Shown in pieces: positions 1 to 34,905 of a DNA stretch of 34,905 nt. This DNA is from a virus. Under the pieces are notes generated by a model, which did not search any database, had not been told where the DNA came from, and worked only from the letters and a program-made list of their open reading frames with translations. The stretch covers positions 1-34,905 of the IMG/VR virus record IMGVR_UViG_3300021964_000236, one strand, 5' to 3'. Position numbers and translations under genes: made by a program. Each line of letters begins with the position of its first letter. The stretch's first letter is position 1.

Positions 1-50
1 CCCACCCCCCTCATATATAGGAACACCCCCCGGTAGGAGTCCCAACCTCC

Positions 51-79
51 TTGCACAAAAACAAATTATTGTGTATAAC
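51..79 (+). promoter_or_regulatory. Possible sigma70-type promoter before terminase genes
   Basis: A TTGCAC box (51-56) and a TATAAC box (74-79) are separated by exactly 17 bases. The -10 box matches the consensus at five of six positions; the -35 box matches only in its first three. Transcription would begin near 86, giving a short leader before the ATG at 114. This arrangement favours the ATG at 114 over the in-frame TTG at 51, which would lie inside the -35 box. The rest of the first 113 bases shows nothing I can name. Confidence 0.35.
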
Positions 80-113
80 TCGATACGAACGGTTAATAAC
101 CTGCGGAAACAGT

Positions 114-716
114 ATGACTTTAGTGCTCGAACCAGATATTGGTGTGCCATATTCGGATGACATTCCGTACATGGACTTGCGTGCACGCGCTGAGGCGGCG
201 TGTAATACTGCGGCTATGCTCAAAGAGCATGGTTTAGACGTAGAACCTACCAGTGAAGACGAAGACATCGCGGCAAAATTAGCCTTGGCCTACGCAGATA
301 ACCCCGAAAAGACCTCTAAGAAGGTGTCCGCTAAGCGAGCATCGACGTTACCCCCTGCTACACTCATGATGACGCACAATATTTTGACCCAATTCGGTCA
401 TTCGGTCGTAGAAAGCGCCGTACAAGTCCGACATTTGGTTACAAACAAGCTCATTGAAGAGACTGAGAACCCCGACCCCCGCGTTCGTATCCGTGCGTTG
501 GAGCTTTTGGGTAAGATTTCAGACGTTGGACTGTTTACAGACAAGACTGAAGTCACAATTACCCACAAAACCACCGACGAACTGCGTGAAAGCCTACGTG
601 CTAAGCTGTCAAGGCTCGTAAATCCAGAGGAAGACGTGGTAGATGCAGAGTTTGTGGACGCGGAAACGATAGATGTCGATGCAGAACTCGGGATCGGAGA
701 AGAATCCGATGACTGA
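114..716 (+). CDS. terS: Terminase small subunit (putative)
   Basis: A 200-residue protein placed directly before, and overlapping by 8 bases, the large terminase gene, which is the usual position of the DNA-recognition subunit of the packaging motor. The central part is helical, including the segment RIRALELLGKISDVGLFTDK, which I associate with terminase small subunits of related phages. The C-terminus is very acidic (repeated D, E and V residues), as often seen where TerS contacts TerL. The start is chosen at the ATG at 114, which has a GGAAAC element 3 bases upstream. An in-frame TTG at 51 would add 21 residues but falls within a likely promoter. Function rests on position and general resemblance rather than a diagnostic motif. 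Confidence 0.7.
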   Translation: MTLVLEPDIGVPYSDDIPYMDLRARAEAACNTAAMLKEHGLDVEPTSEDEDIAAKLALAYADNPEKTSKKVSAKRASTLPPATLMMTHNILTQFGHSVVESAVQVRHLVTNKLIEETENPDPRVRIRALELLGKISDVGLFTDKTEVTITHKTTDELRESLRAKLSRLVNPEEDVVDAEFVDAETIDVDAELGIGEESDD

Positions 717-2262
717 AATGGCCTTAGACTTTTCTGATGCCGAAATTCAGCAGATGTTGGACAACCTTGACCATTTTTCTCCTGACGAAGTAGCCGAACT
801 AGAGAAATTAGCGGGGGAACTAACCACCCGCAAAGACAATACCGCTGCTTACAACGACTTGATAGCATTCTGTAAGCTGATGATGCCCGATTTTATAGTT
901 GGTAAGCACCACAGGATGCTTGCGGACATGCTCATGGCGATTGAGCGTGGTGACAAAGACCGTATTTGCGTCAATATCCCCCCGCGCCACGGCAAATCTC
1001 AGCTTGTTTCGATCTTCTTTCCAGCGTGGTTCTTGGGTCGCAATCCTGACAAAAAAGTCATGATGGTGTCTCACACTACTGACCTCGCTGTGGATTTTGG
1101 ACGTAAGGTACGTAACTTAATTGCTACGGATCAGTACAAAAGTGTATTTCCCACCACATTATTAGCACAGGATAGTAAGTCAGCAGGTAGATGGAACACC
1201 AACGTTGGCGGTGAATACTACGCGTGTGGTATTGGTTCTGCTCTGGCTGGGCGTGGCGCTGACTTATTGTTGGTGGACGATCCACATTCTGAGCAAGATG
1301 TAATTAACGGGAACTTTGAGGTGTTTGAGAAAGCCTATGAGTGGTTCACCTTTGGTGCTCGTACTCGTCTCATGCCGGGAGGTCGCGTAGCCATAATCCA
1401 GACGCGTTGGCACATGGATGACCTGACAGGTCGAGTGACAAACGACATGTCTAAGAATGCTCGTGCTGACCAGTATGAGGTGGTGGAGTTTCCCGCCATA
1501 TTAGAAGTGAAAAACAAAAAGACCGACCGCTACGTGGAGAAACCTCTGTGGCCTGAGTTCTTTGACCTTGAGGCGTTACTCCGAACCAAGGCATCTATGC
1601 CGACGTTCCAGTGGAATGCCCAGTATCAACAGCAACCCACCGCAGAAGAGGCGTCGATCATCAAACGTGAGTGGTGGAACCTGTGGGAACAAGACAGTCC
1701 GCCCTCGTGTGAGTACATCATCATGTCACTGGACGCGGCGGCAGAGACACACAACCGTGCGGACTATACGGCACTCACTACGTGGGGCGTATTTTTCAAC
1801 GAAGAGGTAAACGCGTACAATATCATTTTGCTTAATAGCATAAAAAAACGTATGGAGTTCCCAGAACTGAAACAACTCGCTATGGAAGAGTACGACGAGT
1901 GGGACCCTGACGCGTTTATTGTAGAGAAGAAGTCTGCGGGTACGGCCCTGTATCAAGAGATGCGGCGTATGGGGCTACCTGTTTCTGAGTACACCCCACA
2001 CCGAGGGTCAGGTGACAAGTTAGCACGCCTAAACTCGGTAGCAGATATTGTCGCATCGGAACTTGTGTGGGTACCTCCTACCAGATGGGCAGAAGAAGTG
2101 ATAGAAGAGATTGCCGGATTCCCTTTTATGAGTCATGATGACTTAGTGGACTCAACGGTGATGGCGCTTATGCGATTTAGGCAAGGGGGCTTTATTAGGT
2201 TGCCCACGGATGAACCGGAAGAAACACAATACTTTAAGCAACGACGCGGCGGGTATTATTGA
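709..2262 (+). CDS. terL: Terminase large subunit (packaging ATPase-nuclease)
   Basis: The motor that translocates and cuts phage DNA at the portal. From the ATG at 709 (517 residues) the ATPase domain shows a Walker A-type loop PPRHGKS at residues 91-97, a Walker B stretch LLLVDD at 186-191 and a QTRWH motif near 231-235 consistent with the coupling region. The C-terminal RNase H-fold nuclease domain has candidate metal-binding acidic residues: D342 in SLDAAAE, E406 in VEKK, and the D477/D478/D481 cluster in SHDDLVDST. The start at 709 has a good Shine-Dalgarno (GGAGAA) and overlaps the small-subunit stop; an upstream in-frame ATG at 673 is possible but less well placed. The length is normal for the family and the motifs look intact. 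Confidence 0.95.
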   Translation: MTEMALDFSDAEIQQMLDNLDHFSPDEVAELEKLAGELTTRKDNTAAYNDLIAFCKLMMPDFIVGKHHRMLADMLMAIERGDKDRICVNIPPRHGKSQLVSIFFPAWFLGRNPDKKVMMVSHTTDLAVDFGRKVRNLIATDQYKSVFPTTLLAQDSKSAGRWNTNVGGEYYACGIGSALAGRGADLLLVDDPHSEQDVINGNFEVFEKAYEWFTFGARTRLMPGGRVAIIQTRWHMDDLTGRVTNDMSKNARADQYEVVEFPAILEVKNKKTDRYVEKPLWPEFFDLEALLRTKASMPTFQWNAQYQQQPTAEEASIIKREWWNLWEQDSPPSCEYIIMSLDAAAETHNRADYTALTTWGVFFNEEVNAYNIILLNSIKKRMEFPELKQLAMEEYDEWDPDAFIVEKKSAGTALYQEMRRMGLPVSEYTPHRGSGDKLARLNSVADIVASELVWVPPTRWAEEVIEEIAGFPFMSHDDLVDSTVMALMRFRQGGFIRLPTDEPEETQYFKQRRGGYY

Positions 2263-2273
2263 GAGGTTAGAAA

Positions 2274-4739
2274 ATGGCTATAGAAAAAGGTGTTTACTCT
2301 GCCCCGCAGGGTCTTGACGAAGAAGCGCCAGAACTTGAAGGTGCAGAGGAGCTAGAGATCGAGATCGTTGATCCCGAGGCTGTCACGCTAAGTGATGGGT
2401 CTATGGAGATTACGATCATACCTGATCCAGAGATTTCTGACTTTACCGAATTTGGTATGAACCTCGCCGAAGTTTTGGACGACGGACACTTACGAGAGAT
2501 TTCTGACGATCTGTCTGGCCTCATTGAGTCAGATATTGACGGTCGTAAAGAGTGGGCTGACACCTTTGTAAAGGGTCTGGATGTGTTGGGCTTCAAGTAT
2601 GAAGAGCGCACAGACCCGTGGGAGGGCGCGTGTGGCGTCTATTCCACTGTATTGGCAGAAGCCGCGATACGTTTCCAAGCGGAAACAATGTCCGAGACTT
2701 TCCCCGCCGCTGGCCCTGTAAAGGTCAAAATCCTTGGCGAAGATACCAAGGAGAAGATCGAGGCTGCTGAGCGTGTTAAAGCGGACATGAACTACGAGTT
2801 GACTGATCGTATGGTGGAGTATCGCCCAGAGCATGAGCGCCTGCTATACAGTCTAGGACTCGCTGGGAGCGCGTTTAAGAAGGTTTACTACGACCCTAAT
2901 GCAGGGCGTCAGGTAGCTATCTATATCCCAGCAGAAGACGTTATCGTGCCCTACGGCGCGAGTCACATCGAGACAGCAGAACGTGTCACACACGTAATGC
3001 GTAAGACAAAGAACGAATTACGGAAGTTGCAGGCAGCGGGCTTTTACAGAGATGTAGAGCTTGGTGAACCACAGCCTTACCACTCAGACATCGAGGAACG
3101 TAAAGCAGAAGAAGGCGGGTTCTCGCTCACCGACGACAATCGTTACGCCCTGTACGAAGTCCACGCGGACCTTGTTATTGAAGGCGTTGACGATTCAGAA
3201 GAGGATATTGCCAAGCCCTACGTGGTTACTATTGAGCGTGGCTCTGGTGAAATCCTCTCTATCCGCCGTAACTGGAACGAAGAAGACGACCTGTACCTGA
3301 AGCGTCAGCACTTCGTACACTATGTATACGTGCCGGGATTTGGCTTTTACGGGCTTGGCCTCATACACATCATTGGTGGGTATGCACGGGCAGGCACATC
3401 CTTGATACGACAGCTTGTTGATGCTGGAACCTTGTCGAACCTCCCCGGCGGTTTGAAGTCCAGAGGACTCCGTATCAAGGGTGATGATACGCCGATTGAA
3501 CCCGGCGAGTGGAAGGACGTCGATGTACCTAGCGGGTCGATCCGCGACAACATCATGCCGCTTCCCTACAAAGAACCTAGCCAGACCCTTCTCGCCTTAC
3601 TGAATCAAATAACGAACGAAGGACGTAGGCTAGGCGCTATTTCAGACATGAACATCTCAGATATGTCTGCTAACGCGCCTGTAGGTACAACGCTGGCGCT
3701 CCTAGAGCGTACGTTGAAGCCTATGGCTGCGGTACAAGCCCGTGTCCATTACGCCATGAAACAAGAGTTTAAGATGCTCAAGGAGATCATGGCGGAGTAT
3801 GCTCCCGAAGATTACGGCTACGAGCCGCATCGGGGTGAGGTCAGCGCACGTCAGTTAGATTACGCGATGGTGGATGTGATTCCCGTCAGTGATCCTAACT
3901 CTTCTACGATGGCGCAGCGTGTTGTGCAGTATCAAGCCGTGCTCCAAATGGCACAGTCTGCTCCACAAATATACGACTTGCCGCAGTTACACAGACAAAT
4001 GATCGAAGTGTTGGGCGTGAAGAACGCAGACAAACTTGTTCCCACAAGAGAGGATGCGAAGCCTACCGATCCTGTCAGCGAGAACATGGACGCACTTGTT
4101 GGCAAGCCAATGCGAGCGTTTATCTATCAGGACCACGAAGCGCATATTGCGGCTCACACGTCGTTTATGCAGGACCCTCAGATCGCACAGATGATCGGAC
4201 AAAACCCACAAGCACAGCAGATCATGGCGTCACTACAAGCGCACATCGCCGAGCACCTTGGGTTCCAGTACCGTCAGCAGATCGAAGACAAGTTGGGCGC
4301 ACCACTCCCACCACCCGGAGAAGAGCTACCAGAGCAGATCGAAGTGGATTTGTCGCGGTTGGTTGCAGAGGCGGGCGCACAGGTTATGCAGGGCCATCAG
4401 CAGGAAGCAGCGCAGAAGCAAGCGCAGCAACAGCAACAAGACCCAGTGTTCCAGCAGAAGCAAGCAGAGTTGCAACTCAAAGGGCAAGAAGTACAACGCA
4501 AGGCCGCGAAAGATCAGCAGGAAGCACAGATCAAGCAGGCCGAATTGCAGCTTAAAGCCCAGAAGAACCAAGTTGATGCGATGCTAGACGCAGAGAAGCT
4601 GAAACTGGATCAGAAGGAACTTGAATTAGACGCTCAAAAAGAGGGTGTTCGTGTGGCGGCAAGCCGTCGCAAGGACAACAACAAACTCGATTTAGAGCTT
4701 GCGAAAATGATGACAGACAAGCCGAAACGAGGTGAGTAA
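2274..4739 (+). CDS. Portal protein
   Basis: An 821-residue protein immediately after terminase, forming the dodecameric ring through which DNA passes and to which terminase docks. The acidic N-terminus (residues 15-60) is followed by a portal-like core with segments such as DPWEGACGVYSTVLAEAA and EHERLLYSLGLAGSAFKKVYYD, which I recognise from large portals of short-tailed marine phages. The last roughly 150 residues are a Gln/Lys/Ala-rich helical, probably coiled-coil tail, which may correspond to the barrel of P22-type portals. It has a good RBS (gaggttagaaa before ATG). The stop TAA shares one base with the start of the next gene, suggesting coupled translation. I am confident of the role; the exact portal subfamily is inferred. 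Confidence 0.88.
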   Translation: MAIEKGVYSAPQGLDEEAPELEGAEELEIEIVDPEAVTLSDGSMEITIIPDPEISDFTEFGMNLAEVLDDGHLREISDDLSGLIESDIDGRKEWADTFVKGLDVLGFKYEERTDPWEGACGVYSTVLAEAAIRFQAETMSETFPAAGPVKVKILGEDTKEKIEAAERVKADMNYELTDRMVEYRPEHERLLYSLGLAGSAFKKVYYDPNAGRQVAIYIPAEDVIVPYGASHIETAERVTHVMRKTKNELRKLQAAGFYRDVELGEPQPYHSDIEERKAEEGGFSLTDDNRYALYEVHADLVIEGVDDSEEDIAKPYVVTIERGSGEILSIRRNWNEEDDLYLKRQHFVHYVYVPGFGFYGLGLIHIIGGYARAGTSLIRQLVDAGTLSNLPGGLKSRGLRIKGDDTPIEPGEWKDVDVPSGSIRDNIMPLPYKEPSQTLLALLNQITNEGRRLGAISDMNISDMSANAPVGTTLALLERTLKPMAAVQARVHYAMKQEFKMLKEIMAEYAPEDYGYEPHRGEVSARQLDYAMVDVIPVSDPNSSTMAQRVVQYQAVLQMAQSAPQIYDLPQLHRQMIEVLGVKNADKLVPTREDAKPTDPVSENMDALVGKPMRAFIYQDHEAHIAAHTSFMQDPQIAQMIGQNPQAQQIMASLQAHIAEHLGFQYRQQIEDKLGAPLPPPGEELPEQIEVDLSRLVAEAGAQVMQGHQQEAAQKQAQQQQQDPVFQQKQAELQLKGQEVQRKAAKDQQEAQIKQAELQLKAQKNQVDAMLDAEKLKLDQKELELDAQKEGVRVAASRRKDNNKLDLELAKMMTDKPKRGE

Positions 4740-4936
4740 TGGCTAAAACCGTCTTTGACGTGCTAAATGATCGTATCGACGAGCAAGTCTCGTCTGCAAA
4801 GGACTTTCTAAGCGCAGGGTCTGCTAAAGACTATGCGAACTATAGAGAGATTGTCGGCTTAATTCGGGGTCTCGAAGCTGGCAAACAACACATTGAAGAC
4901 CTCTCGCGTAACTATATGGAAGATGACCATGACTAA
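4739..4936 (+). CDS. Small conserved phage protein of unknown function
   Basis: A 65-residue, predominantly helical, acidic protein with a central segment AKDYANYREIVGLIRGLEAG. The start ATG overlaps the portal stop by one base, and the end overlaps the next gene by 8 bases, so it is embedded in the portal-chaperonin translational chain. There is no cysteine, membrane segment or catalytic motif. Comparable small proteins sit after the portal in other phages as far as I recall, but I do not know a function. A role in head assembly is a guess from position only. Confidence 0.7.
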   Translation: MAKTVFDVLNDRIDEQVSSAKDFLSAGSAKDYANYREIVGLIRGLEAGKQHIEDLSRNYMEDDHD

Positions 4937-5372
4937 ATCTCAGACATTAGAATTGCCTGATGCACTACAGCAGAAGCTAGACGCCGAAGCTGCAAACGCT
5001 GAACCAATCCAGCGTGAAATCTCCGAAGCTGACTGGGAAGCACAGCTACCCAAACCTGTCGGATACCGTGTCCTTATTGCTCTACCTGACGTGGAAGAAT
5101 ACTACCAAGGTAGCACCCTGCTTAAAACGACTGATGCAATGCACCGCGAGTACATTACGTCGATCATGGGTGTAGTCATTGACATGGGTGCAGACGCATA
5201 CAGTGATAAAGACAGGTTCCCTGAAGGCCCTTGGTGTAAAGAGGGCGATTACGTGATGTTTCGTATGAATACGGGCACACGCTTCAAGGTTAATGGTAAA
5301 GAGTTTCGTTTGATGAACGACGATTCTGTTGAAGCCGTAATCCCTGATCCCCGTGGGATCATGGCAGTATAG
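4929..5372 (+). CDS. GroES-like (Cpn10) co-chaperonin
   Basis: A 147-residue protein whose residues 40-140 follow the Cpn10 pattern. KPVGYRVLIALPD corresponds to the first strand, and a flexible segment EEYYQGSTLLKTTDAMHRE sits where the GroEL-binding mobile loop lies. Then come GVVIDMGADAY, CKEGDYVMFRMNTGTRF (the family's K-x-GD-x-V-x-F signature), and KEFRLMNDDSVEAVI near the end. Known phage relatives are T4 gp31 and similar proteins, which cap host GroEL and enlarge or modify the folding cage for the major capsid protein. The 40-residue N-terminal extension is acidic and Ala/Gln-rich. The start is the ATG at 4929 with GGAAG upstream; ATG 4923 is also in frame. Its position between portal and scaffold fits a role in capsid folding. 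Confidence 0.8.
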   Translation: MTKSQTLELPDALQQKLDAEAANAEPIQREISEADWEAQLPKPVGYRVLIALPDVEEYYQGSTLLKTTDAMHREYITSIMGVVIDMGADAYSDKDRFPEGPWCKEGDYVMFRMNTGTRFKVNGKEFRLMNDDSVEAVIPDPRGIMAV

Positions 5373-5382
5373 GAGATAAAAT

Positions 5383-6426
5383 ATGCCATTTCAAAAAGTA
5401 GAATTTGAGTTCCCCGATGGGGAGAAAGAAAAGGAGGACGTCATCATAGACGTCGAACCGTCCAGTGCGGAAGAGGTTGATATAGGTGGTAGAAAAGCTA
5501 AAGCAAAAGCTAAGAAAGCTGAAGCTGTCGTTGAAAGTGAAGTGGATAACGATGACGACGGACTTGAGATTGAAGTGGTTGATGACACGCCCAAAGCGGA
5601 TCGTAATCGCAAACCATCTGACCCACCCGAAGACGTTACTGATGAAGAGTTGGAAGACTATTCGGAGAAAGTCCGAAAGCGTATCCAACACTTTAGTAAG
5701 GGCTACCACGATGAACGTAGGGCTAAAGAAGCGGCTCAACGAGAGCGTGAAGAGTTGGAAAGACTCTCTCAACAACTTGTGGAAGAGAATAAAAAACTCA
5801 AAGCCAACGTAAACAAAAATCAGTCAGCGCTGCTTGAGCAAGCTAAGAAAAGTGCGGTGTCTGAACTAGAATCCGCTAAAAAGCAGTATAAAGACGCGTA
5901 TGAAGCTGGTGACTCAGATGGCGTCCTTGCTGCACAAGAAAACCTAACGAACGCTAAGATTAAGTCCGATAGGTTAAATAATTTCAAGTTACCAGCTTTA
6001 CAGGAGGATGAAACTCCTGCTAAGGTTGCAACAGAACTCGCTCCAGAGCCTGTTCAAATTGACGAAAGGGCATCAGCTTGGCAAGAAGCTAACCCTTGGT
6101 TCAATCAGGATGTTGAGATGACAAGTTATGCTCTGGGGTTGCACAATAAACTTGTCAACGAGGGCGTAAGCCCTCAAAGTGATGACTACTACGAGCGAAT
6201 TGACTCTCGTATGCGACAGTTATTCCCCGAGAACTTCGAGGATGAACCGGAGGTAGAACGGAAACAGAAGAGAAAGTCCAATGTGGTTGCACCCGCTACG
6301 CGGAGCACAGCACCTAAGAAAATTAGGTTAACGCAGACACAACTGACTTTATCAAAACGTTTAGGTCTTACCCCAGAACAGTACGCCAAACAGGTTGCAT
6401 TAGATATGAGGAAAGAAAATGGCTGA
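5383..6426 (+). CDS. Probable capsid scaffolding protein
   Basis: A 347-residue highly charged protein. The first 100 residues are acidic and low in complexity, with an Ala/Lys patch at about 38-48. Residues about 95-190 form a long Glu/Lys/Gln-rich helix likely to be a coiled coil, and the C-terminal 40 residues are basic (PKKIRLTQTQLTLSKRLGL and onward). Acidic helical body plus a basic C-terminal helix is the usual plan of internal scaffolding proteins, whose C-terminus binds the capsid protein. It lies after the portal and before the major capsid gene, where scaffolds sit. There is no protease motif. Its stop overlaps the next start by 8 bases. The call rests on composition and order rather than sequence similarity. 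Confidence 0.65.
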   Translation: MPFQKVEFEFPDGEKEKEDVIIDVEPSSAEEVDIGGRKAKAKAKKAEAVVESEVDNDDDGLEIEVVDDTPKADRNRKPSDPPEDVTDEELEDYSEKVRKRIQHFSKGYHDERRAKEAAQREREELERLSQQLVEENKKLKANVNKNQSALLEQAKKSAVSELESAKKQYKDAYEAGDSDGVLAAQENLTNAKIKSDRLNNFKLPALQEDETPAKVATELAPEPVQIDERASAWQEANPWFNQDVEMTSYALGLHNKLVNEGVSPQSDDYYERIDSRMRQLFPENFEDEPEVERKQKRKSNVVAPATRSTAPKKIRLTQTQLTLSKRLGLTPEQYAKQVALDMRKENG

Positions 6427-6868
6427 AAATCGTATAAATCGAGAACACGAATCTCGTGAAAAAACGACCCGTAAAAAGGCTTGGCAGCGTCCAGAGGTGT
6501 TACCCGCACCGAATCCCGAGCCGGGTTATGAATTTCGTTGGATCAGAGTGAGTTCGTTGGGTACCGTTGATGCCACGAATGTTTCCTCCAAACTGCGCGA
6601 AGGTTGGGAGCCTGTAAAGGCAACAGACCATCCAGAAATTACGCTTGTTACTATCGAAAACGATAGATTCAAAGACAACGTAGTGATTGGTGGCCTATTG
6701 TTGTGTAAAGCTCCAGAAGAACTCGTCGAAGAACGTAATGACTACTATGGTCAACAAGCACGTTCTCAGATGCAGTCCGTTGACAACAACTTGATGCGCG
6801 AGAACGACCCTCGTATGCCCTTGTTTAACGACAGGAAATCGAAGGTTACATTTGGTAACGGAACTTAA
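6419..6868 (+). CDS. Conserved head-region protein, function unknown
   Basis: A 149-residue protein. It has a basic, disordered N-terminus (residues 1-30), then a compact mixed alpha/beta part with FRWIRVSSLGTVDATNVSSK, LREGWEPVKATDHPEI and NVVIGGLLLCKAPEELVEER, then a polar tail with LMRENDPRMPLFNDRKSKV. I recall similar proteins next to scaffold and capsid genes in marine phages but no assigned role. The start ATG lies within the end of the scaffold gene. It could be a minor head protein or an assembly factor. Confidence 0.7.
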   Translation: MAENRINREHESREKTTRKKAWQRPEVLPAPNPEPGYEFRWIRVSSLGTVDATNVSSKLREGWEPVKATDHPEITLVTIENDRFKDNVVIGGLLLCKAPEELVEERNDYYGQQARSQMQSVDNNLMRENDPRMPLFNDRKSKVTFGNGT

Positions 6869-6881
6869 ATAGGAGCTTAAA

Positions 6882-7475
6882 ATGGCTTATCCTACTGTAA
6901 GCGGGCCTTACGGCCTAGTTCCGGTGAAACTGTTGAGCGGCTCTCCTTTCGTGGGTGTAACTCGTCACATGCCTATTGCTAGTGGCTATGCTACCTCCAT
7001 TTTTTACGGAGACGCTGTTAAACTTGTCACCGGAGGCACTATTGAACGTGATACGTTCGATGCTGCCATGACACCTATTGGTGTCTTCCTCGGTTGCACA
7101 TACACCGACCCTAACCTTGGTTACAAGGTATGGCGTCAGTCGTATCCTGCAAGCACCGCCGCATCTGACATTGAAGCATTTATTGCAGATGGTACCGATA
7201 TTCTGTTCAAGGCCGCTGTTGTATCTTCTGGTACAACTATTGGTGATCTTGCTCAGACTGATGTTGGTGCAAACGTCGCGGGTGTAGACAACACTGGTGA
7301 TTCCACTTCGGGTAACTCTCGTTGTGCGATCTCTGACACGTCTGCAACCACTAATACTCTTCCATTCCGTATTGTCGGGTTGGTCGAGGAAACCAAGAAC
7401 AGCTCGGGTGGTTATACCGAAGCCTACGTTAAATGGAACGCAGGCCATCAGTATAGCAACACGACTGGCGTATAA
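6882..7475 (+). CDS. Putative capsid decoration or minor head protein
   Basis: A 197-residue, Gly/Ser/Thr-rich, beta-predicted protein starting MAYPTVSGPYGLVPVKLLSG. It lies 13 bases upstream of the major capsid gene, with a strong RBS (taggagctt before ATG). Size, composition and position are those of head decoration proteins, but I see no signature that settles it. It has two cysteines, no transmembrane segment and no signal peptide. A head-completion protein is the alternative. Confidence 0.6.
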   Translation: MAYPTVSGPYGLVPVKLLSGSPFVGVTRHMPIASGYATSIFYGDAVKLVTGGTIERDTFDAAMTPIGVFLGCTYTDPNLGYKVWRQSYPASTAASDIEAFIADGTDILFKAAVVSSGTTIGDLAQTDVGANVAGVDNTGDSTSGNSRCAISDTSATTNTLPFRIVGLVEETKNSSGGYTEAYVKWNAGHQYSNTTGV

Positions 7476-7488
7476 GGAGGAGTAGACA

Positions 7489-8397
7489 ATGGCTATTTCA
7501 CGCGCCCAGTTACTTAAAGAACTCCTGCCCGGCCTGAACGCTTTGTTCGGAATGGAGTACGCAAAATACGGTGAAGAGCACGCCGAAATTTATGAAACAG
7601 AATCTTCAGATCGCTCATTTGAAGAGGAAACCAAGCTATCCGGCTTCTCAGCAGCACCTGTTAAAGATGAAGGTGCCGCGATTGAGTATGACAATGCTCA
7701 AGAAGCATGGACTGCACGCTACACGCACGAGACCGTGGCGATGGGCTTCGCTATTACTGAGGAAGCTATCGAAGATAACTTGTATGACTCACTGTCTGCT
7801 CGTTACACCAAGGCTCTCGCTCGCGCTATGGCGTACACCAAGCAAGTCAAAGGCGCATCTGTGTTGAACAACGCATTTGCTTCTGGCACGACTTACGGTG
7901 ACGGTAAAGCACTTTGTGCGACCGACCACCCATTGGTGTCTGGCGGGTCTAACTCAAACCGCCCAACCGTTGCTGCTGACCTTAACGAGACTTCTCTTGA
8001 AGCCGCCGTTATTCAGATTGCAGGTTGGACGGATGAGCGTGGTCTGCTGATTGCAGCTAAGCCTCGTAAGTTGGTAATTCCACCCAATCTTCAGTTTGTT
8101 GCAACTCGTTTGCTCGAAACCGAAGGTCGTGTTGGAACTGCGGATAATGACCTGAACGCGATTCGCAACAATGGTTCTATCCCAGAAGGTTACACTGTTA
8201 ACCACTATCTGACTGACACAGACGCTTGGTTCCTTATGACTGACGTTCCTAACGGTCTAAAGCACTTTGTTCGTACCCCAATGAGCACCTCTATGGATGC
8301 TGATTTCGATACAGGCAACAGTCGCTATAAAGCCCGTGAGCGTTACTCATTTGGTGTAAGTGACCCATTAGGTATCTTCGGTTCGCCGGGTGCTTAA
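7489..8397 (+). CDS. Major capsid protein, Mu gpT-like HK97 fold
   Basis: A 302-residue protein that builds the icosahedral shell. The N-terminal region contains EIYETESSDRSFEEET followed by LSGFSAAPVKDEGAAIEYD. Further on are TRYTHE-type and FAITEEAIEDNLY segments, and CATDHPLVSGG near residues 144-154. This is the pattern I associate with the Mu-like major head subunit gpT family, which has the HK97 fold. It has no N-terminal protease-cleaved delta domain, agreeing with a separate scaffold upstream. A very strong RBS (aaggaggagtagaca) precedes the ATG and a strong terminator follows the stop, both expected for the most abundant virion protein. Confidence 0.9.
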   Translation: MAISRAQLLKELLPGLNALFGMEYAKYGEEHAEIYETESSDRSFEEETKLSGFSAAPVKDEGAAIEYDNAQEAWTARYTHETVAMGFAITEEAIEDNLYDSLSARYTKALARAMAYTKQVKGASVLNNAFASGTTYGDGKALCATDHPLVSGGSNSNRPTVAADLNETSLEAAVIQIAGWTDERGLLIAAKPRKLVIPPNLQFVATRLLETEGRVGTADNDLNAIRNNGSIPEGYTVNHYLTDTDAWFLMTDVPNGLKHFVRTPMSTSMDADFDTGNSRYKARERYSFGVSDPLGIFGSPGA

Positions 8398-8403
8398 TTA
8401 ACG

Positions 8404-8434
8404 GAGGGGGCAATTTATTTGCCCCCTTTTGTTT
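8404..8434 (+). terminator. Rho-independent terminator after the major capsid gene
   Basis: GGGGGCAA (8406-8413) pairs with TTGCCCCC (8419-8426) around a five-base loop, and A8405-T8427 extends the stem. It is followed by a T-rich tract TTTTGTTTT. It lies 7 bases after the capsid stop codon, so it probably ends or attenuates the head transcript and raises the capsid-to-downstream mRNA ratio. Confidence 0.9.
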
Positions 8435-8461
8435 TATGTGTTATAAGAAGTTAATCCCTGA

Positions 8462-8480
8462 CAGTTTCGTGGTGAAACTG
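8462..8480 (+). other. Second stem-loop in the intergenic gap
   Basis: CAGTTTC (8462-8468) pairs perfectly with GAAACTG (8474-8480) around a five-base loop. No T tract follows, so it is not an intrinsic terminator. It sits between the capsid terminator and the next gene and may stabilise or process the downstream mRNA. I see no convincing promoter in the 108-base gap. Confidence 0.45.
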
Positions 8481-8505
8481 ACACTAGCCGAGACAGGAGA
8501 TTCGC

Positions 8506-8721
8506 ATGGCTAATACTACGTTCCAAGGTCCAGTCCGTTCCGAGAATGGTTTTAAGGACATTTCAAAAGCTGCCGGTACTGGCACAGTAACCGAGAACAT
8601 CTCGATTGCTCACGACGGTACGAACAGCGTAATCATCTTCAAAGATTTACCAACCTCTGATCCTTCTGTTGCAGGTCAACTGTATAGCAACTCAGGTGTT
8701 CTAACAGTATCTGCTGGATAA
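8506..8721 (+). CDS. Small virion-type protein (71 aa)
   Basis: A 71-residue protein beginning MANTTFQGPVRSENGFKDIS, rich in Ser, Thr and Gly and probably beta-structured. An aggaga element precedes its ATG by a few bases. Short proteins with this opening (a GPVRSENGF-type segment) occur near capsid genes in other marine phages as I recall. The function is not known; a head fibre or decoration protein is a reasonable guess. Confidence 0.6.
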   Translation: MANTTFQGPVRSENGFKDISKAAGTGTVTENISIAHDGTNSVIIFKDLPTSDPSVAGQLYSNSGVLTVSAG

Positions 8722-8732
8722 GGAGGTAGCCC

Positions 8733-9005
8733 ATGTCCTCTGATGTATTAACGAAACGGGTGACTGGTACGGGGTCGTTGGCTGTAGGGCCAGCGCGTGT
8801 TCGTCAGCTACAGGTTCTTACTGGTGCAGGAGCGGGGCGTCTGACTATTACTAACGGTAATGGCGGTGCCACAGTGCTGGATATTGATTTTCTAGCATCC
8901 GATTCACACTCAGTTAACATTCCTGATGACGGTATCCGTTGTTCTTCAGACGTTTACGTGTCTACGGCGACGAATATCACCGCCATGACCTTCTTCTATA
9001 GTTAG
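8733..9005 (+). CDS. Small virion-type protein (90 aa)
   Basis: A 90-residue, beta-predicted protein with segments VTGTGSLAVGPARVRQLQVL and RLTITNGNGGATVLDIDF, and no cysteine cluster or membrane segment. It has a strong RBS (aaggaggtagccc before ATG). It follows the previous small gene by 11 bases, and both look like co-transcribed capsid or tail accessory proteins. I do not recognise its family with certainty. Confidence 0.6.
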   Translation: MSSDVLTKRVTGTGSLAVGPARVRQLQVLTGAGAGRLTITNGNGGATVLDIDFLASDSHSVNIPDDGIRCSSDVYVSTATNITAMTFFYS

Positions 9006-9016
9006 AGGAGTGGACT

Positions 9017-9325
9017 ATGAGAGCTTACTATAAAAAAGGCGGCTCCGTAAAAACTCCTGCGTGGACACGCAAGGAAGGTAAGAGCGAGTCTGGTGGTCTT
9101 AATAAGAAAGGTGTTGCGAGTTATCGTCGGGCAAATCCCGGCAGTAAGCTCAAGACAGCGGTTACTACTAAGCCCAGCAAACTCAAAAAAGGCTCTAAGG
9201 CGGCGAAGCGTCGTAAGTCGTTTTGCGCTCGCATGAAAGGTATGAAGAAGCGCAATACTAGCTCGAAGACAGCTAACGATCCGAACAGCCGCATTAACAA
9301 GAGTCTGCGTAAATGGAATTGTTGA
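9017..9325 (+). CDS. Basic KGG-motif protein (102 aa)
   Basis: A 102-residue, strongly basic protein. It opens MRAYYKKGGSVKTPAWTRKE, continues SGGLNKKGVASYRRANPGSK and has a basic core KKGSKAAKRRKSFCARMKGM, ending SLRKWNC. This combination belongs to a family of unknown function common in marine phages; I recall DUF6321 but cannot confirm the number. Two cysteines, one at the very C-terminus, could be redox or metal sites. It is the first of four consecutive basic genes and carries the KKGGSVK motif shared with several other proteins here. DNA binding inside the capsid is possible from its charge. Confidence 0.75.
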   Translation: MRAYYKKGGSVKTPAWTRKEGKSESGGLNKKGVASYRRANPGSKLKTAVTTKPSKLKKGSKAAKRRKSFCARMKGMKKRNTSSKTANDPNSRINKSLRKWNC

Positions 9326-9326
9326 T

Positions 9327-9917
9327 ATGGCAATTACTCGTTCGCAGATGGGTTCTCAATTAAGAGGTGACAGGATGCCCGCTAAATCTAAGAAACAGCA
9401 ACGATTTATGGCAGCAGTAGCAAACAACCCCGAGTTCGCTGAAGAAGTAGGGGTTCCTAAGAAAGTAGGAGAGAAGTTCATGAAGATGAAGAAAGGTTAT
9501 AAAGCTGGCGGTAAGCTAAATATGGTCAAAGGTCCAGATGGAAAGATGGTCCCTGATTATGCTGCCGACGGTAAAGGCAAAATGAAAAAAGGCGGTAAGG
9601 TGAAGAAGTATCAGATGGGCGGTATGGCCTCAATGATGCGTGAAGCACCGCAAGACGAGTCTACGATGAAAGGTCGTAAACGTCGTACGCCCAGTATGCC
9701 AGCGCCTGAGATGGCTCCACCCAGACCATTACCCCCTAAGCCCAAGAAGAAGCCTCGGGACCCGCGTGAAGGTGGCCCCGGAATGCCTCAAATGCCTATG
9801 ATGAACAAAGGCGGCAAGGTCAAGAAAATGAAGTCTGGTGGCAAAGTTCGCGGCTGTGGTATGGCCCGTGGCGGCGCTGTTCGTCCATGTAAAATGGTGA
9901 AGATGAAGGGTTCCTAA
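9327..9917 (+). CDS. Lys/Gly-rich KGG-repeat protein (196 aa)
   Basis: A basic, low-complexity protein. Residues 17-50 (MPAKSKKQQRFMAAVANNPE and onward) form a helical head similar to short phage proteins that start MPAKSKKQQRFM. The rest alternates KGG/GGK/MGG motifs with a Pro-rich segment at about 126-148. The first ATG (9327) lies one base after the previous stop and has only a weak GGAA upstream. The in-frame ATG at 9375 has a better RBS (gaggtgacagg) and the conserved MPAKSKKQQ start, so the true protein may be 180 residues. The function is unknown; repeated GGKVK segments suggest a flexible nucleic-acid- or partner-binding chain. Confidence 0.7.
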   Translation: MAITRSQMGSQLRGDRMPAKSKKQQRFMAAVANNPEFAEEVGVPKKVGEKFMKMKKGYKAGGKLNMVKGPDGKMVPDYAADGKGKMKKGGKVKKYQMGGMASMMREAPQDESTMKGRKRRTPSMPAPEMAPPRPLPPKPKKKPRDPREGGPGMPQMPMMNKGGKVKKMKSGGKVRGCGMARGGAVRPCKMVKMKGS

Positions 9918-10099
9918 TGCGTAGATACTACCGCAACGATTGCTGCGGATGTTCTAGTTGTAGTAAGAAAAGCTACAAAAAGGGCGGGACAGTAAAAGAT
10001 GCTTGTTACCACAAGGTAAAGGCGTCGTATAAGGTGTTCCCGTCCGCTTACGCATCAGGTGCCATTGCTAAATGCAGAAAGAAAAAGGCAGGTAAGTAA
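9917..10099 (+). CDS. Cys-rich basic KGG-motif protein (60 aa)
   Basis: A 60-residue protein with an N-terminal cysteine cluster DCCGCSSC, the motif SYKKGGTVKD, and then ACYHKVKASYKVFPSAYASG with AIAKCRKKK. The latter half is a recognisable conserved marine-phage module (Cys, His and a basic helix). The start overlaps the previous stop by one base and the stop overlaps the next start in the same way. The cysteines suggest metal binding or disulphides. The function is unknown. Confidence 0.75.
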   Translation: MRRYYRNDCCGCSSCSKKSYKKGGTVKDACYHKVKASYKVFPSAYASGAIAKCRKKKAGK

Positions 10100-10383
10100 T
10101 GGCTGTTCGCAAGACTGCAAAAGGTGCTGCACTTAAACGCTGGTTCAAAGAGGACTGGAAGGACGTGCGTACTGGTAAGGCTTGTGGACGAAAGAAAGGG
10201 GAGAAACGCGGGACACCCTATTGTAGACCTACAAAGAAAGTGTCCAGTAAGACTCCTAAAACGAGCGGTGAGATGAGCGCTTCTGAGAAACGCAAAAAGA
10301 TCACCGAAAAGAAACGGCTGGGGCAACCCGCTGGTAAGCCGCGTAGAGTATCTCCAGCCAAACGAAAGAGAGGGGAGAAATAA
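10099..10383 (+). CDS. Basic protein with Cys pair (94 aa)
   Basis: A 94-residue, extremely basic protein. The N-terminal half ALKRWFKEDWKDVRTGKACG, then GRKKGEKRGTPYCRPTKKVS, is a pattern found repeatedly in marine phages (I recall DUF5872, unverified). The C-terminal half is Lys/Ser/Arg-rich and probably disordered. It is coupled by one-base overlaps to both neighbours. Charge and two conserved cysteines suggest a nucleic-acid- or metal-binding accessory protein; no activity can be named. Confidence 0.75.
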   Translation: MAVRKTAKGAALKRWFKEDWKDVRTGKACGRKKGEKRGTPYCRPTKKVSSKTPKTSGEMSASEKRKKITEKKRLGQPAGKPRRVSPAKRKRGEK

Positions 10384-10721
10384 TGCAAATCTTCCAAAAT
10401 GGCAGGTTCTCTACAGGGGAGCCAGTGTATCAGATAGGCGTAAAAAACGCCGACGGTACCTATGACGTAAAGGTCTTTGACCTGATGACTAAAAGTCAGG
10501 CAGAGGCAAAACTTGACTCTATGGGTGTAAAGCCTGTAGCGGCTAAAAAAGCAAAAACGAAGCCAAAAGCTAAGAAAGTCCCAGACTACAAGGGCATGAC
10601 TAAGAAAGAGCTTGAGGCTTTGATGCGTGAATATGGTATTGAGCTTGACCGTCGCAAATCAAGGTCTGCACTGTTAGACGAAGTTGACGCGTTTTTTAAG
10701 GGTGATTGGGCGACATCATGA
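10383..10721 (+). CDS. Small protein with C-terminal HeH/LEM-like helix pair
   Basis: A 112-residue protein. Residues 1-45 look like a small beta domain (IFQNGRFSTGEPVYQIGVKN and onward). A basic Ala/Lys linker at 54-68 leads to YKGMTKKELEALMREYGIEL, then DRRKSRSALLDEVDAFFKG. The latter resembles HeH/LEM or Rho-N/SAP-type short helix-extended-helix domains used to bind DNA or proteins. The stop is part of an ATGA overlap with the next start at 10718. A DNA-binding virion accessory role is inference. Confidence 0.6.
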   Translation: MQIFQNGRFSTGEPVYQIGVKNADGTYDVKVFDLMTKSQAEAKLDSMGVKPVAAKKAKTKPKAKKVPDYKGMTKKELEALMREYGIELDRRKSRSALLDEVDAFFKGDWATS

Positions 10722-11404
10722 CGACATCAGGCACAACCTCGTTTGACATGGACTTCACGGAGATCGCTGAAGAAGCGTGGGAGCGTGCGGGCCGTGAAAT
10801 GCGGTCGGGCTATGATTTGCGTACAGCGCGTCGATCCATGAATCTGTTAACGATTGAATGGCAGAATCGTGGCATAAACCTTTGGACTATTGATGAAGGG
10901 TCTGTAAACCTAACAGCAGGCACGTCCGAGTATGATTTGCCAGCGGATACGATTGATTTGCTCGAACAAGTAATACGTACGGGGCAAGGTAATCAATCAA
11001 CACAATCTGATCTTAGTATAACTCGTATTAGTGTGAGCACTTACGCTTCGATTCCGAACAAGTTATCACGTGGTAGACCCATCCAAGTTTGGATCGAGAG
11101 ACTTCGAGACAACCCTAAAATCAACGTTTGGCCTGTCCCTGACTCAGATAATTATGTTTTTCGTTATTGGCGTATGCGTCGTATACAGGACGCTGGTAGT
11201 GGTATTCAGACTGCGGATATGAACTTTAGGTTTTTACCGTGTCTCGTTGCTGGTCTGGCCTATAACATCGCGCTTAAAGAACCCACACTGGTGGAACGTG
11301 TAGGTCTGTTGAAGCAAGTTTACGAAGAGCAGTTCCAACTAGCTGCTGGTGAAGATCGAGAAAAGACACCTGCTCGTTTTGTTCCTCGTGTAGCGAGGAT
11401 TTAA
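10718..11404 (+). CDS. Head-tail adaptor / tail accessory protein (P22 gp4-like)
   Basis: A 228-residue protein. FTEIAEEAWERAGREMRSGY and TARRSMNLLTIEWQNRGINL are the helical opening typical of podovirus adaptor proteins that bind beneath the portal. They are followed by a beta domain with the SVNLTAGTSEYDLPADTIDL stretch and a C-terminal helical part. Known relatives by plan are P22 gp4 and T7 gp11, which extend the connector after DNA packaging. The start is the ATG in an ATGA overlap with the upstream stop; a TTG at 10706 is in frame but has no advantage. The fold is inferred from pattern and position. Confidence 0.7.
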   Translation: MTTSGTTSFDMDFTEIAEEAWERAGREMRSGYDLRTARRSMNLLTIEWQNRGINLWTIDEGSVNLTAGTSEYDLPADTIDLLEQVIRTGQGNQSTQSDLSITRISVSTYASIPNKLSRGRPIQVWIERLRDNPKINVWPVPDSDNYVFRYWRMRRIQDAGSGIQTADMNFRFLPCLVAGLAYNIALKEPTLVERVGLLKQVYEEQFQLAAGEDREKTPARFVPRVARI

Positions 11405-11405
11405 C

Positions 11406-11735
11406 ATGGGTACTAGGTTCGCATCAGCCCAGAAAGCCCTTGGGGTTTGCGACGTTTGTGGGTTTACCTACCGTCTACGTGAGTTGCGTAACCTTGTGCG
11501 GAAGCATAAAGACACGAACATAAAAGCGTGTCCTGAGTGTTGGAGTCCTGATAATCCGCAGTTAAATCTGGGGGAAACTCCAGTCCATGACCCGCAGGCA
11601 TTGCGTGATCCAAGGCCCGACTCGACTCAGTACGCCCAGAGCCGTGCGCAAATTATACCTGTACGCGGTGTAGTAGATAGTGGGGGTACTATAGGGACTG
11701 GATTTATAGGACAAGTTACGGTACAAATTACATAG
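11406..11735 (+). CDS. Zinc-ribbon structural protein
   Basis: A 109-residue protein with two CxxC knuckles: C15-x-x-C18 in VCDVCGFTYRLRELRN and C42-x-x-C45 in ACPECWSPDNPQLNLGE. This is a standard zinc-ribbon spacing. The second half is a polar tail with VHDPQALRDPRPDS. I recognise this layout from small proteins next to adaptor genes in marine phages, where the function is unassigned. It lies between the two adaptor-type genes, so a connector-associated role is likely. All four cysteines are present. Confidence 0.75.
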   Translation: MGTRFASAQKALGVCDVCGFTYRLRELRNLVRKHKDTNIKACPECWSPDNPQLNLGETPVHDPQALRDPRPDSTQYAQSRAQIIPVRGVVDSGGTIGTGFIGQVTVQIT

Positions 11736-11745
11736 GAGTGGTACT

Positions 11746-11877
11746 ATGCGTAAGAAAACTCAAAAACCTGCTAAGAAAAAGATGCAGAAAACTAAAATGA
11801 AGAAGGGCGGCGGTATTAAAGTTCGTGGTACTGGCGCAGCAACAAAAGGGCTATATGCCCGTGGACCGATGGCTTAA
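11746..11877 (+). CDS. KGG mini-protein (43 aa)
   Basis: A 43-residue ORF beginning MRKKTQKPAKKKMQKTKMKK, then GGGIKVRGTGAATKGLYARG, and ending PMA. It has a clear RBS (taggagtggtact) before the ATG, fills the gap between two genes, and ends three bases before the next ATG. The RGTGAATKG stretch after a KKGG motif recurs in small marine-phage proteins I have seen. It is strongly basic and likely disordered. It is easily missed because of its length. Confidence 0.75.
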   Translation: MRKKTQKPAKKKMQKTKMKKGGGIKVRGTGAATKGLYARGPMA

Positions 11878-11880
11878 ACC

Positions 11881-12510
11881 ATGAATTACACCGAGCTAAA
11901 AGCGAATATCGAGGACATCACTGAAAATACTTTCACTGATGCCCAGCTTGCTATGTTCACAGAACAGGCAGAGCAAAAGATATATAACACTGTTCAGATT
12001 CCCGCATTACGCAGGAATGTGACTGGTACGCTAAGCTCGGGCAATAAGTATCTTGGTGCACCAACAGACTTCCTCTACACGTACAGCCTCGCGGTTGTAG
12101 ATGGTAGCGGGGAGTATCATTTTCTGTTGAACAAAGACGTTAACTTTATTAGGGAAGCATACCCTACGCCTACAGCGACAGGGTTGCCAAAGCATTATGC
12201 GTACTTTGACGACGACTCAATTATCCTCGGACCTACCCCAGACAGTAACTACACAATGGAGCTACATTACGGATATTATCCTGAATCCATCGTTACTGCT
12301 AACACTACATGGCTTGGGGACGAGTTTGATTCTGCTCTACTTAACGGTGCGCTATTGGAAGCGTTAAGGTTTATGAAGGGCGAACCAGACATGGTTCAAG
12401 TATACGAGCGCATGTATGTCCAAGCGTTAAAACTGCTGAAAACCCTTGGCGATGGCAAACTTCGTGAAGACACTTATCGTTCTGGGCAGTTCAGAATGGA
12501 AGTAGAATAG
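11881..12510 (+). CDS. Phage adaptor / connector protein
   Basis: A 209-residue protein with an opening helix pair MNYTELKANIEDITENTFTD and QLAMFTEQAEQKIYNTVQIP, a beta region with a PTDFLYTYSLAV segment, the motif GLPKHYAYFDDDSIILGPTP and the strand YTMELHYGYYPESI. It ends with LNGALLEALRFMKGEPDMV and a terminal helix. This order is that of the phage adaptor family that joins portal and tail (T7 gp11 or SU10-type adaptors). With the gene at 10718 it gives two connector-type proteins. The start is at the only sensible ATG, immediately after the mini-gene stop. Confidence 0.7.
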   Translation: MNYTELKANIEDITENTFTDAQLAMFTEQAEQKIYNTVQIPALRRNVTGTLSSGNKYLGAPTDFLYTYSLAVVDGSGEYHFLLNKDVNFIREAYPTPTATGLPKHYAYFDDDSIILGPTPDSNYTMELHYGYYPESIVTANTTWLGDEFDSALLNGALLEALRFMKGEPDMVQVYERMYVQALKLLKTLGDGKLREDTYRSGQFRMEVE

Positions 12511-12520
12511 GAGGCTAGAA

Positions 12521-12949
12521 ATGGCAATTACTCAAGCAATGTGCACGTCTTTCAAAAAAGCCCTTCTCGATGGCGAGATGGACTTTAGCGGTGACACGTC
12601 ACAAACATTTAAGATCGCACTGTTTACCTCATCCGCAACACTGGGTGCAGCGACAACAGCGTATAGTACAACAAATGAAGTATCCGGTACGGGTTATACA
12701 GCGGGTGGTAACACGTTAACCGTTGTTGCTCCAACGACATCTGGCACCACAGCTTACCTAGATTTTAGCGATACTACGTGGTCTACAGCGACGATTACGG
12801 CGCGTGGAGCGTTGATATACAAGTCGGGCGGCGGCGATCCAGCCGTAGCAGTTCTTGATTTTGGTGCCGATAAGACATCTACAGCAGGTGACTTTACCAT
12901 CCAATTCCCAACTGCGGACGCATCCAACGCTATTATTAGAATTGCATAG
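12521..12949 (+). CDS. Conserved virion-type protein (142 aa)
   Basis: A 142-residue, Thr/Ala/Gly-rich beta protein with MAITQAMCTSFKKALLDGEM, then FKIALFTSSATLGAATTAYS and TNEVSGTGYTAGGNTLTVVA. This sequence pattern is common in marine phage structural regions; I do not know a demonstrated function. It has a strong RBS (aggaggctagaa). It lies between adaptor and repeat protein, so a tail or head fibre component is likely. Confidence 0.7.
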   Translation: MAITQAMCTSFKKALLDGEMDFSGDTSQTFKIALFTSSATLGAATTAYSTTNEVSGTGYTAGGNTLTVVAPTTSGTTAYLDFSDTTWSTATITARGALIYKSGGGDPAVAVLDFGADKTSTAGDFTIQFPTADASNAIIRIA

Positions 12950-12958
12950 GATGGATAG

Positions 12959-13933
12959 ATGCCGTCTTCGACCTCTTATATAGGATGGGGTTCTACCGCT
13001 TGGGGCCAAGGCTCTTGGGGTACGGACCTTATCATAGTAGAAGTTGACGGTGTTCAAGCTGCGGGGGCCGTTGGCACTGTAGACTTATCGCTGGGATGCA
13101 CAGTGTTCCCCACTGGTGTATCCACAACAGGAGCAGTGGGAACTGTCTCTGTCAGCGGTGCCGCTACTGTACAGCCTTCTGGTTTGGAGGCGACAGGCGG
13201 GATAGGTACCGTAAGCATTGTTGCGGAGGCAAACGTCTTCCCGACAGGGGTTGCGGCTACAGGGGAAACAGGCACTGTCTCGATTAGTGGCGGAGCTAAT
13301 GTTTTCCCGACTGGTGTAGAAGTTACTGGCGCTATAGGCACGGTTTCTATATCAGCAGACGCAAATGTCTCAGTAGCGGGACTTGAAGCCACTACTGGAC
13401 TCGGTAGCGTCACAGTTGCTGCGGATGCGAACGTCGCGGTAACAGGAAACGCGGCTACGGGTGCAGTTGGTACTGTATCTGTTACAGCCGATGCAAATGT
13501 TCAACCATCAGGGCTAGCTGCCACTGGTGGGGTAGGCACGGTAAGTATCGTTGCCGAAGCAAATATCTACCCAACTGGGGTAAGCGCCACAGGTGCCGTT
13601 GGCACTGTTACTACTACAGCAGACGCAAACGTCTCAACAGCAGGACTTGCGGCTACGGGTGCTATAGGCACTGTATCGGTAGCCTTTGGGATTGTAGAGA
13701 AAGTAACAGGAGTCTACGGTCAATCAGAATTAGGAAACGTCGTCGTTGCCGCTAACGCAGATGTAGCAGTGACGGGCGTAAATGCAACGGGCGCGGTAGG
13801 TACAGTGTTCATTTGGGGAGATGTCGATGACAATCAAAATCCAAATTGGCAAAATATTACTGGCGCACAGACACCAACTTGGGGTAATGTTTCAACAGGA
13901 CAGACTCCGAATTGGCAAGATATAGCCGCGTGA
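12959..13933 (+). CDS. 22-residue-repeat virion protein, probable fibre
   Basis: A 324-residue protein. Residues 9-23 carry a WG-rich motif (W10, W15, W20, each followed by G). Residues 37-278 are eleven exact-length 22-residue repeats built on GTVSV, ANV, PTG and ATG elements. A tail of 46 residues has NPNWQNI, TPTWGNV and TPNWQDI. There is no signal peptide or membrane segment. Regular short beta repeats suggest a beta-solenoid or elongated fibre. It is placed before the main tail fibre gene. The family occurs in marine phages as far as I recall, but its role is unassigned. Confidence 0.7.
   Translation: MPSSTSYIGWGSTAWGQGSWGTDLIIVEVDGVQAAGAVGTVDLSLGCTVFPTGVSTTGAVGTVSVSGAATVQPSGLEATGGIGTVSIVAEANVFPTGVAATGETGTVSISGGANVFPTGVEVTGAIGTVSISADANVSVAGLEATTGLGSVTVAADANVAVTGNAATGAVGTVSVTADANVQPSGLAATGGVGTVSIVAEANIYPTGVSATGAVGTVTTTADANVSTAGLAATGAIGTVSVAFGIVEKVTGVYGQSELGNVVVAANADVAVTGVNATGAVGTVFIWGDVDDNQNPNWQNITGAQTPTWGNVSTGQTPNWQDIAA
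13067..13792 (+). repeat. Eleven tandem 66-base coding repeats
   Basis: Eleven in-frame 66-base units each encode 22 residues with no insertion or deletion between units. Units have diverged mainly at third positions and in the residues before the PTG element. The constant period with low nucleotide identity suggests old duplication maintained by structural selection. Confidence 0.85.
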
Positions 13934-13943
13934 GGATTAAAAC

Positions 13944-16900
13944 ATGACAACACAGTACACTTCGACACTTAAACTAGCCCTTCCTGTCCAAGGGGAACTT
14001 AGCGGTACGTGGGGTGATGTAGTAAACGATAACATCACGTCCATGATCGAAGAGGCCATCGTTGGACGTGCAGTCATTGACACGTGGTCGAGTAACTCCC
14101 ATGTGTTGACTACCGCCGATGGCACGACTGCTGAATCGCGTTGTGCGATGCTAGAGTTTACGGATACGGGTACGAATTTGACTGGGGCAGCGACTGTCGT
14201 ATGCCCTACAGCCGCTAAAATTTATATTGCTAAGAATGCTTCAGGGCAAGCCGCTACACTTAAAACGTCTGGTGGTACAGGTATTGCGATACCAAACGGC
14301 AAGACAATGCTTCTTTTCTGCGACGGTACAAATGTCGTGGAAGGCGCTACAAACATCGAATCACTATCAGTTGGTGGGTACACAGTTTCTCTTGCAGGGA
14401 ACTTGACGACCGCAGCGGCGTTTACAACGGCTGGCGCGAATGCACTCACCCTAACAACTACAGGTGCAACTAACGTAACACTTCCCACGACGGGCACGTT
14501 GGCTACGCTCGATGGCACTGAAACGCTTACGAATAAGACGCTTACAGGTCCTACGATCTCGTCACCAACATTGACGGGTTCTATTTCAGCGACTGATTTG
14601 ACTATTTCTGGCAACACAACGATTGGTGATGCCGCGTCGGATACGTTGACTGTAACGTCCACAATCACGTCAAACCTTATTTTTACTGATAACACCTACG
14701 ATATTGGTGCCTCTGGTGCCACTCGCCCTCGTAACTTGTTTCTATCAGGTAACGCCACTGTTGGTGGGGATATTGTTCTTACAGGCGGCATTGATGTTAC
14801 TGGCAACTTTGGTGTTGACGGTGATTTTGACGTAAACACTGACAAGTTTACCGTTGCATCCGCTACGGGTAACACAGTTGTTGCAGGGACACTTGGAGTA
14901 ACGGGCGCAACTACTGCGACTGGTGGCCTAAACGTTGATACGATCAACGAGATTACTGCCACTGGTGGTGTCACGATTGATAGTGTTTTACTGAAAGACG
15001 GAGACATTACAGGAACTATTGGCGCTAATACAGCCAGCGCGGGCACATTTACCACTTTCACCTCTACAGGTATCGACGACAACGCCACTTCTACGAAGTT
15101 TACTGTAGCTGATACGGGCATTTCTGTTGCAGGTGATATTTTTCTTACCGATGCAAGCCCCGCTATTACTTTTACGGACACTTCCTTTGTTGACCTTGAA
15201 CACAAAATTAACTCTTCCAGCGACAACTTGCGGCTCACGGTTGACCTTAATGATGTAGACGCTGGTGGCCGTCTTGAGTTTTTTGTAGGTTCGGCAACCA
15301 ATCAAATACGTTTTGGTAAGACTGAATCATCTTTTAACGAAACCAGCGCAGACATAGACTTCCGCGTTGAGTCTGACAGCAACGCCAATATGCTGTTTGT
15401 TGATGGTGGTAATAATCGGGTCGGGGTTGGAACTTCCTCTCCTCAAAGCATCGTTCACATTGACCAAGGTGCTTCAGGGGATGCTCAACTAACCCTTGAA
15501 GCTCATGCCGCAGGTGACAGTAAACTTGTATTTAGTCAAGGTCAAACCGCAGGAAACTGGGCTGTTGGCTATGATGATGGCGGTGGAGTTACTGAAAACT
15601 CATTAAGTTTTGCGTATAAAGCAGATGGCTATCCATCGCTGTCTGGTCAAAACTTAATGATACTGACTCCCGACGGAAATATGGGATTGGGCGAGTCAAA
15701 TCCTGAAGCAAATCTCCACATAAAGAACGGGTCTGCTGGCACATTTACCGCCTCTAATAGCCAACTCTTAATTGAAAATAACACAACTGTGCGGTTGACA
15801 ATGGTCAGCCCCAACGGCAATGGATGCACAATTGAGTTTGGTGACGTTGACGACCAAGATGTAGGTAAAATAAATTACGACCACTCTTCTAATTTCTTCC
15901 AAATAACGGCGGGCGCACAACCAAACATGGCCGTAATTGGCTACCAAGGAGCGGTATTCAACGAAAATAGTTATGACGCTGACTTCCGCGTTGAGTCTGA
16001 CAGCAACGTTAACGGTTTGTACCTTGATGGTGGTGGTAACTTTATTGCTATGGGTAACAACGCTAAAAGCCTTGTAAGTGGTTATGCAGACCAACACGGT
16101 GTTGGTATTGACATACAGACAGGTGAAGTACAGATTTCAGGTGACGCAACACCACTTCAATTAGGACGTACAACCACTGCCGGAGCCGAAGGCGATTTAT
16201 TAATTTTTCGCACCGAGTCCAACGTTCGTGGTGGTATTTCCAACACAAGCGCGAATGATCTTAGAATTAGATCAGGCTCTAGTAAGCTAAAATTAGGTGA
16301 GTCAACCGACTATGTGATGATTGATACCACCGCCAGTAACGCGAGAATTGAACTTGTAGACAACAGCCAATCTAATCCACCAACACTTATAGGCAACGGC
16401 CCAAACTTCCTCATAGAAAATGGTGGGGTAGAGAGAGTCTCCATTGATGGTTCAGGAAATATTGTATTCAACGAATCTGGCGCAGACACTGACTTCCGCG
16501 TTGAGTCCGACACGAACACCCATGCTCTGTTTGTAGATGGTGCGAATGGAAATGTATCGTTTGGTACAAGTAACGGCATTGGCGGGGTTCAGATTCAATC
16601 TTCAGGGTCAACTTCAGACATTACGCTTTATGGTTCAAATACTAGCAATGGGGGCCGCATATTCTTCGGAGACTCTAGCGATAGGTCATCTATCCAAGGT
16701 GGGTACGACTCAGGTGGTGGTGGATACTTAAAGTTATTCACAGATACAGCAGGAGGCACTAACCTAGAAAGGGTGTATTTAGACAATGAGGGCGGTCTTT
16801 CTGTAACTCCTACTGCAAATGGACATGCTGTTTTTAACAACAATGGTGTAGACGCGGACTTCCGCGTTGCGTCTGACACTAACACTCATGCGCTGTTTGT

Positions 16901-17804
16901 TGATGGTGGTAATAATCGGGTAGGTTTATTTACAGCAACCCCCGACACGACGTTTGATGTCGAAGGTCAGGTCCGTTTCAATGAAACTACCTCAACGGCT
17001 GCTACCGTCATCGTCGGCGGTGCGCAAGACGGGCGACTAATTGACTTCCAGTCCGGTGGTTCTACTCGTTTCTATTTGTATGGCGGCGGTACTGGCGACG
17101 ACACTCTTGCATTTAAAGAGTCTAACGATAACTCAATGATTGCACTGTATGACACCGAAGGCGTAGTCATAAATGAAGACTCCACCACTCAAGACTTCCG
17201 CGTTGAGACCGACACTAACGCTAATGGGTTGGTTGTTGATGCTGGTAGTAACTTTGTTGCGTGTGGCATTAATGATCAGAATTGGACTGGTAGTTCGGGC
17301 GTTCGTTTCCATAATTTGGCGTCGGCAAACCAATACAACACCATGACCAATACAAGTAGCACCACTACAGATGAAGTGCTGATTATCCACAGGCAACAGC
17401 CGGTAACTGGAGGGGAGGCTATACAATTTTACCGCGCTAGCGTATCGGTCGGCTCCATCACTGTTTCGTCAGGTGCAACTGCGTATAACACTTCATCAGA
17501 CTATAGATTAAAAGAAAACGTAGTTGATTTAATAGGGGCAACAGACCTGTTAAAACAACTCAAACCGAAACGATTTAGTTTTATTGAAGACGGTTTAGAT
17601 AGTGCAGATACTGATGGCTTTTTAGCCCACGAAGTACAAACAGTAGTCCCTAAAGCTATTACTGGCGAAAAAGATGGAACCAAACTGGACAAAGAAGGCA
17701 ATATTGTTCCTCACTATCAAAGTATTGACCAAAGCAAAATCGTTCCTCTACTTGTAGCAACCATACAAGAACTAGAAGCCCGTATCACGGCACTAGAATC
17801 ATAA
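13944..17804 (+). CDS. Tail fibre/spike with C-terminal S74 self-cleaving chaperone
   Basis: A 1286-residue protein. Residues 1-60 (LKLALPVQGELSGTWGDVVN and onward) look like a virion-attachment domain. The long Thr/Gly/Ala-rich beta region includes TETLTNKTLTGPTISSPTLT. Five copies of a DFRVESD-type module begin at residues 472, 680, 850, 972 and 1084. The C-terminus is a Peptidase_S74-type intramolecular chaperone: the S1185-D1186-YRLKEN motif, then a helical bundle with FLAHEVQTVVPKAI and a final coiled-coil helix. In this family the chaperone trimerises the fibre and cuts itself off at that Ser-Asp. The remaining mature chain would be about 1185 residues. It probably contributes host recognition. 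Confidence 0.85.
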   Translation: MTTQYTSTLKLALPVQGELSGTWGDVVNDNITSMIEEAIVGRAVIDTWSSNSHVLTTADGTTAESRCAMLEFTDTGTNLTGAATVVCPTAAKIYIAKNASGQAATLKTSGGTGIAIPNGKTMLLFCDGTNVVEGATNIESLSVGGYTVSLAGNLTTAAAFTTAGANALTLTTTGATNVTLPTTGTLATLDGTETLTNKTLTGPTISSPTLTGSISATDLTISGNTTIGDAASDTLTVTSTITSNLIFTDNTYDIGASGATRPRNLFLSGNATVGGDIVLTGGIDVTGNFGVDGDFDVNTDKFTVASATGNTVVAGTLGVTGATTATGGLNVDTINEITATGGVTIDSVLLKDGDITGTIGANTASAGTFTTFTSTGIDDNATSTKFTVADTGISVAGDIFLTDASPAITFTDTSFVDLEHKINSSSDNLRLTVDLNDVDAGGRLEFFVGSATNQIRFGKTESSFNETSADIDFRVESDSNANMLFVDGGNNRVGVGTSSPQSIVHIDQGASGDAQLTLEAHAAGDSKLVFSQGQTAGNWAVGYDDGGGVTENSLSFAYKADGYPSLSGQNLMILTPDGNMGLGESNPEANLHIKNGSAGTFTASNSQLLIENNTTVRLTMVSPNGNGCTIEFGDVDDQDVGKINYDHSSNFFQITAGAQPNMAVIGYQGAVFNENSYDADFRVESDSNVNGLYLDGGGNFIAMGNNAKSLVSGYADQHGVGIDIQTGEVQISGDATPLQLGRTTTAGAEGDLLIFRTESNVRGGISNTSANDLRIRSGSSKLKLGESTDYVMIDTTASNARIELVDNSQSNPPTLIGNGPNFLIENGGVERVSIDGSGNIVFNESGADTDFRVESDTNTHALFVDGANGNVSFGTSNGIGGVQIQSSGSTSDITLYGSNTSNGGRIFFGDSSDRSSIQGGYDSGGGGYLKLFTDTAGGTNLERVYLDNEGGLSVTPTANGHAVFNNNGVDADFRVASDTNTHALFVDGGNNRVGLFTATPDTTFDVEGQVRFNETTSTAATVIVGGAQDGRLIDFQSGGSTRFYLYGGGTGDDTLAFKESNDNSMIALYDTEGVVINEDSTTQDFRVETDTNANGLVVDAGSNFVACGINDQNWTGSSGVRFHNLASANQYNTMTNTSSTTTDEVLIIHRQQPVTGGEAIQFYRASVSVGSITVSSGATAYNTSSDYRLKENVVDLIGATDLLKQLKPKRFSFIEDGLDSADTDGFLAHEVQTVVPKAITGEKDGTKLDKEGNIVPHYQSIDQSKIVPLLVATIQELEARITALES
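15357..17270 (+). repeat. Five dispersed DFRVESD modules in the tail fibre gene
   Basis: Copies start at 15357, 15981, 16491, 16857 and 17193, all in frame. All begin with the same 13 bases (gacttccgcgttg). Each encodes D-F-R-V-x-(S/T)-D followed by N and a (V/L)DG/DAG stretch. Copies 1 and 4 share a perfect 30-base identity (15392-15421 and 16892-16921), which indicates recent duplication or recombination. Confidence 0.85.
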
Positions 17805-17828
17805 ACTGTCATTAAAGGAGAAAGAAAC

Positions 17829-18179
17829 ATGGCAATTACAAATACATGGTCGATAAACGACATGCAAAGAACTGACGCAGATGGGGTTGTATTCCTCGTT
17901 TACTGGTCAATGGTAGCGGCAAGCGATGGCGATCCATCGTACACTGCTTCAGAAGGCGGAAAACTCCGCTGTGAAGGAGACCCCACGTCTCCAGACTTTA
18001 TTCCATACGCTGATCTAACAGAGAACGATGTTCTTGGTTGGGTATACGACAGCTTGATCGAAGGCGACGAAACCGCTGCCGAAGCTAAAGCTCGCGTAGA
18101 AGCAGATCGGGATGCAAAGGTGCAAAAGCAAATTGATGCGGCTGCAACAACTGAATCTGGTGTCCCTTGGGCATCTTAA
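17829..18179 (+). CDS. Conserved phage protein (116 aa), tail-associated
   Basis: A 116-residue acidic protein. It has a beta-predicted first half with WSINDMQRTDADGVVFLVYW and a second half with PYADLTENDVLGWVYDSLIE. It ends in an Ala/Glu-rich helix and the C-terminus GVPW. Proteins with this plan (tryptophan-containing beta half, then a LTE-x-x-VLGW helix and terminal PW) are frequent next to tail fibre genes in marine phages. They are annotated only as domains of unknown function (I recall DUF7936, not verified). It could be a fibre-assembly or tail accessory protein. Good RBS (aaaggagaaagaaac). Confidence 0.7.
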   Translation: MAITNTWSINDMQRTDADGVVFLVYWSMVAASDGDPSYTASEGGKLRCEGDPTSPDFIPYADLTENDVLGWVYDSLIEGDETAAEAKARVEADRDAKVQKQIDAAATTESGVPWAS

Positions 18180-18199
18180 CTTAAATAAGGAGACTTATA

Positions 18200-18418
18200 A
18201 TGGCGAAAAATGAAAAGAAAACCATTACTGTCAATGATGTAGAACACAACATTGAAGACCTAACCGAGCAACAAGTTGCGATGGTTAACCACATTGCTGA
18301 TCTGGATAAGAAGCTAGGAAGCCTACGCTTCAACATGGATCAGCTAAACGTAGGCCGCGAAGCATTTGTAAACATGCTATCGCAGTCTCTGGATGAACCT
18401 AAAGAAGTAAGTGAGTAA
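18200..18418 (+). CDS. Small conserved coiled-coil protein (72 aa)
   Basis: A 72-residue protein. ITVNDVEHNIEDLTEQQVAM is followed by a long helix with HIADLDKKLGSLRFNMDQLN and a short C-terminal helix. The pattern (short beta hairpin around a V-x-x-x-EH/Y, then LT/LS, then one long helix) matches a small phage family I recall as DUF6447, unverified. It lies upstream of the lysis genes with a good RBS (aaggagacttata). The function is unknown. Confidence 0.65.
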   Translation: MAKNEKKTITVNDVEHNIEDLTEQQVAMVNHIADLDKKLGSLRFNMDQLNVGREAFVNMLSQSLDEPKEVSE

Positions 18419-18426
18419 GATGTGTT

Positions 18427-18618
18427 ATGAGCCGTACCGTTCGAGATGCCCATCGTCGTATAGACGAAATAGAACCTAGAGTTACCAAGTTGGAAACCGA
18501 AGTGCATATCCAGTTTAAGGAAGTGTTCACTCGGATTAAGCGCTTGGAGGCCATCTTGATTGGTGCGGCTGGTACCATTATTGCTATGTTAATGGCTATT
18601 CTTACAAAAATGGGTTAG
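18427..18618 (+). CDS. XhlA-like small membrane protein, lysis-associated
   Basis: A 63-residue protein. An N-terminal amphipathic coiled coil (residues 5-40, RRIDEIEPRVTKLETEVHIQ and onward) is followed by one transmembrane segment at about 42-60 (AILIGAAGTIIAMLMAIL) and a two-residue basic tail. This is the plan of hemolysin XhlA-type proteins that accompany phage holins. Its place at the head of the lysis cassette supports that reading. It may act as a holin partner or membrane anchor for the lysis enzyme. Confidence 0.65.
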   Translation: MSRTVRDAHRRIDEIEPRVTKLETEVHIQFKEVFTRIKRLEAILIGAAGTIIAMLMAILTKMG

Positions 18619-18673
18619 AACCCGATTCCGCGCACCCGCGCTGCGACATTTCTAAGCTGACACAGGTGAGGAT

Positions 18674-19129
18674 ATGCTCGCAGAATTAGCCGCGTTCAAC
18701 GCGGGGTTTGCCGTAGTAAAACAATGTATCGCTAATGGGCGAGAATTAACCGATGCCATGAATGCCATCGGGCAGATGGTTGGTGCCAAAGAAGACCTAA
18801 AAAGGCGCGGCGAAAAGAAAAAGAAAAGCGTCCTATCCATGCTTGGGGGTAAGACGGGAAATGATTTCGAGGAGTTTATGGCTCTCGAAAAGATCAGAGA
18901 AACCGAAAAAGAACTCATCAGCATGATGCGCTTATACGGAAGGCCCGGATTGTACGACGATTGGGTCCGTTTCCAAGCTGAAGCGCGTAAGAAACGCAGA
19001 GAAGAAGAGCTAGCTCAAAAGAAGCAAAGAGCTAAAAACATAGAGTATTTTGCCATCTTTATTGCTGTTTCTATGGTTATAGGTGGTTTTGTATTGCTTA
19101 TGGTGTGGGTCAAATGGCTAGCTGGTTAA
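18674..19129 (+). CDS. Tail-anchored membrane protein, lysis region
   Basis: A 151-residue protein. The N-terminal helical domain contains AFNAGFAVVKQCIANGRELT. A basic linker (RRGEKKKKS) follows, then a helix with EFMALEKIRETEKELISMMR and the motif YGRPGLYDDWVRFQ. A highly charged helix (EARKKRREEELAQKKQRAKN) precedes one transmembrane segment at about 125-148, near the C-terminus. A good RBS (ggtgaggat) precedes the ATG. Similar proteins occur beside holin genes in marine phages. The orientation does not fit Rz-type spanins, which are N-terminally anchored. The function is unknown but a lysis or virion-membrane role is plausible. Confidence 0.65.
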   Translation: MLAELAAFNAGFAVVKQCIANGRELTDAMNAIGQMVGAKEDLKRRGEKKKKSVLSMLGGKTGNDFEEFMALEKIRETEKELISMMRLYGRPGLYDDWVRFQAEARKKRREEELAQKKQRAKNIEYFAIFIAVSMVIGGFVLLMVWVKWLAG

Positions 19130-19209
19130 GACGTCAACCTGTAAGTAATCTTTGCAAATCGTGCAATAATCTACTAAGGTGAGGTAGGTAGTATTGTGTG
19201 GAGGTTATA

Positions 19210-19581
19210 ATGCTACAGAATTTAATTGGCCCTGTTACGGGTTTGCTCGATAAATTTATCGAGGATAAAGATCAAAAAGCTAAGTTGGCCCATGAAATTG
19301 GGACAATGGCAGAGAAGCATGGGCAGGAGATAGCCCTTGCGCAAATTGCGCTGAACACCGCAGACGCAAAGGGTAACTTCTTTCAATCTTCTTGGAGGCC
19401 CTTATGTGGACATGTTTGCGTTCTTGGTTTAGCCGTAAATTTCTTAATATCCCCCATCGCAGCAGGATTTGGTGTGACCATTCCACAAGCCGACATGGGC
19501 GTGATGATGCCCGTTCTGATGGGTATGTTGGGTCTGGGCGGTCTCAGATCATTCGAGAAGATGAAAGGCGTAGCAAAATGA
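19210..19581 (+). CDS. Holin (3TM / gene-transfer-agent holin type)
   Basis: A 123-residue protein. A helical N-terminal half (residues 1-55) is followed by the SWRP motif at 61-64 and two clear hydrophobic segments at about 66-85 and 97-113. It ends with a basic tail. The order (amphipathic helix, WRP, then two membrane helices) is that of the Holin_3TMs family, which makes lesions that release or activate endolysin. The start is the ATG at 19210, with an ideal GGAGG five bases upstream; a GTG at 19198 would put the RBS inside the coding region. The stop overlaps the endolysin start as ATGA, giving translational coupling. Confidence 0.8.
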   Translation: MLQNLIGPVTGLLDKFIEDKDQKAKLAHEIGTMAEKHGQEIALAQIALNTADAKGNFFQSSWRPLCGHVCVLGLAVNFLISPIAAGFGVTIPQADMGVMMPVLMGMLGLGGLRSFEKMKGVAK

Positions 19582-20033
19582 GTTTTAAGTTATCACAACG
19601 TAGCCGAGATAGGCTCGAAGGCGTAGATGTCGGGCTAATCGCAGTCGTTGACTATGCTATTGCCGTCACAAAAGTCGATTTTGGTGTGATTTGTGGCCTC
19701 AGAACCATCGAAGAACAGCGAGAACTTGTCGCTAAAGGCGCAAGTAAAACCATGAAATCTAAGCATATTGATGGTCACGCTGTAGACCTTATGGCCTATA
19801 TTGGACCGAGAGGGTCGTGGGAATTGAATTTGTACGACGATCTTGCTAACGCTATGAAAGAGGGTGCTGAAGCCGCTGGAGTCGGCATCCGTTGGGGAGC
19901 CGCATGGCATATCCCAGACATTCGTGAGTGGGACGGTACAATGGAAGAAGCTATGAATGCGTACGTGGATTTACGCCGTAGCCAAGGTAAGCGTCCATTT
20001 ATTGATGGGCCACATTTCGAGTTGGCGGTATAA
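19578..20033 (+). CDS. Endolysin, M15/VanY-type L,D-peptidase
   Basis: A 151-residue cell-wall hydrolase of the L-alanyl-D-glutamate or D-Ala-D-Ala peptidase type (peptidase M15, T5 lysozyme group). It cuts peptide stems of peptidoglycan. The zinc-site motif S61-K-H63-I-D-G-H-A-V-D70 provides His and Asp ligands, and D143-G-P-H146 supplies the catalytic Asp and third ligand. FGVICGLRTIEEQRELVAKG is the family's typical N-terminal segment. No signal peptide or wall-binding domain is present, so export depends on the holin. The start is the ATG within the holin stop. Confidence 0.9.
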   Translation: MSFKLSQRSRDRLEGVDVGLIAVVDYAIAVTKVDFGVICGLRTIEEQRELVAKGASKTMKSKHIDGHAVDLMAYIGPRGSWELNLYDDLANAMKEGAEAAGVGIRWGAAWHIPDIREWDGTMEEAMNAYVDLRRSQGKRPFIDGPHFELAV

Positions 20034-20034
20034 T

Positions 20035-20244
20035 ATGAAGACCACAGTAGAAGCTAGAGATACTGGGGATGGTGTAGAGCCAAAGCACACAGTGCACGTT
20101 GTCTGCGCAAATTGCGGGTACGACCTTGATGAGGCCGAACTTGAAGCGGATACTTGTTCTGATTGCGGTGCGCCCTTAAACCTAGAACAACATGTAGCTA
20201 TCGAAGTTACTACGTTGCCCTCTATCTTTGGCGAAAGTATGTAG
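20035..20244 (+). CDS. Small zinc-ribbon protein (69 aa)
   Basis: A 69-residue acidic protein with C24-A-N-C27 and C41-S-D-C44, a compact rubredoxin-like zinc-ribbon spacing, in a segment CANCGYDLDEAELEADTC. The ATG at 20035 starts two bases after the endolysin stop; upstream in-frame starts lie within the endolysin gene. It is the second zinc-ribbon protein in this window, unrelated in sequence to the first. The function is unknown. Confidence 0.65.
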   Translation: MKTTVEARDTGDGVEPKHTVHVVCANCGYDLDEAELEADTCSDCGAPLNLEQHVAIEVTTLPSIFGESM

Positions 20245-20251
20245 GTGAGCT

Positions 20252-22120
20252 ATGGCCCTAAAGAAGTTAGTATTTCAGCCCGGTATCAATCGAGAAGTAA
20301 CACGTTACTCCAACGAAGCTGGTTGGTATGAGTGCGATAAAGTACGCTTCAGACAAGGGTTCCCCGAAAAGATTGGCGGGTGGCAACGTATATCAGGTAC
20401 AACATTCCTTGGTACGTGCCGCTCTCTCTGGAACTGGGTAACACTAGGCAGTATCAATCTTATTGGTGTAGGTACTCACCTCAAGTTTTACCTAGAGCAG
20501 GGTGGTGGGTATAACGACATCACGCCTATACGCGCTACCACCGCTGCTGGTGATGTGACATTTGCTGCTACAAATGGCTCTGCAACAATAACTGTTACCG
20601 ACGCAGGGCATGGTGCACGAGAGAATGATTTTGTTACCTTCAGTGGTGCGGTAACACTTGGCGGTAACATTACTGCTGGTGTGCTTAATCAAGAATACCA
20701 GATCGTTACCGTTCCTAGCGACAATACGTACACTATTACCGCGACTGCAACAGCTAACTCTTCGGACACAGGTAATGGCGGTTCTTCTGTAGTCGGGGCT
20801 TATCAAATACGTACTGGCGAGCCATACGAAGTCCCACTCTCTGGTTGGGGTGGCGGCACGTGGGGTGCAGGTGTATGGGGTACAGGTGGTATTTCCACTG
20901 AATCCATCCGTCTTTGGAGCCAGTCTAACTTCGGTGAAGACCTTATATTTGGTCCTCGCGGAGGTGATATTTTCTATTGGGACGCTACAAACGGCGTAAA
21001 CACGCGAGGTGTGTACTTAAACACGTTAGCAGGTGCTTCTGACGTACCAACCCAACAAAACGTCATAATCGTTTCTGACATCAATCGGTTTGTATTCTGT
21101 ATGGGTACGAACGATGTGGGTACTGCTACGGTAGACCCAATGCTTATCCGCTGGTCCGATCAGGAAGACCCTGCAAATTGGACACCAGCATCTACGAACC
21201 AAGCGGGGTCCTTGAGACTGTCACGGGGAACTGAGATAGTCGCGGCTAAACAAGCACGTCAAGAGGTCCTCGTTTGGACCAACTCTTCGCTGTATTCATT
21301 GCAGTATCAGGGCGCACCCGCTGTATGGGGTGCCCAGTTGGTCGGCGATAACATATCCATCGCATCTATGAACTCCGTTGCGTTTGCTAGCGGTATTGCG
21401 TTCTGGATGGGTAAAGATAAGTTCTATATGTATGATGGGCGCAGTCAGCCCCTCCCATGCAACGTACGTCGTTACGTATTTAACGACTTCAACGAGCTAC
21501 AGTACGACCAAGTATTTGCAGGTACAAACGAGGCATTTCACGAAGTTTGGTGGTTTTACTGCTCCGCAGGTAGCGAAACAGTCGATAAGTACGTGGTGTT
21601 TAACTACCTAGAACAGACGTGGTATTACGGAAATATGGCCCGTACAGCATGGCTGGACTCAGGTCTACGTGATTACCCACTGGCTGCAACATACAGCTAC
21701 AACCTCGTTAACCACGAGCAAGGCACTGATGACAACGAAACAGGCACTCCGGTGGCTATTACAGCGTCGATTACGTCAGGGCAGTTCGATATTGACGATG
21801 GAGATCGGTTTGCCTTTATCTGGCGAATCATGCCAGATGTAACCTTTGACGGGTCTACGGCGGCTAGCCCCGCTGCGACCATGACGCTGCTCCCCCTCGC
21901 AAACTCAGGGTCGGGGTATAACAACCCATACTCAGAAGGAGGCACCGCTGTAGGCACCGTCACCCGTACCGCTACCGTGCCTATTGAACAGTTTACAGGG
22001 CAGGTGAATACTCGTGTTCGTGGACGACAAATGTCGATTCAGATGGAGTCCACTGAGCTTGGAGTTAAGTGGCAACTTGGATCGCCTAGAGTAGATATGC
22101 GCCCTGACGGGAGGCGCTAA
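20252..22120 (+). CDS. Tail nozzle / stabilisation protein, beta-propeller-like (P22 gp10 or T7 gp12 type)
   Basis: A 622-residue protein. MALKKLVFQPGINREVTRYS, then AGWYECDKVRFRQGFPEKIG and GGW, is a highly characteristic opening of a marine podovirus tail protein. The body is beta-rich, with an inserted Ig-like segment (about residues 95-180) and a WG-rich motif at 198-212 (W199, W204, W209, each followed by G). Segments such as LIRWSDQEDPANWTPASTNQ and VLVWTNSSLYSLQYQGAPAV have the repeating-blade look of P22 gp10 and T7 gp12, which close the tail tube after packaging. The stop shares one base with the next start. The fold is inferred. Confidence 0.72.
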   Translation: MALKKLVFQPGINREVTRYSNEAGWYECDKVRFRQGFPEKIGGWQRISGTTFLGTCRSLWNWVTLGSINLIGVGTHLKFYLEQGGGYNDITPIRATTAAGDVTFAATNGSATITVTDAGHGARENDFVTFSGAVTLGGNITAGVLNQEYQIVTVPSDNTYTITATATANSSDTGNGGSSVVGAYQIRTGEPYEVPLSGWGGGTWGAGVWGTGGISTESIRLWSQSNFGEDLIFGPRGGDIFYWDATNGVNTRGVYLNTLAGASDVPTQQNVIIVSDINRFVFCMGTNDVGTATVDPMLIRWSDQEDPANWTPASTNQAGSLRLSRGTEIVAAKQARQEVLVWTNSSLYSLQYQGAPAVWGAQLVGDNISIASMNSVAFASGIAFWMGKDKFYMYDGRSQPLPCNVRRYVFNDFNELQYDQVFAGTNEAFHEVWWFYCSAGSETVDKYVVFNYLEQTWYYGNMARTAWLDSGLRDYPLAATYSYNLVNHEQGTDDNETGTPVAITASITSGQFDIDDGDRFAFIWRIMPDVTFDGSTAASPAATMTLLPLANSGSGYNNPYSEGGTAVGTVTRTATVPIEQFTGQVNTRVRGRQMSIQMESTELGVKWQLGSPRVDMRPDGRR

Positions 22121-22743
22121 TGGCTAATGAGATTGAGAGAGTAGAGCCGCCTGCTCTACCACTGGCCCCCGAAGACTACCAACGTCCATTTATGGACCAG
22201 AACAGCAACGTTTTGCGGTTGTTCTTTAATCGTCTGATAAACTCTCTCAACACGTTGCTCAGCACCGACGATGGTGGCAAGTTTCTATATATGCCACGGG
22301 GTCTCTTTTATAGCACCGTTGACCAAACAGCCGCTCTTGCAAACACGGGCTATCCCGTTGAGTTTGAGAACACCTATATTGGCAACGGTATTTCGATTGG
22401 TGGAACAGATAACACCCGCATTACTGCCACTGATGATGGCGTCTATAACTTCCAAGTGACTTTGCAGTTGGAGCACAACAACTCGTCAGCCGCTACATTA
22501 TGGACGTGGATTAACAAGAACGGTACTGACCAACCGTATGGTGGGCAGAAAAACACTATCAAAGGTAATGATGATATTGCCGTGCATTGGAACTTCTCGA
22601 TTGATCTAACAGCGGGCCAATACATTGAGATGTACTGGGCGACTGACGATACACAGCTTAACTTGCATACAGAAGCTGCTACAGCACCTCACCCGGGCAT
22701 ACCATCTACTGTCGTTGCGGTATCATTTGTTAGCAACTTATAG
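22120..22743 (+). CDS. Tail protein with C-terminal jelly-roll-like domain
   Basis: A 207-residue protein. A short N-terminal helical part (residues 15-50) has NVLRLFFNRLINSLNTLLS. A beta domain contains MPRGLFYSTVDQTAALANTG, DDGVYNFQVTLQLEHNNSSA and an ending GIPSTVVAVSFVSNL. The pattern resembles C1q/TNF-like jelly rolls on phage tails and fibres. The start overlaps the nozzle gene stop. A receptor-binding or nozzle-capping role is likely by position. The gene is followed by the only clear promoter-like gap in this half of the window. Confidence 0.65.
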   Translation: MANEIERVEPPALPLAPEDYQRPFMDQNSNVLRLFFNRLINSLNTLLSTDDGGKFLYMPRGLFYSTVDQTAALANTGYPVEFENTYIGNGISIGGTDNTRITATDDGVYNFQVTLQLEHNNSSAATLWTWINKNGTDQPYGGQKNTIKGNDDIAVHWNFSIDLTAGQYIEMYWATDDTQLNLHTEAATAPHPGIPSTVVAVSFVSNL

Positions 22744-22750
22744 TGTGTGA

Positions 22751-22778
22751 TTGTCTCCTGTACTCAAATATGTATACT
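22751..22778 (+). promoter_or_regulatory. Sigma70-like promoter before the ACP-ketosynthase genes
   Basis: TTGTCT (22751-22756) and TATACT (22773-22778) are separated by 16 bases. The -10 box matches five of six consensus positions and the -35 box four of six. Transcription would start near 22785, inside the palindrome AGGGTACCCT (22780-22789). The 62-base gap is one of few intergenic spaces here. An AGGAG Shine-Dalgarno lies six bases before the ATG at 22806. Confidence 0.55.
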
Positions 22779-22799
22779 GAGGGTACCCTATAACAGGAG
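22755..22799 (+). promoter_or_regulatory. Inverted repeat spanning promoter and Shine-Dalgarno
   Basis: CTCCTGT (22755-22761) is the exact reverse complement of ACAGGAG (22793-22799), which includes the ribosome-binding AGGAG. Nested within are CTCA (22763-22766) and TGAG (22778-22781), plus a perfect 10-base palindrome AGGGTACCCT (22780-22789). In DNA this could be an operator overlapping the promoter. In RNA transcribed from upstream it could sequester the ribosome site, whereas RNA started at the local promoter would lack the left arm. Confidence 0.45.
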
Positions 22800-22805
22800 C
22801 GAACC

Positions 22806-23117
22806 ATGAGTTTTGATTTCTTAGAATTGTTTAACGCTGTTGGCGCAGCGCAAAAAGTAGTCACTAACGACTTCATACCTGCCGAATCCCTTGAAGTAGC
22901 TATAACTGAAGACGTAACAAATCTTGACAGTTTAGATGTAACACTAACTTTTTTTGTACTTGCAGAGGCTTATGGCATCCCCGAAGACGAAGAACTCAAT
23001 GAACAGTGGCCTTACGAAAGTGTGCAGTTGTTGAAAGAGTTCATCGAAGAGCACAAAACAAAAGACCCAGAAGACGAGTTTGCCTCGATTAAAGCACTTG
23101 TGAAGGAGTTAGGATGA
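22806..23117 (+). CDS. Acyl carrier protein
   Basis: A 103-residue acidic protein. NLDSLDVTLTFFVLAEAYGI matches ACP helix II: S42 in D41-S42-L43-D44 is the 4'-phosphopantetheine attachment site, and LAEAYGIP aligns with the L-E-E-x-F-x-I region after it. VQLLKEFIEEH (about residues 73-83) corresponds to helix IV. The first helix is shorter than usual, and about 20 extra residues (KTKDPEDEFASIKALVKELG) extend the C-terminus. It would tether acyl chains as thioesters once modified by a phosphopantetheinyl transferase, presumably the host's because none is seen here. The stop overlaps the ketosynthase start as ATGA, so the two are likely partners. Confidence 0.85.
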   Translation: MSFDFLELFNAVGAAQKVVTNDFIPAESLEVAITEDVTNLDSLDVTLTFFVLAEAYGIPEDEELNEQWPYESVQLLKEFIEEHKTKDPEDEFASIKALVKELG

Positions 23118-24226
23118 TTTACATGACTCAGTGCCGTACAGCGTGCACAACCGATACTACTCTGATTGACGATATACCGTACCCCCAACATGCTCATATC
23201 TTGCCGAATACGTTTCGTAGAGCAAAGTCTGGGTTAAAGTACCCTCCACACGTGCTGATAGAAAGCCTCATTGATGACGAGTTGCGTAGCTATGTAGCTG
23301 ACAACCCCGTCAAAGGTAAGACTGGGTTTATCTTTGCCGCTGGTAATCAAGGCTGGATGGGCACCAACGGGCGGTATGACAAAAACCCTGATGCGCAACT
23401 GCATTACAAAGTAAAAGTACCGTTCATCGTGCTTACCAACATCTATGCAGGGCGTATCGCAAGTATGTTTGGCGTACACGACCATGTGTCAACAGATGCT
23501 AGTGCTTGCGCATCTAGCCTACATGTACTAATGAATATGCAGACGCTGATGGATAACTACGGGTTTGATCGTGTTATCGTGTTCAGTGGCGAGGATAGTG
23601 TAAACAACCTCGTACTTGAGTTTTTTGGCGAGGCAGGTGCAAGCCTGCAATACAAAGACGAAGGAGAGCGCCAGCCTTCTGCGTTCGATGACCACAACCA
23701 AGGGTTCCATATTGGACAAGGTGCCGTGGTCGCTATATTTGAAAAAGAGCACGCTGGTATGGCTGATCCAATGGCTAAATTCGTTGGCGCGTATAGCTCC
23801 GCAGAGGACAATACAAATCCTTTGGGGCAACGAGAAGACGGATCGGGCTTTAGTAAAGCTATCGAGGGTGCATTATTTGTAGCCAAAGCACATGAAAATG
23901 ATGTAAGGTTAGTTAAAACGCATGGAACTGGCACGCCAGTCAACAATGCTGCGGAAAAATCGGCACTTCTACGTTCCCTAAACGAGTTTGTGGCAACGTC
24001 TTACAAACCACGTATTGGGCACACAATGGGTGCTAGCGGACTATTGGAGACTGGTTTGTTGCTACGCGACTTACAGAAGGGCTTCGTGCCCAAAATCCTA
24101 AACCGGACACAGGAAGATTCTGTGTTCTTGTCCGATGACGCCCCCATTCCCGAGGGCCTAATGCTCAGCCTTGCCGCTGGCATGGGCAACATCTACTCGG
24201 CTGCGCTGTTCTCACGGGAGGTGTAA
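23114..24226 (+). CDS. Beta-ketoacyl-ACP synthase-like protein (KAS, thiolase fold)
   Basis: A 370-residue condensing-enzyme homologue (FabF/FabB type). The nucleophile is C132 in STDASACASSLHV. H270 lies in KTHGTGTPVNNAAE, and K298 and H303 in KPRIGHTMGASG with the expected five-residue spacing. The C-terminal glycine loop AAGMGNIYSAALF replaces the usual GFGGTN. All four catalytic positions are therefore present, so decarboxylating Claisen condensation of malonyl-ACP with an acyl chain is possible. It is about 40 residues shorter than standard KAS and lacks the opening strand signature (the V-x-TG-x-G-x-V-SP-x-G type). It is translationally coupled to the ACP. The in-frame M4 codon could also be the start. 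The substrate is unknown. Confidence 0.88.
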   Translation: MIYMTQCRTACTTDTTLIDDIPYPQHAHILPNTFRRAKSGLKYPPHVLIESLIDDELRSYVADNPVKGKTGFIFAAGNQGWMGTNGRYDKNPDAQLHYKVKVPFIVLTNIYAGRIASMFGVHDHVSTDASACASSLHVLMNMQTLMDNYGFDRVIVFSGEDSVNNLVLEFFGEAGASLQYKDEGERQPSAFDDHNQGFHIGQGAVVAIFEKEHAGMADPMAKFVGAYSSAEDNTNPLGQREDGSGFSKAIEGALFVAKAHENDVRLVKTHGTGTPVNNAAEKSALLRSLNEFVATSYKPRIGHTMGASGLLETGLLLRDLQKGFVPKILNRTQEDSVFLSDDAPIPEGLMLSLAAGMGNIYSAALFSREV

Positions 24227-24227
24227 G

Positions 24228-24698
24228 ATGGAAATCGTAAACAGCAAGGAGAAATTGCTAAAAGGGCCTGAAATTGTTGCTATGTCCGCATACAACATGC
24301 CAGACCTAAAGTATCCAAAGGAAGTTGTGTTGGGTGCAGTTGCCGCAGAGTTCACTCTACCACGTACTGATCTCGTGCAGATCGGTAATACTGTTTTTGT
24401 TGGTCATATGGGTAAGGGCAAAAAGAACAGTAAGAAGATGGTGGGGAGGGCGTTTAACGTAGATACAGGTAGGAACTTCATTGTCAACGGGTTCAAATAC
24501 TTTACGTACCTGCAAAAAATGGGCATCACGCACTATACCACAGAGTTCTATGGGCCTGTATTTCTAAATGGCTTTAAGCTGTTTAAGCGCCGCGCAGACC
24601 AACAGGATACTGAGATTGCGATTGGTAAGTACCGAAACACCGACAAATATGTCGTGTTTATGAAGCTAGGCAAAGAGCCATTGATGCGAGGGTTGTAG
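24228..24698 (+). CDS. Unknown protein, possible GNAT-type acyltransferase
   Basis: A 156-residue alpha/beta protein. A predicted hairpin VVLGAVAAEF and LVQIGNTVFVGHM is followed by a glycine/basic loop GKGKKNSKKMVGRAF, a helix RNFIVNGFKYFTYLQKMG, a strand ITHYTTEFY, a helix FLNGFKLFKRR, and terminal strands with KYVVFMKLG. That order recalls the acyl-CoA pyrophosphate loop and flanking elements of GNAT acyltransferases, but the loop is not a canonical Q/R-x-x-G-x-G/A and no catalytic residue is obvious. GGGAGG lies six bases before the ATG, one base after the ketosynthase stop. It may use the ACP-bound acyl chain or be an unrelated internal virion protein. GNAT assignment is weak inference. 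Confidence 0.65.
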   Translation: MEIVNSKEKLLKGPEIVAMSAYNMPDLKYPKEVVLGAVAAEFTLPRTDLVQIGNTVFVGHMGKGKKNSKKMVGRAFNVDTGRNFIVNGFKYFTYLQKMGITHYTTEFYGPVFLNGFKLFKRRADQQDTEIAIGKYRNTDKYVVFMKLGKEPLMRGL

Positions 24699-24699
24699 A

Positions 24700-27600
24700 T
24701 TGAGCTTTATCGTTGACGCCGTTAAGGATGTAATTGATTGGGTCGCTGGTGCCATTGAAGACGTTGTTGATTTTGTCTTTGATGAGATCGTCGAACCTGT
24801 CGTTTCGTTCGTTGGCGACACTGTTCAGGCTCTATTAGACAATCCCCTCGAAACAATAGCAAAAGTCGTAGCCGTGGCGACGGGTAACGCATGGGCTATA
24901 CCGCTAATCGACGGAGCTTCCGTAGCTGTTAACGGTGGAGACCTTGGTGACGTTCTTGAAACCGTTGCTGTGTCCTACGTTTCGCAAGCGATTGGTGGTG
25001 AAATTGCTCAGCACACCGCTCCATTTGTTGATGATGTTATCGGCGAATCTCTCAGCGCAGGTCTGAAAGAGGTTGCTGTCGCATCTATAACGCAAGGTAC
25101 GGTTGCCGCTACAACCGCCATACTTTACGGCGAAGACCCACTGGAAGCGTTTGCCCGAGGAGGACTCACCGCTGCGGTTTCCGCAGGTATGGGTCAGATT
25201 GCAGAGCAAATAGGTTTTGAAGTCGAGGTTACTGACCCTGCTACAGGTCAAACGACTACTCGCCCCATCCCAAATGTCGTTAAAAACGTCATCAGCGCGG
25301 CTCTTGCCGCTGAATTGACTGGCGGTGAAGTGAATGGCGAGCTTTTAGCTAACGCCGTCACACGTGGTTTGATTACCACTGACCTTGTTAAGAAGTATAT
25401 CGGCGATAATCCTAGCATTGGAGACCGAGAACTCACGTATATGACCGCTGCGTTCCAACGTACAGCGGCTGTAGCACTGTCCGGTGGCACTGGAGAACAA
25501 GCGGCAGCACAAATCATGGGCGTTATCTCTGCCTATGGTATGGAAGAACTGCACGATGAGATTCGTGACTCAGGTGTTGGGGACTTTATCGGCGATACAC
25601 TCGATAGAATATCGGGGGACTACCAGCGCGTAGAGGAATTAACCGCGTTGATGGACGAAATAGGTCCAAGGCTCTCTGAAAATTACGCCGAATACGAAGA
25701 AAAGTACAACGCACTGCAAGCATTGTGGAACACCATCACGGGTAATCGTGAACAGATTATGATGCTGCAAGCCGATGCAGCGGAGCCGGGGCTGGACCCC
25801 AACAATATATTTGCACGACAAATTGAAAGATTAGAAGCTGAGCTTGAAACAGCCGTCGTAGAATACAACCGCCTGATTGAAGAAGAAGGCTACCTCGACC
25901 GAATTAACGAACTTGTACCCCTAATCGAGGCTGATAACGAAGCGTTGCAAGGGTACCAAGACGACCTAATCGAAGCACAGAATGATCTACAACGTACTGC
26001 CGACCGCTTAGACGGTGAGCTAACGTCTGTATACAGCGCAACAGATGAGTACCTAGTCAGTGCTATGGACCCCGGCTTTAACGCTGAGGAGTACAGAGCA
26101 CTTAACAACTTACCAGATGATGTAGATGCCTACGCACACTTCTTATCCGAAGGGCAGCATAGCGGGGCGTACACTAGCTGGAACCAATACGATATTGCGC
26201 TGGATAACGCACGTGATCTTGCAATGAATGAGATCATGTTTGGCGGGTTTGGTATAGCTGAAAACTCCGCAGTGTGGAACCTTTCTGATGCTGATCGACA
26301 AGCACTACAAGCCATATTGAGGGAGAACGGATACGATTCACCTCAAGCCCTTAATGAGCTTCTTACAGCGCCGGGCGAGGTCCGAGAAGCTGTGTTTAAC
26401 CAATGGGTTGAAGCTATTGGATCAAGTCAAACTCGTATTGTTAGTACGGGTGACGCACTTACTCAAAACCAAATAGACCTACTAGCTGAACAAGGCTACG
26501 ACATGCGAGGCGTAGCGGTGGGAACCGAAATGACTGCTGAAGAGGCTGTCGCCTTAGATGCGATCCTTAGAAGTTCTGATGCCGCCGCTAACATTGAACT
26601 TTCCGAAGGCGTAACCGCTGAAGACGTTATTAGTGGCAACGCTGTTCTTGGAACGAATGAGGATGGCGCTTTAACTTGGCGAATTATACCGGGCGAAACT
26701 CGTTGGGACCCTGAATATGGCTGGGTAACTCGTCGCTCGACGGTTAACGAAGCTGGGCAGGAAATGAGTTGGCGGTATTACGACCAAGATGGTAATCCAG
26801 TCGGCCCTCCCGGTCTGGTCATTTATGGCGGCATTACGGATGTTGACGACAACGAACAAATAGGACTGGCATTAAACGCCGCTAACGCTGGCATGTCGTG
26901 GGATAGCATCCAAGAAAACCTTGGGTGGAGCGACACATTAATTAACGCCGCTCAGAACGTCATGGACTGGGTGTCTGAAGGTGACTCATCAATGGCGCAG
27001 AACTTCCTTGCCAACGCTATGAAAGCTGGCGGCGGTATTCTCGAAGCGTTTAACGGCATGTCTACCTTGTTTGGTATCGCACCAGACAGCACAGCACTTG
27101 GTAAGTTTGCACAACAACTGCAAGATATTGGTGTCGCAGGGAACACTGAAGAATACAAAGCGGAGCTTGCAAAACTGCAAGAAATGATGACCGCTGAAAC
27201 TGATCTCCCAGAAGATGCGGCGTGGTACGAAAGAGCGTTTGCTAGGGTCGCTACGATTGCTGGCGCAGCCGCTGAGCACCCCAGTGCGTTTATCTCTGAA
27301 TACATTGGCGTTGAAGCCATGCAGGAGCTTGTACCTCTTGCGGTAGGTGGTGTTGCCACACTGGGTGCGAAAGGCGCGGCAATGGCTATGGGCCGTACGC
27401 TGTCCACTCGTATGGCGGCTGGCACAGGTCTAAGTGCCGCAGCAGTCACAGACATCGCCGAAAGCTATGGTGGCACAGCGGGGGAGACATACGACCGCGC
27501 ACTGACAGTCGCCTTAGATTCGATTAACCCCGCCACAGGGCAAGTTTACACGCAGAGCGAAGCTGAAGAATACGCTATGACACTCGCCGTTCAGACGGGT

Positions 27601-30600
27601 GCAGTAGCCGCAACAATGACCGCCGCTACAATGGGTATCGGTGGCATGGCGTTGGAGAAAGCTCTGCTTGGTGACAAAGCCGCAACTGGGTTTGTCGGGG
27701 CAGGTATAGACGAACTTGCTAGCCGTATCGCTAATGGCGGTACGATCATGATTAAAGAGGGCCTTACTGAGGGTCTCGAAGAAGGTCTTGCTACTGCGTT
27801 TCGTGAAGGGCATTTATCACAAATTAACCCTGATATTGACGTAGCCGACGAAGTTGCAGGTGCGGCCTTCATGGGCTTTATTGTCGGTGGCCCAGTTTCT
27901 GGTGGCGCATACGGTGTCAGTCAAGTTGGTGACGCCTATTCTAACTTTATCTCCGCGATTGACCCTGATGTGCGGTCAGCTATCGAGAACGGCAACACTG
28001 TAGCTGCTAACAATGCACTGGATGATCTTGGTGTTACCGATCCAGTCGTACGTAATAACGTACTCAGTCAGGTTGCACCCGACCAGTTTGTAAACACAGC
28101 ACAAGCTACCACGTCGTTCCTTAACGCAAACCCTGACTACACTGCAACAGAAGCAGAGATTAACTCGTTTGTACAAGCAGGTAGTTACACTGACATTAAC
28201 GAGCAGATCGACCGTTATGTGGACGACCGCTACGTCGATACGCAAGAAGTCATTGATGCCGCCGCTGAACAGGGCGTAACGCTAACTGAAGAAGAAGCGC
28301 AAGAATATGTAGGTCAAGGCCCTGCGGGACACGAAGACGCTGTACTAGAGCAGTTAGGACTACAGCTTGGGCCGGGGTATACGAGCGCAGGCGAAGCCCG
28401 TGCCATGTTCGAGGCTCTGGGATACACACCCACAGATGCAGAAGTAGCGGCCTACGTAGGTGAAGTAGAGGAAGATGTACAAGAAGCGGCTATCGCCGAA
28501 TACGTTGATCCACGTCAAGTTACTGCCGCAGAAGCAGAGGCTTTGTTTGCAGAGCAGAACTTTGATCCATCCGCCGACGATATAGCGGCGTTTGTAGGCC
28601 AAGGCGGTGCGAATTTTGAGGCAAACACTAACGTAGCACCGTATGTTGATCCACGTCAGGTTACAGCAGACGAAGCTAGATCGATATTTACAGATTTAGG
28701 CTACGAACCGTCCGACTCGCAAGTACAGTCGGCTGTTGGGCAGGGTGATGCAAACCACGAGACCGCTGTAGCTGAAGATATTGCACCGTATGTGGACGCA
28801 CGGCTTGTTACTGAAGACGAAGCCCGTGCCATGTTTGAAGCACAAGGCTACTCACCTAGCGATGCAGAGATTGCCGAATACGTTGGGCAGAGCACTCGCG
28901 GCAATTTCCAGCGTAATACTAACGCCAGTATTGATACCTTTGCCGACCCACGAGCTACTACAGAAGCTGAAGTTCGTGCGATGTTTGAAGCAGAGGGCTA
29001 CACACCTACCGATGCAGAGGTTACTGCACGTACGGGCCAAGGCGACCAAGACTTTGAGTCGTCCACAGGTAGTGACGTTACAGGTTACGTAGACCCACGA
29101 CAGGTCACAGAAGCTGAAGCACGTCAATTCTTTGCAGACCAAGGCTACACGCCAACTGATGAAGAAGTACAAGCCTATATAGGTCAAGGCGGTAACAGAT
29201 TTGAGACTAGGCAAGACAATGCAGTCGGTACTTATGTAGACCCACGTCAGGTTACAGCAGACGAAGCTAGAGAGTTGTTTAGCAACCTTGGCTACGAAGC
29301 TACAGACGATGAGATTGCGTCGTTTACAGGTCAGGGCGATGCCAACTTTGAAGCTAACATAGGCGTTGATACTTACGTAGACCCACGCCAAATGAACGCG
29401 GAAGAAGCGCGTGCGGCTCTTGTTGCTCAAGGCATTACTGATCCAACCGATGACCAGATTGCTGGCCTTATGGGTCAGGGTGATGAAGACTTTGAGACTA
29501 CACAGCAAGAATACGCTGTTGAGTACGCCGATCCGTTTGTTACTACATACGAAGAAGCACGGCAGTTCTTCAACGACCTCGGGTTCACACCCACAAAAGA
29601 AGAAATTGAAGCCTACGTCGGTGCAATATCGGAAGAAGAGCAACAGGCGGCTATCGCGGCGTTTGTTGACCCACGCTACACCGATGCAGATGAGGCACGT
29701 GAGTTCCTAACTGCACTTGGTTACGACCCATCCGACCAAGAAGTTGCACGGTTTACGGGTCAGGTACGCGAAGAGCAACAGCAAGAAGCTATTGCAGAGT
29801 ATGTTGATCCACGGCTTGTCGATGCGGATGAGGTACGAGCAGCGTACGAAGCTCTGGGCTTGCAGCAGCCAACTGACGAAGACATCCAAGAACTTGTCGG
29901 TCAGTACATGGAGTCTGAGCTAGAGGGACGCGCAGAAGAATACCTGCCAACCGCACGTTACAACTCCATAATGAACATCCTTAACAACTTTACAGGTGTT
30001 GGAGGACTGTCTGAAGAAGAACAAGCGGCTCTTGATCTTGTTAAACAAGACATTATCAACGCTATGGGCGATCTTGGCCTTGAAGTGGCGGCGATTGATC
30101 AAGCCGTGGGCAACCTCACTGACGCTGTTGGTTCGGTAGCAAGTGGTGATGAGGACGCTACTGGGTTATATGGCTACATTGACCAAGCGATTGAAGACCT
30201 CAAAGCCGCAGGGCTTACCAACGAAGAAGTTGAAGCGACGATTGCCGAGATTGTTGGTTCGCCAGCCACTGATGATGCAGATGCCACAGGTATTTACGCT
30301 ACTTTGGATGCTCTTGGCACGTCCATTGATGAACTTAACGATATTAGTATAGATGACGTAAATGACATTGTTGCGGATGCGATTGGTAATTTAGAAAATA
30401 TCAGTGAAGACGATGTTAATGATATTGTTGCTGACATTGTAGGCACTCCTGCAACTGACGACGCACCAGCTACTGGACTCTATGCCACCGTTGGTGATCT
30501 AAACGATATTAGTGTTGAAGAAGTCACCGCCATAGTAAATGAGGCTATTGGCGGTCTTGAAAACATTAGTGAAGACGACGTAGCGGACGTTGTAAACGGC

Positions 30601-32154
30601 ATTATTGGGGCACCTGCAACAGATGACACAGATGCGTCAGGTATCTACGGGTATATCGACAATACTACAGATGAGATTCTTGACGTTCTTGGCAACCCCG
30701 CAACAGATGATACTGAGGCTACGGGTCTTTATGACTATATCGACACGGCGGTCGATACACTTGGCACTGACCTAGCCACACTTGCAGGAAATGTTGGTAC
30801 CCCTGCCGAATATGATGCTGACGGCAACGTAGTAACCGAAGCAACTGGTATCTACGCACAAGTCCAAGACCTAATGGATCAGGGTCTGACAAACGCAGAA
30901 GCTATCGCACAGCTTGCCGTGGACTTTGGTGTTGCGGTAACTGACCTCACTAACCTTATCAATGCGCAGACTGACACCATTACTGAAGATGTCGGTGCAG
31001 TCGCAGAAGATGTAAGTGACATTGAGGGACTTCTCGGTAGTCCAGCTATTGCTGATAACCCGTTAACAGAAGAAGACGAATCAGCGGACCCCACCGGGCT
31101 GTTTGGTACTATTGCTCAGTACGAAGCATCGGGTAAAGAACGTGATGAAGCTATCTCGGATGCACTAGATGACCTTGCCACTCAGCTAGGTACAACTAAA
31201 GACGACATCCTTGAGCAGATGGGGCTTGGTCTAACACAGCTAGAAACGGCTGTGGCGAACAGTCAGACTGCGCTTGAAGAGAAGATAGACAAAGCTGTTG
31301 AGGACATCGGTGTCGATCTCGGTGATATGGAGACCGAGATTCTTGAGAAGATGGCTGAGTACGAGGCAGACGGTATTGACCGTGATGATGCACTCGCACA
31401 GGCTATTTCTGACGTGTCAGACCAACTTGGTCAGACCGAAACAGATATATTAGACGCACTAACTGAAACCGAAACTGATATACTGACAGAACTCGGCACT
31501 ACTGAGGCCGATATACTAGCTGCATTAGGTGAGACCGAAGCTACGCTAGCGTCAGATATTGAGGCGGTCAGTGATCTTGTAGGTAAGCCTGCAACTGAGG
31601 TTACGCAGACTGACATCGACTTTGTTGTGGATGTTATCGCTGGTAATCAGGTCATGGCTGAGAATCAGCTTGCTCAGTACGATGTGACTGGTGATCAGCA
31701 GATCACAATAGATGACCAAATATTACTAGAGCAACTGCTCGCTGGTGAGAACGTATTCGACCAAGTTGCTGATACATCTATCTACGCACCGACTGGTGTT
31801 TATGGCACCGTGCAGGATACAGAGACTGCATTGTCTGGTCAGATGGATCAAAACCAGCAACAAACGATGGATCAAATCCAACAAATGGAGCAAAACATCG
31901 TTACTAATATTGAGCAAGAAGCGCTACGTGCAGGTGGGAGACAGTTCCTACAGGCAGCGTTGCAAGCCCCTGATGCTATGGGGCAACAAGTTACCGTCAG
32001 AACACCCGATCCGTTAAATTTACGCTACATTTACGACTTTAACAGCATATTTGCTAATCCTCAGCAAGCAGGAATGTTTCCTAGTCCGTATGCAAAGGGT
32101 GGACAAGTAGAGGACACAACTGATAAGTTGTTAAATATAATTGGAGGCTCTTAA
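24700..32154 (+). CDS. Giant internal/ejection-type virion protein (2484 aa)
   Basis: The largest gene here. It starts with TTG one base after the previous stop, with GAGGG seven bases upstream. Domains: hydrophobic/amphipathic N-terminus (1-180; VDAVKDVIDWVAGAIEDVVD and onward); helical coiled-coil region about 312-445; hydrophobic Gly/Ala-rich stretches near 867-1073 (e.g. AFMGFIVGGPVSGG), which could contact membranes; about twelve 46-50 residue repeats at 1174-1750; a second repeat family around GxPATDDxxATGxY at about 1852-2142; coiled-coil segments; a dockerin/EF-hand-like loop D2328-VTGDQQITIDD; and a C-terminal AKGGQVED motif. Size, helicity and position after tail genes resemble T7 gp16-like or other ejected internal proteins that form the DNA conduit. 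No transglycosylase or polymerase motif was found. Confidence 0.75.
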   Translation: MSFIVDAVKDVIDWVAGAIEDVVDFVFDEIVEPVVSFVGDTVQALLDNPLETIAKVVAVATGNAWAIPLIDGASVAVNGGDLGDVLETVAVSYVSQAIGGEIAQHTAPFVDDVIGESLSAGLKEVAVASITQGTVAATTAILYGEDPLEAFARGGLTAAVSAGMGQIAEQIGFEVEVTDPATGQTTTRPIPNVVKNVISAALAAELTGGEVNGELLANAVTRGLITTDLVKKYIGDNPSIGDRELTYMTAAFQRTAAVALSGGTGEQAAAQIMGVISAYGMEELHDEIRDSGVGDFIGDTLDRISGDYQRVEELTALMDEIGPRLSENYAEYEEKYNALQALWNTITGNREQIMMLQADAAEPGLDPNNIFARQIERLEAELETAVVEYNRLIEEEGYLDRINELVPLIEADNEALQGYQDDLIEAQNDLQRTADRLDGELTSVYSATDEYLVSAMDPGFNAEEYRALNNLPDDVDAYAHFLSEGQHSGAYTSWNQYDIALDNARDLAMNEIMFGGFGIAENSAVWNLSDADRQALQAILRENGYDSPQALNELLTAPGEVREAVFNQWVEAIGSSQTRIVSTGDALTQNQIDLLAEQGYDMRGVAVGTEMTAEEAVALDAILRSSDAAANIELSEGVTAEDVISGNAVLGTNEDGALTWRIIPGETRWDPEYGWVTRRSTVNEAGQEMSWRYYDQDGNPVGPPGLVIYGGITDVDDNEQIGLALNAANAGMSWDSIQENLGWSDTLINAAQNVMDWVSEGDSSMAQNFLANAMKAGGGILEAFNGMSTLFGIAPDSTALGKFAQQLQDIGVAGNTEEYKAELAKLQEMMTAETDLPEDAAWYERAFARVATIAGAAAEHPSAFISEYIGVEAMQELVPLAVGGVATLGAKGAAMAMGRTLSTRMAAGTGLSAAAVTDIAESYGGTAGETYDRALTVALDSINPATGQVYTQSEAEEYAMTLAVQTGAVAATMTAATMGIGGMALEKALLGDKAATGFVGAGIDELASRIANGGTIMIKEGLTEGLEEGLATAFREGHLSQINPDIDVADEVAGAAFMGFIVGGPVSGGAYGVSQVGDAYSNFISAIDPDVRSAIENGNTVAANNALDDLGVTDPVVRNNVLSQVAPDQFVNTAQATTSFLNANPDYTATEAEINSFVQAGSYTDINEQIDRYVDDRYVDTQEVIDAAAEQGVTLTEEEAQEYVGQGPAGHEDAVLEQLGLQLGPGYTSAGEARAMFEALGYTPTDAEVAAYVGEVEEDVQEAAIAEYVDPRQVTAAEAEALFAEQNFDPSADDIAAFVGQGGANFEANTNVAPYVDPRQVTADEARSIFTDLGYEPSDSQVQSAVGQGDANHETAVAEDIAPYVDARLVTEDEARAMFEAQGYSPSDAEIAEYVGQSTRGNFQRNTNASIDTFADPRATTEAEVRAMFEAEGYTPTDAEVTARTGQGDQDFESSTGSDVTGYVDPRQVTEAEARQFFADQGYTPTDEEVQAYIGQGGNRFETRQDNAVGTYVDPRQVTADEARELFSNLGYEATDDEIASFTGQGDANFEANIGVDTYVDPRQMNAEEARAALVAQGITDPTDDQIAGLMGQGDEDFETTQQEYAVEYADPFVTTYEEARQFFNDLGFTPTKEEIEAYVGAISEEEQQAAIAAFVDPRYTDADEAREFLTALGYDPSDQEVARFTGQVREEQQQEAIAEYVDPRLVDADEVRAAYEALGLQQPTDEDIQELVGQYMESELEGRAEEYLPTARYNSIMNILNNFTGVGGLSEEEQAALDLVKQDIINAMGDLGLEVAAIDQAVGNLTDAVGSVASGDEDATGLYGYIDQAIEDLKAAGLTNEEVEATIAEIVGSPATDDADATGIYATLDALGTSIDELNDISIDDVNDIVADAIGNLENISEDDVNDIVADIVGTPATDDAPATGLYATVGDLNDISVEEVTAIVNEAIGGLENISEDDVADVVNGIIGAPATDDTDASGIYGYIDNTTDEILDVLGNPATDDTEATGLYDYIDTAVDTLGTDLATLAGNVGTPAEYDADGNVVTEATGIYAQVQDLMDQGLTNAEAIAQLAVDFGVAVTDLTNLINAQTDTITEDVGAVAEDVSDIEGLLGSPAIADNPLTEEDESADPTGLFGTIAQYEASGKERDEAISDALDDLATQLGTTKDDILEQMGLGLTQLETAVANSQTALEEKIDKAVEDIGVDLGDMETEILEKMAEYEADGIDRDDALAQAISDVSDQLGQTETDILDALTETETDILTELGTTEADILAALGETEATLASDIEAVSDLVGKPATEVTQTDIDFVVDVIAGNQVMAENQLAQYDVTGDQQITIDDQILLEQLLAGENVFDQVADTSIYAPTGVYGTVQDTETALSGQMDQNQQQTMDQIQQMEQNIVTNIEQEALRAGGRQFLQAALQAPDAMGQQVTVRTPDPLNLRYIYDFNSIFANPQQAGMFPSPYAKGGQVEDTTDKLLNIIGGS
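28219..29949 (+). repeat. About twelve tandem 46-50 residue repeats in the giant protein
   Basis: Units begin (V/A)DPR or close variants followed by (Q/L)VT-(A/E)-(D/E)EAR, an aromatic, L/Q-GY, (T/S/P)-PTD-x-E(V/I), and (Y/F)VGQG, then a variable spacer ending in Y or F. Each probably forms a helix-turn-helix pair. The best units lie between about 28500 and 29500; the outer ones (28219 and after 29520) are more divergent. Units are longer than 130 bases and only partly alike at DNA level. Confidence 0.85.
30253..31125 (+). repeat. Second repeat family in the giant protein (PATDD/ATGxY)
   Basis: At least six units with a V/L/I-G-x-PA core followed by acidic residues and A(T/S)G-(I/L)-Y occur at about 30253, 30439, 30607, 30691, 30793 and 31036. 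They are interleaved with repeated NDIS, DDVNDIVAD and ENIS helical linkers. Spacing is irregular, so these are probably spokes of a coiled-coil fibre. Similar elements occur again near 31580 and 31790. Confidence 0.7.
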
Positions 32155-32954
32155 TGGGGTGGTTTAGTGATTTAGTAGATGATTTTGGCAAAGGTATATC
32201 GGAAGCAGGTAGTAATGCTTACGATTATTTTACCAGTCCAGAAGGTGTCGTACGGCTTGGATCAATGGGACTTGCTGCAATAGGGAGTAACTCTAGTGCA
32301 GGACAACCACAAATCCCACCGACAGGTTATCAGGGCGGCATACCTGCCTTACGAGCGGTTCGTACACAAGTGCCTCAGATGCTCGGTGAAGAGATGACAG
32401 ACGGTTCAGTCAGACCAATGGACTCCCCTGCACCCACAGGGCTTGAAGCATTGATGGCACCGCAAGGCACAGGGCGTGAAGTCCGAATGATGTATGACCC
32501 CAACCGTAGACCCGGAAGCTCTGGGCGTCGATATTTCACTGATACTCAATTTGTAGCTGAAGACGAAGATATAGGCGCTGCACAGGAGCGTATGGCATCG
32601 CAGGCTGCTGAGTTATCAGAAAGTAACATACGTAGCCCGGCCCGGCAGCGGCGTTCCACACCTCGCGGTATGGCGGCAGGTGGGCTTGCGGCGTTGAATA
32701 AAGGCAATTACCTCAGTGGTAGTACCGATGGTATGGCTGATAAAGTCCCTGCCAGTATCAACGGAAGCCAACCAGCAGCACTCAGTGATGGGGAGTTTGT
32801 ACTTCCTGCCGACGTAGTAAGCCATCTTGGTAATGGTAATTCCGATGCAGGGGCTAAAGTCTTGCAGCAAATGATGTCTCGTGTTCGCAAAGAGCGGACA
32901 GGCAACAGTAAGCAGGGCAAAGAAATTAAACCGAATAAAATGTTACCAGTGTGA
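32154..32954 (+). CDS. Conserved virion-type protein with AAGG and LSDGEFV motifs
   Basis: A 266-residue protein. The helical N-terminus is MGWFSDLVDDFGKGISEAGS, followed by a Pro/Gly/Arg-rich disordered middle. The distinctive C-terminal module is GMAAGGLAALNKGNYLSGST, then DGMADKVPASINGSQPAALS, DGEFVLPADVVSHLGNGNSD and a terminal helix MMSRVRKERTG. This module is widespread in marine phages in my recollection, always without an assigned function. The start overlaps the giant-gene stop by one base, so it is probably a partner of that protein. Confidence 0.75.
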   Translation: MGWFSDLVDDFGKGISEAGSNAYDYFTSPEGVVRLGSMGLAAIGSNSSAGQPQIPPTGYQGGIPALRAVRTQVPQMLGEEMTDGSVRPMDSPAPTGLEALMAPQGTGREVRMMYDPNRRPGSSGRRYFTDTQFVAEDEDIGAAQERMASQAAELSESNIRSPARQRRSTPRGMAAGGLAALNKGNYLSGSTDGMADKVPASINGSQPAALSDGEFVLPADVVSHLGNGNSDAGAKVLQQMMSRVRKERTGNSKQGKEIKPNKMLPV

Positions 32955-32962
32955 GGTGAGAC

Positions 32963-33811
32963 ATGGCTGATTCTATTGTAGGACAAGAAACGGGTAGGGA
33001 ATCGTCCCTATCCTCATGGGCTGGCCCCTATGTAACGTCGATGCTTGGCAAGGGTGCTGCCCTAGCCAATGAAGATTATCAGGCGTACATGGGACCACTC
33101 TCGGCTGGTGCGGCACCTCTTCAACAACAAGCCTTTCAAGGTATCGCAGGATTGGCAGTACCTACCGAGCAGATGGGTGCAATGACGCCACAATCTTTTA
33201 CTCAACAAGGCACTGCACAGCAGTACATGAACCCGTACATCCAGTCTGCGTTACAACCGCAACTTGATGAGTTACGTCGTCAATCAGAGAAATCACGTGT
33301 TGAGCAGGCAGGGCGTCTCACCCGCGCTGGCGCTTACGGCGGTTCTCGTCAGGCTCTTGCCGACGCCGAACTCACTCGCGGTATGCTAGCAAATATGGCA
33401 AATGTGACGGGGCAGGGGTACAACACTGCGTTTCAACAGGCACAACAACAGTTTAACACCGAGCAACAGCAGGCTCAGCAGTCACAAAACTTAGCGAATC
33501 AGTACGGATTGCAAGCATTGGCTAATCAGATTCAAGCGGGACAGCTACAACGTGGTATCGAACAAGAAGGTATTACGGCTGACCGACTACAGTTTGAGGA
33601 AGAGCGAGACTTCCCATACAAGCAGGTACAGTACCAGCAGTCGTTGCTTCAAGGTCTACCGATTGCCGCGCAGTCTTATTCGTATGCACAGCCAAGCGCA
33701 CTCTCTGACTTCTTATCAGGATCAGGTGGTGTGTATGACTTGCTCAGTAAAGTATTTCTACCTAGTGAAACGCCACCTGCGGACACTACTGGCGATGGGA
33801 CAGGGGGCTAA
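32963..33811 (+). CDS. Gln-rich helical virion-type protein (282 aa)
   Basis: A 282-residue, Gln/Ala-rich, mainly helical protein. Landmarks are WAGPYVTSMLGKGAALANED, MNPYIQSALQPQLDELRRQS, GRLTRAGAYGGSRQALADAE, a long Q-rich helix at about 155-205 (QQAQQQFNTEQQQAQQSQN), and the end LPIAAQSYSYAQPSALSDFL. I recognise the TRAGAYGGSRQA and SALSDFLS-type segments from internal or tail proteins of marine podoviruses. It has a good RBS (gtgaggtgagac). It may be an internal ejection protein working with the giant protein. Confidence 0.7.
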   Translation: MADSIVGQETGRESSLSSWAGPYVTSMLGKGAALANEDYQAYMGPLSAGAAPLQQQAFQGIAGLAVPTEQMGAMTPQSFTQQGTAQQYMNPYIQSALQPQLDELRRQSEKSRVEQAGRLTRAGAYGGSRQALADAELTRGMLANMANVTGQGYNTAFQQAQQQFNTEQQQAQQSQNLANQYGLQALANQIQAGQLQRGIEQEGITADRLQFEEERDFPYKQVQYQQSLLQGLPIAAQSYSYAQPSALSDFLSGSGGVYDLLSKVFLPSETPPADTTGDGTGG

Positions 33812-33814
33812 ACA

Positions 33815-34905
33815 ATGGCGATTGACCAAGATATTGAACAGCGCGTAAACGCGTACAGAGGCAATCCACAAGCTCTACAGAAGCGATATGCCGCTAATCA
33901 AGAACTGCTAGACCTATTGGCCTTGCAACGGTTGAAGTCTGAGAAAGACGACGCCATGCGCAAGGTGCAGATGGAGATGCAACAGAACCCGCAGACCATC
34001 AAACAGCAGAAAGAACGCGAACTGCTAGAGATGACGAAGCAAGACCTGACCGATCAAACGGCAGGGATCATGCAGAACACTCAGAAACGTCAGCAAAAGA
34101 ACATGCAACGTGTGGCTAAACAAGGCGCGGCGGCACCTCAACAGGTACAGCAGTTACAGTCTGGCCTTGGCGCATTGGCTAAACGTCAACAGCAGCAGGC
34201 TCCACAGCAAGCTCCTATGCGCCGTATGGCGGCGGGAGGCATTGTGGCCTTTGCAGAAGGTGGTGAGATAACACAAGCCGATATTGATGCGTACCGTCGT
34301 GGTGGCGGTCAAGCACGCCGTAACCGTGCGAAACTGACAGATGAGCAGATTAGAGCCATTCTTGAACGTGCTCAAGGGCCAGACACTTCTGGCTACGAGA
34401 TGGTGCAGACCCGTCGAGGGCTTCGCCGTAAGCCAATGGCACTTGCACCCGTAGATACGGACGCTCCAGTCGAAACAGCAGAGTTTGAAGAGAAAGACGA
34501 AGCTACAGAAGTAATGCAGTTGGACGGACCTGCAATGCAGGCGGAAGTAACTGGAGAAGAAGTAGTTGATGCTCCTGCGGACGAGACTCAGGCGGAAGTA
34601 GATACCGTCGAAGAGCCGCCCAAGCCTCAAGGTATCATGGACTTGCTTCAAGCACAGCCTAAGCTAGAAGCACCGAAAGTTGATATGGCAGGTGCTGGTA
34701 GTGGGGCAAGTAGTGTGTTAAGTAGCGCAGGGCTTGGCAGTATTTCTGACCCCGAGCAAGCGCGTACAACAGCGCGGGATGAGTCAGCGACGTTCCTTGG
34801 ACGTGATGAAAAACGTGGCAAAATGAACGAGTACCTTGAACAACTCAAGGCTATGGACGTTCGGCAGCAAGACCCCGATAAAATGCGCGACGAACAAATC
34901 TCTGC
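33815..34905 (+). CDS. AAGG-motif virion-type protein, runs off the window (partial)
   Basis: Open from the ATG at 33815 for 363 codons to the window edge with no stop, so the C-terminus is missing. Residues 1-120 are helical and Gln/Lys/Met-rich. Residues 132-146 (MRRMAAGGIVAFAEGG) carry a motif common in marine phage proteins. An acidic linker follows at about 215-275 with repeated QAEV/EEVVD elements. Near 290-310 is a Gly/Ser-rich segment, and the sequence then turns helical (GRDEKRGKMNEYLEQLKAMD). It continues the structural operon. The function is unknown; a virion protein is likely from context. Confidence 0.7.
   Translation, partial: MAIDQDIEQRVNAYRGNPQALQKRYAANQELLDLLALQRLKSEKDDAMRKVQMEMQQNPQTIKQQKERELLEMTKQDLTDQTAGIMQNTQKRQQKNMQRVAKQGAAAPQQVQQLQSGLGALAKRQQQQAPQQAPMRRMAAGGIVAFAEGGEITQADIDAYRRGGGQARRNRAKLTDEQIRAILERAQGPDTSGYEMVQTRRGLRRKPMALAPVDTDAPVETAEFEEKDEATEVMQLDGPAMQAEVTGEEVVDAPADETQAEVDTVEEPPKPQGIMDLLQAQPKLEAPKVDMAGAGSGASSVLSSAGLGSISDPEQARTTARDESATFLGRDEKRGKMNEYLEQLKAMDVRQQDPDKMRDEQIS

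Follow-up and report, generated by a model that had tools for sequence, protein, structure and literature searches.

Fatty-acid genes have been reported from several phages: roseobacter prophages carry fabG-acpP-fabF (PMC8224337), pelagimyophages carry fabF (PMC7029224), an Alteromonas phage carries an acyl carrier protein (ACP) (PMC11705849), and phage ACPs of unclear function are on record (PMC5463345). Such genes are usually taken as borrowed host metabolism, and the earlier fab copies were read as host-like metabolic genes. In this study, we analyzed a viral DNA of 34,905 nucleotides (IMG/VR record IMGVR_UViG_3300021964_000236; "the window" denotes this whole stretch) in which a gene for an ACP is followed by one for a ketoacyl-ACP synthase (KAS). 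The pair resembles the described cases in that ACP and KAS are both known phage cargo, and differs from them in setting and ancestry: whereas in the roseobacter prophages fabG is retained and the genes follow the E. coli order, this locus has no fabG and holds a fixed place in a block of ejection genes, and its KAS belongs to a divergent, virus-only family. In the literature searched, neither this KAS family nor an ACP-KAS pair within an ejection-gene block had been described; phage fab genes and phage ACPs were already known, and what is new is the pair, with its virus-only KAS, at the ejection genes.

Two other systems are close to the genes that follow the pair. The gene order is 10-26-14-7-20-16 in P22 and 12-13-14-15-16 in T7, with a small protein ahead of the ejection proteins in both, and comparison with these orders places ACP-KAS after the needle region and before the gene-14/13 position. 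The third gene of our locus resembles those of T7 gp13 (PF11090) and P22 gp14 (PF11039) in encoding a small protein directly before the ejection-protein genes, but neither T7 nor P22 has an ACP or a KAS at that place. Acetyltransferases are annotated at the equivalent place in roseobacter phage CRP-902 and in MW202675. The other comparison is with the RtxC enzymes, which have a GNAT fold without CoA elements and use acyl-ACP as substrate (PMC8339906). Like RtxC and HlyC, the small phage protein has a GNAT fold without CoA elements and is encoded next to a large protein (PMC8339906); unlike them, it has no invariant catalytic His and persists in phages without an ACP.

Identity of the proteins at the locus

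The window is phage DNA, with terminase, portal, capsid, adaptor and tail fibre genes upstream of the ACP-KAS block. The features of the block and its surroundings are as follows.

20252..22120, + strand: P22 gp10-like stabilisation/virion structural protein (phrog_3287, E 3.8e-68); upstream syntenic marker
22120..22743, + strand: 207-aa tail/needle-region protein (phrog_737 minor tail protein, E 1.2e-5)
22751..22778, + strand: promoter-like site TTGTCT-16-TATACT upstream of the ACP gene; putative function
22785..22802, + strand: leader with ribosome-binding site, ACCCTATAACAGGAGCGA; unique in the window, kept in relatives
22806..23117, + strand: acyl carrier protein, 103 aa; DSL at 41-43, S42 the predicted phosphopantetheine site
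23114..24226, + strand: FabF-type ketoacyl-ACP synthase, 370 aa; shortened N-terminus; C132/H270/K298/H303
24228..24698, + strand: GNAT-fold protein, 156 aa; without canonical CoA P-loop; core virion-locus gene
24700..32154, + strand: giant protein, 2484 aa, TTG start; putative ejection protein, from its position

The first-pass annotation had placed an ACP, a KAS and a small protein of possible GNAT layout here, joined by an ATGA overlap (ACP/KAS) and a 1-base gap (KAS/GNAT); the three reading frames and both junctions are as it described. Homologues of the protein at 20252-22120 carry the annotation "stabilisation protein". The gene at 22120..22743 varies among relatives, with other small genes in its stead in two of them (L034 and L038).

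Elsewhere in the window, a GroES-like co-chaperonin is encoded at 4926-5369, between the portal and capsid genes (Cpn10, 1.7e-7; phrog_3188, 1.9e-11), and one is annotated in MW202545 too. Four consecutive small Lys/Gly-rich ORFs with KKGGxVK motifs lie in the head-gene region (9017-10383), a 324-aa protein without family match that consists mostly of PTGVxATGAVGTVxxxADANV-type repeats is encoded at 12959-13933, and a small ORF adjoining the endolysin gene (19957-20244) has a zinc-ribbon-like C-terminal part (CxxC...CxxC). In the giant protein, a unit like VDPRQVTADEARxxFxxxGYxPTDxEVxxYVGQG recurs many times in diverged form at about residues 1150-1700. A DNA repeat search found no tandem repeats in the virion genes, though repeats are visible in the proteins.

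A profile search of the three proteins, proposed with the first-pass annotation, was productive in part: it recognized the KAS through Pfam and the ACP through a profile of its family, but the window ACP alone had no match in Pfam, and no sequence family was found for the GNAT-fold protein, even using 46 relatives. The ACP family profile matched 26 PDB chains, every one an ACP (E from 0.005), and aligned with E. coli AcpP (hhalign E 4.4e-6) with DSL on DSL; the Pfam PP-binding family was matched by two of nine family members. D41, S42 and L43 are invariant in all 70 distinct relatives, dN/dS against the window is roughly 0.04-0.17, and the window protein has a net charge of -18. By profile and motif, the ORF at 22806-23117 is an acyl carrier protein, and S42 is its predicted phosphopantetheine site, as the first-pass annotation had it.

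The KAS matches Ketoacyl-synt_C (1.6e-16) and ketoacyl-synt (1.5e-10) in Pfam, both above cut-off, and all matches in PDB sequence and fold searches are of KAS/FabF type, including a Foldseek match of its moderately confident AlphaFold2 model (pLDDT 68.7) to FabF with E 3.9e-18. C132, H270, K298 and H303, the residues singled out at first pass, align with C163, H303, K335 and H340 of E. coli FabF and are invariant in 77/77 distinct relatives. The protein shares with E. coli FabF (KAS II) the fold, the Cys-His-His-Lys set and HGTGTP-like and GHTMGASG-like motifs. It differs in being only 29% identical over 244 residues, in its coupling by ATGA to an ACP gene of its own, and in two fixed features: about 30 residues are absent near the N-terminus, and the C-terminal GFGG, the gatekeeper loop of elongating KAS enzymes, is replaced by GMGN (77/77). 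Its chemistry may differ from that of FabF because of the shortened N-terminus and the GMGN loop. Against the NCBIfam FabF model it scores 2e-31 and 109 bits, below the curated equivalog cut-off of 494. Fold, profile and catalytic residues thus place it in the FabB/FabF-type class, whereas the FabF score and the loop do not, and we conclude from its sequence that the protein at 23114-24226 is a KAS, but not FabF itself.

Identity to cellular KAS proteins, compared across 118 genomes from the phylum to which the Balneolaceae bin belongs, is 23-32%. Of 84,980 species genomes, a single one contained a close relative, which lay on a phage-like contig of a Balneolaceae bin; no close chromosomal relative was found. 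As judged by these comparisons, the phage KAS is a deep, separate, virus-only family, distant from all cellular KAS proteins that were compared. PHROGs contains a related family annotated as of unknown function (phrog_35856, 7e-37), and the C-terminal half of the KAS also matches the cispentacin enzyme AmcF (6e-23).

The third protein has a confident AlphaFold2 model (pLDDT 92.7) with helices and strands in GNAT order, whose nine best PDB fold matches (E <1e-3, TM about 0.5) are all GNATs; on this model it has a GNAT fold, which bears out the layout suspected at first pass. A fold search of viral proteins gave weak matches to internal virion protein A and to a DUF2824 protein. No sequence kinship was found with T7 gp13 or P22 gp14 (hhalign probability 0.3 and 0.1 percent), nor with the CRP-902 GNAT. 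The CoA P-loop (Q/R-x-x-G-x-G/A at strand 4/helix 3) is absent from 79 of 82 sequences; the other three carry the motif at positions 67 and 105, as single or paired sequences. RtxC enzymes have an invariant His, the catalytic His23 in HlyC. No His is invariant in the phage alignment, H60 coming closest with 72/82, and membership in the HlyC/RtxC family was rejected since the catalytic His is missing.

Conservation and loss of the pair, and its probable promoter

Pattern scans recovered the KAS family from 420 viral contigs and the GNAT family from 313; the 80 best of each family were retained. The carriers are bacterial viruses that have not been cultured, for the most part marine, and they form a large group. 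The retrieved records include 103 distinct contigs with a near-full KAS; the ACP gene lies directly upstream in every one, joined to KAS by the ATGA overlap in 102, and GNAT lies downstream wherever the contig extends. The order is unchanged in the two most distant carriers, the circular record MW202545 (KAS 54%, GNAT 31% over the aligned part) and the Balneolaceae-bin contig (KAS 52%); the latter is a weak host clue, being one phage-like contig. In MW202545 the gene after GNAT (L042:21545-23464) encodes 639 aa, much shorter than the giant protein and unusually cysteine-rich, with an N-terminus of the same kind as that of the giant protein. ACP-KAS always adjoins ejection genes and never a metabolic gene region, so that the location within virion genes remarked on at first pass proves to be conserved across deep divergence. 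The dN/dS of KAS against the window is 0.03-0.05, below that of ACP, which indicates that the pair is functional and old; together with a gene order kept in more than 100 contigs, it excludes a chance origin. Exchange does happen within the KAS gene: L033:3326-4865 is an apparent recombinant whose first half is near-identical to the window, while its second half and its GNAT (42%) come from another lineage.

The first-pass annotation had treated the three genes as one cassette, and here the survey of relatives divides the claim. ACP accompanies KAS in 103/103 contigs, but GNAT also occurs without the pair, which goes part of the way to the lack of co-occurrence named at first pass as a refutation, and we reject the three-gene cassette. 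In 25 contigs of one clade, GNAT lies directly before the giant gene without ACP or KAS, a few bases past a gene of 106-114 aa; one of these contigs (L128) has little upstream sequence. KAS was not found elsewhere in six KAS-less records, which are fragments of 11 to 36 kb. The giant gene directly follows GNAT in KAS-bearing and KAS-less relatives alike. Since the 25 related contigs carry GNAT without ACP or KAS, we place GNAT outside the pair, as a core gene of the virion locus. In the GNAT tree, which has a midpoint root and moderate support, the KAS-less rows group together as a single clade (99/94), which lies within KAS-bearing rows (94/68), and both distant KAS carriers fall outside. Because of this nesting, a single loss is the simplest reading: ACP-KAS would be ancestral on this tree, with one clade having lost it.

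KAS alone has also been deleted in three contigs (L101, L088 and L089), which retain ACP and GNAT, with ACP open; a KAS remnant of 25 residues is left in L101 (by sequence in L088 too) and one of 43 residues in L089. L101 and L088 share their remnant, and their ACPs have a dN/dS of 0.145 (few sites, one pair), so the ACP appears constrained after KAS loss, which would mean that it has a partner besides the phage KAS.

The GNAT proteins of the two kinds of phage have the invariant residues S6, N54, T55, D79, T80 and N83 in common. F116 is invariant in KAS-bearing phages and altered in the KAS-less clade (one position, one clade). Net charge is +11 in the window and -8 to +13 among KAS-bearing phages; its mean is 5.3 with KAS versus 0.2 without, with overlapping ranges in clades that are not independent.

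TTGTCT-16-TATACT ends 27 bases ahead of the ACP start and is the sole exact match in the window. The looser pattern TTGNNN-N15-18-TATNNT occurs in 38 of 67 distinct upstream regions versus 1.2 expected from shuffles, the relatives not being independent of one another, and positions 17000-34905 overall hold fewer promoter-like sites than shuffles. The leader occurs once in the window versus 0.04 expected. The site is probably a promoter for ACP, KAS, GNAT and the giant gene.

Possible roles of the pair

Beside KAS and ACP, type II fatty-acid synthesis needs AcpS, FabD, FabG, FabZ and FabI. We found no phosphopantetheinyl transferase (ACPS match) in ten phage records, three of them of 62-65 kb, and no FabD, FabG, FabZ/FabA or FabI among 25 listed of 31 families in a 65-kb relative, in line with the absence of partner enzymes noted at first pass; a complete type II synthase was thus not found. 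Because no such phage genes were found, the pair would have to borrow AcpS, FabD, FabG, FabZ and FabI from the host.

Our first choice, held tentatively and at somewhat less than even confidence, is a two-gene acyl-elongation module that uses host enzymes late in infection, with host envelope lipid as the favored destination of its product. Host AcpS would load phosphopantetheine onto S42 of the ACP, malonyl groups would come from host FabD, and the phage KAS would condense malonyl-ACP with a host acyl chain, C132 carrying the acyl group and H270/H303 with K298 serving decarboxylation; host FabG, FabZ and FabI would complete the cycle. Expression of the module would be late, with the ejection genes, from the conserved promoter-like site before ACP, and its product would enter host envelope lipid, so that the acyl make-up shifts late in infection. 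GNAT would have a separate virion role, as T7 gp13 and P22 gp14 do, for which the pair is not needed. We favor such an accessory effect on host lipid because the pair is dispensable and GNAT is independent of it. Counting against this reading are the location, always beside ejection genes, the ACP that stays constrained after KAS loss, the roughly 30 missing N-terminal residues, the GMGN loop and a KAS model whose pLDDT is only 68.7.

In the strongest alternative, the product of ACP and KAS is a special acyl chain that GNAT moves from acyl-ACP to the giant ejection protein, aiding its insertion into the membrane. HlyC acylates HlyA, and by this analogy the giant protein is a candidate acyl acceptor. 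We consider acylation of the virion unlikely, although we keep it in view because the pair has a fixed place and probably shares a promoter with GNAT and the giant gene, because ACP is retained where KAS is lost, and because GNAT lacks the P-loop. The order ACP-KAS-GNAT-giant is fixed in more than 100 contigs, with the promoter-like site preceding all four genes, and where KAS has been lost and ACP remains under selection, GNAT is still there. A GNAT fold without the CoA P-loop is what has been reported for the acyl-ACP-using RtxC enzymes (PMC8339906), but the invariant His of RtxC is missing. The opposite charges of ACP (-18) and GNAT (+11) in the window would suit a contact between them, but the GNAT charge is variable among KAS-bearing phages; F116 follows the presence of KAS, but a GNAT with the same invariant residues occurs in the 25 contigs without ACP or KAS. 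Finally, the proteins that occupy this position in T7 and P22 carry annotations as scaffold or head-morphogenesis proteins, T7 gp13 being a probable scaffold according to Pfam. A fuller version, in which a chain lengthened on the phage ACP is passed by the P-loop-less GNAT to the giant ejection protein and pair-less relatives use host acyl-ACP instead, is in our judgment a little less likely again. A literature search for lipidated phage virion proteins returned nothing relevant.

The divergence of the KAS raises another alternative, that of a dedicated product outside the membrane (a signal, an acyl-amino acid or a cofactor precursor) made via a host enzyme or an unrecognised phage one. A deep family at 23-32% identity to its cellular matches, with an AmcF-like C-terminal half, an altered GMGN loop and a shortened N-terminus, would suit such a product, but ordinary elongating KAS enzymes have the same Cys-His-His and Lys set, and the 65-kb relative has no other biosynthetic enzyme among 25 listed of 31 families; we regard this as improbable. 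It is more doubtful still, to the point of being very improbable, that ACP and KAS have ceased to be enzymes and serve virion assembly as structural or chaperone components: their setting among virion genes and the retention of ACP after KAS loss agree with such a role, but the four catalytic residues and the phosphopantetheine Ser are invariant down to 52-55% identity in KAS and ~30% in ACP, and binding alone would not demand invariant catalytic residues. That the triad is a bacterial fragment or an assembly error, for which nothing speaks but the oddness of the gene content, is refuted by the conserved synteny, since more than 100 independent contigs, the circular MW202545 and the phage-like contig of the Balneolaceae bin share the arrangement and the genome collection holds no close chromosomal relative.

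Although phage fatty-acid genes are commonly seen as host metabolism on loan, this pair departs from that picture: it brings its own ACP, occurs in hundreds of metagenomic contigs and has been kept beside ejection genes over deep divergence. Phages that have naturally lost KAS alone, or both genes, are ready comparisons for the role of the pair. Should its product reach the virion, this would amount to lipid modification of the phage ejection apparatus, and a lipidated DNA-injection machine would mean a step of virion maturation that depends on fatty acids.
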